From positions 615,905 to 679,904 of the forward strand of contig NZ_LGHP01000001.1 in assembly GCF_001280845.1 (NCBI RefSeq): a DNA stretch of 64,000 bases. The letters run 5' to 3'. The DNA is from Bacillus sp. FJAT-28004. Lineage in GTDB: Bacteria > Bacillota > Bacilli > Paenibacillales > Paenibacillaceae. Positions within the stretch are counted from its first letter, which is position 1. Each line of letters begins with the position of its first letter. Positions 1 through 64,000 of the stretch are shown here, in pieces. The notes beneath the pieces were generated by a model. The model searched no databases. It was not told the origin of the DNA and saw only the letters and a program-made list of their open reading frames with translations. Position numbers and translations under genes: made by a program.

Positions 1-819
1 AAGGTTAATTCATATTGGTATAAAGTAGAGGATACTACGGGTAAAAAAGGTTACATATCTACCTCATCCAAATATATTGAGCTTCAAACCTCAGTTCCGG
101 CACAAGATGGCAATGCTACCGTTCAAACATCGGTTTCTTTCCGAAAGTCGCCCTCAACATCGGGTGAACGTATTCGATATTTGAAGAAAGGTGAGCAGGT
201 GACTATTCTTGCAAAGACAAACAGCTATTGGTATGAAGTGAAAGATAGCAAGGGTGTACGCGGTTTTGTAAGCACTCAAGCTTCATATCTTAATGTTACG
301 GGCACGATACCTGGCGGGAGCACAGGAAACACTGGCGGAAATACAGGTGATACTGTAACTAATCCAGGTGAAGCTAAGGATAAGCAAATAGAGAAAATAA
401 TAGCAGCAGGGATGAAGTATTTAGGTACCCCATATGAATATGGCTCTGACCGTAACACAACAACGACCTTTGATTGCTCTGATTTCGTAAGACAAGCTTT
501 TCTAGACGGCGTTTCACTTCGACTGCCAGCTGACTCACGTCAGCAAGGTCAATATGTGAAAAATAAGAGCTCTGAAACCACAAACCTAGCTAATCTTAAA
601 CGCGGTGATCTCGTATTCTTCATGTCTTATAAAGGGTCAAAGCCATCTGCTTATAATGGGATCGATAAGTCAAAAGCAGCGATTACTCATGACGGCATTT
701 ATTTGGGCGATGGAAAAGTATTGCACACCTATTCGAATGAAGGTGGGGGCGTAACGATCAGCAGCATAAAAGGAACACATTGGGAGTATCGCTTTCTGTT
801 CGGCGGAAGCGCACTATAG
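1..819 (+). CDS. SH3-domain NlpC/P60 cell-wall hydrolase (5' truncated)
   Basis: The reading frame is open from base 1, so the start and any signal peptide lie upstream; 272 residues are visible. Residues about 1-28 are the end of one bacterial SH3 domain, and about 40-95 form a second one (starting near VQTSVSFRKSPSTSGERI). A Gly/Thr/Asn-rich linker follows (about 100-120), then an NlpC/P60 domain with the catalytic Cys in FDCSDF (residue 159) and a His in THDGIYLG (residue 230). Enzymes of this family cleave gamma-D-Glu-meso-diaminopimelate peptide bonds in peptidoglycan outside the cell, with the SH3 repeats binding the wall. A methionine-type start at 181 would cut the second SH3 domain in half and is not credible. 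A strong hairpin terminator follows immediately. Confidence 0.93.
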   Translation, partial: KVNSYWYKVEDTTGKKGYISTSSKYIELQTSVPAQDGNATVQTSVSFRKSPSTSGERIRYLKKGEQVTILAKTNSYWYEVKDSKGVRGFVSTQASYLNVTGTIPGGSTGNTGGNTGDTVTNPGEAKDKQIEKIIAAGMKYLGTPYEYGSDRNTTTTFDCSDFVRQAFLDGVSLRLPADSRQQGQYVKNKSSETTNLANLKRGDLVFFMSYKGSKPSAYNGIDKSKAAITHDGIYLGDGKVLHTYSNEGGGVTISSIKGTHWEYRFLFGGSAL

Positions 820-823
820 CTCG

Positions 824-865
824 AAAAAAGACCAGATAGGAAAATTCCTATCTGGTCTTTTTTTA
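824..865. terminator. bidirectional intrinsic terminator
   Basis: A perfect inverted repeat (AAAAGACCAGATAGG, loop AAAATT, CCTATCTGGTCTTTT) flanked by A and T runs sits between the convergent NlpC/P60 and DedA genes, so it can serve both. Confidence 0.9.
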
Positions 866-881
866 TTCTGTAATCATTTGA

Positions 882-1526
882 TTAAGAATCTATTTGAATT
901 TTTGCATTATCATTATGTTTCAATTGTTCATGCTGGTCTGCTTCAGCTTGCTTGTTCTCAAGGGCTTTCTTCTTATTACGTTTTCTGCGAAGCAAAAGAT
1001 AAACAATGAGAATAGGCACGGCTCCTAAAAAAATATACAAGGAAACATCCTTTACCATGCTTTCAGCAGCACGGCCATAGAAGTAAAATAATGAACCAAC
1101 TATATAAAACTTTAAGCCCCGTCCAATTGCTGCATAACCGATTAGTCTCCATAATGGGAAGTTTAAGCAGCCAGACAATATTGTAAATACTTTGAATGGA
1201 ATCGGTGTGAAGGAGCCAATAAGAATGGCTGCTTCGCCATTTTTCTGAAATTTATCAGTAGCGGCGTCAATCCATTCTTTTTTTAGAAATTTATATAGTA
1301 CTGATTTGCCCATTACCTTCCCCAAATAATACCCGACAGGTGTACCTAGGAGACAGGCGATATAGCCCACAGTGGCCAGCCATAATGCTGTAGATGGATT
1401 GACTATGCTTAATGAAACTTGAAGAAAGAAAGCAGGAATGGGAAATATAACTGCGTCTAGAAACGAATGAATAAACAGTCCAAGTGGTCCGAATTCCTTT
1501 AAAAAATCGACTACGGCTTGAAACAT
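882..1526 (-). CDS. DedA/VTT-domain membrane protein (YqaA-like)
   Basis: A 214-residue integral membrane protein of the SNARE-associated/DedA (VTT) superfamily. It has about four to five hydrophobic segments, the conserved re-entrant signature around FTPIPFKVFTILSG, and the GRGLKFY segment after it. The C-terminal 30 residues are charged (KRNKKKALENKQAEADQ) and probably cytoplasmic. The family is linked to lipid scrambling and undecaprenyl-phosphate or phospholipid recycling; which lipid this member handles cannot be read from the sequence. ATG at 1526 is preceded by AAAGGGAG. The gene stands alone and is convergent with the upstream hydrolase. A second, more canonical DedA protein is at 38522. 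Confidence 0.88.
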   Translation of the reverse strand: MFQAVVDFLKEFGPLGLFIHSFLDAVIFPIPAFFLQVSLSIVNPSTALWLATVGYIACLLGTPVGYYLGKVMGKSVLYKFLKKEWIDAATDKFQKNGEAAILIGSFTPIPFKVFTILSGCLNFPLWRLIGYAAIGRGLKFYIVGSLFYFYGRAAESMVKDVSLYIFLGAVPILIVYLLLRRKRNKKKALENKQAEADQHEQLKHNDNAKIQIDS

Positions 1527-1935
1527 TACCAGGCTCCCTTTCCATCAACTAACCTGCACATAAAGCCTGCTTTTACGAAATATACCGTGTGTAAATTCCA
1601 CTATATGCTAACATATGCTGCAGCTTGTTGAAAAAGCGCTTTAGCGCTTGATATTTTAATTATAGCATAATTATTTCGCTTAAGAAGATGATACTTGTCA
1701 TGTGTTTAATATACCTATGTTCTTGTTTATTAGGACCGAGGGCATAAGAACGAATACGTGAATACCTGCTCAGAGGTTTCAACCCTTTTTGACATCATTT
1801 TTTGGAGCTCATCAAATCTTATGATTATTGATTTCTTGAGATGAATTTATCGTTGTTCATCAATAAAAAAAACCGCTCGTTCACGGGGGCCGTAAACAAG
1901 CGGAGGATGTTGTATAACAGATGGATTTGTAATAG
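1527..1935. other. gene-free interval between dedA and malic enzyme
   Basis: No credible ORF on either strand. It holds the upstream region of the DedA gene (minus strand), including a short hairpin AAGCGCT/AGCGCTT around 1632-1649 whose AAAGCGCTTT core resembles the centre of a CcpA cre site, and the terminator of the malic enzyme gene at 1864-1903. Confidence 0.6.
1864..1903 (-). terminator. terminator of the malic enzyme gene
   Basis: Read on the minus strand, CCGCTTGTTTACGG pairs with CCGTGAACGAGCGG (two G-U pairs) around a C-rich loop and is followed by T8. It lies 30 bases past the malic enzyme stop codon. Confidence 0.88.
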
Positions 1936-3351
1936 CTACTCCCGAATTTTACGACGAGAGACACCGCTTTGTTGAGCAGCCTGTATGACGCGGCGGCGTA
2001 CTTCCTCAACCACTCTGGTGTTGAAGACGCTTGGTACAATGTACATGGGGCTCAGCTCTTCATCACTGATAACGGAGGCAATAGCCTCCGCAGCCGCGAG
2101 TTTCATCTCTTCATTAATTGTTGCAGCGCGGCTGTCGAGAGCTCCACGGAAGATGCCTGGGAAACATAGTACATTGTTTATCTGATTAGGGTAGTCGGAT
2201 CTCCCTGTGGCGAAGACAGCGACGATATCCTCTGCCAGCTCGGGTCTTATTTCAGGCTCAGGATTTGCCATTGCAAAAACGATAGGATGTTGTGCCATGG
2301 TCGCAATATGCTCACGTGTTAAAATGCCGCCGGCGGAGACGCCTATAAATACATCAGCACCACTTAGAGCTTCAGCCAAGCCGCCTGAGGTGCGCTTTTC
2401 ATTCGTATGATTTGCATACCACTGCCATATAGGATTGTCGTAAACCTGGTCTGCTGTCAATATCCCATCCCGATCTACACCGATAATATGTTTTGCTCCG
2501 CCTGCGATCAGCATTTTCGTACAAGCAGTTCCTGCTGCCCCGATACCGCAAATAACGATTCGAGCCTCTTGCAAGCTCCGATTTGTAAGCTTAAGCGCAT
2601 TTAGCAATCCTGCGTACAATACGACGGCCGTACCATGCTGATCATCATGAAAGACAGGGATATCAAGCTCCTGTTTCAACCTTTGTTCAATTTCAAAACA
2701 GCGAGGAGAGGATATATCCTCTAGATTAATACCGCCAAAAGCTGGAGCAATGTTTTTGATCGTTGCAATAATGGCTTCTGTATCCTGGGTGTCGAGGCAA
2801 ATAGGAAACGCATCGACGTCGGCAAATTGCTTGAAAAGCATCGCTTTTCCTTCCATGACTGGCATAGCTGCATACGGACCGATATTGCCGAGACCGAGCA
2901 CCGCACTACCGTCGGAAACGACGGCAACCATATTTCTTTTTACGGTAAGCGTATAAGCTTTGGACGGTTCTTCAGATATAGCTTGGCATACCCTGGCAAC
3001 ATCCGGCGTATAGACACGGGACAAGTCATCGCGGTTTTGGATCGGCGTTTTCGGCTGAATTGAAATTTTTCCTCCAAGATGAAGCAGGAAGGTGCGGTCG
3101 GATATATGAACTAACCGAATGCCTTCTAAGGATTTCAGCGCTGTCGTAAGTCGTTCTGCTGCACCATGCTCCGATATTTTCACAGTTAAGTCGCGCAAGC
3201 TTTTGTTTTTGTCTGTATGTATGACGTCTATGGCGATAATATCACCTTTGGCTTGTTCGATTGCTGTAGCTGCTCGGCCAAATTGCGCAAGATTCGTATC
3301 AATTTCCAACCTCAAAATAATCGTTTTTCCGTCTGTCATCTTTGAACTCAT
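1936..3351 (-). CDS. NAD(P)-dependent malic enzyme with N-terminal ACT domain
   Basis: A 471-residue oxaloacetate-decarboxylating malate dehydrogenase (malate + NAD(P)+ to pyruvate + CO2), cytoplasmic, linking the TCA cycle to pyruvate. Residues about 10-85 are an ACT-like regulatory domain. The malic N-terminal domain follows with the signature YTPDVARVC, then GGINLEDIS and FHDDQHGTAVV (metal and substrate binding). The Rossmann domain has the motif GIGAAGTA. The length and ACT domain match the MleA/YtsJ-like group of Bacillus malic enzymes; cofactor preference cannot be decided by eye. ATG at 3351 has GGGAG upstream. It lies downstream of the glycosyltransferase gene on the same strand, but an 82-base gap and its own terminator suggest it may be transcribed separately. 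Confidence 0.93.
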   Translation of the reverse strand: MSSKMTDGKTIILRLEIDTNLAQFGRAATAIEQAKGDIIAIDVIHTDKNKSLRDLTVKISEHGAAERLTTALKSLEGIRLVHISDRTFLLHLGGKISIQPKTPIQNRDDLSRVYTPDVARVCQAISEEPSKAYTLTVKRNMVAVVSDGSAVLGLGNIGPYAAMPVMEGKAMLFKQFADVDAFPICLDTQDTEAIIATIKNIAPAFGGINLEDISSPRCFEIEQRLKQELDIPVFHDDQHGTAVVLYAGLLNALKLTNRSLQEARIVICGIGAAGTACTKMLIAGGAKHIIGVDRDGILTADQVYDNPIWQWYANHTNEKRTSGGLAEALSGADVFIGVSAGGILTREHIATMAQHPIVFAMANPEPEIRPELAEDIVAVFATGRSDYPNQINNVLCFPGIFRGALDSRAATINEEMKLAAAEAIASVISDEELSPMYIVPSVFNTRVVEEVRRRVIQAAQQSGVSRRKIRE

Positions 3352-3433
3352 TATAAACAGCTCCCTTCATCAGTTATACTATTTGGATAAGGGCATACAA
3401 TTTATGCTTCATTCTTATTTAAAAAGAAAACCG

Positions 3434-4549
3434 TCACTGCATCAGTCGCAGGACGGCGTTCGGACAACTCGTGGGGTCGTATTGTTGATTGCGCTTGGTA
3501 AGCAGACTGTCTCTAAACTGGCCTGAAGCGTAAGGCTCATGAATGAGGGAGAACCACCGATCGACGGTATCGTTCGAGTCGAGCATTTCTCCAAAGCCGT
3601 TGTTGATGAAGTATTCGCAGTTCTCTTCTTCTTGTCCTGGAATTGGCTCATAAAACAGCATCGGAATACCTTTACTCATTCCTTCTGTGCAGGTCATACC
3701 GCCTGGTTTCGTAATCAGAAGATCTGATACGTCCATTAGCTTGTTAACCTCACGAGTGAAGCCTAGTATACGAATGTTCGGATGCTGGAAAAGAGGATCG
3801 GCAAGCATTTTTTCCTTCATCTTCTCATTTGAACCGACGCAATAAATGAGCTGTGTACTTTCCCGCCATTTGGTCATATATTCAAGGGCATTGTCCTCGT
3901 ATAAAATTCCCCAACCGCCGCCCATAATGAGTACAGTCGGCATGTTTTTTAACTCAAACTGCTCTCTAATCTCTTCTTTATCGTATGTATGCCAGAAGTT
4001 GGGGTGAACAGGGATCCCAGTTACTTCAATTCGGTCTGTTGTAACTCCTTTTTCCATGAGCCGCTCTTTCACAAGCTCGCTGGAAACGAGGTATTTATTG
4101 ACTTCCTGGTTTACCCATGACCCATGTGCATCATAGTCTGTAATAAGCGTATATAACCTCATGTCTAGTCCTAAACGTTTGAGCCGAGCAACGACAGCAT
4201 TCGGTACAGGATGGGTGCATACGATTAGTTCAGGCTTCAACTGGGATATGACCTGTGACGTTTGAGTATAAAACACACGATGAAGCGCAAGCTGTGTAAA
4301 GCGGTTAAGCGACTTCTTATAGTTGCTGCGGTACATAAGACCGACCATCTTTGGTTGTTTGCTTACCGTTTTGCGATATGCAGATATAATCCACGGACCA
4401 AGCACCGGATTAAGGAAATTTCCTAACTCGATGACGCGGGTCTGAATCCCCGGACTTAATTGCTTAAGTCCGACAGCGAGCGCATAGGCAGCTTGGGTGT
4501 GACCTGAGCCAAAGCCTTCAGAGAGCAGAAGCACTCTTTTCTTACGCAT
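3434..4549 (-). CDS. UgtP-like processive glycolipid glycosyltransferase (GT28/MGDG synthase family)
   Basis: A 371-residue protein with the two-domain GT-B fold of the MurG/MGDG-synthase family. The N-terminal half starts RVLLLSEGFGSGHTQAA, the glycine-rich SGHTQAA loop typical of diacylglycerol glycosyltransferases, and contains ICTHPVPNAV. The C-terminal nucleotide-sugar domain has VLIMGGGWG and ITKPGGMTCTEGMSKGIPM. Relatives transfer glucose from UDP-glucose to diacylglycerol, making glycolipids that can anchor lipoteichoic acid; the protein is peripheral on the inner face of the membrane. Activity on another lipid or on a polysaccharide precursor remains possible. ATG at 4549 with AGGTGG upstream. 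Confidence 0.88.
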   Translation of the reverse strand: MRKKRVLLLSEGFGSGHTQAAYALAVGLKQLSPGIQTRVIELGNFLNPVLGPWIISAYRKTVSKQPKMVGLMYRSNYKKSLNRFTQLALHRVFYTQTSQVISQLKPELIVCTHPVPNAVVARLKRLGLDMRLYTLITDYDAHGSWVNQEVNKYLVSSELVKERLMEKGVTTDRIEVTGIPVHPNFWHTYDKEEIREQFELKNMPTVLIMGGGWGILYEDNALEYMTKWRESTQLIYCVGSNEKMKEKMLADPLFQHPNIRILGFTREVNKLMDVSDLLITKPGGMTCTEGMSKGIPMLFYEPIPGQEEENCEYFINNGFGEMLDSNDTVDRWFSLIHEPYASGQFRDSLLTKRNQQYDPTSCPNAVLRLMQ

Positions 4550-4750
4550 TCATTCCACCTACTTTTCTAATTCCATATTACGATGCAAGTGCGACTAACA
4601 CAAGTTTTATCCGCTAGGGTTGCGAATAATGTGGTGGATAAATTATCCTAGAATGAAGATGTACACATTATTATTATATGTAGCCAAGGAGTCAACTATA
4701 TTTACATATATTTTACAAGTAAATAAATAATAAAGTGAGGATGATTCGAA

Positions 4751-5146
4751 ATGGAACGAAATAACCAGATTGACGATAGTTTGAAAATAGGGGATAACGT
4801 TAGGGTTGAGATCCGCTCTGGACATTATCTAGGTGAGCTTATTGAAATTAACGGACCCCGCGTCCTCGTAAAGGTATTAGCTGTATTAAAGCATCCGGAG
4901 CAAGGAGATCTCCATAATCCTTATAATCCCGATGTACCTATGTTTCACGAACGGCGTGCGCTGAGCTATACAGAAAAAACGAATGTTTTGCTGCGTGATG
5001 TGAAGCGGCATACAGGCATCATTCCTGATTATAACGACTCTTTAAGAGCTGCCGCAGAAGCGGAAATCGCCTCACTGGATCGACTGCAGCGCTGGGCTGC
5101 AAAGGGACTGGAGCAAATGCAGCAGCTCTTGAAGGAATATAAGTAG
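4751..5146 (+). CDS. kapB: KapB-like sporulation phosphorelay protein
   Basis: A 131-residue protein recognised from the conserved block VKVLAVLKHPEQGDLHNP, followed by FHERRALSYTEKTN and IPDYNDSL, which matches my memory of the KapB (kinase-associated protein B) family. The N-terminal half looks like an SH3-type beta barrel (VRVEIRSGHYLGELIEING); the C-terminal 45 residues are helical and charged. In Bacillus subtilis KapB is needed for KinB to feed the Spo0A phosphorelay. No signal peptide or lipobox is visible despite the historical name 'lipoprotein B'. ATG at 4751, ribosome site GTGAGG. No kinB-like gene is nearby. Confidence 0.85.
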   Translation: MERNNQIDDSLKIGDNVRVEIRSGHYLGELIEINGPRVLVKVLAVLKHPEQGDLHNPYNPDVPMFHERRALSYTEKTNVLLRDVKRHTGIIPDYNDSLRAAAEAEIASLDRLQRWAAKGLEQMQQLLKEYK

Positions 5147-5153
5147 TTTTATG

Positions 5154-6497
5154 TTATTTATTAATGAAGACGGTTTTTAAAGTATCGCGATAAATAACTT
5201 GAAATTGCAATCCCTCAGATAAAGCGGCCAGCGGGACATATAATGTGCTTACTTTGCCAACGGTATGAATGAAGGCAGGCGGTGTATTTAGTGTCTTAGA
5301 TACTCCGTTATCGCGGATAGAGGCTGCTCCTACCGTTATATCTACCGATCGATCGGCAACTTTTATAGTTGCTGTCTGTGCTGCGGCGTTCCACTTGGTG
5401 GTAGCGCCTAGTGCGCCGGCAATGCTTCGCAGCGGAACGAAAGTACGATTTTGAACAATAATTGGTTTAATTGCGCTGATCATTTCTTTTCCACTGACGA
5501 CAATTGCAAGAGCAGCTCCGTTTTCTTTTGGCTTCACGACACGATAATCTCCCCATATGGCTTTCGTAAAGGATTTCCCCATTGCAGCATAACCTGCCCT
5601 ACTAGGATGTATATCCCCTTGTGCAATCGAGGTATAGCTTAGCTCGTTATCAATAAAAGAAGATGCGACATTTGCAACTTTCACATGGTAGCCATCTTTC
5701 GTAACTCGTTCGATTACCTGATTTAAGCGTTCCCGCAGCTGTTTGATGCTATCCTGCAGAAACAATCGGTCAGCCTCGGGGTAAAGGGGGAAGATGAACG
5801 CTCCAACCTTTAATGGGGGAGGTATAGGCAGATACTGATCTGCGATAACGATTTGGGCATTTGGCTGCAGTGTAAGCAGCAATCTTAGAGCAGGCTCAAG
5901 CTCCGACTCGTAAGTGTCTAAGGCCTTATCCAGCACAGTTGTCGTTTCGGCATGATCCGCCTTAGCATTCAGCTTGTCGAGTACGGCATACATGTCGTTG
6001 CCGCCTATTGTCATTACGATTAAATCGGCTTCACTTAATGCAGAGCGGAGCTGCACGGTCTCAGCAAAAATACGTTCTGCTCGCGGATCGGGAAGGCCGC
6101 TCTGGATATCCGCACTCTTCACGCTGACACCATTAACGATAGCCTCAACCCATTTTTTTAACCCTGTCGTTCGAAGCCCTAGCACCCCGTAATTTGTATA
6201 CTCCGCACGAAGTCCATGGAAAAGAGCTTGTTCGTACACATGTTCTACGAAGCCATAAGGAATCGATTGCTCGGTAAAGCCATACTCGTAGCCGGCAGTT
6301 AAGGAATCGCCAACCGCGACGATTCGGTAAGTATGATCCTCCACCTTTTTGTCCAGTTCCGAGGCAGCATAGGTGATAGAAGTGTTATTAACGAGTGAAT
6401 TTACGCAAAGAGGAGAGAAAAAGGCGGTGATCAGCAGTAAGGTGAGCATAACTGACGATACTGCACGAAATGCCGCTTTCCTAAACTTGCTATACAA
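5154..6497 (-). CDS. secreted SGNH/GDSL hydrolase with copper-amine-oxidase-like stalk domain
   Basis: A 447-residue exported protein. A hydrophobic N-terminus after MYSKFRKAAFRAVSS looks like a signal peptide or anchor. The SGNH hydrolase domain (about 55-320) shows block I VGDSLTAG with the nucleophilic Ser, block III IGGNDMY, and block V GDIHPSRAGY carrying the Asp/His pair. The C-terminal domain (about 330-445; IVQNRTFVPLRSIAGALG) is the 'Cu amine oxidase N-terminal-like' domain often attached to Paenibacillus secreted proteins. It probably acts as an esterase or deacetylase at the wall; the substrate is unknown. The start is TTG at 6497 behind GGAGAG. It is convergent with kapB (7 bp apart). 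Confidence 0.9.
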   Translation of the reverse strand: MYSKFRKAAFRAVSSVMLTLLLITAFFSPLCVNSLVNNTSITYAASELDKKVEDHTYRIVAVGDSLTAGYEYGFTEQSIPYGFVEHVYEQALFHGLRAEYTNYGVLGLRTTGLKKWVEAIVNGVSVKSADIQSGLPDPRAERIFAETVQLRSALSEADLIVMTIGGNDMYAVLDKLNAKADHAETTTVLDKALDTYESELEPALRLLLTLQPNAQIVIADQYLPIPPPLKVGAFIFPLYPEADRLFLQDSIKQLRERLNQVIERVTKDGYHVKVANVASSFIDNELSYTSIAQGDIHPSRAGYAAMGKSFTKAIWGDYRVVKPKENGAALAIVVSGKEMISAIKPIIVQNRTFVPLRSIAGALGATTKWNAAAQTATIKVADRSVDITVGAASIRDNGVSKTLNTPPAFIHTVGKVSTLYVPLAALSEGLQFQVIYRDTLKTVFINK

Positions 6498-6623
6498 TAT
6501 TTACACTCTCCTCTGTTAAAATAAAAGGAAATAAAAGCTGCAAGCTATGCTATGATGATACTCCGCAGAGAATCGAAGCTCGCGCCTTCCTAAACGGTTT
6601 TCGATAATCGAATTTGTTGTAAA

Positions 6624-6637
6624 ATAGTGCAAACTAT
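6624..6637 (+). promoter_or_regulatory. dyad upstream of the gltB promoter
   Basis: ATAGT-GCAA-ACTAT is a perfect 5-bp-arm dyad 15 bp upstream of the -35 box. Size and position fit a LysR-type (GltC-like) activator site, but no regulator is encoded nearby and the arm sequence differs from the Bacillus GltC box, so this is an inference. Confidence 0.35.
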
Positions 6638-6652
6638 TATGAAAATATTAAA

Positions 6653-6681
6653 TTGATTCCGCTTTGCCCTAATGATAAAAT
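6653..6681 (+). promoter_or_regulatory. sigma-A promoter of gltB
   Basis: TTGATT and TAAAAT are separated by exactly 17 bp. Transcription would start near 6688 and give a leader of roughly 228 nt. Confidence 0.65.
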
Positions 6682-6727
6682 AACAAGATAATCGCTATGA
6701 CGCGGTAAAGGCCGGGTGTGGTCAATT

Positions 6728-6760
6728 AAACGTTAACGCTCTTAAAAGACGTTGCCGTTT
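6728..6760 (+). other. hairpin in the gltB leader
   Basis: AAACG-TT-AACG pairs with CGTT-GC-CGTTT around an 11-nt loop, giving a nine-pair stem with one 2x2 internal loop. No T tract follows, so it is not a terminator by itself. Confidence 0.5.
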
Positions 6761-6915
6761 AGCTTAGGAATGTCAAGGAGCAGGCCGGTGTGCCTCGCTG
6801 ACTACCATTCTATGATAAAACAAGCCAAAAATGAAGCGTAATGCGTATTCATCAATGCTTAATTTCAACACGTTCACGCTTACCCAAAAATCTTCTCATA
6901 GAAAGGTTGCGCACA

Positions 6916-9900
6916 ATGAAAGAACATATTTTGGGATTGCCGCCGAAGCAGGGGCTCTATGATCCGCAGTTTGAGAAAGATGCATGCGGCATGGGCTTTG
7001 TGGCCAACATCAAGGGAATTAAATCACACAAGGTCATACGCCAAGCGCTGATGCTGCTCGAGAATATGGAGCATCGCGGTGGTCAAGGCAGCGAACCGAA
7101 CACGGGTGATGGAGCAGGTATTTTGCTTCAAATTCCGCATACATTTTTTGCGGCAGAATTAAAGAAGCAAGAAATTGAACTTCCCGCCGAAGGACACTAT
7201 GCCGTAGGTATGATTTTTATGCCGCAGGATGAAGAAGCTCGCAACGCAATTGAGCGTGAAGTGGAAACGATCGTTCAAGAGGAGAACCAATCGGTTATCG
7301 GTTGGCGCACGGTTCCAACGGATGATAAGAAGCTAGGTGAATCCGCATTAGCTGTTAAGCCTTTTGTTCGTCAGCTGTTTATCGGCATGAACGATAGCCT
7401 GAAGGACAATATGGCATTTGAACGCAAATTATACGTGATTCGTAAGCGCGCTGAGCTTGCGATTCGTTATGCCGGCAAAGAAGGCGGCAATATGTTTTAC
7501 TTCTCGAGCTTATCCTCCAGAAAAATCGTATATAAAGGAATGCTTACGACAGAGCAGGTGCGTTCGTTCTATACGGAGCTTAACGATGAGTCGGTTGTAT
7601 CGGCGATGGCTCTCGTACATTCCCGTTTCAGTACGAATACATTCCCAAGCTGGGAACGCGCTCATCCCTTCCACTATATGATTCATAACGGAGAAATCAA
7701 TACACTTCGCGGTAATGTGAACTGGATGCATGCCCGCCAAACATTATTTGCCTCTGAATTGTTCGGTGATGATATCGAAAAAATCAAGCCTGTTATTAAC
7801 CCAGACGGCTCGGATACAGCAATGTTTGATAACACGCTGGAGTTCCTATTCTTGTCTGGTCGTTCTATGGCTCATGCTGCAATGATGATGGTACCAGAGC
7901 CTTGGTCCAACCATGAGAGTATGAGTGACGAACGTAAAGCGTTTTATGAATACCACAGCACATTGATGGAGCCATGGGATGGCCCAGCTGCGCTTGGTTT
8001 TACTGACGGTGTGAAAATTGGAGCAGTTCTCGACCGTAATGGTCTTCGTCCAGCTCGTTATTACGTAACGAAGGACGATCATATCATTCTTGGTTCTGAG
8101 GCTGGAACGGTTGAAATTCCGCCGGAGGATATTTTGTACAAAGACCGCTTGCGTCCAGGACGCATGCTGCTTGTGGATACAGAGCAAGGCCGTATTATTT
8201 CCGATGAGGAAGTGAAAGCGGAAATCGAAACAGAGCATCCTTATCGCGAATGGCTAAACGAGCATCTCGTTGATTTGGAAGATCTGCCTGAAGCTCCTGA
8301 ACTGCCAGAACCGAACCATGAGACTGTTCAAATGAGACAGCAAGCATTCGGTTACACATTTGAGGATATTCGCAAAGTGCTTGAGCCGATGGCTGGCAGC
8401 GGCATGGAGCCTATCGCTTCGATGGGTTATGATGCACCGCTTGCTGTATTGTCAGAGCGTCCGCAGCGTTTGTACAACTACTTCAAGCAGTTGTTTGCGC
8501 AAGTTACGAATCCACCTATCGATGCGATTCGCGAGGAGATTATTACTGCGACAGGTACAACGATTGGTCCAGAGCGCAATCTGCTTAATCCTGAGCCAGA
8601 GAGCTGCCGTCACATCAAATTGGATACGCCGATTTTGTCTAACGAGCAATTTGCTAAGCTGCGCCATGTGCGCCGTCCTGGCTTCCGATCCATTACACTT
8701 CCGATCTTCTTCCCAGCAAGTGAAGGGGAGACGGGCTTGCGTGCTGCGCTTACACAAATGTGTGAAGCGGCAGATCGTGTTATCGCTAAAGGGCATAATT
8801 TACTTATTTTGTCCGATCGCGGCGTAGATAAGGAAAATGCTGCAATTCCAGCACTGCTGGCAGTAGCGGCTTTGCATCATCATCTCATTCGTCAAGGTAC
8901 ACGTACGAAGGTTTCTATTTTATTAGAGTCTGGCGAACCGCGTGAAGTGCATCACTATGCTTTGCTGCTTGGTTACGGCGTAAATGCTGTTAACCCGTAT
9001 CTTGCATTTGAAACACTTGACGACATGATTAATCAAGGTCTGCTTCGCGGTATTTCGCATGACAAAGCAGTGAAAAACTATATTAAAGCCGCTACTAAAG
9101 GCGTTGTAAAAATATTGTCCAAAATGGGTATTTCGACGATTCAATCTTACCGCGGCGCTCAAATTTTCGAAGCGCTCGGCTTGAAAGAAGATGTTATCAA
9201 CGAATACTTCACATGGACACCGTCCCGTATTGGCGGCATCGGTCTTGATGTTATCGCTGAAGAGACGTTGAAGCATCACAACCGCGCTTTCGCTGAGCAA
9301 GAAGGCGGAGAGAAGGAGCTTGACTCCGGCGGCGATTACCAGTGGCGTAAAGATGGAGAAGACCATTTGTTCACACCGCAGACGATTCATACGCTGCAAA
9401 TGGCTTCCCGTACAAATGATTACAAGCTTTACAAAAAGTTCTCTGCGCTAGTACAGGGTGAGGACAAGAAATATCTGACGCTTCGTTCTTTGCTGAGGTT
9501 TAAGGAAGGACGTCAAGCCGTTCCGCTTGAGGAAGTTGAGTCGCTTGAATCCATCGTGAAACGATTCAAAACAGGTGCGATGTCATTTGGTTCGATCAGC
9601 AAAGAAGCTCATGAAAGTCTGGCAATTGCGATGAACCGTTTAGGCGGCAAATCGAATACAGGCGAAGGTGGAGAGGATCCAGCACGCTTCATTCCAGATG
9701 CGAACGGTGACTCAAGACGCAGCGCAATTAAACAAGTAGCATCGGGACGTTTTGGCGTAACGAGCAACTACTTGGTTAATGCGGATGAGATTCAAATCAA
9801 AATGGCTCAAGGCGCTAAGCCTGGTGAAGGCGGTCAATTGCCTGGCCTTAAAGTATATCCTTGGGTAGCAGAGGTTCGTGGTTCGACGCCGGGTGTAGGA

Positions 9901-11520
9901 CTGATCTCTCCTCCGCCGCATCATGATATTTACTCCATTGAGGATTTGGCAGAGCTTGTTCATGACTTGAAAAATGCAAATCCACGCGCAAGAATCAATG
10001 TAAAGCTAGTATCCGGTGTTGGCGTTGGTACGATTGCGACTGGCGTAGCGAAAGGCCGCGCGGATGTTATTATGGTCAGCGGTTATGATGGCGGTACAGG
10101 TGCTTCTCCAATGGGCTCGATCCGTCACGCAGGTTTGCCGTGGGAGCTTGGTCTTGCAGAAACACATCAAACGCTAATGCTTAACAAATTGCGTGATCGT
10201 GTTGTCCTTGAGACCGATGGAAAAATGATGAATGGCCGTGACGTTGCGATTGCTGTGCTGCTAGGAGCTGAAGAATATGGCTTCTCGACTGCTCCACTTA
10301 TCGTACTTGGCTGTATCATGATGCGTGTATGCCAATTGGATACATGTCCAGTAGGCGTTGCGACACAAAATCCTGAGCTTCGCAAGAAATTTATGGGCGA
10401 TCCTAGCCATGTCGTTAACTACCTGCGCTTCATTGCTGAAGAGCTGCGTGAGATTATGGCTGAGCTTGGCTTCCGTACCATTCAAGAAATGGTTGGACGC
10501 GTCGATATTTTGGAAACGAAGCAGCTGCTTGAGCATTACAAAGCAAAAGGTATTGATCTTTCTGGCTTGCTATACGAAGCTGATCTTCCGCAGGATGCAA
10601 TACGCTACAATGTTCAAGAACAAAACCATGGTCTTGAATTGTCGCTTGATATGCAGCAGCTAGTTCCACTTGCAAAAGCAGCGATTGAGAATGGTGAGCG
10701 GGTGCGCGGTACATTCCCTATTTTGAATACAAACCGTGTTGTCGGAACGATTCTTGGTAGCGAAGTTACGCGTAAATACGGTGCAGCTGGTTTGCCGGAA
10801 GATACGATTTCATTCCATTTTGTCGGAACGGCTGGACAAAGCTTTGGTGCATTCGTGCCGAAAGGAATTACGTTATCGATCGAAGGCGACTCCAATGACT
10901 ACTTTGGAAAAGGTCTCTCTGGCGGTAAAATCATTGTAGCTCCGTCACCGAAGGCAACTTTTGCAGCTGAGGATAATGTAATTATCGGTAACACTGCATT
11001 GTATGGCGCTACTAGCGGTCAGGCCTATATCCGCGGTACAGCAGGCGAACGCTTCGCTGTTCGGAATAGTGGAGCCAATGTTGTTGTTGAAGGCGTAGGC
11101 GATCATGGTTGTGAATATATGACAGGCGGTCGCGTCGTTATACTTGGCAGCACCGGTCGTAACTTTGCAGCAGGTATGTCTGGCGGCGTCGCTTACATCT
11201 ATGACGAGAAAGGCGATTTCTACAACCATTGCAACTTGGAGATGGTATTGCTTGAGCGCCTAGAAGACTCTGTAGATATTTCTGAACTGCGTGGTTTGAT
11301 TGAATCACATGTTACGTATACAGAGAGCGCAATCGGTACCCGTCTATTGAACGATTGGGAGGCATCGCTTTCGAAATTTGTAAAAGTCATTCCTAAGGAC
11401 TACAAACGTATGCTTGAACAGATCCGCAAGGTTGAAGATACGGGCTTGGTGGGTGAAGCGGCACTTCTTGCAGCTTTCGAAGCGAACAAGAGAGAGCTTG
11501 CACGTGCAGGCGGCAAATAA
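6916..11520 (+). CDS. gltB: glutamate synthase large subunit
   Basis: A 1534-residue protein making two glutamates from glutamine and 2-oxoglutarate. The class II amidotransferase domain follows a short propeptide; the Cys of ACGMGF (residue 24) becomes the N-terminal nucleophile. Central and FMN-binding synthase domains follow ([35 protein letters not shown]). The 3Fe-4S cluster Cys run [15 protein letters not shown] is near residue 1133. The C-terminal GXGXG beta-helix includes [21 protein letters not shown] and [11 protein letters not shown]. The start is ATG 6916 because GAAAGG lies just upstream and the propeptide length is normal; an in-frame ATG at 6841 would add 25 atypical residues. 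No gltD small subunit is adjacent: the next gene is a PilZ protein beyond a strong terminator. Confidence 0.97.
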
Positions 11521-11907
11521 TTCAGACTAATTTTATAAATCGTATATACGAGTAAAGGGACTGTCCCTGAAGTAGCATTACTACTTCAGGCGACAGTCCC
11601 TTTTGTTTTTCGACAAAATGCCACCAAATTAGAAGAAAGCCGCGCCCATTAACCGACATATTCCATCCGTGGACTCGGGTATAATGATGTTAATATATCT
11701 ATCATTATTAGTTATTTATTAGAAGTTGGTCAAATGTTAAGAAATAAAGTAGAGATGAAGAGCGAAGAATAAGCTAGGCACTCCGCCATCACCGTACTTG
11801 AAATAGATGACTTACTAGATGTAATGGGCATATAGATGAAATTGATTCCTGCTTTTGAACTATGACATGAATTGATATTGCTATTAGGTATGATGGAGGA
11901 ATTAAGC
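11521..11907. other. interval between gltB and pilZ gene
   Basis: Apart from the gltB terminator, 11611-11907 is AT-rich and contains no credible ORF. A TATAAT at about 11679 could be a -10 box for the PilZ gene, but no good -35 is seen 17 bp upstream. Confidence 0.5.
11557..11610 (+). terminator. gltB terminator
   Basis: A long stem GGGACTGTC-CTGAAGTAG / CTACTTCAG-GACAGTCCC with one small internal mismatch is followed by TTTTGTTTTT. Confidence 0.92.
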
Positions 11908-12348
11908 ATGGCGACGAATTCAAATGATGCCTCGCGCGCCCACATTAGGCTTCGCTTCACAGATGGCGTTAAGGCAGAGCTGCGGCTAATTAGTAAGGAT
12001 GGACAATTGTTGACGCCATCTACGACTACAGTGCTTCTACTTAATCTAAGCCAAAATGGTTTATGTTTCTTATCCGGCCTGCAATTACCGATTCAATCCA
12101 ACTATTTAGTGGAGTTTCGAATGACGATTTCAAAAGTACAGATTATTATTCGCGGCCGTATCGTATGGAATTCGAAACAAGATAATCAATATGTTCACGG
12201 GGTGTTATTTGAGTGCTCGAATACACTTCGTTCACTAATTATCGGTGTCATGAACCAAGAAATATTAGAAAGCCAGCCACAGCAGCAAAAAATTCATTAC
12301 TTATACAGCAGGTTATTGAATACAAAACGCTTGTATTACAGTGGTTAA
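11908..12348 (+). CDS. PilZ-domain (c-di-GMP-binding) protein
   Basis: A 146-residue single PilZ domain with the two expected motifs: RxxxR (RAHIR, near residue 10) and NxSxxG (NLSQNG), which together bind cyclic di-GMP. The remaining strands (VRGRIVW-like RGRIVWNS, VHGVLFE) fit the PilZ beta barrel. The start is ATG 11908 behind GGAGGA; an upstream in-frame TTG at 11872 has no ribosome site. The gene ends 51 bases before a ManC-like gene, so the two may be co-transcribed, which would link c-di-GMP sensing to sugar-nucleotide supply (inference). No enzymatic domain is present. Confidence 0.87.
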   Translation: MATNSNDASRAHIRLRFTDGVKAELRLISKDGQLLTPSTTTVLLLNLSQNGLCFLSGLQLPIQSNYLVEFRMTISKVQIIIRGRIVWNSKQDNQYVHGVLFECSNTLRSLIIGVMNQEILESQPQQQKIHYLYSRLLNTKRLYYSG

Positions 12349-12398
12349 CTATTTGATTGGGAGCAAATATCAATAACAACTTAGAAGGGGGACAGGCT

Positions 12399-13781
12399 TT
12401 GAAAATCATTTTGTTATCAGGCGGATCTGGGAAGAGATTATGGCCCTTATCGAACAGCAGTCGAGCAAAGCAATATTTATCTGTGCTGGAGAGTCCTAAA
12501 GGCGGTATGGAATCGATGCTGCAGCGTATATGGCGCCAGTTAGAAGAGTCTGATTTACAGGAACATGCTCGTATTTCGACTTGCCGTGAGCAGGTAGAGA
12601 TTTTACAAAGACAGGTTGGTGTCAAAGCACCGCTTATCATTGAGCCAGAGCAACGAGACACATTTCCTGCAATAGCGTTGTCAGCTGCTTACTTGTATTC
12701 GATCGCAGGAGTATCTTTAAACGAAACGGTCATCGTCATTCCTGTTGATGCCTATGTAAGCTGTGATTTTTTCTCATGTATAAGAGGACTTCCTAAGCTG
12801 GTTAGAGAAAGCAGGTCTGAACTGCTTATGGTTGGGACAAGGCCCAGCTACCCCTCGGAGCAATATGGTTATATCGTTCCGGAAGCCAATCGAAATAGCA
12901 ATGATGAAGAGAGCTATGAGCGTAGCGTGCATTCATTCAAGGAGAAACCTTATGAGGCTGAAGCCAATCAATTAATTAAAGGCGGCGCATTGTGGAATAG
13001 CGGCATTTATGCTTTCAAGCTTGATTATATGATTACTTTGCTTATGAATCGTAGACTGCCTATTCATTATGATGAACTATATAAACAGTATACGAAAGTA
13101 CCAAAATCAAGTTTCGAAATTGAAGTCGCACAAAAAGAGACATCTCGTTCAGTTATCAGCTACGATGGTGAATGGAAAGATCTTGGCAGTTGGAAAACAT
13201 TATCGGAGGAGCTGGCTTTTGAACGATTAGGCTTGGGCGAAATATCGGATGACAGCGAGCAATCCCAGCTCATCAACGAACTGGACATTCCCATCTCGAT
13301 TATTGGTCTAACGAATGTCATTGTAGCGGCTAGCCCCGATGGCATCTTGGTGACTAGCAAAAATGCGAGCTCTGAGCTGGATGCGAAGCTTAAGTTGATG
13401 AATGAGCGTCCCAAATATGAGGAGCGCCGATGGGGGCATTCCAAGATTGTTGATTCAGTTGTCCTATCATCAGGAACACATTGTGTAACAAAGCGAGTTT
13501 TTGTTGCTGCTGGCCAGAATATCAGTTATCAAATGCATTTTAAGCGAAGAGAAGCATGGACCATAATCTCCGGAGAAGGAGTGCTTATTCTGGATGATGT
13601 GTACCGTCAGGTTGAGCCAGGCGACACTGTATCTATTCCAGTGAGAACAAGACACAGCTTGCGGGCGATTACGGACGTTGAGCTTATCGAAGTTCAAACA
13701 GGCAAACAGATTAATGAAGATGATATTATTAGGCTTGGCACAACTTGGGATGAGATTACTAGTCAATTAAATAGTGTATAA
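12399..13781 (+). CDS. mannose-1-phosphate guanylyltransferase-like protein with cupin domain
   Basis: A 460-residue ManC-type protein. The N-terminal nucleotidyltransferase has the signature LSGGSGKRLWPLS, EPEQRDTFPAIALSA, and FKEKP and WNSGIY further on. The C-terminal cupin (about 360-455; RWGHSKIVD, YQMHFKRREAW, GDTVSIPVRTRHS) resembles the mannose-6-phosphate isomerase II domain. The expected product is GDP-mannose from mannose-1-phosphate and GTP. The glycine-rich loop reads GGSGKRLWP rather than the usual GG.GTRLWP. The start is TTG 12399 after AGAAGGGGG; an in-frame TTG at 12357 lacks a ribosome site. A second ManC gene of the short type is at 50767. Confidence 0.86.
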   Translation: MKIILLSGGSGKRLWPLSNSSRAKQYLSVLESPKGGMESMLQRIWRQLEESDLQEHARISTCREQVEILQRQVGVKAPLIIEPEQRDTFPAIALSAAYLYSIAGVSLNETVIVIPVDAYVSCDFFSCIRGLPKLVRESRSELLMVGTRPSYPSEQYGYIVPEANRNSNDEESYERSVHSFKEKPYEAEANQLIKGGALWNSGIYAFKLDYMITLLMNRRLPIHYDELYKQYTKVPKSSFEIEVAQKETSRSVISYDGEWKDLGSWKTLSEELAFERLGLGEISDDSEQSQLINELDIPISIIGLTNVIVAASPDGILVTSKNASSELDAKLKLMNERPKYEERRWGHSKIVDSVVLSSGTHCVTKRVFVAAGQNISYQMHFKRREAWTIISGEGVLILDDVYRQVEPGDTVSIPVRTRHSLRAITDVELIEVQTGKQINEDDIIRLGTTWDEITSQLNSV

Positions 13782-13917
13782 TGATATTAAAGAATAATGT
13801 TTGGGATGGATTGCAAATCGACGTTATGATAGAACTTCTGCCATTTAACGCTTATTGCCGTTTTTAATGTTGAGGTTGATACAGTCATTACGAAAGAGAG
13901 AGGGAGCGATCTATCGA

Positions 13918-14205
13918 ATGATATGTTCAAAGGACCGTTTTTATTGTGTTAGTTGCGGGGAGATGCTTTTAAGTCCTGAAGCAGATATTTTGTTTCGAAC
14001 AGGATTTTTCCGAGTGGTACATCCAATGGGTTATTGCTTAACATGCAGCGTGGAGCAGGATAGGCTGGATGCTATAGTAGGATCGCCGGGTAAGACCAGT
14101 AACTATGACTATAAATTGTTCCTTCGTGCAGATGCAAAACTTGCCGAACATGTTATACAGCCCTATCGCACAAATGATAATGAGAGCCTCTGCCCTACAG
14201 TCTAA
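13918..14205 (+). CDS. small double-CxxC (zinc-ribbon-like) protein, unknown function
   Basis: A 95-residue protein with two CxxC pairs, FYCVSCGEM and GYCLTCSVE, about 30 residues apart, as in a small treble-clef or zinc-ribbon fold. No other motif is recognised. ATG 13918 has GAGAGAGGGAG about 11 bases upstream; in-frame upstream starts (13855, 13867) have no ribosome site. It lies between the ManC-like gene and the ABC exporter on the same strand, with gaps over 90 bases on both sides, so operon membership is uncertain. Confidence 0.6.
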   Translation: MICSKDRFYCVSCGEMLLSPEADILFRTGFFRVVHPMGYCLTCSVEQDRLDAIVGSPGKTSNYDYKLFLRADAKLAEHVIQPYRTNDNESLCPTV

Positions 14206-14301
14206 CTGTAGCGTGGAGGTGTATTTTTTTGTAAACTTCCAATTGTTTCCTTAATGGTTTATAATGAATGAGATTTGGATTTTTGAAGGAGGAGCACAAA
14301 T

Positions 14302-15222
14302 ATGGAGCAGCCTATTGTTAAATTGAAAAATGTAACAAAAAAAATCGGCAGCAGAACGATTATTGATCGATTGACGCTTGATATCCCACTAGGGGAGGTA
14401 TTTGGTTTCCTAGGTCCCAATGGCGCGGGCAAAACAACTACGATTCGAATGATGGTTGGCTTAATGTCGCTCACGGATGGTGAGATAACAATTGGAGGAC
14501 ATAGCATCACGAAGCAATACGAAAAAGCGATTCGCCACGTTGGAGCTATTGTTGAGAATCCCGAAATGTATAAATATTTGAGCGGCTATGATAATTTAAT
14601 TCATTATGCGCGTATGATTCCAGGCATCACAGAGCATCGTGTTCATGAGGTCGTTAAGCTAGTCGGACTCGAAGGACGAATTCGCGATAAGGTGAAAACC
14701 TACTCTCTCGGCATGCGGCAGCGGCTTGGCGTAGCACAGGCTATTTTGCATAAACCACAGCTGCTCATTTTGGATGAGCCTACGAATGGATTGGATCCAG
14801 CGGGCATAAGAGAGCTTCGCGACTACTTGCGCCAGCTTTCTAAGGAAGAAGGTATAGCGGTATTCGTATCGAGCCACTTATTATCCGAAATGGAGCTTAT
14901 GTGTGATCGTGTAGCGATCATTCAAAATGGCAAGCTCATTGATGTTCGAACTATTAAGGGTGAGCATGCAGCAAAAGTACATAACCGTGTTGTTATCGAA
15001 GTGGACAGTCAGCAGGCTGCGATGGATGTGTTATTCACCTCTGGGATTTCAGCGGTGCTTGAAGGCAATGAAGCCATTGCGGTTGAAACAGATAAGGAAA
15101 ATACAGCTGCAATTAATGCATCTCTAGTAAAAGCCGGCATAAAGGTGTATGGCATTCGCGCACAGGTTAAGACGCTTGAAGATCAATTTTTGGAAGTGAC
15201 TGGAGGGGAACGAATTGGGTAA
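14302..15222 (+). CDS. ABC transporter ATP-binding protein (BcrA/CcmA type)
   Basis: A 306-residue single nucleotide-binding domain. Walker A is GPNGAGKTT near residue 38, the signature is YSLGMRQRLGVAQA, Walker B is LLILDEPTNGLDP, and the H-loop is SSHLLSEME. The C-terminal extension (about 225-305) is typical of BcrA-like exporters for bacitracin-like peptides or of unknown substrate. ATG 14302 follows GGAGGA. The stop overlaps the TTG start of the permease gene by 8 bases, so the pair is translationally coupled. Confidence 0.93.
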   Translation: MEQPIVKLKNVTKKIGSRTIIDRLTLDIPLGEVFGFLGPNGAGKTTTIRMMVGLMSLTDGEITIGGHSITKQYEKAIRHVGAIVENPEMYKYLSGYDNLIHYARMIPGITEHRVHEVVKLVGLEGRIRDKVKTYSLGMRQRLGVAQAILHKPQLLILDEPTNGLDPAGIRELRDYLRQLSKEEGIAVFVSSHLLSEMELMCDRVAIIQNGKLIDVRTIKGEHAAKVHNRVVIEVDSQQAAMDVLFTSGISAVLEGNEAIAVETDKENTAAINASLVKAGIKVYGIRAQVKTLEDQFLEVTGGERIG

Positions 15223-16009
15223 TTTTTTGCCGCTTGTTCAAAATGAGAATATGAAAATTTACCGTCGTCCTCGCACATGGGTGATGTCAGGTATATTGAT
15301 TTTGTTAGTACTGGCGATTTCTATACTATGGCTAATATTTGGTGGAAGAGATGCCTCGATGTGGGATGTTGCTTTTATGGAATCCTCCATTTTGTTCCTG
15401 CTCGTAACCATCTTTACAGTTGTTATCGCTGCGGGTGGAGTTGCGGAGGAATTTACGAGCGGCACCATTAAGCTGCTGCTGATCAGGCCGTGGTCACGCT
15501 CGAAAATATTGTTGTCTAAATATATTTCGATCATGATATTCGCTGTTTTGCTTGCTATTGTATTGTTTGCAACGACTATATTCGTGAATTGGATTTGCTT
15601 CGGCATTAATGCTGCACCAGATATAAAACCAACCTTCGTCGGAGCTGAAGGAACGAATCCGTTTTCCTATATGCTTCAATATTATGGTTTGACGTTAATT
15701 TCGCTTGTTGTTACTGTGACGCTTGCGTTCATGCTCTCAACTGTGTTCCGGAGCAGCGGCTTAGCGATTGGTATGGCATTGTTTCTTCTTCTTGGAGTTA
15801 ACAGCTTTATTGCATTAATTGCGATGCTGGAATACAAATGGATCGATTATCTGTTGTTTATTCATTTGAATCTAACGCAGTATTTAGACAATAACCCGAT
15901 GCGGGAAGGTATGACCTTAGGTTTTTCACTTATTGTGCTTGGTATTTATTACGCTATATTCATCGCCATTACATGGTATATCTTTAATAAACGTGATGTT
16001 GCATCATAG
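15215..16009 (+). CDS. ABC-2 type permease, partner of the preceding ATPase
   Basis: A 264-residue protein with about six hydrophobic segments (for example VMSGILILLVLAISILWLIF near the N-terminus and a final segment ending FIAITWYIF). The cytoplasmic segment GGVAEEFTSGTIKLLLIRPWSR is the conserved ABC-2 signature (EF..GT.K.LL..P.SR). It starts with TTG at 15215 behind GGAGGGGAACGA. Together with the BcrA-like ATPase it should form an exporter; no peptide or resistance gene beside it reveals the substrate. Confidence 0.9.
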   Translation: MGNFLPLVQNENMKIYRRPRTWVMSGILILLVLAISILWLIFGGRDASMWDVAFMESSILFLLVTIFTVVIAAGGVAEEFTSGTIKLLLIRPWSRSKILLSKYISIMIFAVLLAIVLFATTIFVNWICFGINAAPDIKPTFVGAEGTNPFSYMLQYYGLTLISLVVTVTLAFMLSTVFRSSGLAIGMALFLLLGVNSFIALIAMLEYKWIDYLLFIHLNLTQYLDNNPMREGMTLGFSLIVLGIYYAIFIAITWYIFNKRDVAS

Positions 16010-16023
16010 ACGCCAGGTTATTT

Positions 16024-16090
16024 AAAAAAAGCCGTTTCTATACGTGCTGCTTCTTCGGAAGACATGCATGAGTAGAACGGCTTTTTATTT
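16024..16090. terminator. bidirectional terminator
   Basis: AAAAAGCCGTTTCTA and TAGAACGGCTTTTT form a long stem around an internal loop of about 30 nt containing the smaller CTTCTTCGGAAG hairpin. It separates the ABC exporter from the convergent bactofilin gene. Confidence 0.85.
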
Positions 16091-16092
16091 TA

Positions 16093-16545
16093 TTATCCTG
16101 CTTGGCGAGATTTCTCCTTGGATTCTTTTACCGCTGATTCTTTACCAATGTTGTGAGGTGGATCGGATTCTATTTGCACACGATTTTTACTGTCAGCTGC
16201 TAGCTCCATTTGGCAGTTGCCATTAAGCTTGCCGCCATCTTGGATAATTAGTGTTTGGGTTGTAATTTCACCAGTCAAAATGCCGGAGGAGGTAATGATC
16301 AGCCGTCCCTTTGTGACGATATCTCCGAAAACCTTGCCTGCAATAGTAATATCACGCGCTGTAATATTCGAGCGAGCAAGACCACATTCACCAATGATGA
16401 CGTCGGCTTTGCATTCGATTTCGCCTCGGTGTTCCCCTTCAATTCGAAGACTTGCTTCACAAATTAACCTGCCTTCGCTTATCGTACCTTGGCCAATTAA
16501 TGTATCAGTGGCCGCCGGCCGTTTATGGTCCTTAAACATAGACAT
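16093..16545 (-). CDS. bactofilin (polymer-forming cytoskeletal protein)
   Basis: A 150-residue protein with a central bactofilin beta-helix (about 15-115) of regularly spaced hydrophobic/glycine turns (IGQGTISEGRL, IEGEHRGEIE, ITIAGKVFGDI, IITSSGILTGEI, LIIQDGGKLNGN), and charged, disordered-looking ends. Bactofilins polymerise without nucleotide and scaffold wall enzymes, often M23 peptidases. Its ATG overlaps the TAA of the upstream M23 peptidase gene (TAATG) and uses AAGGAGG inside that gene's end, so the two are translationally coupled and likely work together. Confidence 0.93.
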   Translation of the reverse strand: MSMFKDHKRPAATDTLIGQGTISEGRLICEASLRIEGEHRGEIECKADVIIGECGLARSNITARDITIAGKVFGDIVTKGRLIITSSGILTGEITTQTLIIQDGGKLNGNCQMELAADSKNRVQIESDPPHNIGKESAVKESKEKSRQAG

Positions 16546-17558
16546 TAATCCTCCTTTATTAATGCCAAAAATGGTAACGGGTTAACGGGTTCGTTTTTCT
16601 GGATGATTTGGAAATGCAAATGCGGACCAGTGCTTCTACCGCTCGATCCGAGTAAACCGATCTTTTCGCCTCGAACGACGATGTCGCCTACTTTAGCTTC
16701 GATTTCTTTTAAGTGCATATAGGCGCTTTGCAGCCCTCCTAGATGGTCGATGACGATATACTTGCCTAGTGAGTTATTGAAGCCAGTGTCCGACACTGTG
16801 CCGTCTGCTGCGCTAAATATCGGGTCTCCTAGCTTGCCAGTGATGTCTATTCCAGCGTGGAAAGCAGTTCGTCCGGTAAATGGATCTCTTCGATAACCAA
16901 ATCCTGAGGTAAGCATTTTGGAGCGTGTCGGCCAGCCGGAAGGATAAGCATCAACTGAGACTCTCGTCGCTTGTGCCAGCTGGAGCGTCAGTGCTAAAGA
17001 ATCCTCCATCGTCTCGACCATCCGTTGCAACTCAGTGAGATGAAGCCCTGTTTCCTGCGCGAACAAAGCAAACTGTTTGCTTTGCTTCGAATCGTTAAAG
17101 CTGATACTTTGCATTGCGGGAGTATCGGGAAGTGTTTTTACATTTGTCTTACTCTTAATTCTTGGCGTCAGATAGGAAGAGGTTTCAAGTTTGCTGCCAT
17201 AGTTTTCGATAAATTGCTTCAGCTTTAACTCGAGCTGCTGTAGATCATCGATCTTCTCTTTCATGTCATTTGCTTGCTCTGACAGTCCGAGTATTTCTTG
17301 CTGTAGCGAGACAATTGCTTGGTTCTTATCTGAGACGGTTTGTGCAAATAGAGCGTCTTGTTGTGACATTTGTTCTTCAAGTTGGTTCAGTTCGTAAGTA
17401 GACTTTATTTGAATTCCGGCGATGCAACCCGAAACAGCTAGTACGGCAGCCGTTGGAGCTGCAAAGACCGATCGCTTTGAAACGTGAAATTGTTTGACGG
17501 TTTTGTCAGCGCCGCGCAGCACGACAAAGGACCATTTTGGCTTCTGAACTCGTTTCAA
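16545..17558 (-). CDS. membrane-anchored M23 peptidase with coiled coil
   Basis: A 337-residue protein. A transmembrane segment (about 30-50, FAAPTAAVLAVSGCIAGI) precedes a coiled coil (about 55-115, LNQLEEQMSQQDALFAQ and onward). The C-terminal LytM/M23 domain (about 225-330) has metal ligands in HAGID and HLHF and the typical GDPIFSAADGTV. It should be an outward-facing zinc endopeptidase acting on peptidoglycan cross-links, or a degenerate activator; both metal motifs look intact, favouring an active enzyme. Start is TTG 17558 after GGAAGGAG. It is coupled to bactofilin, matching the bactofilin-M23 pairs known to govern cell shape in other bacteria. Confidence 0.93.
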   Translation of the reverse strand: MKRVQKPKWSFVVLRGADKTVKQFHVSKRSVFAAPTAAVLAVSGCIAGIQIKSTYELNQLEEQMSQQDALFAQTVSDKNQAIVSLQQEILGLSEQANDMKEKIDDLQQLELKLKQFIENYGSKLETSSYLTPRIKSKTNVKTLPDTPAMQSISFNDSKQSKQFALFAQETGLHLTELQRMVETMEDSLALTLQLAQATRVSVDAYPSGWPTRSKMLTSGFGYRRDPFTGRTAFHAGIDITGKLGDPIFSAADGTVSDTGFNNSLGKYIVIDHLGGLQSAYMHLKEIEAKVGDIVVRGEKIGLLGSSGRSTGPHLHFQIIQKNEPVNPLPFLALIKED

Positions 17559-17665
17559 TAGACTTCTCCTTCCCTACTTAAGATTCGCTATAAACGATCA
17601 GAACGTTCTTATGCTATTTATTCTTGGATGTAGTAAAACATGCCATAAAACTTGTGTGAAAAGAG

Positions 17666-17709
17666 AAAGACTGCCCGTCGCACATGAATTGTGCAAGCGG
17701 GCAGTCTTT
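17666..17709 (-). terminator. terminator of the Wzy_C-like gene
   Basis: AAAGACTGCCCG-(CT)-TGCACA / TGTGCG-A-CGGGCAGTCTTT forms a long stem; the minus-strand T tract (TTTCTCTTTT) is interrupted but U-rich. Confidence 0.8.
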
Positions 17710-17734
17710 CTAATACTAGATGGTTGCAACTGAA

Positions 17735-19996
17735 CTATTGCGCCGAAGCAATCTCGATTTGGGCTACTGCTTCCTCTATAACTGGTGTCATAGCGAAGGT
17801 ACGCCCTTGCTGCTGCTCGGCTGGAAGAGAAGCTAGCTGATCGATTCTTCTTTTCACTTCGTTAGAAAGCTCGATAACGTGCTGTGCATATTCTTGTGCT
17901 TTAGCCTCATCTTTTTCAGTAAGAGCCGTTTGGTTTGCTTTGGCATATGAGGTTATTGCAGCTTCATAGAGCTTAATATCCCAAGGGAATTTTTTGACAC
18001 CTTCATTAATAGTTACAAGTGACTCTTCAAAAAGTCCCTTTTCTTGCAGAAAACGATATTCAGACATAAGAAGGCTTCGATTATAAGGATCATATTTTCT
18101 GCCTTCCTTTACAGTAGTAAGAGCTTGGTCAAGGAAAGTAACGGTGTTCGTTTGCTTGTACGCCTGCTCCAGCCAGTCAGCCTTCGTTAATTTATAGTAT
18201 GGCTGCGTTGGTGAAGATTTAATGGCACTATCAAGTATCGGTAGAAGCTCCTCTAAAGAAGTCTGTTGTTTAACCGCTAGATCGATGGCTTTATTATACT
18301 TATTGGTTGCGTTGGTTTCTCGAATAGCAACGATTAGAAGGAATAAAGACAATACAGCGATAACCGCAGGATAAGCAATTTTTGGCCAGGATCGACTGAG
18401 CTTGCCATTCATACCTTCGATAATAAGTTTATGACTATATGGCGCAAGCATACAGCCGAGAGAAATAAAGACGAGAGAGATAATATAAATATAGCTCATA
18501 TCAAAATCGATTACACTGTGGGCTAGCAGCGCTAAAGAAAAAATGAAAAAGATAAAGTGGCTGCCTCTAAGCTCGGGATAACGAATAAAGGATCGAATAT
18601 ATAGAAAATAAACAAATGCAAGCAGTACGATGAGTGAGATTAAACCGATCCAACCGCTCTCTACCAGAACTTGTACAAAGAAGCTATGTGCTTGTCTGCT
18701 CCAATAAGGGTTATTCTGGTATTGCTCAAACATGGACTGCCAAGCGCCGCCTCCGCCACCTAGCAAGGGATAATCCTCTGCAACTCGCAGACCGTCTTTG
18801 TAGAAGGTTAAGCGCTCCAAGACGCTGTGTTGTTGGAGATTAATATTTTCAAAGCGTGCAGCAATTTTATCTGGAAGCAAGCCGCGAATCGCGCTGCTGC
18901 CGAGGAGGCTGACCGCTGCTACAGCAGTAAGTACGATAGTAATGATAGGCACAGCCGCAAACGACCACTTATAGGAAGATAGCTTGGCGAGCTTTGATTC
19001 TAGGAAAGCAGCAGCTTTGGCATGATAAAGCATGATAAGGCTAGTAGTAACGATGAGGCCGAGCAACAGTAATCCCCAGCCCTGCATAGGCAATGAGCTG
19101 AACAAAGAAATTGTACTTGGTGCTTTCGTTTCAGTTGGTTGAACCAGAGTAGCTATTCTATCTGCAACTGTTGTAAGTTTGCCAAGTATAGTCATGGAAA
19201 CCACTACGGATAAGCCCATAAACACGATGTATGTAATCTGCTTCGTTAAGCGTAGAAATGGCAGTACAATTAGCAGCATAACCGGAATAATAACAATTGC
19301 ACCGCGCGAATAGGTAAGCATGAACGAGATCCAAATCGGTACAAGCATTGCAGCGTGAATGATTCTTGCAGAAGGACGCACGCAATGAACAGCATAATAG
19401 AGACTGACTAGAAACAAAGCGACTAGGAAGCCGGCGTATGAATTTGAGTATTGGAAAACCGAAGAAAGACGGTAACCATCATGTGCGAGCCATAGCGCAT
19501 CCTTATAATACATTTGACCGAACAGGTTGAGTAAACCAAATAGAACAATTAAATAAGAGGAGAGCATAACAGCGTATTCGATTGTTTTTCGTGTAAGTTT
19601 ATTTTCTGCAAAATACAGCGCTGCTATGAATAGAGCCGCGAGCAGGAAAAATACGAGAGTCATAAACTTTGCGTAGTAGACTGAAACCGCCTGGAATGAA
19701 GACAACCAATAAATGAATGGAAGAACCATGACGGCAATCGACAAAATCCCACGATAACTGTTGAGCTGCGAGCTGCGGTACACATAGACAGCAGTAAATG
19801 CGAGCATCACGTACCCGAAGATGAGAGCTCCATAAATGGGTCCTTCAAAGCTTAATTCGTAGCCGTTGAACAATGCTTTCTCATAGGGGAAGATTACTAA
19901 AAATAGAGCAATTCCAATGGCCCCAATCCACCTCAAAAGCGCAAAATCAGCATTTAAAGTGTTCGTATTCTTTTTTGATTTGTTTCGTGCACTCAT
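17735..19996 (-). CDS. O-antigen-ligase/Wzy_C-family membrane protein with TPR-like C-terminus
   Basis: A 753-residue protein with about a dozen membrane segments, a large loop and the Wzy_C/WaaL signature around RLTFYKDGLRVAEDYPLLG, GGGGGAW and HSFFVQVLVESGWIG. The last 190 residues are soluble and helical (LLPILDSAIKSSPTQPYYK, EQAYKQTNTVTFLDQALTTV), resembling TPR repeats. Family members polymerise or ligate undecaprenyl-linked glycans; in Gram-positive S-layer glycan clusters such proteins (WsaB/WsfB) are proposed oligosaccharyl:protein transferases. The start is ATG 19996 behind GAGGAG; an in-frame start at 20038 lacks a ribosome site. It is divergent from the AT-rich glycan export genes starting at 20605. 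Confidence 0.85.
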   Translation of the reverse strand: MSARNKSKKNTNTLNADFALLRWIGAIGIALFLVIFPYEKALFNGYELSFEGPIYGALIFGYVMLAFTAVYVYRSSQLNSYRGILSIAVMVLPFIYWLSSFQAVSVYYAKFMTLVFFLLAALFIAALYFAENKLTRKTIEYAVMLSSYLIVLFGLLNLFGQMYYKDALWLAHDGYRLSSVFQYSNSYAGFLVALFLVSLYYAVHCVRPSARIIHAAMLVPIWISFMLTYSRGAIVIIPVMLLIVLPFLRLTKQITYIVFMGLSVVVSMTILGKLTTVADRIATLVQPTETKAPSTISLFSSLPMQGWGLLLLGLIVTTSLIMLYHAKAAAFLESKLAKLSSYKWSFAAVPIITIVLTAVAAVSLLGSSAIRGLLPDKIAARFENINLQQHSVLERLTFYKDGLRVAEDYPLLGGGGGAWQSMFEQYQNNPYWSRQAHSFFVQVLVESGWIGLISLIVLLAFVYFLYIRSFIRYPELRGSHFIFFIFSLALLAHSVIDFDMSYIYIISLVFISLGCMLAPYSHKLIIEGMNGKLSRSWPKIAYPAVIAVLSLFLLIVAIRETNATNKYNKAIDLAVKQQTSLEELLPILDSAIKSSPTQPYYKLTKADWLEQAYKQTNTVTFLDQALTTVKEGRKYDPYNRSLLMSEYRFLQEKGLFEESLVTINEGVKKFPWDIKLYEAAITSYAKANQTALTEKDEAKAQEYAQHVIELSNEVKRRIDQLASLPAEQQQGRTFAMTPVIEEAVAQIEIASAQ

Positions 19997-20604
19997 TCGT
20001 AAGTACTCCTCATCCATCGTTATGTATATATGAAACAATTAGCTTTATTTGTATTTTAGCAAATGGGGGAGTAGATTACTATATTAGAAGAAGGGAATTG
20101 TATGTAGTTTACAAATTTGTAGAATATGAGGGTTTGTCGAAATGGAGATAAAATCGGAAAGATTCTACAATTTATTCGGTGCAAAGGTAGAATAAGGTGT
20201 TAATATGGTAGGAATTTTGGTAAGATAGCAGGGGTGTATAGACATTTTATTAAGAGTTTTGAAGGGCGATCTAGATTAAATCTAACCACAAACCAAATAA
20301 AACTTAAAAATTCTTAGCTGTTCAATTGTATCGTCTTACTAGTCGATATTATTTTGAGAGTAGTTCATTGTTATCAGCTTTTTTTGAGTTTATAGAGTTT
20401 AGATTACTTGTGTTTGCTCTATTAAACCGTGTTTTTGAAGGGCGCGTTAGTCTCAATATCTCATCTTCAAATATTCTTTTATGTTTTACTTTAAACAATC
20501 ATAGTGGTCATATTTTAGTTATTTTTAGTTTATTCGACAATAATAAACTAAATTGAATTACAAATTACACAAAATAATGATAGTGAAAGGCTTGTGTCAA
20601 AAAA
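19997..20604. other. AT-rich intergenic region upstream of the glycan export genes
   Basis: About 600 bases without a convincing gene. The 76-codon frame at 20326-20556 has no ribosome site and low-complexity content. A 12-bp direct repeat TTTTGAAGGGCG occurs at 20257-20268 and 20433-20444. The composition turns strongly AT-rich here and stays so to about 28.6 kb. The promoter of the wzm operon must lie here, but no clear -35/-10 pair was picked. Confidence 0.5.
20257..20444 (+). repeat. pair of 12-bp direct repeats
   Basis: TTTTGAAGGGCG at 20257-20268 and again at 20433-20444. The GGGCG ends stand out in otherwise very AT-rich DNA. Possible leader or operator elements of the export operon, or remnants of an insertion; the function is unknown. 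Confidence 0.45.
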
Positions 20605-21981
20605 ATGAAATTTAAAAATAAATTTAAAAAAATATTATTTTTCATTGTATTGTATATTCTTTCAGTAGTTGCATTGACCACGTTTCTTGAAATACCAGGA
20701 ACAATGAAAATGTACGTGGAGATAGTAAATAGTGATGTAAATGGTTTTCAAGTCTTTTATGCTCAGAAGGAACAAGAATTCACAGAAAAAAACTCGAGTA
20801 GAGATGAATATGAAGCATCTAGAAAAAAAATGAAATTGGACTTTTTAATAGATTCTAATGTAGATAGAATAAGATTTGATTTAGGAGAACACCCAGGAAA
20901 AATAGAAATATCAAGTATTTATTTTAAGCCATTCTTCAAAAAGAATCATTTGTCTATATCATTGGTAGCGAATGAAGTTGGTAATGAAATTAGCAATATT
21001 AAGAAAAATGATGATTACATAGAGATAGTTACAAAAGGACCTGATCCTTTTATTTATTTTCCATTAACAACTGAATTAAGAGAACAAAACATGATTGATA
21101 ACAAGAAATTTAAAACTCTGATCTGTAATTTTGTTGGGTTACTAATCAGCTCGGTTCTCTTTATTTTATTAGTGAAAAGAAGAATAATTATTAGCTTTTA
21201 TGTAGATATATTCAGCAATAGAAGATTAATTTTTAATTTAGCTAAAAATGATTTTAAAACAAAATATGCAGGTTCATATTTGGGTTTTATGTGGGGGTAT
21301 GTTCAGCCTATAGTGACTATACTCGTATATTGGTTTGTTTTTCAAGTAGGTCTTAAGGTCATGCCAGCTGATGAAAATATTCCGTTTGCGATATGGTTTA
21401 TATCAGGTTTGATTCCGTGGTTTTTCTTTGCAGACTCTCTTTCTAATGCTACAAACAGTTTTATAGAATATAGTTTTTTAGTCAAGAAAGTTGTTTTTAA
21501 AATTAGTATTCTTCCAATTGTTAAAATATTGTCTTCATTATTTGTTCATTGTGTATTTTTGATTTTCCTTTATATTGTATATTTATCGTATGGAAATTCA
21601 TTTCATGTTTACAACATACAGTTAATTTATTATTCCTTCTGTACAATACTACTCGTAGTAGGGATTTCATATTTTACTTCTGCAATAGTTGTGTTTTTTA
21701 AAGATTTGGGTCAAATAATATCTATAATTATTCAAGTAGGCATGTGGTTAACTCCTATTATGTGGTCAGAAAAAATTATTAGTGATAGATACAATTGGAT
21801 ATTTAAAATAAATCCAATGTATTATGTTGTACAAGGATATAGAGATTCTCTGTTCTACAAAGCATGGTTTTATGAAAATATCTATCTTACACTGTGGTTT
21901 TGGTTTTTTACTATTATGATGTTTTTACTAGGTGTATTTATATTTAAAAAACTAAAGCCACATTTTGCTGATGTGCTGTGA
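20605..21981 (+). CDS. wzm: polysaccharide ABC exporter permease (Wzm/TagG type) with N-terminal extension
   Basis: A 458-residue protein, about 190 residues longer than usual Wzm/TagG permeases. Residues about 9-30 form a membrane segment, about 31-165 a soluble, probably extracytoplasmic domain (containing RIRFDLGEHPGKIEISSIYF, which looks like a beta-rich carbohydrate-binding-type strand pattern), and about 170-190 a second membrane segment. The ABC-2 domain begins near 204 (KNDFKTKYAGSYLGFMWGY, IWFISGLIPWFFFADS, NPMYYVVQGYRDSL). It should move an undecaprenyl-linked glycan across the membrane with the ATPase at 22001. ATG 20605 has a weak GAAAGG 14 bases upstream. It is AT-rich like the next three genes. 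Confidence 0.88.
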   Translation: MKFKNKFKKILFFIVLYILSVVALTTFLEIPGTMKMYVEIVNSDVNGFQVFYAQKEQEFTEKNSSRDEYEASRKKMKLDFLIDSNVDRIRFDLGEHPGKIEISSIYFKPFFKKNHLSISLVANEVGNEISNIKKNDDYIEIVTKGPDPFIYFPLTTELREQNMIDNKKFKTLICNFVGLLISSVLFILLVKRRIIISFYVDIFSNRRLIFNLAKNDFKTKYAGSYLGFMWGYVQPIVTILVYWFVFQVGLKVMPADENIPFAIWFISGLIPWFFFADSLSNATNSFIEYSFLVKKVVFKISILPIVKILSSLFVHCVFLIFLYIVYLSYGNSFHVYNIQLIYYSFCTILLVVGISYFTSAIVVFFKDLGQIISIIIQVGMWLTPIMWSEKIISDRYNWIFKINPMYYVVQGYRDSLFYKAWFYENIYLTLWFWFFTIMMFLLGVFIFKKLKPHFADVL

Positions 21982-22000
21982 TGGATTGGGGAATGTTATT

Positions 22001-23275
22001 ATGAATGAAAGTGTTGCGATATCAATTCAGAGTGTTTCAAAAGTATATAAGCTCTATAATAAAGCAACTGATCGCCTAATAGAGGCACTCAATCCTTTTT
22101 CAAAAAAAAGACACAAAGATTTTCATGCACTGAAAAATATTTCATTGCAAATTAATAAAGGTGAAACCATTGGTTTCATCGGAAAAAATGGTGCTGGAAA
22201 ATCGACAATACTGAAAGTGATTACTGGGATTTTAACACCTACACAAGGCAACGTAGATGTAAGTGGGAAAATATCGGCACTTCTTGAATTGGGAGCTGGC
22301 TTCAATCCTGAATATACAGGACTAGAAAATATATATTTATACGGATCTATGATGGGAATAACTAAAGAAGAAATTGGCGGAAAAATAGATTCAATTCTCG
22401 GCTTTGCAGATATTGGTGATTTCATCCATCAGCCAGTCAAATCGTATTCTAGTGGAATGTTTGTTCGACTTGCTTTTGCTTGCGCTGTTAATGTTGAACC
22501 TGAAATATTAATAATAGATGAGGCGTTAAGTGTAGGTGATATAAGATTTCAGCAAAAATGTTATAGAAAAATAAGAGAGTTTAAAGAAAAAGGAACAGTA
22601 TTGTTTGTTAGTCACGATCTTGGAGCAATATCTAACTTCTGTGATAGGGTAGTTTGGTTTAATGAAGGTGAAATCTATAAAGATGGAGCACCTGGGGATA
22701 TTATAGATGAATATCATGCATTTATGACTTATGATACAATTCTGAATGATCTAAATGATACTGAAGATAAAGAGAATATTATGATATCTCAAGGAAATTC
22801 ATTCTCCAACGATTCTCAAGTATTTGGAGAAATGGGTGCAGAAATAGTAGATGCAAAACTATTGAATTATTTAGGAACTGAAAATGGCTATATTACAGGT
22901 GGAGAAAAAGTTCAATTAATTGTTAGAGTTTTTGCGAGAGAAAGTCTGTTAATGCCGATAATTGGGTTTGTTTTGAAGGATAGAATAGGAAATTCGATAG
23001 TGATTATGAACACAGAAATAGAAAATATGGAGATCAGACCAATTTTAATTAATAAGACTTATGTTTTTAAATGGAATTTTCAGTTTCCCATGATACGAGA
23101 TGGTGTATACAGTCTGGATTTAGCAATTGCTGATGGTACTTACGAACAACATGTGCAGCACCATTGGATTAGCGATGCATTATTAGTAGATGTAAGAAAT
23201 AAGAAAACTTATCCAACGGCACATGGTTTTTGTATATTAGGAAATGTTGGAATGACACAAACGATTGAGGAATAA
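22001..23275 (+). CDS. wzt: polysaccharide ABC exporter ATPase with C-terminal glycan-binding domain (Wzt)
   Basis: A 424-residue protein. The N-terminal nucleotide-binding domain has Walker A GKNGAGKST, ALLELGAGFNPEYTG (characteristic of Wzt/TagH ATPases), signature YSSGMFVRLAFA and Walker B ILIIDEALSVGD. The C-terminal part (about 260-424) matches the Wzt-C carbohydrate-binding beta-sandwich, with VQLIVRVFARESL and YSLDLAIADGTYEQH. In O9a-like systems this domain recognises the modified chain end before export, which fits a capping methyltransferase encoded next door. The start is ATG 22001 (GGGGA, 9 bases upstream); an in-frame start at 21965 overlaps wzm and is less likely. Confidence 0.92.
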   Translation: MNESVAISIQSVSKVYKLYNKATDRLIEALNPFSKKRHKDFHALKNISLQINKGETIGFIGKNGAGKSTILKVITGILTPTQGNVDVSGKISALLELGAGFNPEYTGLENIYLYGSMMGITKEEIGGKIDSILGFADIGDFIHQPVKSYSSGMFVRLAFACAVNVEPEILIIDEALSVGDIRFQQKCYRKIREFKEKGTVLFVSHDLGAISNFCDRVVWFNEGEIYKDGAPGDIIDEYHAFMTYDTILNDLNDTEDKENIMISQGNSFSNDSQVFGEMGAEIVDAKLLNYLGTENGYITGGEKVQLIVRVFARESLLMPIIGFVLKDRIGNSIVIMNTEIENMEIRPILINKTYVFKWNFQFPMIRDGVYSLDLAIADGTYEQHVQHHWISDALLVDVRNKKTYPTAHGFCILGNVGMTQTIEE

Positions 23276-23296
23276 TTTTTATATTTGGAGGTAATT

Positions 23297-26200
23297 ATGG
23301 AGTTTACAGGGGAACGCTTCGTACCAGAGATAGCTTCTGGAGAAATAGAAATTGAGCATAAACAAAGATATTATTCAGTCCTTGAACTGATAAAAGATAA
23401 AGTAGTCCTTGATGCTGCTTGTGGTGTTGGTTACGGTACTTCTCTAATGTCTGACTTTGCACAGTTTGTATATGGAATTGATATTTCTAATGAATCAATT
23501 AAATTAGCGGAAGAAGAATATGGTACATCGAATACGAAGTTTATTGAAGCAAGCATAGAAAAAATCCCATTGCCAAGTCATTCTATTGATGTTGTAGTAA
23601 GTTTTGAGACCATAGAGCATGTGAATGAAGAGATTCAAGTAAGTTTTATGAATGAAATAAAGAGATTACTAAAACCAAATGGAATTTTAATAATTTCTAC
23701 TCCTGACAAGCTCAATTATTCTGATGTACCAAAGTTCAGAAATAGTTTCCATATCAAAGAGTTTTACTTTAATGAGTTTCAGTTGTTTTTAACTAAATAC
23801 TTTGCAAACGTTCAGATGTTCAATCAAGGATTTGAAACTCTTAGCGTACTTAACCATGTAGATAATAATATGAAAACTAATACCAAGTATAAACTAATTG
23901 ATCCGAAAGATCTTACAAATATCAACAGAAAATACATCGTAGCAGTATGCTCGGAAACAGATATTCCTCATCTTGACTCTTTTGGGAATATGATGATTTT
24001 TAAAGAAAATCCTAATTTTACAAGTAAACTATTGGTTGATTTTGGTGAAGGTTATCATAAGGATATAACTGTGTTTGCTGATTTGATTATAAAGGGAAAT
24101 GAATTTCGAGTGGAATTTATTAATTTAAATCAATTACAAGGTGTAATTCGTTATAAATGGATCCCTTTACAAGATCGAATTGTGAAATTGAATATCTCCA
24201 ATGTATTTCCAAAACTTTCTTTAACACCTTTAAATGCATGGAGTAGCCGTGAAGGTTATGATGAGTTTCATGATTATATGCCTCAATATGAAATTATTAA
24301 TACATACGGTAGAGTGGATAGGATAATAGTAACTGGAGATATAACTATATTAGATGAGAATTCAATATTTCAAGAAATGATGTATAGAGTTAATACACTA
24401 GAATCTACTTTAAAAGAACAAAGACAATTAGATCGTATAGAAAGTAAATTTAATAATATCTCAGATTCTGTTTTATCTAAACTAGTGAATTTAGAAACTG
24501 AAAAAATAGAACTGCTAGAATCAAATGAAAAAATAATGTTGGAAAATAAAAAGCTTCACGAAAATGCGGAGAGTATGTTAGCGGATTTTAACAACGAAGT
24601 TGTTTCATTGAGGAATTTGGTTAATCAAACTATTAACGAAAGAAACAATTTGTTTCATGAAAGAAATCATATACTATCTGTTAATACAGAATTAAACGAA
24701 ACAATTAATAGTTTGATTCGTTCAGAATCATGGAGAATTACATCTCCTCTTAGATATACAGCTAGGAACATTAAAGCTTTTATTGCGTTTATTAAAAAAA
24801 TATTAAAAAAAATTGTCAAAACAACGTATCATTATTTTCCTGTTAATAAAGAAACTAAACAAAAGATAAAAGATATGATATATAAAAAGATGAGTTTTTT
24901 GATTAAAAACACAGGAATGTATAAAATCTGGCTTGAATCTAAAAGGGAATTAACATTACAGGAGAACAAGTTTGGATTATTAGGTGATTCTACGTTTGGG
25001 TCTGTGGAAAATTTTAATGAGCAACCGGGTAAAATCGCTGTTCATTTGCATTTGTATTACGTAGATTTATTGGATGAGTTCTTTGAGTATTTTTGTAATA
25101 TTCCTTATGACTTTGATCTTTATGTTTCTATTCAACATGAGGATAAAAAGATAGAAGTTGAAAAGAAATTAAGTAGTATACAACATTTGAAAAAAATAAT
25201 GGTTAAGGTAACACCGAACCGTGGAAGAGATGTTGCACCCATGTTTGTTGATTTTGGAGAATATCTATCAGAATATAATTATGTGAGCCACGTTCACTCG
25301 AAGAAATCATTATATACAGGTACTCAACAAGATGGTTGGCGAAAACATTTGCTAGATAACTTATTCGGGAACCAGTTAGTGATAAAAAAGCTTTTTTCAT
25401 TATTTAATAGTCACAAGGAGTTAGGATTAATTTATCCTGAAACTTATCAATCTATTCCTTATTGGGCGCACACTTGGCTTTCAAATAAAATGATTGGTTC
25501 CAGTTTGTTAAGTAGGATGGGAATAAAACATGATTTCTCACAGTATATTGATTTTCCAGCGGGCACTATGTTTTGGGCTAAAGTAGAAGCACTTAAACCA
25601 TTGTTTGATCTAGGTTTGACTTATAATGATTTTGATGAGGAAAATAAACAAATCGATGGTACTATTGCTCATGCTATTGAAAGAGCTATTATACCTATTG
25701 TAACAAGTACAGGAAATGGCTATGCCGAAATAAATGTATTGAATGATGTGTGTAGATTTAACAAGGGAAGTCGTAATTTAATGCAATACTGGCCTAGGAA
25801 ACTGAATGAATTAAAAGATATTATCGATGGCATCGATATTATTACTTTTGATATATTTGATACATTAATAACTCGTCCACTACTTTCACCGGATACTGTA
25901 TTCAAAATGATTGCAAAAGAAAATGAATCATTTTTTGGAAATCCAATTGATTATATTAATATGAGAAAAGAAGCGGAATCTGAGGTAAGGAAGAGTAAAA
26001 ATTATATTGGAGATTGCTCTATTGATGAGATATACGAAAAAATGTCTCAACTATATGATTTAGCTCCTAGCCTATGTGAAAAATTGAAATATATTGAGAT
26101 TGATAATGAAATTAAACTTTGTATGCCAAGAAAAGAAGTCATTGAGATTTTAAATTATTCACGTATTAAAAATAAAAGAATCATATTAATTAGTGATATG

Positions 26201-27640
26201 TACTTAGATGTGAAAACAATTGAGAGAATGTTAGCAAAGTGTAATATTAATTATTATGATGAATTATTAGTATCTTCAAAATTGCAAAAGAGAAAAGATA
26301 ACGGACAAATGTGGGATTATTTCAAAAGCAACTATGAGGGTCGAAAAACTCTTCATATAGGTGATAATGAACATTCTGATGTTCAAATTCCTGAAGATAA
26401 AGGACTACTTACTTATCATGTAATGAATGGTGCTAATATGTTTTATAATACTGACTTTGGGAATTATATTGGAAAAGAAGTTTTGATGAATGATAATTGG
26501 GGAGATTCGGCATTAATCGGGCCTATTGTTGCTAAGGAGTTTAATAGTCCATTTAAACTTTCTAATACTAATGGTGTTTATCAAATTACAAGTTTGAATA
26601 AATTAGGATACATAATTTTCGGACCTATTCTATTGCACTTTGTCATTTGGCTGATTAAGAAAACTAAAGAAGATGAAATTGATAATGTTTTATTTCTTGC
26701 TAGAGAGGGTTTTCTACTTAAAAAATTATTTGACAAATCTTATTCTAATTTGAAAACAAGTGCGAAACTAAATGATATTTCTAGTATTTATTTCTTAACT
26801 TCAAGACGAGCTGCTTCAGTTGCGAGCTTGAAGAATATAGAAGATATATATTACTTATTACAAACGCCGTTCGAGGGTACAATCAGTGATTTGTTGAAAG
26901 TTAGATTTGGGTTGATTTTGAACAATGCAGATCTTGATAAAAAGATAAATATGCCTGATGACATTGAGAATGTAAAGAATCTAATTGAAAAATATACTGA
27001 ACAGATCTTAGCAATTGCTGAAGAAGAAAGAGCAGTTTATTTAGAATATTGTAAATCATATGAACTTGATGGTAAAAAGAATGCTATTGTAGATGTTGGA
27101 TATTCAGGAAGTATACAACTATACTTATCGAAGTTGTTAAATCAATCAACAAGTGGTTATTATTTTGTAACAAGTAATAATTCTAAAGGTACTGCTTTTA
27201 GTGGGAATATTATGAATGGATATTTCGGTGAAAACGAAAATTATCTTACATCTAAGAGTGCAGTTTATAAATATCAGTTAATTTTAGAAAGCATACTGAC
27301 CTCAGATCAAGGCCAATTTATTAATTTCATTAAAGATATGGATGGGAAATTGATCCCTAACTTCGGAGTTAAGGGGTTTGCACAGCAAAATTTTGAGAAT
27401 CTTAAAGAAATAATGGATGGAATAGAGCAGTATTTTGAGGATGTTCTTAAGATACAAGGGGATCTCATTTTAGAGATGCCTACTTCAAAAAGTGTTGTTG
27501 AGAAATTATTAGATTCTATAATGATCTTTGATAATTTGGTCTCTGAAGAGATAAAACAATTATTTTTAGTTGAAGATACCTATTGTTTATCTGACGAGAT
27601 ATCTGTTTTTACACATTATAAGCGATGGTTTGGTCTATGA
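23297..27640 (+). CDS. multidomain glycan enzyme: methyltransferase - coiled coil - RgpF-like - HAD (COG5610-like)
   Basis: A 1447-residue protein. Residues about 1-230 are a class I SAM-dependent methyltransferase (VVLDAACGVGYG near 36, SFETIEHV, LLKPNGILIISTP). About 365-480 is a coiled coil (LESTLKEQRQLDRIESKF, with further heptads). About 570-830 matches the RgpF rhamnan-synthesis family (HLHLYYVDLLDEFF, VTPNRGRDVAPM near 640, HVHSKKS, FPAGTMFWAK). About 845-1060 is a HAD-like domain with DxD at D852-I-F-D855, then LISDMYL and HIGDNEHSDV. The tail (about 1090-1447; LFLAREGFLLKKLF, VDVGYSGS) matches the C-terminus of the COG5610 predicted hydrolases. It probably extends and terminally methylates the chain, comparable to multidomain WsaE of S-layer glycan clusters. 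The start is ATG 23297 after TTGGAGGT. Confidence 0.85.
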   Translation: MEFTGERFVPEIASGEIEIEHKQRYYSVLELIKDKVVLDAACGVGYGTSLMSDFAQFVYGIDISNESIKLAEEEYGTSNTKFIEASIEKIPLPSHSIDVVVSFETIEHVNEEIQVSFMNEIKRLLKPNGILIISTPDKLNYSDVPKFRNSFHIKEFYFNEFQLFLTKYFANVQMFNQGFETLSVLNHVDNNMKTNTKYKLIDPKDLTNINRKYIVAVCSETDIPHLDSFGNMMIFKENPNFTSKLLVDFGEGYHKDITVFADLIIKGNEFRVEFINLNQLQGVIRYKWIPLQDRIVKLNISNVFPKLSLTPLNAWSSREGYDEFHDYMPQYEIINTYGRVDRIIVTGDITILDENSIFQEMMYRVNTLESTLKEQRQLDRIESKFNNISDSVLSKLVNLETEKIELLESNEKIMLENKKLHENAESMLADFNNEVVSLRNLVNQTINERNNLFHERNHILSVNTELNETINSLIRSESWRITSPLRYTARNIKAFIAFIKKILKKIVKTTYHYFPVNKETKQKIKDMIYKKMSFLIKNTGMYKIWLESKRELTLQENKFGLLGDSTFGSVENFNEQPGKIAVHLHLYYVDLLDEFFEYFCNIPYDFDLYVSIQHEDKKIEVEKKLSSIQHLKKIMVKVTPNRGRDVAPMFVDFGEYLSEYNYVSHVHSKKSLYTGTQQDGWRKHLLDNLFGNQLVIKKLFSLFNSHKELGLIYPETYQSIPYWAHTWLSNKMIGSSLLSRMGIKHDFSQYIDFPAGTMFWAKVEALKPLFDLGLTYNDFDEENKQIDGTIAHAIERAIIPIVTSTGNGYAEINVLNDVCRFNKGSRNLMQYWPRKLNELKDIIDGIDIITFDIFDTLITRPLLSPDTVFKMIAKENESFFGNPIDYINMRKEAESEVRKSKNYIGDCSIDEIYEKMSQLYDLAPSLCEKLKYIEIDNEIKLCMPRKEVIEILNYSRIKNKRIILISDMYLDVKTIERMLAKCNINYYDELLVSSKLQKRKDNGQMWDYFKSNYEGRKTLHIGDNEHSDVQIPEDKGLLTYHVMNGANMFYNTDFGNYIGKEVLMNDNWGDSALIGPIVAKEFNSPFKLSNTNGVYQITSLNKLGYIIFGPILLHFVIWLIKKTKEDEIDNVLFLAREGFLLKKLFDKSYSNLKTSAKLNDISSIYFLTSRRAASVASLKNIEDIYYLLQTPFEGTISDLLKVRFGLILNNADLDKKINMPDDIENVKNLIEKYTEQILAIAEEERAVYLEYCKSYELDGKKNAIVDVGYSGSIQLYLSKLLNQSTSGYYFVTSNNSKGTAFSGNIMNGYFGENENYLTSKSAVYKYQLILESILTSDQGQFINFIKDMDGKLIPNFGVKGFAQQNFENLKEIMDGIEQYFEDVLKIQGDLILEMPTSKSVVEKLLDSIMIFDNLVSEEIKQLFLVEDTYCLSDEISVFTHYKRWFGL

Positions 27641-27669
27641 TAAAAGGCATTTATGATAAGAGGCGAAAA

Positions 27670-28644
27670 ATGAGGTCTACAATTATTATTCCAAATTATA
27701 ACGGGTTAGAGTATTTGGCTAATTGTTTAAGTGCTTTATCTAAAGAAGTAGATGTTAGTCTGGATGAAGTAATTATTGTGGATAATTCTTCTACTGATAA
27801 CAGTGTTCGATTTATTGAGTCAACTTACCCATTCATCAAACTAATTGTATTAGATAAAAATTATGGTTTTTCAAGTGCAGTAAATGAAGGAATTCGTGCT
27901 GCGAATAGTGATTACATAATTTTGTTAAATAACGATACAGAAGTATGTGACGGTTGGTTAAATAGTTTGATAGATTCTATTGAAAACAATCCTGGTGTTT
28001 TTTCAGTGAGTAGTAAAATGATTCAATGCAATAATAAACAGTTTATAGATGATGCTGGTGACGGACTTACACTAATTGGTTGGGCATATAAAAGAGGTGA
28101 TGGTAAACCGGTCAGTCAGTTTACTAAGCAAGAACAAGTTTTTAGTGCTTGTGCTGGTGCAGCTATTTATCGAAAAAGCATGTTAGATCAAATAGGTTAC
28201 TTTGACGAAACATTCTTTGCATATTTAGAAGATGTAGACATTGGATATAGAGCTAAAATTTACGGGTTTGTAAATCTATTTTGTCCTGAAGCAAAGGTAT
28301 ACCATATAGGAAGTGCAACGAGTGGTGGAGGAGAAAAAGGTATTAATTCGTTTAAAGTAAGATTAAGCGCTAGAAATAACATTTATTTGTTTTATAAGAA
28401 TATGCCATATATTCAGCTCATACTTAATTTCCCTTTTTTATTAATAGGAATTATTTGGAAAAATGTATCATATCATCGACGCGGTTATGGGAAAGATTTT
28501 TATGAAGGTACAATTGAAGGAATTAAAAATTGCAAGAAAATTCAGAGAGTGAATCATAGACTAATATACCTTGAAAACTACTTTAGGATTCAGATTGACC
28601 TTATTAATGACACGTTTAAATATTTTATCGGGAGGTTTATATGA
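27670..28644 (+). CDS. GT2 family glycosyltransferase
   Basis: A 324-residue inverting GT-A glycosyltransferase. STIIIPNYNG opens the fold, IVDNSSTDNS and LLNNDTEV form the nucleotide/metal site, and FFAYLEDVDIGYRAKIYG is the acceptor-side ED motif typical of rhamnosyltransferase-like WcaA/WbbL relatives. The C-terminal 80 residues contain a hydrophobic stretch (IQLILNFPFLLIGIIW) likely to hold it to the membrane. The start is ATG 27670 behind AAGAGG; ATG 27637, which overlaps the upstream stop (ATGA), would add 11 residues and lacks a good site. Its stop overlaps rfbA (ATGA). Confidence 0.9.
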   Translation: MRSTIIIPNYNGLEYLANCLSALSKEVDVSLDEVIIVDNSSTDNSVRFIESTYPFIKLIVLDKNYGFSSAVNEGIRAANSDYIILLNNDTEVCDGWLNSLIDSIENNPGVFSVSSKMIQCNNKQFIDDAGDGLTLIGWAYKRGDGKPVSQFTKQEQVFSACAGAAIYRKSMLDQIGYFDETFFAYLEDVDIGYRAKIYGFVNLFCPEAKVYHIGSATSGGGEKGINSFKVRLSARNNIYLFYKNMPYIQLILNFPFLLIGIIWKNVSYHRRGYGKDFYEGTIEGIKNCKKIQRVNHRLIYLENYFRIQIDLINDTFKYFIGRFI

Positions 28645-29384
28645 AAGGTATAATTCTTGCAGGAGGAACAGGCTCACGTCTATTCCCACTTACAAAAGTA
28701 ACAAATAAACACTTACTTCCAGTAGGGAAGTACCCTATGATATTTCATTCTATTGCAAAGCTTAAAGAATCGGATATCATCGATATCCTCATTGTTACTG
28801 GTAAAGATCATATGGGAGATGTTGTGAATTTACTCGGTAGTGGCCATGAATTCGGTGTATCTTTTACATATAAAGTTCAGGACGAAGCAGGTGGAATCGC
28901 ACAGGCACTCGGATTGGCTGAAAATTTTGTGAATGGCGACCAAATGGTCGTTATTCTAGGTGATAACGTATTTGATGACAGTATTGCTCCATTCGTCAGC
29001 AACTTTAAAAAGCAAAATAAGGGAGCAAAAATTCTTATTCAAGAGGTTCACGATCCTCAGCGTTATGGTGTACCTGAATTGGATGGGGATAAGATCGTTT
29101 CTATTGAAGAGAAACCTAAACAACCAAAGAGCAGCTACGCAGTTACAGGTATATATATGTATGATAGTAATGTTTTTGAAATCGTTAAAACGCTTAAACC
29201 ATCAGGTCGCGGAGAGCTTGAAATTACGGATGTAAATAATGCATATATTGAAGCAGGCGAGCTTAGTTATGATATTCTCCACGGATGGTGGACGGATGCG
29301 GGTACTCATGCTTCGTTGACGAAAGCAAATGAGCTTGCGAAAGAACTTACGTTTGGCGAAGAATTCGGTAAACTAAAATTATAA
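28641..29384 (+). CDS. rfbA: glucose-1-phosphate thymidylyltransferase
   Basis: A 247-residue short-type RmlA/RfbA forming dTDP-glucose from glucose-1-phosphate and dTTP, the first step to dTDP-L-rhamnose. The signature LAGGTGSRLFPLTKVTNK carries the catalytic Gly-rich loop; LGDNVFDD holds the metal Asp, followed by IEEKP and VTGIYMYD. It overlaps the preceding GT gene by 4 bases, with GGGAGG in the latter's end. Base composition returns towards the chromosomal average within this gene. Confidence 0.95.
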   Translation: MKGIILAGGTGSRLFPLTKVTNKHLLPVGKYPMIFHSIAKLKESDIIDILIVTGKDHMGDVVNLLGSGHEFGVSFTYKVQDEAGGIAQALGLAENFVNGDQMVVILGDNVFDDSIAPFVSNFKKQNKGAKILIQEVHDPQRYGVPELDGDKIVSIEEKPKQPKSSYAVTGIYMYDSNVFEIVKTLKPSGRGELEITDVNNAYIEAGELSYDILHGWWTDAGTHASLTKANELAKELTFGEEFGKLKL

Positions 29385-29399
29385 AAAAATAGGTGACAT

Positions 29400-29957
29400 A
29401 TGAAAATAATAGATTCGAAGCTTCCAGGAGTTAAGTTGCTAGAACCTGCCGTATTTGGTGATCACCGTGGTTTCTTTATGGAAAGCTATAATGAAGAAGT
29501 AGCCCGTGCCAATGGAATTCCATACGCTTTTATTCAAGACAACCATTCCCTATCAGTAGAAGCCGGTGTACTTAGAGGCATGCACTATCAATTGTCTCCT
29601 AAAGCGCAAACAAAACTCGTTCGTGTTACTGCCGGGGCAATCTACGATGTTGTAATTGATATTCGTAGAGGCTCACCAACATTTGGACAATGGCAAGGTT
29701 TTATTCTGAGTGCAGCCAATAAACGTCAGTTGCTTGTTCCACAGGGCTTTGCACATGGATTTTGTACGCTCGTTCCAAATAGTGAGGTTCAGTATAAGGT
29801 TGATGCCCTATACTCCCCCGAACACGACCGCGGCATCGCCTGGAACGATCCGCTACTTGCAATCGACTGGCCGACATCGACACCGATTTTATCGGATAAG
29901 GATGGCAAGCATCCAGTGCTTGCTGATGCGGAAATCAACTTTGTATATGAAGGGTGA
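29400..29957 (+). CDS. rfbC: dTDP-4-dehydrorhamnose 3,5-epimerase
   Basis: A 185-residue cupin-fold RmlC. Hallmarks are GDHRGFFMESYNE, QDNHSLS, VLRGMHYQ (catalytic His), YDVVIDIRRGSPTFGQW and PQGFAHGFCTL. It converts dTDP-4-keto-6-deoxyglucose to the L-lyxo isomer. ATG 29400 follows TAGGTGA, 15 bases after rfbA, in one operon. Confidence 0.96.
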   Translation: MKIIDSKLPGVKLLEPAVFGDHRGFFMESYNEEVARANGIPYAFIQDNHSLSVEAGVLRGMHYQLSPKAQTKLVRVTAGAIYDVVIDIRRGSPTFGQWQGFILSAANKRQLLVPQGFAHGFCTLVPNSEVQYKVDALYSPEHDRGIAWNDPLLAIDWPTSTPILSDKDGKHPVLADAEINFVYEG

Positions 29958-29966
29958 GTTAGATTC

Positions 29967-30989
29967 GTGAAATTACTAGTTACCGGCGGTGCCGGCTTTA
30001 TTGGCAGCAACTTTGTATTATATATGATTAAGAACTATCCAAATTACGAAATCATTAATGTTGATGCGCTCACCTACGCGGGCAATCTCGAAAACCTGCG
30101 CTCGATTGAGCAGCATTCTAAACATACCTTCGTGAAAGCAGATATTGCGCAACGAAGTGAATTAGAGCCATTGTTCCAACAAGGCGTGGATGCTGTCATT
30201 AACTTTGCAGCAGAATCACATGTGGATCGCAGTATTTTGCATCCGGAGATTTTCGTACAAACGAACATTCTTGGTACTCAGACGCTGCTAGATCTCACAA
30301 AGCAATATAACGTAACTAAATTTGTACAAGTTTCTACGGATGAAGTGTACGGTACGCTGGGCGAGACTGGTCTTTTCACTGAAGATACACCGATTGCGCC
30401 AAATAGTCCTTATTCTGCAAGCAAAGCTGGAGCGGATCTGCTCGTTAGGGCTTATCACGAAACGTTCGGATTAAACGTCAATATAACACGCTGCTCCAAT
30501 AACTATGGTCCATATCAGTTCCCTGAGAAACTAATTCCATTGATGATCCAGAACGCGCTTCAAGATAAGCCGCTCCCAGTATACGGCGACGGACTTAATG
30601 TGCGCGATTGGCTGTATGTAGAGGATCACTGCAGCGCCATTGATCTGGTTTTGCATAAAGGCGTTAATGGTGAAGTTTACAATGTAGGTGGACGCAACGA
30701 GCGAAACAATCTGCAGGTTGTTCGTACCATTCTTGAAGAACTCGGCAAGCCGGAGACGCTTATCACTTATGTGAAGGATCGTCTTGGTCATGACCGCAGA
30801 TATGCGATTGATGCAGACAAGATCCGTAATGAATTAGGCTGGCAGCCGAAGTTCAACTATGAGGATGGAATCAAGGAAACGATTCGTTGGTATCTAAGCA
30901 ATACGGAGTGGATGGAGCAGGTTGCATCAGGCTCGTATCAACAGTACTACGACACCCAGTACAAGGATCGCCTGGAGGCGAAAGAATAA
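29967..30989 (+). CDS. rfbB: dTDP-glucose 4,6-dehydratase
   Basis: A 340-residue extended SDR enzyme. The NAD site is VTGGAGFIGSNFV; TDEVYG and SPYSASKAGADLL carry the active-site residues (Thr, Asp/Glu, Tyr-x3-Lys). It removes water from dTDP-glucose in the second step of rhamnose synthesis. The start is GTG 29967 (AGGGTGAG upstream), 9 bases after rfbC. Confidence 0.96.
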   Translation: MKLLVTGGAGFIGSNFVLYMIKNYPNYEIINVDALTYAGNLENLRSIEQHSKHTFVKADIAQRSELEPLFQQGVDAVINFAAESHVDRSILHPEIFVQTNILGTQTLLDLTKQYNVTKFVQVSTDEVYGTLGETGLFTEDTPIAPNSPYSASKAGADLLVRAYHETFGLNVNITRCSNNYGPYQFPEKLIPLMIQNALQDKPLPVYGDGLNVRDWLYVEDHCSAIDLVLHKGVNGEVYNVGGRNERNNLQVVRTILEELGKPETLITYVKDRLGHDRRYAIDADKIRNELGWQPKFNYEDGIKETIRWYLSNTEWMEQVASGSYQQYYDTQYKDRLEAKE

Positions 30990-30990
30990 T

Positions 30991-31839
30991 ATGTCTAAAT
31001 TAAAAATCGTTATTACTGGAGCGAATGGGCAGCTCGGTCGAGAATTAACGCAGTGGACGACGGATACCGCAGAAATCATCGGATTAAGTCGTAGTGAGCT
31101 TGATATTACGAGTCTCCCTGCATGCCGAAATTTATTTTCGATTCATCGCCCTGATGTTGTCATACACTGCGCTGCCTATACAGCAGTAGATAAAGCCGAG
31201 TCCGAGCCGGACGAGGCTTTTCGTGTGAATGCAGCTGCAACACGCAATGTAGCGGTAGCTGCTCGTGAGATCGGTGCAAAGCTTTGTTATATAAGCACCG
31301 ATTATGTTTTTGATGGAAGCAGCAATGTCCCTTACAATGAGTACGATCGGATCAATCCTCAAACGGTGTATGGAAAGTCGAAATATGCAGGTGAACAAGC
31401 AGTTCAGACTCTTCATGATCGCTTCTACATCGTTCGGACATCATGGGTATACGGGAAATACGGCAACAATTTTGTGAAAACGATGCTGAAAATGGCAGGA
31501 GAACGCGATAAGCTCAAAGTAGTTGCAGATCAAATCGGATCGCCAACTTACACCTATGATCTTGCAGCTTTTTTGCTAGAGCTTGTTCAAACTGATTATT
31601 TTGGTATTTACCATGCATCAAATAGCGGAGTTTGCTCTTGGTTTGAATTTGCTAATGCTATTTTTGACGACAGCGGCACCGCTATTTTAGTAGAGCCTTG
31701 CACGACTGCTGACTTCCCAAGACCAGCGCCGAGACCTGCATATTCGGTTATGGATCATACTGCTATTCGCAGTAACGGACTTAACATGCTTCGTCCGTGG
31801 AGAGAAGCACTTAACCACTATCTCAAAGACAGTGAGTGA
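30991..31839 (+). CDS. rfbD: dTDP-4-dehydrorhamnose reductase
   Basis: A 282-residue RmlD. It has ITGANGQLGREL (NADPH loop), CAAYTAVDKAE, STDYVFDG and YGKSKYAGEQ (catalytic Tyr/Lys), then RTSWVYG. It makes dTDP-L-rhamnose. ATG 30991 follows GGAGGCGAAAG and lies one base after the rfbB stop; an in-frame ATG at 30922 would overlap rfbB by 68 bases and is rejected. The gene order A-C-B-D equals that in known S-layer glycan clusters. Confidence 0.96.
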   Translation: MSKLKIVITGANGQLGRELTQWTTDTAEIIGLSRSELDITSLPACRNLFSIHRPDVVIHCAAYTAVDKAESEPDEAFRVNAAATRNVAVAAREIGAKLCYISTDYVFDGSSNVPYNEYDRINPQTVYGKSKYAGEQAVQTLHDRFYIVRTSWVYGKYGNNFVKTMLKMAGERDKLKVVADQIGSPTYTYDLAAFLLELVQTDYFGIYHASNSGVCSWFEFANAIFDDSGTAILVEPCTTADFPRPAPRPAYSVMDHTAIRSNGLNMLRPWREALNHYLKDSE

Positions 31840-31847
31840 TAAATGTA

Positions 31848-32792
31848 ATGCCAACAGTTAGCGTTTGTATCGTGACCTATAATAGTGCGAAAGACATCCA
31901 GACCTGTTTGCAAGCGGTTCAGAAGCAAAGCATCCCTGTAGAGCGCATTGTCGTCATCGATAATGCCTCAACCGATGGAACGGCTGAACAAGTGAAGCCT
32001 TTTGCAGAGCAGGTTCATTTCATAGCGAACGAAGTGAACAATGGGTTTGCCGGCGGCCAAAATCAAGCTATTCGTGAAACAAGCTCGGATTATGTTCTTG
32101 TTCTGAATCCGGATGTGACGTTGGACCCGAATTATTTAAAAGAAATTATTGGTTTTATGGAACAAAAGCCGACGGTTGGAAGTGCAACCGGACGGCTTGT
32201 TTTTGCGTCTAATAAAGAAGTCATGGATAGTGCTGGGATAGGAATGAAACGCACTCGAAATGCATATGATCTTGCCGCAGGAGATCAGGCAGTTGACTGG
32301 AATACAACACAAGCTGTATTTGGTGTATCTGGTGCGGCAGCGGTATATCGAACGGCTATGATTCGTGATATCGAGTTTGACGGTGAGTTTTTTGATGAGC
32401 ATTTTTTTGCATATAAGGAAGACGTAGATGTGGCATGGCGAGCGAAGAAGCTAGGTTGGACCTCTTATTACATACCTGCTGCGAATGCGCTTCATCATAG
32501 AGGGTGGAAAAAGGGAAGTAGAAGCAATGTTCCGCTTTTTGTACGTCAGCATTCCTATCAAAACCGTTTTTTCACCCTAATAAAAAACGAACCTATTGGT
32601 TGGCACTCCCTATTGATTGGGCCGTTGATACTCGCAACAGAAACCGTGAAGCTTGGTTATATTATTTTGCGGGAGCCTGGATTGTTACGATGTTGGTCTA
32701 CTATTGTAAAGTTGCTTCCAAGTATGCTCGAGAAACGCAAATGGATTCAAAATAAGGTTAAACAAAAACAACGGATTAATCCCATCAAATAA
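31848..32792 (+). CDS. GT2 family glycosyltransferase (rhamnosyltransferase-like)
   Basis: A 314-residue GT-A enzyme. VSVCIVTYNSAKD, VIDNASTDGT, NNGFAGGQNQAI and VLNPDVTLDPNYL are the nucleotide-sugar site; VFGVSGAAAVYR and FFAYKEDVDVAWRAKKLGW the acceptor region; C-terminal hydrophobic stretch near WHSLLIGPLILATETV. The strong NxGFAGGxNxAI pattern is shared with rhamnosyltransferases of the WbbL/RfbN kind. ATG 31848 is chosen (AGTGAGTGA upstream); GTG 31836, overlapping the rfbD stop, is an alternative. Coupling to rfbD fits use of dTDP-rhamnose. Confidence 0.9.
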   Translation: MPTVSVCIVTYNSAKDIQTCLQAVQKQSIPVERIVVIDNASTDGTAEQVKPFAEQVHFIANEVNNGFAGGQNQAIRETSSDYVLVLNPDVTLDPNYLKEIIGFMEQKPTVGSATGRLVFASNKEVMDSAGIGMKRTRNAYDLAAGDQAVDWNTTQAVFGVSGAAAVYRTAMIRDIEFDGEFFDEHFFAYKEDVDVAWRAKKLGWTSYYIPAANALHHRGWKKGSRSNVPLFVRQHSYQNRFFTLIKNEPIGWHSLLIGPLILATETVKLGYIILREPGLLRCWSTIVKLLPSMLEKRKWIQNKVKQKQRINPIK

Positions 32793-32889
32793 TTATTTTG
32801 GATGACAAATACAGGGTTCTCCTTGCATCCTATTTTTGGTACAATGCAGATAGAGTCGAATTTTAAGAGAATGCGGGTGAACACGGCGA

Positions 32890-34296
32890 ATGCTAAGGCA
32901 AAACCAACGGTTTTTGACGCAATTATATATGTTGGCGGATTTATCCTGCACATTGGTCGTTTTTATGGCCGCTTATTGGCTTAAATTTTATAGCGGCTTG
33001 CTGCCAAGCTATAACTCCGTATCGTTCTCAACCTATTTATTATGGGGAACGATTTATTCATTTTCAGCAGTGCTAATAGGCTTTTACTTTCAGTTTTATT
33101 CGCCAAAACGACGTAAAAATTATTCCTACGAAGTGCTGCGTATTTTACAGATTCAAACGATCAGCTTTCTTGGATTGCTCAGCTTGTTCTTCTTCACGCG
33201 TGAAGTACATATATCTCGAGAATTTCTAGCGATTTTCTTTTTCATGAATTTTATTGCCATTGCGTCTTACCGATATTGGGTGAAATCGATCCTCGCTTCT
33301 TTCCGGCGCAAAGGCTTTAATAAACGTTTTGTACTTATCGTTGGTGCGGGCTCAGTGGGACGCAGTTTTTATTCGAACCTACAGCAGCATCCGGATCTTG
33401 GTTATGAGGTTGTCGGTTTTCTGGATGATTATCAAGAGGAGCATGCACTTGAGCATCAATATATGAAGCCGATTATCGGCAGGCTTGACGCTTTAAAGCA
33501 GAAGCTGGATAAGATGCCTATTGATGAAGTAATCATTGCTCTGCCTCTCGAAGCTCATGCAAAGTATGCGGAAATTATTGAAATTTGTGAGCGGACTGGC
33601 GTTAAGACGCTGATCATCCCTGATTTCTTTGATCTGCTGCCGGCGCGGCCATTTTTTGATAATTTTGCCGGCATCCCGCTTATTAATGTAAGAGATATTC
33701 CGCTCGATGAGCTAAGCAATCGTATATTGAAACGTTGGTTCGATATCGCTTTTTCATTAGTTGCGATTCTTATAACTTCACCCATTATGCTGTTTACCAT
33801 TATAGGACTTAAGCTGACCTCGCCTGGTCCAGTATTGTTCAAGCAGGAACGAATGGGGCTCGATCGCAAAACCTTCCATATGTTTAAGTTCCGATCTATG
33901 CATGTATCGACGGATACCGTATCCAACACGCAGTGGACAGTGGAGAACGATCCGCGCCGCACCAAATTTGGTAGCTTCCTGCGTCGCACGAGTCTGGATG
34001 AGCTGCCGCAGTTTTTTAATGTACTGCTTGGTCATATGAGCGTTGTTGGACCAAGACCGGAACGGCCATATTTTGTTAATCAGTTCAAAGAAGAAATTCC
34101 TAAATATATGGTTAAGCATCAGATTAGACCTGGGATAACAGGCTGGGCACAAACCAATGGCTTAAGAGGCGATACTTCCATACAAGACCGCATTATGTTT
34201 GATATTTTTTATATTGAAAATTGGACTTTTTTCTTTGATCTTAAAATTATTTTTAAAACGGTACTGAAGGGCTTGATTAACAAAAATGCTTACTAA
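32890..34296 (+). CDS. undecaprenyl-phosphate sugar-1-phosphate transferase (WcaJ/WsaP-type)
   Basis: A 468-residue polyprenyl glycosylphosphotransferase. There are four N-terminal membrane segments, a Rossmann-like CoA_binding_3 domain (VLIVGAGSVGRSFY), then a fifth membrane segment (FDIAFSLVAILITSPIMLF). The catalytic PglC-like domain has SPGPVLFKQERMGLD, FHMFKFRSM, RRTSLDELPQFFNVL and SVVGPRPERP. It transfers hexose-1-phosphate (glucose or galactose) from a UDP-sugar to undecaprenyl phosphate, the first step of chain assembly. ATG 32890 with GGGTGA upstream. A 97-base gap after the GT gene may hold a promoter, but none was convincing. Confidence 0.93.
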   Translation: MLRQNQRFLTQLYMLADLSCTLVVFMAAYWLKFYSGLLPSYNSVSFSTYLLWGTIYSFSAVLIGFYFQFYSPKRRKNYSYEVLRILQIQTISFLGLLSLFFFTREVHISREFLAIFFFMNFIAIASYRYWVKSILASFRRKGFNKRFVLIVGAGSVGRSFYSNLQQHPDLGYEVVGFLDDYQEEHALEHQYMKPIIGRLDALKQKLDKMPIDEVIIALPLEAHAKYAEIIEICERTGVKTLIIPDFFDLLPARPFFDNFAGIPLINVRDIPLDELSNRILKRWFDIAFSLVAILITSPIMLFTIIGLKLTSPGPVLFKQERMGLDRKTFHMFKFRSMHVSTDTVSNTQWTVENDPRRTKFGSFLRRTSLDELPQFFNVLLGHMSVVGPRPERPYFVNQFKEEIPKYMVKHQIRPGITGWAQTNGLRGDTSIQDRIMFDIFYIENWTFFFDLKIIFKTVLKGLINKNAY

Positions 34297-35257
34297 CAGC
34301 GATTCAGCATACCGAGTATCGATTATTATTCCTACATTAAATGCAGGGCCAGAGCTGGAGGAGCTGTTAGAGCGATTGCAGCGGCAGTCTCTTCCTCCTT
34401 ATGAAATCATCATTATAGATTCCTGCTCAGACGATGGGACGCAGGAGCGGGCGCTCAAGGCTGGCGCACAAGTCATGAGTGTTGAACGCAGCGATTTCGA
34501 TCACGGCGGCACGCGTAACGTTGCAGCGATGCAAGCGCGAGGCGATATTTTACTATTTATGACGCAGGATGCTCTCCCTTATGACGATAGGCTAATTAAG
34601 GAACTCACACGCCCACTTCTCTCCGCAAATAATGTTGCATATGCTTATGCGAGGCAATTGCCTCGACCAGGAGCAAATGTACTGGAGCGTCTAGCAAGGC
34701 AGCATAACTATCCGGCCGAGTCGCAATTGAAAGCATATGAGGATATTGAGCAACTTGGTATAAAGACGTTTTTTTGCTCCAATGTATGCTCAGCTATTTG
34801 GCGTGAGACTTTTGAGTCGATGGGACGATTTCAGGAGCCTGTCATTTTTAATGAGGACTTGTTTATGGCTGCAAAATGCGTCTTAACGGGCAATAAGGTT
34901 GCCTACTGCGCAGAGGCTGTCGTGTTTCATTCACATGACTATTCGATTAGCCAGCAATTCAAGCGTTATTTTGATAATGGAATTTCTATGCGCTGCAATA
35001 CATGGATCACGCCTTATAGCGCGGTAGGCAAGGCAGGCTCAAAGCTCGTTAAACTGCAGCTGAATGAGCTCAATCGAACTCGCAAATGGCATCTGATTCC
35101 TAAGCTGATCGCTGAATCGGCAGCTAAGCTGATTGGCTATAAGTTAGGCATGAATTACCGCCTTCTGCCGCAGTTTATAACAAGAAGGCTTAGCATGCAT
35201 CGCCTTATCCTTACTCATATTGAAAACAATAATGCCGGCGTGACAACGAAGCAATAA
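34286..35257 (+). CDS. GT2 family glycosyltransferase (rhamnosyltransferase-like)
   Basis: A 323-residue GT-A enzyme. It has VSIIIPTLNAGPELEELL, IIDSCSDDGT, RSDFDHGGTRN (typical of RfbF/RgpB-like rhamnosyltransferases), FMTQDALPYD as the DxD-like site, and VIFNEDLFMAAKCV. The C-terminus is basic and partly amphipathic. The ATG overlaps the end of the initiating transferase gene by 11 bases; the ribosome site (GAAGGG) is 14 or more bases upstream. The last gene of the glycan operon, followed by a terminator. Confidence 0.9.
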   Translation: MLTNSDSAYRVSIIIPTLNAGPELEELLERLQRQSLPPYEIIIIDSCSDDGTQERALKAGAQVMSVERSDFDHGGTRNVAAMQARGDILLFMTQDALPYDDRLIKELTRPLLSANNVAYAYARQLPRPGANVLERLARQHNYPAESQLKAYEDIEQLGIKTFFCSNVCSAIWRETFESMGRFQEPVIFNEDLFMAAKCVLTGNKVAYCAEAVVFHSHDYSISQQFKRYFDNGISMRCNTWITPYSAVGKAGSKLVKLQLNELNRTRKWHLIPKLIAESAAKLIGYKLGMNYRLLPQFITRRLSMHRLILTHIENNNAGVTTKQ

Positions 35258-35292
35258 TCCACTCACTCCAATCATTACTCTAAACATCGCTT

Positions 35293-35330
35293 AAGCTCGT
35301 CCGATTATAAATAATCGGCGGGCTTTTTTT
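35293..35330 (+). terminator. terminator of the glycan operon
   Basis: AAGCTCGTCCGATT / AATCGGCGGGCTT (G-U and one mismatch tolerated) around ATAAAT, followed by T7. Confidence 0.88.
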
Positions 35331-35418
35331 CATTTTATAAGAATACGTTCCTAAGCATGCGTTCAAACTAGAGGGACTTGTCAGATTCCGCTGGGTAAGG
35401 AGAAAACGAGGTGTTATT

Positions 35419-36849
35419 TTGGCTATTGGGTTCATATGGCTGGCAGTATTATTATTCTTATATGTCTTACAATTAGCCGCCGTATTCGTGATGGAGCATC
35501 GTCGTCCGGCACAGTTAACAGCATGGCTTCTCATTGCTTTTTTGTTCCCGATTATAGGTTTTATTGCCTATGTCATGCTTGGCAAAGACTTTGTAAGACG
35601 CAGGCGTATGGAACGATTTAAGCAGGAGGCTATACGCTATGCGAACCAATTATCGAAGAAGGCTTTAGAGGCAGCAGACATGGGGAATGAGCAGATTGAG
35701 AGACATAAGAAACTTTTTGCAATGCTTACTGGCTTAGCTCCGTTTCCGATTACGTGTAATAATGAAGCATTAGTTCTGAATAACGGTCACGACACCTATG
35801 AAGCGATATTTAGTGAGCTGGAACAAGCGACCCATCATATACATATGGATTATTACACGATTCGTGATGATGAAATTGGCAGGCGTTTTTTGCAGGTGCT
35901 TACAAATAAAGCGAAGGATGGAGTACAGGTTCGAGTTGTTTATGATGGGATAGGCAGCTTGCATTTAAGTGAAGCATATATAAAAGAGCTTCACCTTGCA
36001 GGGGTTCGGACGAGCTGCTTCTTGCCGCCGCGAATCGCCTTCTTTGACAGAAAATTAAATTATCGCAATCATCGTAAAATCGTTGTTGTAGATGGGAAGG
36101 TTGGTTTTATCGGTGGTATCAATATCGGTGATGAATATTTAGGCAAGAATCCGAAGCTCGGTTTCTGGCGGGATACTCATTTGCGTTTGAAAGGCGACTC
36201 TGTTTATTACTTGCAGGAGTTGTTCATGAACGACTGGGCCTTCGCCGCTAAAGAAGAGCTGGATGGTAAAACGTATATGCCCCCGCATCATTGCCTAGGA
36301 AATGAACGAGTTCTAATGGTTTCAAGCATACCCGGACAACATGCTCATAAGATTGACGAGGTTATGTTTGCTGCGATAACAGCAGCGTCCAATAGGATTT
36401 ATATAACCACGCCTTATTTTATTCCTGATGCGAGTCTGCTAATGAGTCTCAGAACAGCGGCGCTCAGCGGAGTAGATGTGAGACTGATCATTCCCGGCAT
36501 TGCGGATTCCAAGCTCGTACTGCTAGCCACTTTATCCTATATGGAGGAGATGCTTGAAGCGGGAGTAAAGGTTTACCGTTATGAGAAGGGATTCATTCAC
36601 TCGAAGGTAATGATCGTAGATCAATTGCTGGCAACTGTTGGAACGGCGAATGTGGATATGCGCAGCTTGCTTAGTAATTTTGAGCTGAACGCAGTGCTTT
36701 TTGATGAAGGGACGATTAAAAGGCTGGAAACCGATTTTATGGAGGATTTGAAGCATAGCCGGGAATTGGATAAAAGGATTTTTATGAATCGTCCGTCTCG
36801 GCAAAAGGCAGCAGAAGCTTTAGTTCGCATGTTGTCGCCGCTGCTGTGA
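35419..36849 (+). CDS. cls: cardiolipin synthase
   Basis: A 476-residue phospholipase-D-family enzyme joining two phosphatidylglycerols to cardiolipin and glycerol at the membrane. Two N-terminal membrane segments (about 3-22 and 33-53, WLLIAFLFPIIGFIAYVML) precede two PLD domains, with HKD motifs HRKIVVVDGKVGFIGGINIGDEY-type (first half shown: HRKIVVVD) and HSKVMIVD. Length and topology match bacterial Cls. The start is TTG 35419 after GAGGTG. Confidence 0.95.
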   Translation: MAIGFIWLAVLLFLYVLQLAAVFVMEHRRPAQLTAWLLIAFLFPIIGFIAYVMLGKDFVRRRRMERFKQEAIRYANQLSKKALEAADMGNEQIERHKKLFAMLTGLAPFPITCNNEALVLNNGHDTYEAIFSELEQATHHIHMDYYTIRDDEIGRRFLQVLTNKAKDGVQVRVVYDGIGSLHLSEAYIKELHLAGVRTSCFLPPRIAFFDRKLNYRNHRKIVVVDGKVGFIGGINIGDEYLGKNPKLGFWRDTHLRLKGDSVYYLQELFMNDWAFAAKEELDGKTYMPPHHCLGNERVLMVSSIPGQHAHKIDEVMFAAITAASNRIYITTPYFIPDASLLMSLRTAALSGVDVRLIIPGIADSKLVLLATLSYMEEMLEAGVKVYRYEKGFIHSKVMIVDQLLATVGTANVDMRSLLSNFELNAVLFDEGTIKRLETDFMEDLKHSRELDKRIFMNRPSRQKAAEALVRMLSPLL

Positions 36850-36982
36850 GCGATGCATGCTTGGCTACGTTTTCGGGCATATTTTTCGAAGGTGGCTAAA
36901 ACATGATGTCATTACCGCCGCGAATGCGAACTCAGCAGTACAAGTTATAAGTATTCGCAAAAACAATTGGGAGGGTATTACT

Positions 36983-37162
36983 GTGACCGATGCAAACAAT
37001 GAGCAAAAACAAGGGGCAGATCCGAAGCACGAGGGTCGAGATGATTATTTTATGGATATCGACAGGATGGTAAATGAAGGATTGGGCGGCGGCAATGTGA
37101 CGCTGCAAAATGGCCTTATTGACGAATCAACGACCGATACGATGGAGCACGAATCCAGATAA
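36983..37162 (+). CDS. small acidic protein, unknown function (possibly YozQ/DUF4025-like)
   Basis: A 59-residue, acidic, probably disordered protein (MTDANNEQKQGADPKHEGRD at its start; then DYFMDIDRMVNEGLGGG and LIDESTTDTM). GTG 36983 lies 8 bases after GGGAGG, which decides the start; a longer frame from 36857 has no ribosome site. The spacing of DYxxxDxxxxxGL and the later G-x-I-D resembles DUF4025 proteins, but this is a weak match from memory. It sits 51 bases before an sspH-type spore gene, so a role in spores is conceivable. Confidence 0.6.
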   Translation: MTDANNEQKQGADPKHEGRDDYFMDIDRMVNEGLGGGNVTLQNGLIDESTTDTMEHESR

Positions 37163-37213
37163 TAAAAAACCAATAGAATGTATTTATTGAAAAAGACAGG
37201 AGGGGAAGGCAAT

Positions 37214-37396
37214 ATGGACGTAGCACGAGCGAAGCAAATATACGAATCGGAGCAGACATTCAAAGTTAATCTGGATGAGGATTCTGTCTGGATTGAAAAT
37301 GTTGATGAGTCGAATGGGATGGCAACCGTTATGGTAGGCAATAATCCCGTGAACACAAAAACGGTATCCTGTGATCGATTGAAGGAAGAAAGTTAG
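37214..37396 (+). CDS. sspH: H-type small acid-soluble spore protein
   Basis: A 60-residue protein beginning MDVARAKQIYESEQ, with the SspH-family core VWIENVDESNGMATV followed by NPxxxxTVxxxxLKEE-like NPVNTKTVSCDRLKEE. SspH proteins are minor spore-core SASPs made in the forespore. ATG 37214 follows AGGAGGGG; a frame start at 37178 would put the ribosome site inside the gene. A terminator follows at 37431. Confidence 0.88.
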   Translation: MDVARAKQIYESEQTFKVNLDEDSVWIENVDESNGMATVMVGNNPVNTKTVSCDRLKEES

Positions 37397-37430
37397 TCGT
37401 CACATGATCAAGCAGTTTCATAAAAAAGAC

Positions 37431-37468
37431 AAGAGGCTATCCCGATTCATGATGGGGTAGCCTCTTTT
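37431..37468 (+). terminator. terminator after sspH
   Basis: AAGAGGCTAtCCC / GGGgTAGCCTCTT around GATTCATGAT, followed by TT. The A run before the stem makes it usable on the minus strand too, for the convergent gene at 37511. Confidence 0.75.
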
Positions 37469-37510
37469 AGGACTTTGTACCATTCATTCACTTGGAGAAC
37501 TTGAGCGGCA

Positions 37511-37822
37511 TTACCCGCCAAATGCTTCTCTAAAGGCGATACAAAGCTGAGTGCGATCTACTTCCCATAGCTCTGCAATCTCAGTACTAACATTCTCTTC
37601 CCACCAATCGGCTTGGAGCTTCCGGTTGTTTCTATTTTCGTGGACCCAAATCAAGTTGACAATAACTTTTTTAAAATAAAGAGTCTCAGCCTGCTCCATC
37701 TTCTCCTTGGGTATCCAAATCTTCATCCGCTTCACGGTGCGGTACAGCTCGTTGCTGCAGGCTCTGCGAATTTTACGCGCAGTCGGTAAGCCGGCTGTAT
37801 GTTTTGGCGCATTAGCTTTCAT
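37511..37822 (-). CDS. conserved protein of unknown function
   Basis: A 103-residue, basic, helical-looking protein (LPTARKIRRACSNELYRTVK, WIPKEKMEQAETLYFKKVIV, QADWWEENVSTEIAELWEVD). No catalytic motif, signal or membrane segment. I recall similar short Paenibacillus proteins, some labelled 'dehydrogenase' without visible support. The start is ATG 37822 behind GAGAGGAG. It is single-gene and convergent with sspH. Confidence 0.75.
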   Translation of the reverse strand: MKANAPKHTAGLPTARKIRRACSNELYRTVKRMKIWIPKEKMEQAETLYFKKVIVNLIWVHENRNNRKLQADWWEENVSTEIAELWEVDRTQLCIAFREAFGG

Positions 37823-37907
37823 TGTAAACCGACTCCTCTCTAACCCATATGTATGCGCCTGGGGAGGAGGAGGTCACACGTTTAAGCTGTTTGCCTGCTT
37901 ATTACAT

Positions 37908-38354
37908 TCAATCCACAGTGATATAGCCAACCATTGGACCGCCATGGCGCATATCAGTATGGGTCAAGCATAAAATAGGATAAGTACCTTCTTTTTTGGC
38001 AGTGAATCGTACAATCGTCGTTTTGCCTTTTATCACTTCGCCCTTAATGTCAAGGCCTTCCACGACAAAAGGATGACTATCTCCACTTACTCCGGTAATA
38101 TGCAGTTCGGTTAGCTCATCTTTTTGGACAACAATCTGACCCGGATCCCAGCGGTACATTTCATGCTCTTTGCCGTCAGCGGTTTGTGATTTGTACTCAA
38201 CTGTAACAATCTGGAAGATTCGCGGCTCTGCTGGTTGTCCAGCTGCCTCCTTTGATCTGTCCCAGCTTAAGTAAACGCCGGTAAATACGATTAGGACAGC
38301 TACTACAATAAACAGTTGAATCTGTCGTTTACTTACAATAAAAACCTTTGACAT
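37908..38354 (-). CDS. membrane-anchored cupredoxin-domain protein
   Basis: A 148-residue protein. One N-terminal membrane anchor (about 12-30, IQLFIVVAVLIVFTGVYLSW) is followed by an outward-facing cupredoxin domain resembling the copper-A domain of cytochrome oxidase subunit II. Candidate copper ligands are the His of SHPF and the C-x2-H-x4-HGGPM run (ILCLTHTDMRHGGPM). Only one Cys is present, so a mononuclear type 1-like site is more likely than CuA. It may carry electrons or buffer copper at the membrane; no oxidase gene is adjacent. ATG 38354 with AGGTGAG. Confidence 0.85.
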   Translation of the reverse strand: MSKVFIVSKRQIQLFIVVAVLIVFTGVYLSWDRSKEAAGQPAEPRIFQIVTVEYKSQTADGKEHEMYRWDPGQIVVQKDELTELHITGVSGDSHPFVVEGLDIKGEVIKGKTTIVRFTAKKEGTYPILCLTHTDMRHGGPMVGYITVD

Positions 38355-38521
38355 GAAACGCTCACCTCATCTATTCGTATCATTTAAGGCTAGTCTATGC
38401 AGGGGCTTGTCAGCACATGACAAAAGTGGAAGGTTGTCTGTATCGTATGTTAGAATAGCTTCAGCGCAGTAATAGCAAGTGAAAGCCATATTTTATGCAG
38501 GAAGGCGGATTGAGAACAGAA

Positions 38522-39130
38522 ATGGATTTTATTCATGAAATTTTGGACAATGTATTGCAATGGGTAGAGAGCTTAGGGTACTTTGGCATTTTGATCGGTC
38601 TATTAATTGAAGTTATACCAAGTGAAATTGTGTTGGGCTTTGGAGGTTACCTAGTATGGAAGGGGGATATTTCCTTCTGGGGCGCTGTAGCGTTCGGTAC
38701 ACTTGGTGCGATCGGACAAAACTGGATTTTATATTGGATTGGAAGATATGGCGGACGTCCAATCGTCGAGAAGTACGGGAAATATATTAAAATCAAGCAA
38801 AAGCACGTTGATATTTCAGAAAACTGGTTTAATAAGTATGGTGTAGGCATCGTGTTCACAGCTCGCTTTGTTCCAGTTATGAGACAAGTTATTTCAATCC
38901 CAGCGGGTATGGCAAGAATGAATTTTGGTCTATTTACACTTCTAACTGCACTTGCTTCACTGCCTTGGTCTATTTTATTTATTTATTTAGGAAAATCGCT
39001 AGGTGAGAATTGGGATAAAATCGATGAGAAAGCTGCGCCTTATGTACAGCCAGCCATCTTGATTGCAATTGCGCTGCTTATCGTTTATGTGCTTTTCAAA
39101 TTTGTACGCTCACGCCGCAAATCGGTATAA
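38522..39130 (+). CDS. DedA-family membrane protein
   Basis: A 202-residue VTT-domain protein with about five hydrophobic segments and the DedA hallmarks EVIPSEIVLGFGGYLVW, FGTLGAIGQNWILYWIGRYGG and FTARFVPVMRQVISIPAGMA. The family takes part in undecaprenyl-phosphate or phospholipid flipping and membrane potential homeostasis. ATG 38522 is preferred (AAGGCGG 13 bases upstream); ATG 38495 in frame would add nine residues and has a poor site. It is divergent from the cupredoxin gene. Confidence 0.92.
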   Translation: MDFIHEILDNVLQWVESLGYFGILIGLLIEVIPSEIVLGFGGYLVWKGDISFWGAVAFGTLGAIGQNWILYWIGRYGGRPIVEKYGKYIKIKQKHVDISENWFNKYGVGIVFTARFVPVMRQVISIPAGMARMNFGLFTLLTALASLPWSILFIYLGKSLGENWDKIDEKAAPYVQPAILIAIALLIVYVLFKFVRSRRKSV

Positions 39131-39195
39131 TGGAACAGTCAACCTTGCATAGTTTTCTGAGGAGTACCCATTAAATAGACGAAAGAGGGATTCAT

Positions 39196-39762
39196 ATGAG
39201 CAAAAGCATTGCAGATAAACTGGGTAAAGGTATTAGCCCGCAACAATTCATTGACGGCATGACCAAAAATAAAGAGCAGTTTTTGGATTGGTCGGAAAAG
39301 TTCGTTTGGACCGATGAGAGTGACAAGGAATACTTCGAATCGCTTAATAACCGTGATGATCTCCGCGTATTGATTCTGATGGCTGATTGGTGTGGCGATG
39401 TTGTGCGCAATATACCTGTTGTGTTCAAGGTGCTTGAGAACAGCGGTGTACCGACTGAAGTGCTTATTATGGAAGAGCATCTCGATACGATGGATCAATT
39501 TTTGACACTGGGCGGCCGTTCTGTACCTGTCGTTATCGTTGCAGATACTGGCGGAGCAGTACTGGGTCAATGGGGACCGCGTCCGACTCATGTTCAGGAA
39601 GCTATGCTTGCGTTTAAAAAAGAAAATCCAGACCGTGAAGCATCCGACTATCAAGAGAAGCTTGCGGTAACAAGGCAAGAAATTGGCCGTCGTTATGGAG
39701 AAGGAACCGCATATCAATCCATTATTGTGAAAGAACTCCGCACTTTGTTGGAGTCATTTTAA
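39196..39762 (+). CDS. thioredoxin-fold protein lacking the resolving cysteine
   Basis: A 188-residue protein of the thioredoxin-like family found in Bacillales. The active-site region reads LMADWCGDVVRN: only the first Cys of a CxxC is kept (WCGD). It retains the cis-proline loop GGRSVPVVIV. This points to a monothiol or non-redox role. No signal peptide. ATG 39196 behind GAGGGA. It is six bases before the MBL-fold gene, so the two form an operon that may continue to tex. Confidence 0.85.
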   Translation: MSKSIADKLGKGISPQQFIDGMTKNKEQFLDWSEKFVWTDESDKEYFESLNNRDDLRVLILMADWCGDVVRNIPVVFKVLENSGVPTEVLIMEEHLDTMDQFLTLGGRSVPVVIVADTGGAVLGQWGPRPTHVQEAMLAFKKENPDREASDYQEKLAVTRQEIGRRYGEGTAYQSIIVKELRTLLESF

Positions 39763-39768
39763 GCGATT

Positions 39769-40434
39769 ATGAGTGAGAATATGCGAATTGAGACATTTAC
39801 ATTAGGCCCTTTGCAAACCAATGCTTATCTCATTACGGTGAAGGAGCCTGCTTCTAGCGATGGTGAAGAGCCGAAGGAACGCGCCATCGTCATTGATCCA
39901 GGAATGAATCCACGCAAGCTGATTGAGCGCCTAAATGGCGTTAAGGTCGAGGCAATCCTTCTAACTCACGCCCACTTCGACCATATGGGCGGAGTGGATG
40001 AATTGCGAAAGCTCGCTAATTGCCCTGTGTACATACATGATTTGGAGGCAGATTGGCTAACAGATCCGCGTAAAAATGGTTCAATGAGATGGCAGGATGT
40101 AACGCCTCCGCTCTCAACAGATGCTGCTGAATATGCATTGGCGGAAGGACAAACTTTATCGCTGCTTGGCTTATCTTTCAAAGTCATGCATACGCCAGGG
40201 CATTCTCCTGGCAGCGTCAGCTTCCTGCATGGCAATCATTTGTTCTCAGGCGATGTGCTGTTCAAAATGTCGGTTGGCCGAACGGACCTGCCCGGTGGAC
40301 GTGAACGGGATTTATATGACTCCATTCGTTTGAAGCTGTACAAACTAAGCCCAGAAGTCATTGTATATCCAGGACATGGCGGTCGTACGACGATAGGTTT
40401 TGAGATGGCGAACAACCCTTATACGGGAGCATGA
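39769..40434 (+). CDS. metallo-beta-lactamase-fold hydrolase (glyoxalase II-like)
   Basis: A 221-residue enzyme with the full MBL metal set: THAHFDHMGG (HxHxDH), TPGHSPGS (His), FSGDVLF (bridging Asp) and YPGHGGRT (last His). The start region FTLGPLQTNAYLI is typical of YqgX/hydroxyacylglutathione-hydrolase-like proteins. It probably hydrolyses a thioester or related small molecule; the substrate is unknown. ATG 39769 chosen; ATG 39781 (GAGTGAG just upstream) would remove four residues. Lies between the thioredoxin-like gene and tex on the same strand. Confidence 0.92.
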   Translation: MSENMRIETFTLGPLQTNAYLITVKEPASSDGEEPKERAIVIDPGMNPRKLIERLNGVKVEAILLTHAHFDHMGGVDELRKLANCPVYIHDLEADWLTDPRKNGSMRWQDVTPPLSTDAAEYALAEGQTLSLLGLSFKVMHTPGHSPGSVSFLHGNHLFSGDVLFKMSVGRTDLPGGRERDLYDSIRLKLYKLSPEVIVYPGHGGRTTIGFEMANNPYTGA

Positions 40435-40457
40435 AGCATGAGGAAGGGGCATGACGT

Positions 40458-42716
40458 TTGACAGATACGAAGGTACAGCATTTTACAGATGATGCAGAAG
40501 AGAATGTTGGGAAATCGAAGTTGACAGCAGAACAGAAAGCAGCTGAAAGTCAGCGGATTATTACTGGCATTGCTGCGCAGTTATCGATCCCGGTAACAAA
40601 AGTGAAATCGGCAGTTGGTTTGCTTGATGAAGGCAACACCATTCCATTTATCGCTCGTTATCGCAAAGAGATGACAGGTGAGCTGGATGAAAATGATTTA
40701 AGAGCAATCGAAGAGAAGCTGCAATATATGCGGAACCTGGAAGAGCGCAAGCGCGAGGTTATTCGTCTAATAGATGAGCAAGGCAAGCTAACTGAAGCAC
40801 TGCGTACGGCGATTACACAATCGGTCAAGCTGCAAGAGATTGAGGATTTGTATCGACCATACCGGCAAAAACGCAAGACTCGTGCCAGCGTAGCGAAGGA
40901 AAGAGGACTGGAGCCTCTGTCGGAGTGGTTATGGTCACAGCCACGCAGCGGTGATCCGCTTGTTGAAGCAGCCCGTTATGTGAATGTAGAAAAAGGTGTA
41001 CCGACCGCTCAGGATGCTTTAAATGGAGCTTCGGACATCATCGCCGAAAATATTGCGGATGATGCTTCCATTCGCGCATGGGTACGTAAATTCACTTTCG
41101 ATCAAGCGATAATTAAGACAGAAGCTAAAAATGCGGCGGAAGAAACGGTTTATGAAATGTATTACAGCTATCAGGAGCCAGTTCGAAAGCTGCCGCCACA
41201 TCGTGTCCTTGCAATTAATCGTGCTGAGCGTGAGGATGTACTGCGCGTTGCATTCGATGTTCCAACGGAACGCATTCATGAGCATATCCAGAGAAAGCTG
41301 CTTAGAAACGGCACAGCGCAATCCGTACGTGATGTGCTTGTAACAGTCATTGAAGACTCTTATAAGCGACTTATCTCGCCATCTATTGAACGTGAGGTTC
41401 GTGGTGAACTGACAGAGAAGGCAGAAGAGCATGCGATTTCAATTTTCTCTGAAAACTTGCGCAATCTGCTGCTGCAGCCGCCGGTTCGCGGCAATATCGT
41501 GCTCGGTGTTGACCCTGCATTTCGTACGGGATGCAAGCTTGCGGTCATTGATGATATTGGCAAACTGCTGGAGGTTGCTGTATCCTATCCTACGCCTCCA
41601 AACAACAAGGTAGCTGAAGCAGAAAAACTTATAAATGGTTTAATTGATAAATATAAAGTGGAATTGATCGTCATTGGCAACGGTACAGCCTCACGTGAGA
41701 CGGAACAATTTATTGCTACCTTGATAGGCAAGCGTAAAGCGGCCGGAGCGGGCGGCTCTGATCTTAAGTACATAATCGTCAATGAAGCAGGCGCAAGCGT
41801 TTATTCGGCCTCTAAACTCGCTCAGGAGGAGTTTCCAACGCTTGATGTCGCAGAGCGCAGCGCAGTATCGATTGCCCGTAGATTGCAGGATCCGCTTGCA
41901 GAGCTCGTAAAAATCGAGCCAAAGGCAATTGGAGTTGGGCAATATCAACATGACGTTAGTCAAAAGCGGTTGGATGAGACGCTTGGCGGCGTAGTTGAAT
42001 CTGCCGTCAACCATGTAGGCGTTGATGTGAACACAGCTTCAGCATCATTGTTATCCTACGTGGCGGGCATCAACGCTACGATAGCGAAAAATATTGTTAA
42101 ATACCGTGATGAGAATGGACGATTCATTAAACGCAACCAGTTGCAGAAGGTACCGCGCCTAGGCGCAAAATCGTATGAGCAATGTATTGGTTTCCTGAGA
42201 ATTGCTGAACCAGTCAATCCATTAGACAGCACGCCTATTCACCCAGAGTCTTATGAGGTGGTAGACAAGCTGTTTAGTGAGCTTGGCCTTGGACTTAAGC
42301 AGTTAGGCTCAGAGGAGCTGAGAACGAAGCTTGCTGAGCTTGACGCAGATCGTATCGCGCCAACGCTTGGAGTCGGTGTACCTACCTTGCGGGACATTAT
42401 GGACAGCCTGCTTCGTCCGGGGCGCGACCCGCGTGAAGAGCTGCCTCCTCCGATTTTCCATACGGATGTGCTCAATATCGAGGATCTGACTCCAGGAATG
42501 GAACTTCATGGGACGGTGCGCAACGTCATCGATTTTGGCGCGTTTGTCGATATTGGCATCAAAAACGATGGACTCGTTCATATTTCTCAGCTCAGCGATA
42601 AGTTCGTTAAACGTCCGATGGATGTCGTGTCTGTCGGCGATACAGTGACCGTATGGGTACTTAGCGTCGATTCAAAAAAAGGACGCGTTAGCTTGAGTAT
42701 GCGCAAGCCTAACTAA
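40458..42716 (+). CDS. tex: Tex family transcription accessory / RNA-binding protein
   Basis: A 752-residue protein in the standard Tex order. The N-terminal helical domain has LDEGNTIPFIARYRKEMTG; the YqgF/RNase H-like domain has VLGVDPAFRTGCKLAVID; helix-hairpin-helix motifs include DVNTASASLLSYVAGI and RNQLQKVPRLG; the C-terminal S1 domain (about 665-735) has GTVRNVIDFGAFVDIGI and DGLVHISQLS. Tex binds nucleic acid and influences transcription and expression of virulence or stress genes. About 30 residues of charged N-terminal extension precede the conserved start. The start is TTG 40458 after GGAAGGGG. Confidence 0.95.
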   Translation: MTDTKVQHFTDDAEENVGKSKLTAEQKAAESQRIITGIAAQLSIPVTKVKSAVGLLDEGNTIPFIARYRKEMTGELDENDLRAIEEKLQYMRNLEERKREVIRLIDEQGKLTEALRTAITQSVKLQEIEDLYRPYRQKRKTRASVAKERGLEPLSEWLWSQPRSGDPLVEAARYVNVEKGVPTAQDALNGASDIIAENIADDASIRAWVRKFTFDQAIIKTEAKNAAEETVYEMYYSYQEPVRKLPPHRVLAINRAEREDVLRVAFDVPTERIHEHIQRKLLRNGTAQSVRDVLVTVIEDSYKRLISPSIEREVRGELTEKAEEHAISIFSENLRNLLLQPPVRGNIVLGVDPAFRTGCKLAVIDDIGKLLEVAVSYPTPPNNKVAEAEKLINGLIDKYKVELIVIGNGTASRETEQFIATLIGKRKAAGAGGSDLKYIIVNEAGASVYSASKLAQEEFPTLDVAERSAVSIARRLQDPLAELVKIEPKAIGVGQYQHDVSQKRLDETLGGVVESAVNHVGVDVNTASASLLSYVAGINATIAKNIVKYRDENGRFIKRNQLQKVPRLGAKSYEQCIGFLRIAEPVNPLDSTPIHPESYEVVDKLFSELGLGLKQLGSEELRTKLAELDADRIAPTLGVGVPTLRDIMDSLLRPGRDPREELPPPIFHTDVLNIEDLTPGMELHGTVRNVIDFGAFVDIGIKNDGLVHISQLSDKFVKRPMDVVSVGDTVTVWVLSVDSKKGRVSLSMRKPN

Positions 42717-42727
42717 CGTTTTCCATA

Positions 42728-42768
42728 TAAAGGGCTTGCCTGTTATGAGGCAAGCCCTTTATAATTTA
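42728..42768 (+). terminator. tex terminator
   Basis: AAAGGGCTTGCCT and AGGCAAGCCCTTT pair perfectly around GTTATG, followed by ATAATTT; the T tract is weak. Confidence 0.75.
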
Positions 42769-42817
42769 TCAAGTGCATGGGCATCGCCAACTACCCTACA
42801 AAAGGAGTGAGATGACT

Positions 42818-43264
42818 ATGAAAACAGAAAAGGTAAGCGGATCTGCCCATTCAAAATGGTTTGGGCTCGCATTGCAAGCACTCGTTATTTTATCGCGCAA
42901 GTCGGAATGCTACCCAAGTGCAGCCATTGCCGGTTGCTTGAACTCTGAAGCAACACAATTGCGTAAAGTGCTGGCTAAGCTGGCAGCCGGACAGTTAATT
43001 GAAACGAGAGAAGGCCGTGATGGAGGATATAGACTGAAGCGCCCTCCAGAGACGATATCGCTAGCAGAGGTGTACACCGCCCTCAAAGTAGGAGAACCGC
43101 TTTGCAGCGGCATGCTGGACACGATCAGCTTGCATGAAGCTGGCATGAGCATGAAATCAGCATTCATGGATATTGCAAACGAAATTGAACAGAAAACGAT
43201 CGAAACACTGCAACAGTTTACAATTGCGCAGCTGGCAGAAAAAACATTGCCTAATTCTTCTTAG
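42818..43264 (+). CDS. Rrf2-family transcriptional regulator
   Basis: A 148-residue winged-helix regulator. HTH features are ALQALVILSRKSE, PSAAIAGCLN and RKVLAKLAAGQLIETREGRDGGY, the last being the Rrf2 wing. Cysteines at SECYP, AGCLN and PLCSG do not show the tight C-x5-C-x7-C cluster of IscR/NsrR, so an iron-sulfur centre is uncertain. ATG 42818 (AAGGAG 10 bases upstream) is chosen; ATG 42812 is an alternative. It precedes a nitroreductase with its own promoter, whose dyads are candidate operators. Confidence 0.9.
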   Translation: MKTEKVSGSAHSKWFGLALQALVILSRKSECYPSAAIAGCLNSEATQLRKVLAKLAAGQLIETREGRDGGYRLKRPPETISLAEVYTALKVGEPLCSGMLDTISLHEAGMSMKSAFMDIANEIEQKTIETLQQFTIAQLAEKTLPNSS

Positions 43265-43294
43265 AAAGTAATTAAATTTATTAAAGTTAGTCAA

Positions 43295-43323
43295 TTGACA
43301 AATGTAACGACACGACCTATACT
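43295..43323 (+). promoter_or_regulatory. strong sigma-A promoter of the nitroreductase gene
   Basis: TTGACA and TATACT with a 17-bp spacer, near consensus, lie 121 bases before the nitroreductase start. Confidence 0.8.
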
Positions 43324-43356
43324 GTGTATATAAATGATACAGTTTATCTTTCATTA

Positions 43357-43378
43357 ACTGTGCTGGGCGAAGCACAGT
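43357..43378 (+). promoter_or_regulatory. dyad in the nitroreductase leader, candidate Rrf2 operator
   Basis: ACTGTGCT-GGGCGA-AGCACAGT is a perfect 8-bp dyad just downstream of the promoter. The same ACTGT/ACAGT half-sites also occur at the -10 region (43321 and about 43339). A site for the neighbouring Rrf2 protein is an inference from position. Confidence 0.45.
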
Positions 43379-43443
43379 ATATTCGTGAGATTAACTGAGT
43401 AGAATCTGGCACAGATAAAATAATTTCCTTTGGAGGGAACCAT

Positions 43444-44118
43444 ATGTCAACAACTCAAAGTGCTTCACAAGAAAAAGCTCAAACGAATGAGCAACTGGAT
43501 GCAACATTCTTTAACGTTTTAAATAGCCGTCGTTCCGTTCGCGAATATGACAGCAGCGTAGTCATTTCTGAGGAAGAAATCAGAGACATTTTAGAAACTG
43601 CAATCAAAGCACCATCCTCATCCAATATGCAGCCTTGGCGTTTCCTTGTCGTAACGGATCCAGAATTGAAGCAAAAACTGCTTCCAATCGCATTTAATCA
43701 AAAGCAGGTTGCTGCTGCATCTGCGATTGTTATTGTTCTAGCTGATTTGGAAATGTACACTTTATCCGAGAAAATTTATGGATCAGCGATCCAAGCAGGT
43801 TTTATGACTGAAGAAGTGGGCAACAACTTTATTGCGAACTCTACGAAGATGTACTCATCTTTGCCGGCAGAGCGTTTGAAAGAAATCGTTGTATTTGACA
43901 CAGGCCTTGTGGCGATGCAACTTATGCTGACAGCTCGTGCGAAAGGATATGATTCCGTTCCTATGGGCGGCTATAACCGTGATCAAGTGATGGAATTGTT
44001 TAATATCTCGGATCGTTATTTGCCGACATTGATGCTGCCAATCGGCAAAGCGGCTGTAGAAGGACGAGAAACAACGCGTTTATCGGTTGATGACGTCACT
44101 TTTTTCAACAAATTCTAA
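43444..44118 (+). CDS. nitroreductase-family oxidoreductase
   Basis: A 224-residue FMN-dependent nitroreductase-fold enzyme. SRRSVREYDSS is the FMN-phosphate binding start, APSSSNMQPWRFLVV the second conserved block, and GYDSVPMGGYNRDQVMELF the C-terminal block. Such enzymes reduce nitro, quinone or flavin substrates with NAD(P)H. ATG 43444 follows GGAGGG. It is adjacent to the Rrf2 gene but separately promoted, suggesting redox- or nitrosative-stress control. Confidence 0.93.
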   Translation: MSTTQSASQEKAQTNEQLDATFFNVLNSRRSVREYDSSVVISEEEIRDILETAIKAPSSSNMQPWRFLVVTDPELKQKLLPIAFNQKQVAAASAIVIVLADLEMYTLSEKIYGSAIQAGFMTEEVGNNFIANSTKMYSSLPAERLKEIVVFDTGLVAMQLMLTARAKGYDSVPMGGYNRDQVMELFNISDRYLPTLMLPIGKAAVEGRETTRLSVDDVTFFNKF

Positions 44119-44139
44119 TTTAATCGTAACTAATCAATA

Positions 44140-44178
44140 ACAAAAAGCGACCCTCAGAAGATGAGGGTCGCTTTTGTT
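44140..44178 (+). terminator. nitroreductase terminator
   Basis: AAAAGCGACCCTCA / TGAGGGTCGCTTTT around GAAGA, with A run before and TTGTTATTTT after. Confidence 0.9.
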
Positions 44179-44307
44179 ATTTTAATGATAAGTAGTTAGG
44201 AGTGCTCATTGACATTCTACATTTATTTCACCGTTTAAATGAGCGTATCCCTTATAAGAATGGCAGCAGCCGTATACGGTTATGTGGTTGGGCAGAGCTC
44301 CATTACA

Positions 44308-44451
44308 TTACTGAAATTCGGTGCCCATTTCATCTTCCTTCAGACCTTGTTTGTTTCGGTAGAAATACCAGCAGTCATTAAGCAGCTTAATTTGTCTGCG
44401 ATCTTTTTTCTGAAATGCACGCATCATTTGATTGCACAGCCACTGTGGCAT
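44308..44451 (-). CDS. cmpA: cortex morphogenetic protein CmpA
   Basis: A 47-residue protein that starts MPQWLCNQMMRAFQKKD, continues RRQIKLLNDCWYFYRNKQGL and ends EDEMGTEFQ. The pattern MPxWLxxQMxxAFxxKDxxQIKLLNxCWYFY is that of CmpA, a small sporulation protein that in Bacillus subtilis couples spore coat assembly to cortex formation through SpoIVA quality control. The C-terminus is about ten residues longer than the 37-residue B. subtilis protein as I remember it. AAGGAG lies 10 bases before the ATG at 44451. Being under 60 codons it is easily missed; an overlapping plus-strand frame (44239-44580) is a shadow. Confidence 0.9.
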   Translation of the reverse strand: MPQWLCNQMMRAFQKKDRRQIKLLNDCWYFYRNKQGLKEDEMGTEFQ

Positions 44452-44531
44452 ACATATCGTTCTCCTTCCCCAGGCCTAACTTGTTGTAATACTACAATAT
44501 GGGGAAGGGCGTGTGTCCGTGCAGGTCCTAC

Positions 44532-44894
44532 CTATATACTCTGTTCTTCTTCGTATTCTTCGTACCACTGTTCAAGCTGAGCTTGCAAGGCGCGAATTTC
44601 TGTTAAAAGCGAAATAAGCGGATAGGACTTTTCTTGTACGCCAGCAAAATCCTTCTCAAGGCTGTTGATGTAATCCAGACCTGAAACGATCTTAATCGAT
44701 GTATCATGCAGCTCGACATCGTTGCATTCAGCTACAGCATAAGGCAAGCTTGGAACATGCTCAGCCGTTAATTTATCGATTTCTTTATGAAGCCGGAGAT
44801 TGAGCGCGCTTAGCTGATAAGCGTGCGAATCAGGCATTTCCACGAAAAAGATGCTGTCATTTTGTTTCAATAGGACATAGCGCATAGTTGCCAT
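44532..44894 (-). CDS. conserved protein of unknown function
   Basis: A 120-residue acidic protein, mostly helical towards the C-terminus (LISLLTEIRALQAQLEQWYE is a likely coiled coil). It begins MATMRYVLLKQNDSIFFVEM. No known catalytic or binding motif, signal or membrane segment was recognised. ATG 44894 follows AGGGGAG by 12 bases. It lies 80 bases upstream of cmpA on the same strand and is divergent from sprT. Confidence 0.72.
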   Translation of the reverse strand: MATMRYVLLKQNDSIFFVEMPDSHAYQLSALNLRLHKEIDKLTAEHVPSLPYAVAECNDVELHDTSIKIVSGLDYINSLEKDFAGVQEKSYPLISLLTEIRALQAQLEQWYEEYEEEQSI

Positions 44895-45023
44895 AATAGT
44901 AAGATCTCCCCTTTAGTATGTTACCGTACTTCTGCTACAATTTTTCTGCATATTTAATAATTCCTACTTGACAGTGTAGCCTATCGCAGCTTTAAAATTC
45001 AAGTAGTTGGGGGAGAATAATGA

Positions 45024-45503
45024 ATGAATAACGAGGCGCTGCAGCAATGGGTTGAGCATATTTCGATAACCTTTTTTGATCGTCCTTTTTTACATCAAGC
45101 AACATTCAACAGCCGCCTTAAAGCAACGGGAGGTCGCTACTTTACAAGATCCCATAATATTGAGATCAGTCCACATCAGCTTTCGGCTTTCGGCCATGAA
45201 GAAACGGAGAAAATTATCAAGCATGAGCTTTGCCATTATCACTTGCATATATTGAAGCGGGGATACCAGCATCGCGACATTGATTTCAAAAAACTGCTTG
45301 CACAAGTAGGCGGCTCACGTTATTGTCAGTCACTTCCTGAACGCGCGCAGCGTAAGCAGCAGCCGTTTCGGTACAAGCTTTTTTGCACCAAATGTGGGAT
45401 GGAGTACTTGCGCAAACGGAAGATTGATCCGGCTAAATATGCTTGTGGAAAATGTCGCGGAAAATTAGTGTTAAAAGTGATTGACAATCAAAGTAGTACA
45501 TGA
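45024..45503 (+). CDS. SprT-family zinc metalloprotease-like protein
   Basis: A 159-residue SprT-like protein. The HExxH-type zinc motif is KHELCHYHL (HELCH), followed by a third His in QHRDIDFKKLL. The C-terminal zinc ribbon is FCTKCGMEYLRKR with YACGKCRGKL. Eukaryotic relatives (Spartan) degrade DNA-protein crosslinks; the bacterial role is unresolved. ATG 45024 follows GGGGGAG. Its stop codon abuts the tRNA promoter at 45481-45509, which overlaps the gene's end. Confidence 0.9.
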   Translation: MNNEALQQWVEHISITFFDRPFLHQATFNSRLKATGGRYFTRSHNIEISPHQLSAFGHEETEKIIKHELCHYHLHILKRGYQHRDIDFKKLLAQVGGSRYCQSLPERAQRKQQPFRYKLFCTKCGMEYLRKRKIDPAKYACGKCRGKLVLKVIDNQSST

Positions 45504-45509
45504 TATATT
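45481..45509 (+). promoter_or_regulatory. sigma-A promoter of the first tRNA block
   Basis: TTGACA and TATATT spaced by 17 bp, 21 bases ahead of tRNA-Asn and overlapping the end of the SprT gene. Confidence 0.8.
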
Positions 45510-45530
45510 ATTACTTGTCACTTTTACTTT

Positions 45531-45606
45531 TCCCTGATAGCTCAGTTGGTAGAGCACTCGACTGTTAATCGAGTTGTCACAGGTTCGAGTCCTGTTCGGG
45601 GAGCCA
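45531..45606 (+). tRNA. tRNA-Asn (anticodon GTT)
   Basis: A 76-base cloverleaf: acceptor TCCCTGA / TCGGGGA (one T-G pair), D-loop AGCTCAGTTGGTAGAGC, anticodon loop CTGTTAA, T-loop GGTTCGAGTCC, CCA encoded. Confidence 0.97.
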
Positions 45607-45611
45607 GATTT

Positions 45612-45702
45612 GGAGAGATACCCAAGTGGCTCAAGGGGACCCTCTGCTAAGGGGTTAGACTGCGTAAGTGGTGCGAGGGTTCGAATCCCTCTCTCTCCGC
45701 CA
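45612..45702 (+). tRNA. tRNA-Ser (anticodon GCT)
   Basis: A 91-base class II tRNA with acceptor GGAGAGA / TCTCTCC, anticodon loop CTGCTAA, a long variable arm, T-loop GGTTCGAATCC and encoded CCA. Five bases after tRNA-Asn. Confidence 0.96.
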
Positions 45703-45730
45703 CATTTTTTTCACAAGTGTTTGTAACGGG

Positions 45731-45757
45731 AAGACCGTTCATCCGGTCTTTTTTATT
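45731..45757 (+). terminator. terminator after tRNA-Ser
   Basis: AAGACCG / CGGTCTT around TTCATC, followed by TTTT. It implies that the Glu-Lys-Leu block behind it has its own promoter or depends on readthrough. Confidence 0.75.
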
Positions 45758-45808
45758 TGCCACAGTGGTTGCAGCATCGTGAAAAATCTCAATTGAAGTG
45801 TTCTGTAT

Positions 45809-45883
45809 GGCCCGTTGGTCAAGTGGTTAAGACACCTCCCTTTCACGGAGGTAACAGGGGTTCGAGTCCCCTACGGGTCACCA
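45809..45883 (+). tRNA. tRNA-Glu (anticodon TTC), copy 1
   Basis: A 75-base cloverleaf with acceptor GGCCCGT / ACGGGTC, anticodon loop CTTTCAC, T-loop GGTTCGAGTCC, CCA encoded. Identical to the copy at 46758. Confidence 0.97.
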
Positions 45884-45934
45884 ATTATTCACAAAATGTA
45901 CTAGCTCTCTGTAGCTTGTTTACAATTGCAGCGA

Positions 45935-46010
45935 GAGCCATTAGCTCAGTTGGTAGAGCACCTGACTTTTAATCAGGGTGTCGAAGGTTCGAGTCCTTCA
46001 TGGCTCACCA
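45935..46010 (+). tRNA. tRNA-Lys (anticodon TTT), copy 1
   Basis: A 76-base cloverleaf with acceptor GAGCCAT / ATGGCTC, anticodon loop CTTTTAA, T-loop GGTTCGAGTCC, CCA encoded. Identical to the copy at 46881. Confidence 0.97.
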
Positions 46011-46062
46011 TTTTCTTGAATTCAAAGAAGATGTGAGTGAAGGAAATTCGACTTATAAATGT

Positions 46063-46147
46063 GCGGTAGTGGTGGAACGGCAGACACGCTATCTTGAGGG
46101 GGTAGTGTCCCATGGACGTGCAGGTTCAAATCCTGTCTACCGCACCA
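46063..46147 (+). tRNA. tRNA-Leu (anticodon GAG), copy 1
   Basis: An 85-base class II tRNA: acceptor GCGGTAG / CTACCGC, anticodon stem CTATC / GGTAG around TTGAGGG, variable arm TGTCCCATGGACG, CCA encoded. It differs from the copy at 47005 by one base in the variable-arm loop. Confidence 0.96.
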
Positions 46148-46220
46148 TAACTTACTCTTTGCCGATGTATATAGGTGAACTTAGAAGGTGTCATTTTGCA
46201 TGCACTTTTCTGATAGATGA

Positions 46221-46268
46221 TGCCACTTTATATTCAGATCATAAATCTGACTAGAGAGTGGTCTTTTT
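46221..46268 (+). terminator. putative terminator of the first tRNA block
   Basis: Nested arms CCACT...AGTGG outside and TCAGAT...ATCTGA inside, followed by TCTTTTTC. Confidence 0.65.
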
Positions 46269-46328
46269 CATTATAAGTTGCTCGAGCCGTGAAAACAGAT
46301 GCATCATTAGAGATGAGGAGCTGTAAAC

Positions 46329-46646
46329 ATGAAAATAAACTTAAACTTTACGAACAAGGGACAAGCAGCGATTGGCAAATTTAACAACGAGGAATTGCTT
46401 GAGATTTTCGCTCGTTACAGCAATACTTTAATGAAAAAATACTCGATCGAAGTAACTGTACCAGCAGAAGGCAATGAAGCGATTATCGAAAAAGGTAAAT
46501 TATCGGTATATGTGGACAAAATCGAATGTGACGTCGAAACTTTCTTCAAAGAATTGGGAAGAGACGTTAAGGTGCCGCTCAAGAAAAGACTTACGCCTGA
46601 AGACAAGTTAGACAATGTATTTAAAGCTGAAACGATTGAATCGTAA
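46329..46646 (+). CDS. hypothetical protein between the two tRNA blocks
   Basis: A 105-residue charged protein (MKINLNFTNKGQAAIGKFNN at the start; YSIEVTVPAEGNEAIIEKGK; VETFFKELGRDVKVPLKKR). No family is recognised. It has no signal or membrane segment and is rich in Lys and Glu. ATG 46329 follows GAGGAG by 8 bases, a strong site, so translation is likely. It lies between the duplicated tRNA triplets and its stop is 39 bases before the promoter of the second block. Confidence 0.65.
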   Translation: MKINLNFTNKGQAAIGKFNNEELLEIFARYSNTLMKKYSIEVTVPAEGNEAIIEKGKLSVYVDKIECDVETFFKELGRDVKVPLKKRLTPEDKLDNVFKAETIES

Positions 46647-46684
46647 AGCCCAAATATTATTTTAAAAAACTTGAGAAAAAATGC

Positions 46685-46713
46685 TTGAACATCTGATGAA
46701 AAGCTGATATAAT
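46685..46713 (+). promoter_or_regulatory. sigma-A promoter of the second tRNA block
   Basis: TTGAAC and a perfect TATAAT with a 17-bp spacer, 45 bases before tRNA-Glu copy 2. Confidence 0.82.
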
Positions 46714-46757
46714 CATTTTTGTTGTCTCAAGCATATTTGTTCTCTAAGTTCCAGACG

Positions 46758-46832
46758 GCCCGTTGGTCAAGTGGTTAAGACACCTCCCTTTCACGGAGGT
46801 AACAGGGGTTCGAGTCCCCTACGGGTCACCAT
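46758..46832 (+). tRNA. tRNA-Glu (anticodon TTC), copy 2
   Basis: Base-for-base the same 75-base tRNA as at 45809, with CCA encoded. Confidence 0.97.
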
Positions 46833-46880
46833 TAATCCTCAAAGTGTACCAGCTCTATGGAGCTCGTTGCAGTCACGCGA

Positions 46881-46956
46881 GAGCCATTAGCTCAGTTGGT
46901 AGAGCACCTGACTTTTAATCAGGGTGTCGAAGGTTCGAGTCCTTCATGGCTCACCA
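46881..46956 (+). tRNA. tRNA-Lys (anticodon TTT), copy 2
   Basis: The same 76-base tRNA as at 45935. Spacers on both sides are similar to, but diverged from, those of copy 1. Confidence 0.97.
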
Positions 46957-47004
46957 TTTGCTGCTTAAGCGAATGTGAGTGAAGGATCGTACAATTTACA
47001 ATGT

Positions 47005-47089
47005 GCGGTAGTGGTGGAACGGCAGACACGCTATCTTGAGGGGGTAGTGTCCAATGGACGTGCAGGTTCAAATCCTGTCTACCGCACCA
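47005..47089 (+). tRNA. tRNA-Leu (anticodon GAG), copy 2
   Basis: The same as the tRNA at 46063 except for one variable-arm base (CCAATGG in place of CCCATGG). Confidence 0.96.
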
Positions 47090-47104
47090 AAGCTTATAAA
47101 TCGC

Positions 47105-47133
47105 ACGGCTCTAGTGATAGAGCCGTTTTTTTG
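47105..47133 (+). terminator. terminator of the second tRNA block
   Basis: ACGGCTCTA / TAGAGCCGT around GTGA, followed by T7. Confidence 0.92.
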
Positions 47134-47253
47134 TGTGTTCTAACGAAATGAAGTCGTACTTATCGTCATATTCGAGAATGGGGAATACTAGAAGATGGAG
47201 TAGTTGATTATATATTCAGGTCGTTATATATTTATCGAAGTGGAGGTGTAGAA

Positions 47254-47499
47254 ATGCCGGGGGTTCACAGTAATTTAAAAGAAATCATGAGAGCTAAGGA
47301 TCCAAACTTATCTATCAGACAACTTGCAAAGGATATTGACTATCATTTTGATTCGGTTCGGAAGATGTATAAGGATGAGATGGTACAGTATCCACGGGAT
47401 CTGTTATGGAGGTTATGCAAATATTTTGATGTAAGTCCTGGACAGTTTATCGTAGTCGTTCATGATGATAAAGATTTAGATGAAGATCCGAATAAATAA
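47254..47499 (+). CDS. small XRE-type helix-turn-helix regulator
   Basis: An 81-residue protein that is a single Cro/C1-type HTH (LKEIMRAKDPNLSIRQLAKD, then HFDSVRKMYKDE and LWRLCKYFDVSPGQFIVV), similar to the HTH_26 group of small regulators. The acidic tail HDDKDLDEDPNK may be an interaction tail. ATG 47254 follows GGAGGTG. It stands alone with its own terminator; no toxin or phage gene accompanies it. Confidence 0.85.
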   Translation: MPGVHSNLKEIMRAKDPNLSIRQLAKDIDYHFDSVRKMYKDEMVQYPRDLLWRLCKYFDVSPGQFIVVVHDDKDLDEDPNK

Positions 47500-47536
47500 A
47501 AGGGAACCCTGTACATCCTGTATAGGGTTCCCTTTG
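47498..47536. terminator. bidirectional terminator
   Basis: AAAGGGAACCCT / AGGGTTCCCTTT around a 13-nt loop, between the convergent HTH and L25/Ctc genes. Confidence 0.88.
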
Positions 47537-47551
47537 ATATTTAGTTAACAA

Positions 47552-48127
47552 TTAGGCTGAAGCGACTACTTCTTCGGTTTGTGCTTGCGAGATTTTAACT
47601 AGCATCGCACCAGGATCGGACAAAACTTCTATACCTTCATGGAAGGAAAGGTCAGATACAAGTAGATGATCTCCTATTTTAAGACCGCTAATATCTACCT
47701 CGAATGCGCTCAGCAGATTGTCTGGCATGCAGCGAACCTCAACTTCGTACATCTCTACTTGAAGCATTCCTCCTTCTTTGACACCTACTGGTTCTCCGGA
47801 GAAATGAATCGTTACTTTCGAATCCAAACTTACATTCATATTCAATTGATAGAAATCAACGTGAACAATTTTATTGCTTAGCGGATCTCTTTGTATATTT
47901 TGAATTAATACAGGTTTATTCCCTTTTTCCGGGATGGCTGCATTTAGAATTGCGCGTGGGTTGTGCTTGATGACTGAAAGTATTTCTTTCTCACCGACGA
48001 TAACAGAAATGCTGCCGACATCCTTGCCATATACAATGGCTGGTACCTGTCCTTGTTTTCTTAATAGATTAATTTGAGATTTACTTAAATCGACCCGTTC
48101 GTTTAATTGGATAGTATTGCTCATCAT
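47552..48127 (-). CDS. ctc: ribosomal protein bL25 / general stress protein Ctc
   Basis: A 191-residue protein of the long TL5/CTC type. The N-terminal 5S rRNA-binding L25 domain (about 5-95) includes LRKQGQVPAIVYGKDVGSIS and NIQRDPLSNKIVHVDFYQLN. The C-terminal beta domain (about 100-185) includes GEPVGVKEGGMLQVEMYEVEV and SDLSFHEGIEVLSDP. It binds 5S rRNA in the central protuberance of the 50S subunit, and in Bacillus Ctc is stress-induced. The start is ATG 48127, six bases after AAGGAGG; a longer frame to 48160 lacks a site. A terminator-like hairpin lies in its leader. Confidence 0.93.
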   Translation of the reverse strand: MMSNTIQLNERVDLSKSQINLLRKQGQVPAIVYGKDVGSISVIVGEKEILSVIKHNPRAILNAAIPEKGNKPVLIQNIQRDPLSNKIVHVDFYQLNMNVSLDSKVTIHFSGEPVGVKEGGMLQVEMYEVEVRCMPDNLLSAFEVDISGLKIGDHLLVSDLSFHEGIEVLSDPGAMLVKISQAQTEEVVASA

Positions 48128-48167
48128 TTGTTGCCTCCTTATCGAATGGGGTGCTGTCAAACAGACA

Positions 48168-48206
48168 ATAAAAAAGACTGATTAGCAATAGAATGTCTAA
48201 TCAGTC
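48168..48206 (-). terminator. intrinsic terminator (attenuator) in the ctc leader
   Basis: On the minus strand GACTGATTAG and CTAATCAGTC pair perfectly around 11 nt and are followed by T6. It lies downstream of the ctc promoter and 41 bases before the start codon, so transcripts must read through it to express ctc. Confidence 0.75.
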
Positions 48207-48211
48207 CGCTA

Positions 48212-48310
48212 ACGACCATATTTTCTTGTCATATGTTAATTTTATCACAAGTTCCCTACTTGTCAAATGCGTGTACAAATCTATCTCGATTGACAAGAAA
48301 ATATGGTCGT
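48212..48310. repeat. perfect 20-bp inverted repeat with 59-bp spacer
   Basis: The left arm at 48212-48231 (ACGACCATATTTTCTTGTCA) is the exact reverse complement of 48291-48310. The ctc promoter lies between the arms. Each arm, read outward, contains TGACAAGAAAATATGG, so the same sequence faces both divergent transcription units. Confidence 0.85.
48239..48266 (-). promoter_or_regulatory. sigma-A promoter of ctc
   Basis: Minus strand TTGACA, 16-bp spacer, TAAAAT. Start of transcription is expected near 48232, inside or next to the left inverted-repeat arm. Confidence 0.65.
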
Positions 48311-48495
48311 GTTAAGGTTTAAACAGCAGATAGGAGCGGAATTGCAAGAAATGGCAGCATCTGAAAGCTGCTAAGTAATAACATCGGGATAGCTAAAAAC
48401 CAAAAGCATATCGTTTGAACTCGGAAATAAAGACTTCTTTATTTCTTTTTTTTATTGTCATTTGTAAATATTTTTAAAATAAGGGAGTGATTTCT

Positions 48496-49677
48496 TTGAG
48501 TAAAGTTTTAATAAAGCGGAATGTAGCATTTTTGGGAACGAGCTTGCCAAGAGAATGCGGATTAGCTACCTTTTCTCAAGATCTGATGAACGAGATCGAA
48601 CACATCCAGGATTTTAATGCACCACGAATGATTGCGGTTAATAATAACAAATCCTATGCCTATGGCAATCAGGTGATGGGTCAGATTGGACAGCATAATC
48701 GTGCAGATTATAGCAAAATAGCGATGGAGCTCAATCAATCAAACATAGATATGGTAGTTATTCAGCACGAGTTTGGTATTTACGGTGGGGAAAGCGGAGA
48801 GTACGTATTGGATTTGGCAGAGAAGCTCAAAATTCCATTCATCGTTATTTTTCATACCGTATTGTCCGAACCTAGCGATAAGCAGTGTTTAATTATGAAG
48901 CGGCTAGCGGATTTAAGCTTTAAGGTCATTACGATGGCGCATAACAAAATACAGGATTTACATGAAGTGTACGGTATAGAACTTGAAAAGATTGAGATGT
49001 TCCATCATGGGGTTCCTGTAGTCGCTACCGAATCTAGAAATGACCTTAAGAAACAGTTCGGTTATACTAATCGGCAAATTGTTTCGACGTTTGGTTTTTT
49101 AAGCCCAGGAAAAGGGATTGAATATGCGATTGAGGCCATGAGTGGAGTAGTGAAGAAGCATCCGGAAGCACTTTATATGATTTTGGGCAAGACGCATCCT
49201 GTTGTCAAACAAGAGGTCGGGGAAGTTTACAGAAAGAAGCTGACGGATCTAGTGGAAAAACTTGACCTTCAGCAGCATGTTACGTTTGTCGACAAACATT
49301 TGACGCAGGAGGAAGTTGTTCAATCTCTAGTATTATCAGATATATATATGACGCCTTATCTTGGCAAGGATCAGGCTGTAAGTGGAACACTAGCATTCGG
49401 GATTGGTTATGGAAGGGTGATTGTCTCGACTCCGTATCGCTACGCCGTAGAGATGTTGGCTGACGGAAGAGGATTGCTTGCGGATTTCCATGATTCCAAA
49501 TCATTAGAAAATCATATTTTAAATATATTGGACAATCCGGATCTGAAAGTGGAGATGGAGAACAACACCCTTGCTTTAGGCAGCACGATGATGTGGAATG
49601 AAGTGGCCAAATCATATGCGGTACTTTTCCGTGAAACGATGGCACATCATTATGTGTTAAAAGGGAGCGCGGTTTAA
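48496..49677 (+). CDS. GT4 family glycosyltransferase
   Basis: A 393-residue GT-B enzyme. The N-terminal half begins NVAFLGTSLPRECGLATFSQ, the PRxCGxATF signature of a family often annotated as mannosyltransferase-like, then VIQHEFGIYGGESGEY. The donor-binding half has STFGFLSPGKGIEYAIEAM, VTFVDKHLTQEEVV and a modified E-x7-E region (KDQAVSGTLAFGIGYGRVIV). The start is TTG 48496, 8 bases after AAGGGAG; GTG 48487 in frame is inside the ribosome site. Its TAA overlaps the ATG of the next gene (TAATG), and a manC gene follows, which suggests GDP-mannose as donor (inference). Confidence 0.88.
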   Translation: MSKVLIKRNVAFLGTSLPRECGLATFSQDLMNEIEHIQDFNAPRMIAVNNNKSYAYGNQVMGQIGQHNRADYSKIAMELNQSNIDMVVIQHEFGIYGGESGEYVLDLAEKLKIPFIVIFHTVLSEPSDKQCLIMKRLADLSFKVITMAHNKIQDLHEVYGIELEKIEMFHHGVPVVATESRNDLKKQFGYTNRQIVSTFGFLSPGKGIEYAIEAMSGVVKKHPEALYMILGKTHPVVKQEVGEVYRKKLTDLVEKLDLQQHVTFVDKHLTQEEVVQSLVLSDIYMTPYLGKDQAVSGTLAFGIGYGRVIVSTPYRYAVEMLADGRGLLADFHDSKSLENHILNILDNPDLKVEMENNTLALGSTMMWNEVAKSYAVLFRETMAHHYVLKGSAV

Positions 49678-50774
49678 TGGGAGTAAGCATGATCAAGCCG
49701 CTGTTAACGGATTATTTGCGCACATTAACAGATGATACAGGCATTTTCCAGCATACTAAATTCGGTATTCCCGACCGTTCCAAAGGTTATACTTCCGATG
49801 ATAATGCAAGAGCTCTGATTGCTGCAGTTATGCTGAATAAGCGCCGAAGAGATAAGGAGTCCTTGGGCCTTATAAATACTTACCTGGCCTTTATCCATCA
49901 TGCTCAAAATGAAGATGGAAGTTTTCGAAACTTTATGGATTTCAACCGAGTGTTCATTGAGAAAACAGGGTCTGAGGATTGTCTGGGCCGTTGTTTGTGG
50001 GCGCTGGGGTTTACACTTTCGGAATCATCCGTACCTCATAATGTGCAAAATACGTGCAAATATATGATCAATCAGGCGCTGCCCCATGTGAGGAGCTTGA
50101 GATCTCCTCGAGCGATGGCTTATGCAATTATTGGTTTAACTTCAATGATGCAGACCGAGAATTCGCTTCATTATAAGTTCCCATATCCGAACATGGAAAG
50201 TGATGATCCAACCTTCCTTCAACAGGCTCAAATCGTTTCGTTAATTGAGGAACTTGCGATGCGGCTGTATACGCAATATGAAAGCAATAAGGGAGAGGGC
50301 TGGCATTGGTTTGAGGATCGTATTACTTATGGCAATGCCATGCTGCCATGGGCACTTTTCAAAGCTTCACATTTATCGCATAAAGAACCATTCAGACAAG
50401 CCGCTAAGGAAAGCTTGGACTTTCTAGCCGAAATCACTTTTGCAAAAGAAGGCTATTTCAAACCAGTCGGCAGTCATGGCTGGCTTGAGAGAGGTGGGGA
50501 AGCAGCATTATATGACGAGCAGCCGATAGAAGCTTGCGAGATGCTGCTAGCTTGCTTTGAGGCGTACAAAACGTTAGGGAAGGAAACCTATCGTATCCAA
50601 GCTTCGATATGTTATGAGTGGTTTCATGGACGGAACTCACGTCATGAATCGTTAATTGATGCAGAGACCGGCGGCTGTTATGATGGCATACATGCAAGCG
50701 GTCTAAATTTAAATCAAGGCTCGGAAAACATTGTCTCTTATTGCATTGCTCATGGGGTGATGCATGATGAATAA
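49677..50774 (+). CDS. glycosidase-like (six-hairpin type) protein coupled to GT4
   Basis: A 365-residue soluble protein that appears to be an alpha/alpha barrel. Recurrent helices include PDRSKGYTSDDNARALIAAV, ESLGLINTYLAFIHHAQNED, RSPRAMAYAIIGL, GNAMLPWALFKAS and EQPIEACEMLLACF. The DDNAR block is a feature I associate with domains fused to GT4 enzymes in other bacteria; here it is a separate, 1-bp-overlapping gene. Catalytic acids are not certain (D in TSDDNAR and E in YDEQPIEAC are candidates). It may trim or bind the glycan made by the GT4. ATG 49677 after GGGAG; ATG 49689 is an alternative. Confidence 0.75.
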   Translation: MGVSMIKPLLTDYLRTLTDDTGIFQHTKFGIPDRSKGYTSDDNARALIAAVMLNKRRRDKESLGLINTYLAFIHHAQNEDGSFRNFMDFNRVFIEKTGSEDCLGRCLWALGFTLSESSVPHNVQNTCKYMINQALPHVRSLRSPRAMAYAIIGLTSMMQTENSLHYKFPYPNMESDDPTFLQQAQIVSLIEELAMRLYTQYESNKGEGWHWFEDRITYGNAMLPWALFKASHLSHKEPFRQAAKESLDFLAEITFAKEGYFKPVGSHGWLERGGEAALYDEQPIEACEMLLACFEAYKTLGKETYRIQASICYEWFHGRNSRHESLIDAETGGCYDGIHASGLNLNQGSENIVSYCIAHGVMHDE

Positions 50775-51846
50775 ATTTGCTACGATTCTCGCAGGCGGAG
50801 GCGGAACACGTTTTTGGCCTTTATCCCGGCAGGAACTGCCAAAACAGCTGATCAATATTAGCGGCAACGATATTATGCTCAATGATACGATCGAACGCTT
50901 TAACGGTGTTATTCCGATGGAAAACACGATCGTAGTGACCAATCGCTCCCAAGCGGTGTTACTCGAGAGGATCATGCATAAGAGTGTTCAACACGTTAAT
51001 ATTTTGGTAGAGCCTGTCGCCAAAAATACGGCGGCGAGCATTCTCCTCGCGGCCTTATTTATTGAGAAAAACCACGGTGATTCTCTAATGGTCGTTTTTC
51101 CTTCCGATCATCATATTACCGAAGAGGATAATTTTAAGAAAACATTGGATGATGCATGCATCGTTGCTTTGGAGACAAATAAGATTGTTACGATTGGCAT
51201 CAAGCCTACTTTTCCTTCAACCGGCTATGGCTATATCTCTTGCAAGAAAGATTCCTTCATTACGGAGCCGTGTCATGTTTATGAGGTGGCCGAGTTTGTA
51301 GAAAAGCCTAATTTTGCAAAAGCGCAATCTTACCTTCAATCCGGTCATTATTTATGGAACAGCGGTATGTTTATTTGGAAAACCTCATGCATTATTGATA
51401 ATTTCAAAAGGTTTCTTCCGAGGCTCTTTAAAACATTGCTGCCTTTAATTGAATATATGGGTACGGAGCGCGAAGAAGAAATGATTAATGAGATCTATCC
51501 TTTACTGCAAAACATTTCAATTGATTATGGTATTTTAGAGCGCTGTGATGAGGTTGTAGTTATTGAAGGCGATTTTGGATGGAATGATATTGGAAGCTGG
51601 GATGCGCTTGGCGCGATTTTTCCTCCAGATGAGCATGGCAATATTGTCAAAGCCAACTATGTGGGAATCGAAACACAGAACTCCATCATTTATGGGGATG
51701 ACAGGCTTATCACTACGATCGGAATTGATGGTCTAATTATTGCTGATACGAAGGATGCTCTGCTGATATGTGCAAAAGACAAGGCGCAAGAGGTAAAGGA
51801 AATCGTCAAAATATTGAAAGATAAAGGAATGCATGAGTACGCCTAA
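50767..51846 (+). CDS. manC: mannose-1-phosphate guanylyltransferase
   Basis: A 359-residue short-type ManC/GMP: FATILAGGGGTRFWPLSRQ (signature GGGGTRFWP), EPVAKNTAASILLAAL, VFPSDHHI, FVEKPNFAKAQSYL, WNSGMFIWK and GWNDIGSWDAL. It makes GDP-mannose from mannose-1-phosphate and GTP. There is no cupin/isomerase domain, unlike the longer paralogue at 12399. The start is ATG 50767 (GGGGTGA 6 bases upstream); ATG 50764 is possible. It overlaps the preceding gene by 8-11 bases, so all three genes from 48496 are one coupled operon. Confidence 0.95.
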   Translation: MNKFATILAGGGGTRFWPLSRQELPKQLINISGNDIMLNDTIERFNGVIPMENTIVVTNRSQAVLLERIMHKSVQHVNILVEPVAKNTAASILLAALFIEKNHGDSLMVVFPSDHHITEEDNFKKTLDDACIVALETNKIVTIGIKPTFPSTGYGYISCKKDSFITEPCHVYEVAEFVEKPNFAKAQSYLQSGHYLWNSGMFIWKTSCIIDNFKRFLPRLFKTLLPLIEYMGTEREEEMINEIYPLLQNISIDYGILERCDEVVVIEGDFGWNDIGSWDALGAIFPPDEHGNIVKANYVGIETQNSIIYGDDRLITTIGIDGLIIADTKDALLICAKDKAQEVKEIVKILKDKGMHEYA

Positions 51847-51890
51847 AAAGGCTAAAATGAACCCCGTGAAACCGAGAGCTGCCTGCTAGA

Positions 51891-52229
51891 CTAAAGGCGA
51901 ATGGTAACACGCGTGTTGATAGGCACTATTTTGGACAAGGCGAGCACATCATCGTTATACATTCGAATGCATCCGTGTGAAACAATATGGCCAATGGAAG
52001 AAGGATCGTTTGTGCCATGGATGCCATAATGCGGCTTGGAGAGTCCCATCCAGAAGGCACCGAACGGTCCACCGGGATTGGGCTGCTTATTAATAATCGT
52101 AAATTCGCCTGTAGGCGTTTGAGTTAACATTTTGCCGATGCCAACGGGAAAAGCTCGAGTGACGACGTCGCCGTCCAGCAGATAGAGCTGACGATCAGAA
52201 AGATCGACGATAATACGGTAGTCGGGCAT
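51891..52229 (-). CDS. minimal YkuD L,D-transpeptidase
   Basis: A 112-residue protein consisting of little more than the YkuD catalytic domain. It has [37 protein letters not shown] and the catalytic [11 protein letters not shown] (His and Cys). L,D-transpeptidases form 3-3 peptidoglycan cross-links or attach proteins to the wall. No signal peptide, LysM or other wall-binding domain is present, which leaves export unexplained; some Bacillales YkuD proteins act in spore or mother-cell compartments. ATG 52229, with AAAAGGAG 12 bases upstream. Confidence 0.9.
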
Positions 52230-52252
52230 TGGGGACTCACTCCTTTTCTCCT

Positions 52253-52444
52253 ATGTTATGTAGAGCGGCTGAGATTTGCTTCAACCTTGCGGCAGCGCAA
52301 TGATTTATAAATAATGGTGAGTTTAAAGGCAATAAGAGGGCTGGTAATGGGGTTACCACTGCCTTGCTTAGAAATAACGGCATAAGAGTAATATCTGAAA
52401 AGCAGCTTAGCGAATTTTTAGTAGAAATGAGCATGGAAAAATAA
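52253..52444 (+). pseudogene. Fic/Doc-like remnant
   Basis: A 63-codon frame from ATG 52253 to TAA 52442 interrupted by one TGA at 52301. Conceptual residues after the stop are FINNGEFKGNKRAGNGVTTA, then LLRNNGIRVISEKQL and SEFLVEM. This resembles the Fic/Doc motif H-P-F-x-(D/E)-G-N-K-R-x-A followed by a helix ending LRLNGI: GEFKGNKRAGNG keeps GNKR but has lost the catalytic His (G in its place) and the acidic residue. Only the motif helix and tail remain; the N-terminal two thirds and any antitoxin are missing. No ribosome site at the ATG. Best read as a decayed toxin or AMPylase fragment; chance resemblance is possible. Confidence 0.45.
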
Positions 52445-52458
52445 TAGATGTCACAAAT

Positions 52459-52489
52459 AAAAAGGGGTCTCCTAGGAGACCCCTTTTTA
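52459..52489. terminator. bidirectional terminator
   Basis: AAAAAGGGGTCTCC / GGAGACCCCTTTTT form a near-perfect palindrome (loop TA) just past the uracil permease stop. Confidence 0.9.
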
Positions 52490-52493
52490 CTGT

Positions 52494-53795
52494 TTAGTGA
52501 CCTGATGATTCGTGGTCGTTGGATAGCTTAAGTACGTCAAACACTTTGAACAACAGGCTGAGTACAATAGCTACTACGGTTGCGAGAGCCATCCCTGTAA
52601 GAGAGAAGTCCCCGATCGTTAGCTTTACGCCGCTAAGACCAGTAACAAGAACGACGGTTGTCAAAAATAGGTTTGTAGGTTTGCTGTAATCCACTTTGGA
52701 TTCAACGAGCATCCGAAAGCCGGAAGCGGCGATAACACCGAACAGCAGCAAGGACACCCCGCCCATAACCGGCGCAGGAATACCGGAAATAAGCGCAGAG
52801 AATTTACCGGAGAACGAAAGGATGATTGCAATGACGGCCGCGCCGCCAATGACAAAGGTGGAGTAAACCTTCGTTATCGCAAGAACGCCAATATTTTCAC
52901 CATAAGTCGTGTTAGGCGTAGAGCCTACGAAGCCCGATAGAATAGTAGAAATCCCGTTGCCCAGCATCGAGCGGTGGAGACCTGGATCCTTCGATAGGTC
53001 TTTGTTTACGATATTGCCAGTAACGACCAGATGCCCAATGTGCTCAGCGATGACAACTAGCGACGCAGGCGCGATCGCAATAATCGCCGTCCATTGGAAT
53101 TCTGGGGTAGTGAAATGTGGCAATTGCACAAAGCTATTCTCAGCGAGCTTGCTGAAATCAGTAAAGCCCATGAAATAGGCAAGCACATATCCTGTAATAA
53201 TACCGATCAGAATCGGAATGATACGCATGAATCCGCGGAATAGCACGGAGCCTAGTACCGTTACGGCAAGAGTGATGGTGGAGAGAGCTACGATTTTTGG
53301 ATCAGGGCTCCATGCGACGGTCGGGTCGGCATCGGTCGGAATGATCCATCCTGCCATTCGAGCAGCTACTGGAATGAGTTCTAAACCGATAATCGCGACG
53401 ATTGCCCCCATAGCAGCAGGTGGAAATACGACGTTGATCCAGCCAGTGCCGGCTGCTTGGATGATGAGAGCGACAATCGTGAAGATGACGCCCGAGATAA
53501 TAAATCCACCTAGTGCAGCCTCATAGCTGCCTCCGCCCGCATGATTGCCAATAACGGCGCCAGCTGGAGCAAGAAATGCAAAGCTCGAGCCCAGATATGC
53601 CGGAATCTTATTGTTGCATATCCAGAGATAAAGCAGCGTTCCAATTCCGTTCATGAGCAAACAGATTGCAGGATCTACACCGAGTATATTCGGTACGAGC
53701 ACGGTAGAGCCGAACATCGCAAATAAATGCTGCAAGCTTAGCAGAAAACTTTGCAGGGTAGGCGGTCTTTCATGAACCCCAATTGCGCTTTTCAT
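52494..53795 (-). CDS. uraA: NCS2 family uracil/xanthine permease (UraA-like)
   Basis: A 433-residue protein with about 14 membrane segments. Family hallmarks are LLSLQHLFAMFGSTVLVPNI, KIPAYLGSSFAFLAPAGAVI, IAPASLVVIAEHIGHLVVTG (the conserved Glu/His segment) and GNGISTILSGFVGSTPNTTYGENIG. It imports a nucleobase with protons; the N-terminal pattern favours uracil over xanthine. The start is ATG 53795 (AAGGAG 9 bases upstream); an ATG at 53813 would contain the ribosome site. No pyr genes or PyrR-type leader are nearby. Confidence 0.92.
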   Translation of the reverse strand: MKSAIGVHERPPTLQSFLLSLQHLFAMFGSTVLVPNILGVDPAICLLMNGIGTLLYLWICNNKIPAYLGSSFAFLAPAGAVIGNHAGGGSYEAALGGFIISGVIFTIVALIIQAAGTGWINVVFPPAAMGAIVAIIGLELIPVAARMAGWIIPTDADPTVAWSPDPKIVALSTITLAVTVLGSVLFRGFMRIIPILIGIITGYVLAYFMGFTDFSKLAENSFVQLPHFTTPEFQWTAIIAIAPASLVVIAEHIGHLVVTGNIVNKDLSKDPGLHRSMLGNGISTILSGFVGSTPNTTYGENIGVLAITKVYSTFVIGGAAVIAIILSFSGKFSALISGIPAPVMGGVSLLLFGVIAASGFRMLVESKVDYSKPTNLFLTTVVLVTGLSGVKLTIGDFSLTGMALATVVAIVLSLLFKVFDVLKLSNDHESSGH

Positions 53796-53937
53796 GAGTA
53801 TAAGCTCCTTCATTATAATAGGTTGTCTATATTTGACCCTTGTTGATTCTACATAGTGAAGTAGTGGTTTGACAAGTGTTTTCTTATCATAGGATGTTCA
53901 TAAACGAATACATTAATGAAGAAGGGGAGGTGAAAGG

Positions 53938-54366
53938 ATGGAATTGTGGGTGATATGGCTCATTCTCGCTGGCATATTGATAGTCGTGGAAATGCTGACG
54001 TTAACATTTTATTTGCTTTGGCTTGCCATTGGTGCTGTAATCGCAGCAGCCATTGATTGGTTTTGGCCGGGCTCTTTTGTACTGGAGTTGGTAGCTGGCT
54101 GCATTGTTGTTCTTATATTGACTTTATTTACAGGTCCAATTACTCGTCGTTTCCATGCCTCAAAAGGTTTTAAGGACGCTGTGGACGAGCTCGTGGGCAA
54201 GCAAGGAATCGTGCTGGAGGCTATTGCTGCTGAAGTGCCCGGTATCGTCAAGGTGGGAAATGAAACGTGGAGTGCTGTATCGCATGAGCAGTTGTTGAAG
54301 GGTGAAGCTGTCAGGGTTGTCAGTCGTGGAAGCGCAGTGCTTCAAGTCGAGAAATGGGGAGGCTAA
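53938..54366 (+). CDS. NfeD-family membrane protein
   Basis: A 142-residue short NfeD protein. Two or three membrane segments (WVIWLILAGILIVVEMLTLT and following, to about 75) precede a C-terminal OB-fold domain (about 80-140) with LVGKQGIVLEAIAAEVPGIV and VKVGNETWSAVS. Short NfeD proteins partner with SPFH/flotillin-like proteins in membrane microdomains. ATG 53938 follows GGGGAGGTG. Six bases before the SPFH gene, one operon. Confidence 0.92.
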   Translation: MELWVIWLILAGILIVVEMLTLTFYLLWLAIGAVIAAAIDWFWPGSFVLELVAGCIVVLILTLFTGPITRRFHASKGFKDAVDELVGKQGIVLEAIAAEVPGIVKVGNETWSAVSHEQLLKGEAVRVVSRGSAVLQVEKWGG

Positions 54367-54372
54367 CCGTAT

Positions 54373-55299
54373 ATGGGTTATATTGTTGCCATTATTTTAT
54401 TAGCAATCGTCGTCGTTTTTGTAGCGTTATCGATCAAAATCGTACCTCAGCAAAGGATTGGCGTTGTAGAGCGTCTAGGGAAGTTTAACCGACTGCTTAC
54501 GCCTGGCGTCAACATTCTGATTCCGATTATTGATCATGTTCGAACCTACCATGACTTGCGGATTCAGCAAGCAAACGTGCCGCCGCAAACGGTTATAACG
54601 AAGGATAATGTTCAGGTTAAGATCGATACCATTATTTTTTATCAGGTGACCGGTCCAGAGCAAGCTACATACGGCATATCTGATTATGTATACGGGGTGC
54701 GGAATATTAGCACGGCTACTATGAGGCAAATTATTGGCAAAATGGAGCTTGATGAGACATTATCAGGGCGCGAGAAAATATCGTCCGACATTCGAATTGC
54801 TCTTGATGAAGCGACAGAGAAGTGGGGCGTACGTATTGAGCGGGTAGAGGTCATTGATATTCAGCCGCCAGTGGACATCCAAGATGCAATGGATAAGCAA
54901 ATGAAGGCGGAACGGAGCAAACGAGCGATGGTACTTGATGCAGAAGCGGCGAAGCAGGATATGATTTTGCGCGCAGAGGGTGATAAGCAAAGTAAAATAT
55001 TGAAGGCCGAAGGCGATAAGGAGGCCCGAATCCGTCAAGCGGAAGGACAACGCCATGCTCAGGAACTGGAAGCGCTTGGTGAAGCGAAGGCCATTCAATC
55101 CATTGCTGAAGCAGAGAAAAGTCGAATCGAGCTTATACGCTCTGCAGGCCTCGATGATAATGTGCTGACATACCGTTCGCTCGAGGCATTATCTGATATT
55201 GCTCAGGGAGCCGCGAATAAAGTGTTCATTCCAACGAGAGCAATTGATACGCTTGGCAGCATTGGAGCGATAGGTGAAATGCTTAAAGCGAGCAAATGA
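54373..55299 (+). CDS. SPFH/Band 7 membrane protein (QmcA/paraslipin-like)
   Basis: A 308-residue protein with a single N-terminal membrane segment (about 3-22). The Band 7 domain (about 25-200) includes RIGVVERLGKFNRLLTPGVN, LRIQQANVPPQTVITKDNV, VRNISTATMRQIIGKMELDE and SDIRIALDEATEKWGVRIE. A helical Glu/Ala/Lys-rich coiled segment follows (about 195-250, RAEGDKQSKILKAEGDKEAR). It oligomerises at the membrane and, with NfeD, is thought to organise quality control of membrane proteins. ATG 54373 after GGGGAGG. Confidence 0.94.
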   Translation: MGYIVAIILLAIVVVFVALSIKIVPQQRIGVVERLGKFNRLLTPGVNILIPIIDHVRTYHDLRIQQANVPPQTVITKDNVQVKIDTIIFYQVTGPEQATYGISDYVYGVRNISTATMRQIIGKMELDETLSGREKISSDIRIALDEATEKWGVRIERVEVIDIQPPVDIQDAMDKQMKAERSKRAMVLDAEAAKQDMILRAEGDKQSKILKAEGDKEARIRQAEGQRHAQELEALGEAKAIQSIAEAEKSRIELIRSAGLDDNVLTYRSLEALSDIAQGAANKVFIPTRAIDTLGSIGAIGEMLKASK

Positions 55300-55314
55300 C
55301 AATGATGGTTGCCA

Positions 55315-55362
55315 AAAATCATGTCCCAGGAGCAGAGTATTCTGCTTTTGGGGCATTTTTTT
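55315..55362 (+). terminator. terminator of the nfeD-SPFH operon
   Basis: ATGtCCCAggAGCAGA / TCTGCTtTtGGGgCAT around GTAT, preceded by AAAAATC and followed by T7. Confidence 0.85.
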
Positions 55363-55440
55363 CTGAAAGTTAGTGGGTTTGGAGTACGAATCGTAACATT
55401 CTTGGATAGTTCGGTATTAGATTCGCCATTAAACTAAAAA

Positions 55441-55455
55441 AGAAAGCGCTTTACA
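55441..55455 (+). promoter_or_regulatory. possible CcpA cre site
   Basis: AGAAAGCGCTTTACA shares the palindromic core GAAAGCGCTTT with catabolite-response elements (TGWAARCGYTWNCA) and lies 39 bases before a secreted glycosidase gene, where carbon catabolite repression would be expected. The outer bases match poorly. Confidence 0.45.
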
Positions 55456-55479
55456 TTAAACGGTTAAGAGGAGGAAATG

Positions 55480-58400
55480 ATGTTGAGTAGTTTCAAATTC
55501 AAGAAAGGCTTGTCTATTATTTTCGCATTGCTCGTTTTATTTCAAACGGCAATGGGGGCTACAGCGACAATAGCCGAGGCTCAGACGTCAGGAGCCGCCG
55601 TAAGCAGTCAATCCTTTGAGGCGGAGGCAGCGGTGAATCAACTCAGCGGCAAAGCAGCTGTTAAGGACTGTGAGCCTGCGGTTGGTTGTTCAGGAAATCA
55701 ATTGGTAGGCAGTCTATGGGGTGGCTCCGCTTTGCAGTTTAATGCTGTGAATGTGACGGCTGAGGGTATTTATGCCATGACAGTGCATTACATATCGGGC
55801 GACCCTAGATCGTTAGCCGTAAGTGTGAACGGAGGGGGAAGCGATCGTTATGATCTTCCGAAAACGACAGATTGGAGCACGCGAGGGACTTACGAGATAC
55901 AGCTGGAGCTTTGGCAGGGCGAGAACGTCATTCGCTTCGACGATGAGGGCGGATACTCTCCGGATATCGATAAAATCGAGCTCCGATTGCTGGATGCTGG
56001 GCCGGGAACTGACCCGAATGAACCACCGGCTGGCAGTGGACAAGTATATGAAGCGGAAGGACAGGATAATAAATTAACGGGCAACTCTGCCGTACGGTCA
56101 TGCAAGACGGAAACGGAATGCTCCGGTGGAACAAAAGTAGGTGACATTTGGGGCGGATCAACGCTGCTATTCAATAAGGTTATCGCTCCATCGGAAGGTG
56201 TCTATACCTTGAAGGTGAGCTACATTTCCGGTGATCCTCGCTCCTTTGCCATTAGCGTGAACAATAGCGAGAAAGAGACCTATTCCCCTCCCGCAACCGC
56301 GAACTGGGATACGGTTAGCACGTTTAGTATAGAGGTGCAGCTGCAAGCTGGAAGCAATACCATCCTATTTGACGATAACGGTGGTTGGTCGCCGGATATT
56401 GATAAAATCGAAATCATCAGCTCCCAGGCACCAGGCGAGAACCCGGGTGATGTCGAGGGGATTGGCAATATTGGCGCGGAAATCGATGCTAGCAAATTTG
56501 GCTCAATTAATGTGAAGGAGCATGAGTCGGGCATTACTATAACAAACGGTGCCAACAAAATCATTTATAACACAGAATCAGGACTTGCGGCTTTTGAATG
56601 GAACAACAAGACGATTGCCAAAGGGTTGTACAGCAGTATCCAATTAGACAAGCAGCTGGACAGTAAAAACTACGCTGAGCATCTGTTCGTCATGAATAAA
56701 GTTGAGAAAATAAAAGACGGTCATGGCAAAGGCATTCGGGTGACGATTGAAAATCGTGAATCCGGACTTCCGACGATGAAGCAAATTTATCAAATTTATG
56801 AAGGCTTGCCTTATTTTCTGATTAGTCAGCAAGTAACAGGCGAAGCGACGCTTAGCACCAATGATATGGCTCCTCTTGTACTTAATGCGAAGGGTGGAAT
56901 CGACATTGGCACCAACTCGGATAATAGGGTGCTGGTCGCTCCATTCGATAATGACGCGTGGTCCAGGTACCAAGCGCGGACGATAAATACGAGCCTGAAC
57001 AATAATAACTATGTGAGCTCAGAATTGACTGCTATTTATGATAATACAAGCCGCAATGGACTGGTCATTGGATCGGTTACGCATGATAAATGGAAAACGG
57101 GCATATTTTGGAGCGGTTCTAATGATCGCTTAAACAAGCTGAAGGTATATGGCGGGTTCTCTTCGCCTACCTCGACACATGATACGATTCCGCATGGAAA
57201 GGTAACGGGAACGACGCTCACTTCACCACAAATTCTCGTTGGCTACTATGCAGACTACCGTGAGGGCCTTGAGAGCTTCGGCCAAGCGAACGCAGCGGTT
57301 GCTCCGCCGCTGTCTTTCAAGCATGGCGTTCCGAAAGGTGTACCCGTGGGCTGGAATAGCTGGGGTGCCTTTGAAAGCGACTTAAGCTACGATAAAGTAG
57401 TTGCTGTGTCTAATTTCTTTAAGAAAAATTTGCAAAAGGAATCATTCGCGAATAAAGGCAATGTGTATATTAATTTGGACTCCTATTGGGATAACCTGAC
57501 TGAGGAGCAGCTTAAGCAAGCCGTTAAGGTTATTAATAAAAACGGACAAAAAGCCGGCATTTATTATGGCCCATTTGTTTATTGGGGCGATAACATGAGC
57601 CAGCTTGTTGAAGGCACAGATGGGAAATATACGTACGGTGATATTATTCTGAGGGATCAAAGCGGAAACCCGCTGCCGAAGGTAGACGGCGCCTACGCGA
57701 TTGATCCGACTCATCCAGGCGCTAAACAGCGTATTGAATATTATTTCAAACGGTTTCTCGATTACGGATACGAGTATATTAAGATTGACTTTCTAAGCCA
57801 TGGCTCCTTCGAGGGCAAGCATTTTGATCCAAATGTGCAAACGGGTATCCAGGCTTACAATCAAGGTATGGCTCATATTAATAAGGTGCTTGGCGGGAAA
57901 ATGTTCATCAGCGCCTCCATTGCTCCTTTATTTCCGAGTCAATATGCGCACGCAAGACGAATCTCATGCGATATTGACGGCACACTGAGTCGAACAGAAT
58001 ATCAGCTAAATAATCTTACTTATGGCTGGTGGCAGAACGGAACGATCTATCCGTATACAGATCCAGATTATATGACACTTGCGAAGGGCGGCTCGTTCGA
58101 TGCTGCGCAGACTCGGGTCAATTCAGCGGTCATCTCCGGCACTGTATTTCTAAGCTCAGACGATGTTAGTGATCCTGCAGCACAAGATTTAATGAAGAAG
58201 CTGCTGACTAACAAACAAGTGAACGAGGTTGCGCTTAAAGGTCAGGCTTTCAAGCCAATCGAGGGCAACACTGGAACAGGAGCTGCGGATACGTTCATCA
58301 TGCAAGAAGGGAAGAACTACTACCTCGCGGTGTTTAATTATACGAATGAACCTGTGTCGAAGACGATAGATTTTGAACGTGCAGGCATTTCTTCGTCCTC

Positions 58401-58512
58401 CAAAGTGAACGTAACGGACTTATGGACGAATGCCACCAGTCAGGTTACGGGACAACTAAAGGCAGACTTGAATGGTGCGCAATCGAAGCTTTACAAAATT
58501 ACTGTAAAATAG
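55480..58512 (+). CDS. secreted clan GH-D glycoside hydrolase (GH27/GH36-like) with two CBM35 domains
   Basis: A 1010-residue exported enzyme. Signal peptide about 1-34 (FKKGLSIIFALLVLFQTAMG core). There are two CBM35-type modules, about 42-165 (FEAEAAVNQLSGKAAV; VHYISGDPRSLAVSVNG) and 190-310 (YEAEGQDNKLTGNSAV; VSYISGDPRSFAISVNN), clearly a duplication. A beta-domain follows (about 340-600), then a (beta/alpha)8 catalytic domain (about 610-915). VPVGWNSWGAFESDLSY, NVYINLDSYWDN, YIKIDFLSHGSFEGKHFDP (nucleophile Asp of KIDF) and ARRISCDIDGT (likely acid/base Asp) match alpha-galactosidase-like clan GH-D enzymes. A C-terminal beta domain closes the protein. The substrate may be an alpha-galactoside or a related glycan. 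The start is ATG 55480 after GAGGAGG; ATG 55477 is alternative. Confidence 0.9.
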   Translation: MLSSFKFKKGLSIIFALLVLFQTAMGATATIAEAQTSGAAVSSQSFEAEAAVNQLSGKAAVKDCEPAVGCSGNQLVGSLWGGSALQFNAVNVTAEGIYAMTVHYISGDPRSLAVSVNGGGSDRYDLPKTTDWSTRGTYEIQLELWQGENVIRFDDEGGYSPDIDKIELRLLDAGPGTDPNEPPAGSGQVYEAEGQDNKLTGNSAVRSCKTETECSGGTKVGDIWGGSTLLFNKVIAPSEGVYTLKVSYISGDPRSFAISVNNSEKETYSPPATANWDTVSTFSIEVQLQAGSNTILFDDNGGWSPDIDKIEIISSQAPGENPGDVEGIGNIGAEIDASKFGSINVKEHESGITITNGANKIIYNTESGLAAFEWNNKTIAKGLYSSIQLDKQLDSKNYAEHLFVMNKVEKIKDGHGKGIRVTIENRESGLPTMKQIYQIYEGLPYFLISQQVTGEATLSTNDMAPLVLNAKGGIDIGTNSDNRVLVAPFDNDAWSRYQARTINTSLNNNNYVSSELTAIYDNTSRNGLVIGSVTHDKWKTGIFWSGSNDRLNKLKVYGGFSSPTSTHDTIPHGKVTGTTLTSPQILVGYYADYREGLESFGQANAAVAPPLSFKHGVPKGVPVGWNSWGAFESDLSYDKVVAVSNFFKKNLQKESFANKGNVYINLDSYWDNLTEEQLKQAVKVINKNGQKAGIYYGPFVYWGDNMSQLVEGTDGKYTYGDIILRDQSGNPLPKVDGAYAIDPTHPGAKQRIEYYFKRFLDYGYEYIKIDFLSHGSFEGKHFDPNVQTGIQAYNQGMAHINKVLGGKMFISASIAPLFPSQYAHARRISCDIDGTLSRTEYQLNNLTYGWWQNGTIYPYTDPDYMTLAKGGSFDAAQTRVNSAVISGTVFLSSDDVSDPAAQDLMKKLLTNKQVNEVALKGQAFKPIEGNTGTGAADTFIMQEGKNYYLAVFNYTNEPVSKTIDFERAGISSSSKVNVTDLWTNATSQVTGQLKADLNGAQSKLYKITVK

Positions 58513-58561
58513 TTTGGCAGCAAGGATAAAGAATAGTAAATGTGAATGTACGCAAGGTTGA

Positions 58562-58602
58562 AAAAAATCCCTCAAGCAGATGATGCTTAAGGGATTTTTT
58601 TT
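58562..58602. terminator. bidirectional terminator
   Basis: AAAAATCCCTcAAGCA / TGCTTaAGGGATTTTT around GATGA, between the glycosidase and the convergent histidine kinase gene. Confidence 0.9.
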
Positions 58603-58615
58603 GTCTAGCTTGCTT

Positions 58616-60373
58616 TTAACGACCAGGGATTCGTATCGTGACTGTCGTGCCTATTCCTAACCTGCTGTAAATAGAGACGCCATACGAATCGCCATACAAA
58701 AGCTTAATTCGATTGTCCACGTTACGAATGCCATAACCAGACAAGGTGTCGCCGCTAATCGGCAGCTCTTTTCCGCTATGACCGCGCATATGCATGCCCA
58801 TACCGTCGTCAATGACTTTAAGAACGATATCAAGGCCGTCACGATAAGCTTTTATCATAATGTTAATACCGAGCTTGTCGTCCCAAATGGAATGGTTCAT
58901 CGCGTTTTCTACGAATGGCTGCAGCGTTAGCTTTACGATTGGGCAGGGGAGCACGGACTCGTCAATTTGATAATGTACACGAATAAGCTCACCGAATCTC
59001 ACTTGTTGAATAGCGACGTAGTAGCGGGTAAGCTGTATTTCTTCATGGATCGAAAGTTTGTTTTTCCCTTTGCTGAGTGATATCCGGTAAAATTTTGCTA
59101 GATCAGTAACCATTTTGTTCATCCGTTGATCTGAATTTCTAATGGCAAGCGACGATATGGAGGCCAGTGTATTGTACAAAAAATGCGGGTTAATTTGTGC
59201 TTGAAGCACATTCATTTCGGCTTCTCTCTTATCGATTTCTTTCTTATATACGTCGGAAATTAAATTGCTCAGCCGCTGTGCCATTTGGCGCAGCACGTTT
59301 CCGATCTGACCAATTTCATCGCGACCAAGCGGTCTAATGTCGAGCAGATCAAATTCTTCTCTTTCTATTCGGCGGATCATGCCAACTAAATAATCTACAC
59401 GTTTCGTGAATTGTCTAGCTGCAACGTAAATGAGCAGCGTCATAAGTCCGAAGCTGATTAACGCAAAAATTAAGATCCGCTTAGCTGTGTTATTGGCTTT
59501 GGATAAGAAGCTGCTGTAAGGGACAAGGGAGACGCTCTTCCAGCCGAATTTGGTCGTATTATAAACGACGAGCATTTTTTCTCCATTAAAGCTGCTGTCA
59601 AATCTACCTTCTCTGCCGCTCGGGAATTCATCCTGCACATATTGACTTAGCGGACGGTCCAACATGCTTTTGTCTTTAGCGGACATAATGAGGCCTTTAT
59701 CATTAACGATTAGTATCGTTTTCTCTGGCGTCTCTTTTTCCATCAAACGGAAGATATCCGATTCCAAAATATTAATGGTTAAAATGCCGTAAGCATTATC
59801 AAGATTGCTAATATTAAGCATACGCGTCAGGGTGAACATGGATGGTTGGTCAACAACGGGCGGCGTTGCTACAAAACGAACATTACCGTAGCTGTTAAGC
59901 AGTGATCGATAAGTAGTCGACCTTCTGAACGCATCGTCCATTCGTTTAATATAGACACCATCAGCTGGAAGCGAATCGTTATTGATATAAATTGAGATCG
60001 AATGAATATCTGGATTCGTAGTAAGCATATTCGAAAAGGTGTTATTGATGTATTGATATGCGTCGACAAACAGAGAGGGCTCCTGAGTATAGTTGTTCGT
60101 TAAGTAAGCGCGCAGCGTATTGTTCAAATAAAGATTGGCTGAGAGCTTAATGTACGTATCCAGTTTATTTTCTAGATTCGAGTTGATTTGAGCGACGGAC
60201 GAAACGGAGTTCGTATACATTTGGTCAGAAAGCTCACTTTTTATGGTCTGATAAGAATATAAAACAAAAAATACTAAAGGAATAATAGCACCGAGTAAAA
60301 ACATGACAAACAGCTTTTCTCTTAGCCGTAAATTAATAAAAGGCTTGGTCAGCCAGCTTGCTACCCTTTTCAT
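58616..60373 (-). CDS. YesM-like sensor histidine kinase
   Basis: A 585-residue membrane sensor. Membrane segment about 20-42 (LFVMFLLGAIIPLVFFVLYS), an extracytoplasmic Cache-like sensor (about 45-290), a second membrane segment (about 300-320) and HAMP (about 320-375; RRIEREEFDLLDIRPLGRDE). The His_kinase domain carries the phospho-acceptor in QINPHFLYNTLASI. The HATPase domain has VENAMNHSIWDD (N box) and DDGMGMHMRG. Kinases of this 5TM/YesM group are typically paired with AraC-type regulators and control neighbouring sugar transporters. The start is ATG 60373 (GGAGTGA upstream); GTG 60379 in frame is possible. It is 16 bases downstream of the regulator gene. Confidence 0.94.
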   Translation of the reverse strand: MKRVASWLTKPFINLRLREKLFVMFLLGAIIPLVFFVLYSYQTIKSELSDQMYTNSVSSVAQINSNLENKLDTYIKLSANLYLNNTLRAYLTNNYTQEPSLFVDAYQYINNTFSNMLTTNPDIHSISIYINNDSLPADGVYIKRMDDAFRRSTTYRSLLNSYGNVRFVATPPVVDQPSMFTLTRMLNISNLDNAYGILTINILESDIFRLMEKETPEKTILIVNDKGLIMSAKDKSMLDRPLSQYVQDEFPSGREGRFDSSFNGEKMLVVYNTTKFGWKSVSLVPYSSFLSKANNTAKRILIFALISFGLMTLLIYVAARQFTKRVDYLVGMIRRIEREEFDLLDIRPLGRDEIGQIGNVLRQMAQRLSNLISDVYKKEIDKREAEMNVLQAQINPHFLYNTLASISSLAIRNSDQRMNKMVTDLAKFYRISLSKGKNKLSIHEEIQLTRYYVAIQQVRFGELIRVHYQIDESVLPCPIVKLTLQPFVENAMNHSIWDDKLGINIMIKAYRDGLDIVLKVIDDGMGMHMRGHSGKELPISGDTLSGYGIRNVDNRIKLLYGDSYGVSIYSRLGIGTTVTIRIPGR

Positions 60374-60389
60374 GCTCACTCACTCCAGC

Positions 60390-61967
60390 CTATAAATACA
60401 TTTTCCGATATTCGTTAGGGGTGCTGCCTCTATGCTTATGGAATATGGAGCAAAAATAAGAGACGTTCTCGTACCCGACGTTGTGGGCGACCTCACGAAC
60501 CTTAAGCGATTTGTCCTTTAATAGATCGGCAGCCCGGTTCATGCGAACCTTCGTTATATAATCGAGAATCGTCTCACCCATTTTTTCCTTGAAAATACTT
60601 CGAATATAGTTTGGAGAGAGGTAGACCTCCTTCGCGATCTCTTCAACCGTAAGCGGCAAATGATACCGCTGGCTTACGAGCTTAACGATTTGGTCGGCTA
60701 CTGCTTGATTGCGATCTACATCTCTTTCACTTGCGGCCTTTCTTATTTCATCGCAGAAATGCAAGACATAAGCTTGAATATGCGAGGATGAGCTCATGGA
60801 CGAAATGACCTTCCAATGATCTACGAGCAGCAAGTCCTTTAGTGAGCCTGCAAGCAGCATGGAAAAATGCTGTTCTAATGCGGCCAATAACCGAATAATC
60901 GCTCGGATCGCGAAATTCCGATCAATACGCTCTTCACGAATAGACGAGAAGAACGCTTCCAACTGCATGGATACTTGATTCGTATCTCCTAATTGTATGG
61001 AGGAGGCTAACCTTGCAGCAGTCTGTTCGCCATCATCATCTGTTTGTTTGGTAGGCAATACAGCATCCGGCGTTATGACAGCTCCGCCTAATTTGAAGAA
61101 CTTCTCGTCATTGCAGGCACGCGCCTGCAAGTAGGCATCCCATATCAAATGAAAGCCTTTATGCGGCGTGGACAGGCCAATCGTAATTTGTGCGCCGTGT
61201 GATGGAATCAGCTGCTCTCGGAATTTCTCCCAGAAGTCCAGAGTAGCTAGTGCGGCTCTCTGCTCATTCTTCCATTGAAAGAGCACGAATAATTCATGAG
61301 GCTCGCTTTCAACGACAATAAAGGAATCGAGGTATTGCCTTGCAACCGTTCGTAATAGATCAGTTCTGTCGGAGGAGACTAGGCTTGGCGGCTGCGATAG
61401 TGCACTTGGATAGGTTGCCGGTGGATCAAAAGTTACATACATAGCCGAAAATTCCCTGTTCGCACTAAAATCAGACGAGCTAAGCTCCCATTTGTGAGTC
61501 CAATCCATGCGCTTCTCTGAACTAGGTTCGCGTATAATACGCGTCATCCATTTTTCACGCAGCCATTCTTCGCCCTGATCTGCCAATTGCTCCTCTTCGC
61601 ATTTTTTCTTTACCTTCTCAATTAAGGCAAGAAGCTCCTCCATGTCTATCGGCTTTAATAAGTAACCAGTCGCTTCAATGTTCAGCGCCGCCTTAATATA
61701 TTGAAACTCGTTATGTCCGCTTAAAAAAATGATTTTAACGTTCTTATCTATTTGCTTAGCCCTTCTTCCGAATTCAAGCCCGTCCATAATCGGCATACGG
61801 ACATCCGTCAAAATAATGTCGGGCTTTAGTTCAGCCAGCTTACTAAGCGCTTCTTTGCCATTGCGTGCCGTTCCAGCGACGGTAATGCCGATTTTGTCCC
61901 AAGGGACATAATGCTCCATCGTTTCGAGCTCGATGGCTTCGTCATCCACGATCAAAATGCTGTACAT
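60390..61967 (-). CDS. YesN-like AraC-family response regulator
   Basis: A 525-residue regulator. The receiver domain (about 1-122) has ILIVDDEAIE, the phosphorylated Asp in DIILTDVRMPIMDG, IIFLSGHNEF and YLLKPIDMEEL. A long central region (about 130-410) without clear motif includes QARACNDEKFF-like helices. The C-terminal AraC DNA-binding domain (about 420-525) has VEEIAKEVYLSPNYIRSIFK and VREVAHNVGYENVSYFCSIF. The start is ATG 61967 behind AGGTGGGG; GTG 61979 is unlikely. It is transcribed ahead of the kinase and divergently from the permease genes, which it probably activates. Confidence 0.94.
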   Translation of the reverse strand: MYSILIVDDEAIELETMEHYVPWDKIGITVAGTARNGKEALSKLAELKPDIILTDVRMPIMDGLEFGRRAKQIDKNVKIIFLSGHNEFQYIKAALNIEATGYLLKPIDMEELLALIEKVKKKCEEEQLADQGEEWLREKWMTRIIREPSSEKRMDWTHKWELSSSDFSANREFSAMYVTFDPPATYPSALSQPPSLVSSDRTDLLRTVARQYLDSFIVVESEPHELFVLFQWKNEQRAALATLDFWEKFREQLIPSHGAQITIGLSTPHKGFHLIWDAYLQARACNDEKFFKLGGAVITPDAVLPTKQTDDDGEQTAARLASSIQLGDTNQVSMQLEAFFSSIREERIDRNFAIRAIIRLLAALEQHFSMLLAGSLKDLLLVDHWKVISSMSSSSHIQAYVLHFCDEIRKAASERDVDRNQAVADQIVKLVSQRYHLPLTVEEIAKEVYLSPNYIRSIFKEKMGETILDYITKVRMNRAADLLKDKSLKVREVAHNVGYENVSYFCSIFHKHRGSTPNEYRKMYL

Positions 61968-62164
61968 GCTTATCCCCACCTTTTTATCCTGTATCTGTTT
62001 CTGGATGTTTAATTAGTTTATCTGCAATAACGGATTTCAACAATGGAGCATTTGGAAGTGTGTCGTTTTGCGTTACAAATCGGTAAATGCTTGTATAGAA
62101 TGGGACGAGCGACCGACCTATAATGAAGTCACTAAGCAACGCAAGATTGGCAGGAGGTTATAAA

Positions 62165-63154
62165 ATGGAATCCATATTGAAAGCGGAATCAAGTAAATCT
62201 GTTCCACCCAAAAAGAAGCGCAGCATTGGAAATTCAAATGTATGGGGCAGGTTGAAGGAACAGCGGCTATTATACGTGCTCATGCTTCCGGCTTTAATTG
62301 TTACACTCATATTTTCATATGTCCCCATGTTTGGCTTATACATGGCCTTCATTAATTATTCTCCAGGCGGAGGATCGTTTTTTGGACAGTTTTTTACGAC
62401 GGAGTTTGTAGGTTTGGATTGGTTTAACTACTTTTTTACGAATGGCGATTTCGTCAGAATAATGCGCAATACGCTGGCTCAAAGTTTTCTATCTCTGTTA
62501 TTCGGATTTCCAATGCCGATTATTCTTGCCCTGATGATTAATGAAATGCGCAATGGCTGGTTCAAACGGACGTTTCAAACCGTATCTTACATGCCTCATT
62601 TTATTTCGTGGGTCATTGCAGCGAACATTATTATCACAGTACTCTCTTCAAGCGGTGTCATTAATAATATATTGACTGGGCTTGGAATCATTGATGAGCC
62701 GATTCAGTTTATGCAAAAAGGTCCGTTGTTCTGGTGGATCATAGCATTCTCCAACACATGGAAGGACATGGGCTTTAACGCGATTATGTATTTGGCCGCT
62801 ATCTCGGCTATTAATCCAGAGCTGTATGAGGTGGCGAAGGTAGACGGGGCCAGCCGTCTTAAGCAAATGCTGCATATCACGCTGCCGTCTATTAAACCGA
62901 CAATTATCATTCTTGCTATTTTAGCGGTTGGCGGGATTTTGAACGCAGGTTTTGATCAGCAATTTTTGATGCAAAATAATACAGTGCTTCAATATTCAGA
63001 AGTTATTGATACGTACACGTACAAATATGGTTTGCAAAACGGAATGTTCTCATACGGAGCAGCTGTTGGATTATTCAAATCGGTCGTCGCATTCATCCTT
63101 GTTCTAAGCGTCAATAAGATGGCCAAAAAAATGAATGAACAGTCGTTGTTCTAG
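62165..63154 (+). CDS. LplB-like CUT1 sugar ABC transporter permease
   Basis: A 329-residue permease with six membrane segments after a basic N-terminus of about 45 residues. Markers are YVLMLPALIVTLIFSYVPMF, YMAFINYSPGGG, GFPMPIILALMINEMRNGWF, VSYMPHFISWVIAANII and the EAA loop YEVAKVDGASRLKQMLHITL. It belongs to the LplB/YtcP family of carbohydrate uptake systems. ATG 62165 follows AGGAGG by 7 bases; the longer frame from 62123 lacks a site. It is paired with the permease at 63181; a solute-binding protein gene would be expected beyond the window. Confidence 0.94.
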   Translation: MESILKAESSKSVPPKKKRSIGNSNVWGRLKEQRLLYVLMLPALIVTLIFSYVPMFGLYMAFINYSPGGGSFFGQFFTTEFVGLDWFNYFFTNGDFVRIMRNTLAQSFLSLLFGFPMPIILALMINEMRNGWFKRTFQTVSYMPHFISWVIAANIIITVLSSSGVINNILTGLGIIDEPIQFMQKGPLFWWIIAFSNTWKDMGFNAIMYLAAISAINPELYEVAKVDGASRLKQMLHITLPSIKPTIIILAILAVGGILNAGFDQQFLMQNNTVLQYSEVIDTYTYKYGLQNGMFSYGAAVGLFKSVVAFILVLSVNKMAKKMNEQSLF

Positions 63155-63180
63155 TACAAACAAGAAAAGGAGAACACTTC

Positions 63181-64000
63181 ATGGCAAAATTTAAAAATGA
63201 TTTTCTGTTTATGTCTATCGTCTACTTATTCGTCATCGCGGTTTTTATCGTAACCTTTTATCCTTTCTGGAACATATTCATCATCTCGCTTAATAGTGCC
63301 GAAGATACGCTGCGAGGAAATCTGTATTTGTGGCCAAGAGATTTCAGCTTAGCCAGCTATAAGCAAATTTTATCCGATAGCGAGATTTGGATGGCAATAA
63401 AAGTTACAGTGCTGCGGACGTTAATCGGAACTCCACTCGCGGTTATTGTCATTAGTATGCTTGCCTTTTCTCTAAGTAAGCGCGAGCTCGTTGGAAATCG
63501 GTTCTGGTCACTATATTTTGTGTTCACCATGTATTTTGGCGGCGGACTCATTCCTTATTATATGGTGCTCAAAAGCCTGCATCTCATTGACAGCTTCATG
63601 GTATTTATTTTACCAGGCATGATGAATGTGTTTTATATGATTATTGTACGAACCTTCATGCAGCAGCTTCCGCAGGAGCTGGATGAGTCAGCAAAAATAG
63701 ACGGCGCTAATTACTTGCAAATCTTCTTCAAAATTATATTGCCGCTAACGACACCAGTGCTTGCGACGATCGGAATGTTTACAGCAATTGGTCACTGGAA
63801 CGCTTGGTTCGATTCCTACGTGTTTACGTACAACTCTGATCTTAAGACGCTTCAGGCAGTGCTTGTCAAAATACTGAATCAGTATCAAACCAGCTCGATG
63901 GTGGGCGATGCGCAGCAGCTTGCGGATGCTTCGAAACGACTGGCTGTGTCACCGGATACGATTCGGATGGCGGCAACAATGGTCGCAACGCTTCCTATAT
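63181..64000 (+). CDS. YtcP-like CUT1 sugar ABC transporter permease (3' truncated by window end)
   Basis: Open from ATG 63181 (AAAAGGAG upstream) to the last base, 273 residues. Membrane segments include FMSIVYLFVIAVFIVTFYPF, LAVIVIVIS-like LAVIVISMLAFSLSK and FTMYFGGGLIPYYMVL. The EAA loop DESAKIDGANYLQIFFKIIL matches the partner's, and the C-terminal part has FTAIGHWNAWFDSYVFT, typical of LplC/YtcP proteins. The final segment (after SPDTIRMAATMVATLPI) is missing only because the window ends. It starts 26 bases after the LplB-like gene. Confidence 0.93.
   Translation, partial: MAKFKNDFLFMSIVYLFVIAVFIVTFYPFWNIFIISLNSAEDTLRGNLYLWPRDFSLASYKQILSDSEIWMAIKVTVLRTLIGTPLAVIVISMLAFSLSKRELVGNRFWSLYFVFTMYFGGGLIPYYMVLKSLHLIDSFMVFILPGMMNVFYMIIVRTFMQQLPQELDESAKIDGANYLQIFFKIILPLTTPVLATIGMFTAIGHWNAWFDSYVFTYNSDLKTLQAVLVKILNQYQTSSMVGDAQQLADASKRLAVSPDTIRMAATMVATLPI

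Follow-up and report, generated by a model that had tools for sequence, protein, structure and literature searches.

Within a 64,000-nucleotide stretch of the Bacillus sp. FJAT-28004 genome (the window), a single gene appeared to join a methyltransferase, a coiled coil, an RgpF-like domain and a HAD domain, raising the question of what such a chain would build and how it would stop building. Reading frame, domain order, homology, motif conservation and gene neighbourhood were computed here; from donors, linkage and sugar identity to membrane contact, ruler function, capping, acceptor and activity, we infer.

One reading frame joins a methyltransferase, a long helix, RgpF and a PRP-gPRT tail

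The fusion gene (23297..27640, + strand) has two possible starts, TTG 23285 and ATG 23297, and a stop codon ending at 27640. Because a GGAGG ends 5 bases upstream of ATG 23297, the 1447-aa chain is the likely product. Pfam searches and structure models place in it, from the N- to the C-terminus, a methyltransferase, a beta domain, a heptad helix, a basic amphipathic stretch, RgpF, a phosphoribose phosphatase (PRP) and a glycan phosphoribosyltransferase (gPRT); a kinase domain was absent from the Pfam search. The first-pass annotation had described a long fusion of methyltransferase, coiled coil, RgpF and HAD in one chain, which is borne out by the reading frame, Pfam and AlphaFold, and all of its motifs were located (VLDAACGVGYG at residues 37-47, NRGRD at 641-645, HVHSKKS at 665-671, and DIFDT within FDIFDT at 851-856). 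Its broad domain order also held, but it had omitted the beta domain (residues 230-351) and the basic stretch after the coil.

The fusion gene lies in a rhamnose and ABC-transporter cluster

Upstream lie wzm (20605..21981, +), an ABC-2 permease (PF01061, 3.7e-16), and wzt (21965..23275, +), an ABC ATPase (PF00005, 5.3e-24) with a Wzt_C carbohydrate-binding domain at residues 285-423 (PF14524, 3.3e-26). Such a C-terminal glycan-binding domain is dispensable in some systems of the coiled-coil terminator/polymerase type. A GT2 glycosyltransferase gene (27625..28644, +; PF00535, 4.7e-30), whose 59% identical relative adjoins the fusion in locus L057, overlaps the 3' end of the fusion gene. Then come rmlA-like, rmlC, rmlB and rmlD genes for dTDP-L-rhamnose supply (28641..31839, +), of which the last three pass the NCBIfam cut-offs and rmlA-like scores 244.4 bits, below its cut-off of 360.65. 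Further on are a second GT2 gene (31836..32792, +; PF00535, 6.7e-28), an initiating polyprenyl glycosyl-1-phosphate transferase of the WsaP/WbaP type (32890..34296, +; Bac_transf 3.8e-69, CoA_binding_3 2e-27) and a third GT2 gene (34286..35257, +; PF00535, 2.5e-21). The three further GT2 enzymes could share in polymerisation. From wzm to the last GT2 gene, no sugar-nucleotide genes other than those for rhamnose were found; PRPP being housekeeping, the cluster cannot show ribose.

A divergent gene (17735..20038, -) encodes a 767-aa Wzy_C O-antigen-ligase-like membrane protein (Pfam Wzy_C, 8.4e-14), a candidate glycan ligase by analogy with the role of WsaB in slg clusters. Relatives of it are present in loci L047-L049, L051, L054, L055 and L057 and, at 25% identity, in L046; none was matched in L001, L050, L052 or L053. 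The location of the fusion gene between wzm/wzt and rml genes, near genes for an initiating transferase and for a ligase-like protein, is as in S-layer glycan clusters. We consider it likely that the fusion, in one chain, both polymerises and terminates a surface glycan that depends on an ABC transporter for export and probably belongs to the S-layer type.

The second half pairs RgpF with a recognisable ribofuranosyltransferase module

The GT-A-like RgpF domain (PF05045; residues 560-803; 24974..25705, +) scores above the Pfam cut-off (E 3.6e-60) over profile positions 252-499 of 503 only; a separate RgpF protein in L054 spans positions 7-496. It is the sole sugar-nucleotide-type glycosyltransferase domain found in the fusion. 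The match covers only the C-terminal half of PF05045. From the rml genes of the cluster, dTDP-Rha is proposed as the donor of this domain.

Behind it, the HAD-type PRP (residues 846-1045; 25832..26431, +) keeps D852, D967, K1000, D1023 and D1028 and is directly followed by a PRTase-like gPRT (residues 1060-1447; 26474..27637, +) that keeps the PRPP-binding motifs R1136-E1137-G1138, S1169-R1170-R1171 and D1266. Among family models, PF00702 gave only 0.047 in Pfam and the NCBIfam HAD-IA model 2.3e-7. A profile of the tail, however, matched the Haemophilus capsule polymerase Bcs3 at E 1.5e-47 and 7SHG, a ribofuranosyl transferase of solved structure, at E 2.1e-38. In 50 aligned sequences, the PRP motif I-IV residues T856, D967, K1000, D1023 and D1028 are present throughout and D852 in all but one (49/50), and the PRPP site varies little or not at all at its R, S-R and acidic positions; both sets of motifs are retained in seven untruncated proteins of the fusion's architecture. 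The HAD domain and tail, first annotated as COG5610-like with no settled role, are therefore recognisable by sequence as a PRPP-dependent ribofuranosyltransferase module, PRP then gPRT. The reading as a synthase of rhamnan alone, its HAD domain left unexplained, was dropped after the PDB profile match. Because the tail is of this kind, we predict a polymer of Rha and Ribf and not a pure rhamnan. Proteins with such a tail are currently named 'rhamnan synthesis F family'. Later papers cite Kelly et al. 2022 (doi 10.1038/s41589-022-01006-6) for the PRP-gPRT family, and that survey may already list RgpF-PRP-gPRT proteins.

The module departs from its models in several details. The PRP-gPRT pair fits 7SHG with a high rmsd (12.1 A), so that the domain orientation either differs or is wrongly modelled. 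The ribose-holding acids D680/E818 of Bcs3, kept in all homologues identified by its authors (PMC10299916), appear swapped in the fusion as E1137/D1266, a swap common to 7SHG, and alignments put A1135 and S1174 at the places of Bcs3 S678 and R712. An RgpF domain with a HAD domain alone is no proof of ribose, because a Vibrio capsule cluster encodes a 677-aa RgpF/HAD protein and its polymer is described as containing Rha and Glc but no ribose (PMC11641403).

Could the RgpF-PRP-gPRT half instead add Ribf side branches, or one adaptor sugar, to a backbone polymerised by the separate GT2 enzymes? The presence of three GT2 genes would allow it, and the S-layer glycan of C. difficile SLCT-11 bears a ribofuranose branch on rhamnose (PMC6254364). 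That branch is reported as alpha, however, whereas the PRP-gPRT enzymes described so far form beta linkages, and RgpF, PRP and gPRT are collinear in all of the best 120 of 366 relatives (P0005 being cut within gPRT), like the joined transferases of Bcs3. We therefore judge side-branch addition unlikely and favour polymerisation by the fusion itself.

The first half comprises a candidate terminator and a long helical spacer

The SAM-dependent methyltransferase (residues 1-220; 23297..23956, +) matches Methyltransf_11 over residues 38-133 (Pfam E 6.4e-22) and is a candidate chain-terminating O-methyltransferase; the matches listed in a fold search with the N-terminal model (Foldseek, VIA) were all methyltransferases or methyltransferase-like chains. 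The all-beta domain that follows (residues 230-351; 23984..24349, +; AlphaFold strands, pLDDT mostly about 90) has no Pfam family and no credible PDB sequence match, the single match (E 0.99) being taken as chance. It is possibly carbohydrate-binding. The idea that it is a copy of the neighbouring Wzt_C was unsupported by hhalign against one Wzt sequence, a weak test (probability 0.1).

AlphaFold models residues 354-474 (24356..24718, +) as one helix of 121 residues, about 18 nm long if straight (0.15 nm per residue) and hence a candidate ruler. In each of seven tested proteins of this architecture the best hydrophobic period of the stretch is 3.50-3.52, a heptad power equalled by 0 to 27 of 1000 shuffles per protein. 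The coil spans 120 residues in four of six measured proteins and 126 and 145 in the other two, an inconstancy that counts against a fixed ruler. At the base of the coil, a basic amphipathic stretch (residues 485-516; 24749..24844, +) with 8 K/R and no D/E is a candidate membrane anchor, probably tethering the polymerase half by analogy with WbdD. Pfam and the models thus give the order terminator-type N-terminal domain, extended coiled coil, polymerase part, in which the methyltransferase would end chain growth.

The varying span would also fit a helix that serves only as an oligomerisation scaffold, with the methyltransferase decorating internal sugars and chain length governed by something else, such as Wzt or supply. 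We hold this to be improbable, since the span of 120 is kept in most of the measured proteins, Wzt_C is present and characterised terminators place the terminating domain beyond the coiled coil (PMC11231755); the methyltransferase is better read as a terminator.

The logic is known and the combination of modules appears new

Polymerise-and-terminate enzymes have already been characterised in WbbB and Klebsiella O7 ORF6 (PMC11231755) and in WsaE (PMC2943079). In WbdD (E. coli O9a) and WbbB (Klebsiella O12), a coiled-coil molecular ruler lies between terminator and polymerase side (PMC11231755). WbbB, like the fusion, has its polymerase in the same chain but terminates with Kdo (PMC11231755); WbdD is a kinase and methyltransferase with a separate polymerase, WbdA. 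Klebsiella pneumoniae O7 ORF6 (MT-kinase-CBM-coiled coil-GT2-GT2) shares with the fusion an N-terminal methyltransferase terminator, a beta domain before the coil and polymerase modules after it, and the O7 system, as would be expected here, exports by Wzm/Wzt a Rha and Ribf polymer made from dTDP-Rha and PRPP. ORF6, however, has a kinase and two GT2 domains and no ribose module, the ribofuranosyltransferase being the separate ORF7, whereas the fusion has RgpF instead of GT2 and carries the ribose module in the same chain (PMC11231755 for O7).

Bcs3 of Haemophilus influenzae b (8a0c, 8a0m) matches the second half of the fusion in sequence and fold and likewise joins transferase, PRP and gPRT in one polymerase, but it has a GT-B ribitol-phosphate transferase where the fusion has RgpF, and the sections cited of PMC10299916 mention neither a methyltransferase nor a coiled coil; its pathway is described as having no chain-terminating residue (PMC11231755). 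The Thermobacillus composti ribofuranosyl transferase 7shg carries PRP-gPRT along nearly its full chain with the same REG and D(V)G motifs, but is a two-domain protein of 648 residues without RgpF or methyltransferase.

WsaE of Geobacillus stearothermophilus, also of the Bacillota, unites a methyltransferase and two transferase functions, and its slg cluster shares with ours the wzm-wzt-wsaE order, rml genes downstream, a WsaP-type initiator and a ligase (PMC2943079). It differs, by description only, in having two rhamnosyltransferase domains, with which it makes a pure rhamnan (PMC2943079). Because methylation by WsaE proceeds regardless of chain length in vitro (PMC2943079), a methyltransferase of the fusion's type need not count length. 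Were the fusion a WsaE-like rhamnan enzyme, its PRP-gPRT would have lost PRPP use or taken another donor, consistent with the exclusively rhamnose sugar-nucleotide genes and with the Bcs3 PRPP contacts altered at A1135 and S1174; conservation of the phosphatase and PRPP-site positions makes this quite doubtful, and a Rha/Ribf polymer remains our prediction.

By comparison, a terminator-type domain, a coil spacer and polymerase modules on a single chain, encoded in a Wzm/Wzt-dependent rhamnose cluster, partly support the proposal of a self-contained polymerise-and-terminate machine, which had left the HAD domain and tail without a settled role and whose logic was already characterised in other proteins. 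In the open-licence PMC literature, searches on COG5610, RgpF with methyltransferase and coiled coil, RgpF with Wzt, and ribofuranose with RgpF found no study joining this set of parts; judged on sequence, the module combination appears new.

The architecture recurs but is patchy

Six database proteins (P0002-P0004, P0006-P0008) match the fusion end to end at 41-79% identity, so that it is no chance or assembly artefact; the match to P0005, a truncated protein, ends at fusion residue 1142, within gPRT. MT-coil-RgpF-PRP-gPRT occurs in two further genomes in similar clusters. The full module is found in one of 51 genus genomes (its own) and in two of 392 order genomes, including its own, and a scan of genome contigs gave one relative only. 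Patchy as it is, an artefactual or decayed fusion without function is contradicted by these relatives, synteny in L057, intact motifs and the ribosome-binding site, and has a negligible claim.

Proposed mechanism and implications

For the polymerase and terminator that we favour, the initiating transferase and GT2 enzymes would make a lipid-linked primer, to which the RgpF domain would add L-rhamnose from dTDP-Rha and gPRT ribofuranose-5-phosphate from PRPP, with PRP stripping the 5-phosphate to permit addition of a further sugar. The basic stretch would anchor the polymerase half at the membrane, and the helix of about 121 residues would keep the methyltransferase distant, within reach of only long enough chains. 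Methylation would end growth, the capped end would be recognised by Wzt_C and the chain exported through Wzm/Wzt, and the ligase-like protein would attach the exported glycan. The fullest version, in which one membrane-anchored chain alternates Rha transfer with PRPP-dependent Ribf transfer and dephosphorylation, gauges length with an 18-nm coil and adds a methyl cap whose end the beta domain may read, would make it the most complete one-chain glycan machine so far; we advance it tentatively.

An unexplained HAD/COG5610-like tail would become a testable ribofuranosyltransferase, and Rha/Ribf polymers are predicted wherever the module co-occurs with rhamnose genes. As a single chain contains terminator, spacer and both transferases, the notion of a ruler becomes testable in one gene, without a recruited partner. 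Two family relatives (1111 and 1157 aa) combine a methyltransferase with GT2 and GT4-type domains, and one methyltransferase type near wzm/wzt, joined to GT2-GT4, to RgpF-PRP-gPRT or to no transferase, hints at how such machines may evolve.

Domain structure of the fusion protein

Translation from the ATG at window position 23297, upstream of which a GGAGG sequence ends 5 bases away, gives the 1447 residues predicted by the first-pass annotation (23297..27640, + strand). Its methyltransferase, RgpF and HAD assignments were also recovered: in Pfam, the N-terminal region matches a class I methyltransferase and residues 560-803 match RgpF (PF05045), the latter covering only positions 252-499 of the 503-position profile, and the HAD domain, weak in Pfam (0.047), is clear in NCBIfam (2.3e-7). 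Six database proteins (P0002, P0003, P0004, P0006, P0007 and P0008) are related to the fusion from end to end with 41-79% identity, and P0005 aligns as far as residue 1142; all three relatives with an organism name in the database are Paenibacillus, which makes it probable that the window comes from that family. GT2 enzymes usually carry a DxD motif, and we take its place to be occupied in RgpF by YVSHVHSKKS (residues 662-671), of which H667 is kept in 50/50 and H665 in 47/50 aligned sequences.

In the predicted structure of residues 1-511 (pLDDT 85.4, pTM 0.52), the methyltransferase occupies 1-220 and is followed by an all-beta domain at about 230-351 and a single helix at 354-474. The proposal of a heptad-rich coil held: the hydrophobic period is 3.50-3.52 in 7/7 proteins tested, a signal matched in strength by 0 to 27 shuffles out of 1000. 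Measured between the start of the coil and the SWR motif, the length is 120 residues in four of six proteins, and 126 and 145 residues in the other two (two further proteins, without the motif in the form used, were left out). A 32-residue stretch after the coil includes eight Lys/Arg and no Asp/Glu, and by analogy with WbdD we read it as a candidate membrane contact. The beta domain received no assignment from Pfam and no credible match in a PDB sequence search; it also occurs in methyltransferase proteins without RgpF, and one protein, P0138, seems to have two copies as judged by eye.

Spread of the module

Among the best 120 of 366 relatives, Methyltransf_11 and RgpF occur together in 28, the fusion included (Pfam annotations read by hand), and in every one of the 120 the alignment runs collinearly from RgpF into the glycan phosphoribosyltransferase (gPRT, residues 1060-1447), 119 of them reaching residue 1355 or further. 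Elsewhere among the matches listed, the module of RgpF, HAD phosphoribose phosphatase (PRP) and gPRT stands alone or is joined to GT2, radical-SAM or TPR parts. Because of these relatives and settings, the class of the fusion is not unique; members, where named, are customarily called 'rhamnan synthesis F family protein' or given a comparable name. P0018 and P0020 combine radical-SAM (PF04055), RgpF and a PRP-gPRT tail within a single chain, perhaps another modifying chemistry for the same polymerase module.

Inspection of 29 loci from other genomes revealed a methyltransferase relative in 24 and a PRP-gPRT match in five. Of the former, 19/24 have wzt inside the 1.5-kb flanks and 12/24 have GT2 in the frame of the methyltransferase; two of these, of 1111 and 1157 aa, contain methyltransferase, GT2 and GT4-type domains, in agreement with WsaE as described. 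Another genome of the phylum encodes a 1382-aa fusion of methyltransferase, WbsX glycosyltransferase and RgpF (L053, 3810-7955) beside wzm/wzt and rml. At locus L051, two distinct stand-alone PRP-gPRT-like proteins (2803-4869 and 6570-8723) flank one wzm/wzt pair near ligase-like and rmlA-like genes, perhaps reflecting two ribofuranose linkages within one glycan.

The full module was found in only two other genomes among the samples searched. In G868, from another genus of the family, the order is ligase-like, wzm, wzt, a 1447-aa homologue, GT2, rmlB, rmlD, two GT2 and initiating transferase, with an rmlA-like piece on the far side of the ligase and no rmlC seen across the 19.5 kb of this locus (L057); identity to the fusion is 58-69% in the catalytic parts, 40% in the coil and 37% in the beta domain. 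In G337, from another family of the phylum, a 1336-aa MT-coil-RgpF-PRP-gPRT protein (MT, methyltransferase) without a beta-domain match lies at a locus (L046) that also contains wzm and wzt, rmlABCD, an initiating transferase and a ligase-like protein, arranged differently from the window. Since only some first-look candidates were scored in these large searches, the counts are lower bounds: the source genome alone was seen to have the full module among 51 genomes of the genus (any match in at least six), at least two, source included, among 392 of the order, and G337 and the source among 398 of the phylum (any match in at least seven, source included).

Gene neighbourhood and proposed function

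In the window, the cluster reads ligase-like (- strand), wzm, wzt with the carbohydrate-binding Wzt_C domain, fusion, GT2, rmlA-like, rmlC, rmlB, rmlD, GT2, initiating transferase and GT2. The G+C content of wzm, wzt, the fusion and the first GT2 (20001-28000) is 27-33% versus 42% for the window, which fits an exchange of the cluster's central part. Bactofilin and M23 peptidase genes lie adjacent to each other (16093-17558, - strand), adjoining the cluster.

The earlier suggestion that the architecture may be undescribed stands insofar as no paper on the MT-coil-RgpF-PRP-gPRT combination was found in the open-licence literature. Its logic, on the other hand, is already in print, according to excerpts on WsaE (PMC2943079), on WbbB and ORF6 of Klebsiella O7 (PMC11231755) and on the Haemophilus capsule polymerase Bcs3 (PMC10299916). 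Also in print is a gene cluster of comparable content, from C. difficile SLCT-11, for an S-layer glycan of the Bacillota that contains ribofuranose (PMC6254364).

Several points count against the favoured reading set out below: relative to Bcs3, acids are swapped and two contacts changed; the cluster has further GT2 genes; and WsaE methylates irrespective of chain length (PMC2943079). A Vibrio capsule (PMC11641403) involves an RgpF/HAD protein yet a polymer without ribose, which also counts against that reading. As to the destination of the glycan, the 150 SLH-domain matches in the source genome are permissive only. On balance, we consider it probable that the fusion is a single-chain polymerase-terminator of a methyl-capped rhamnose/ribofuranose glycan, which would be exported by Wzm/Wzt and is likely of the S-layer type.
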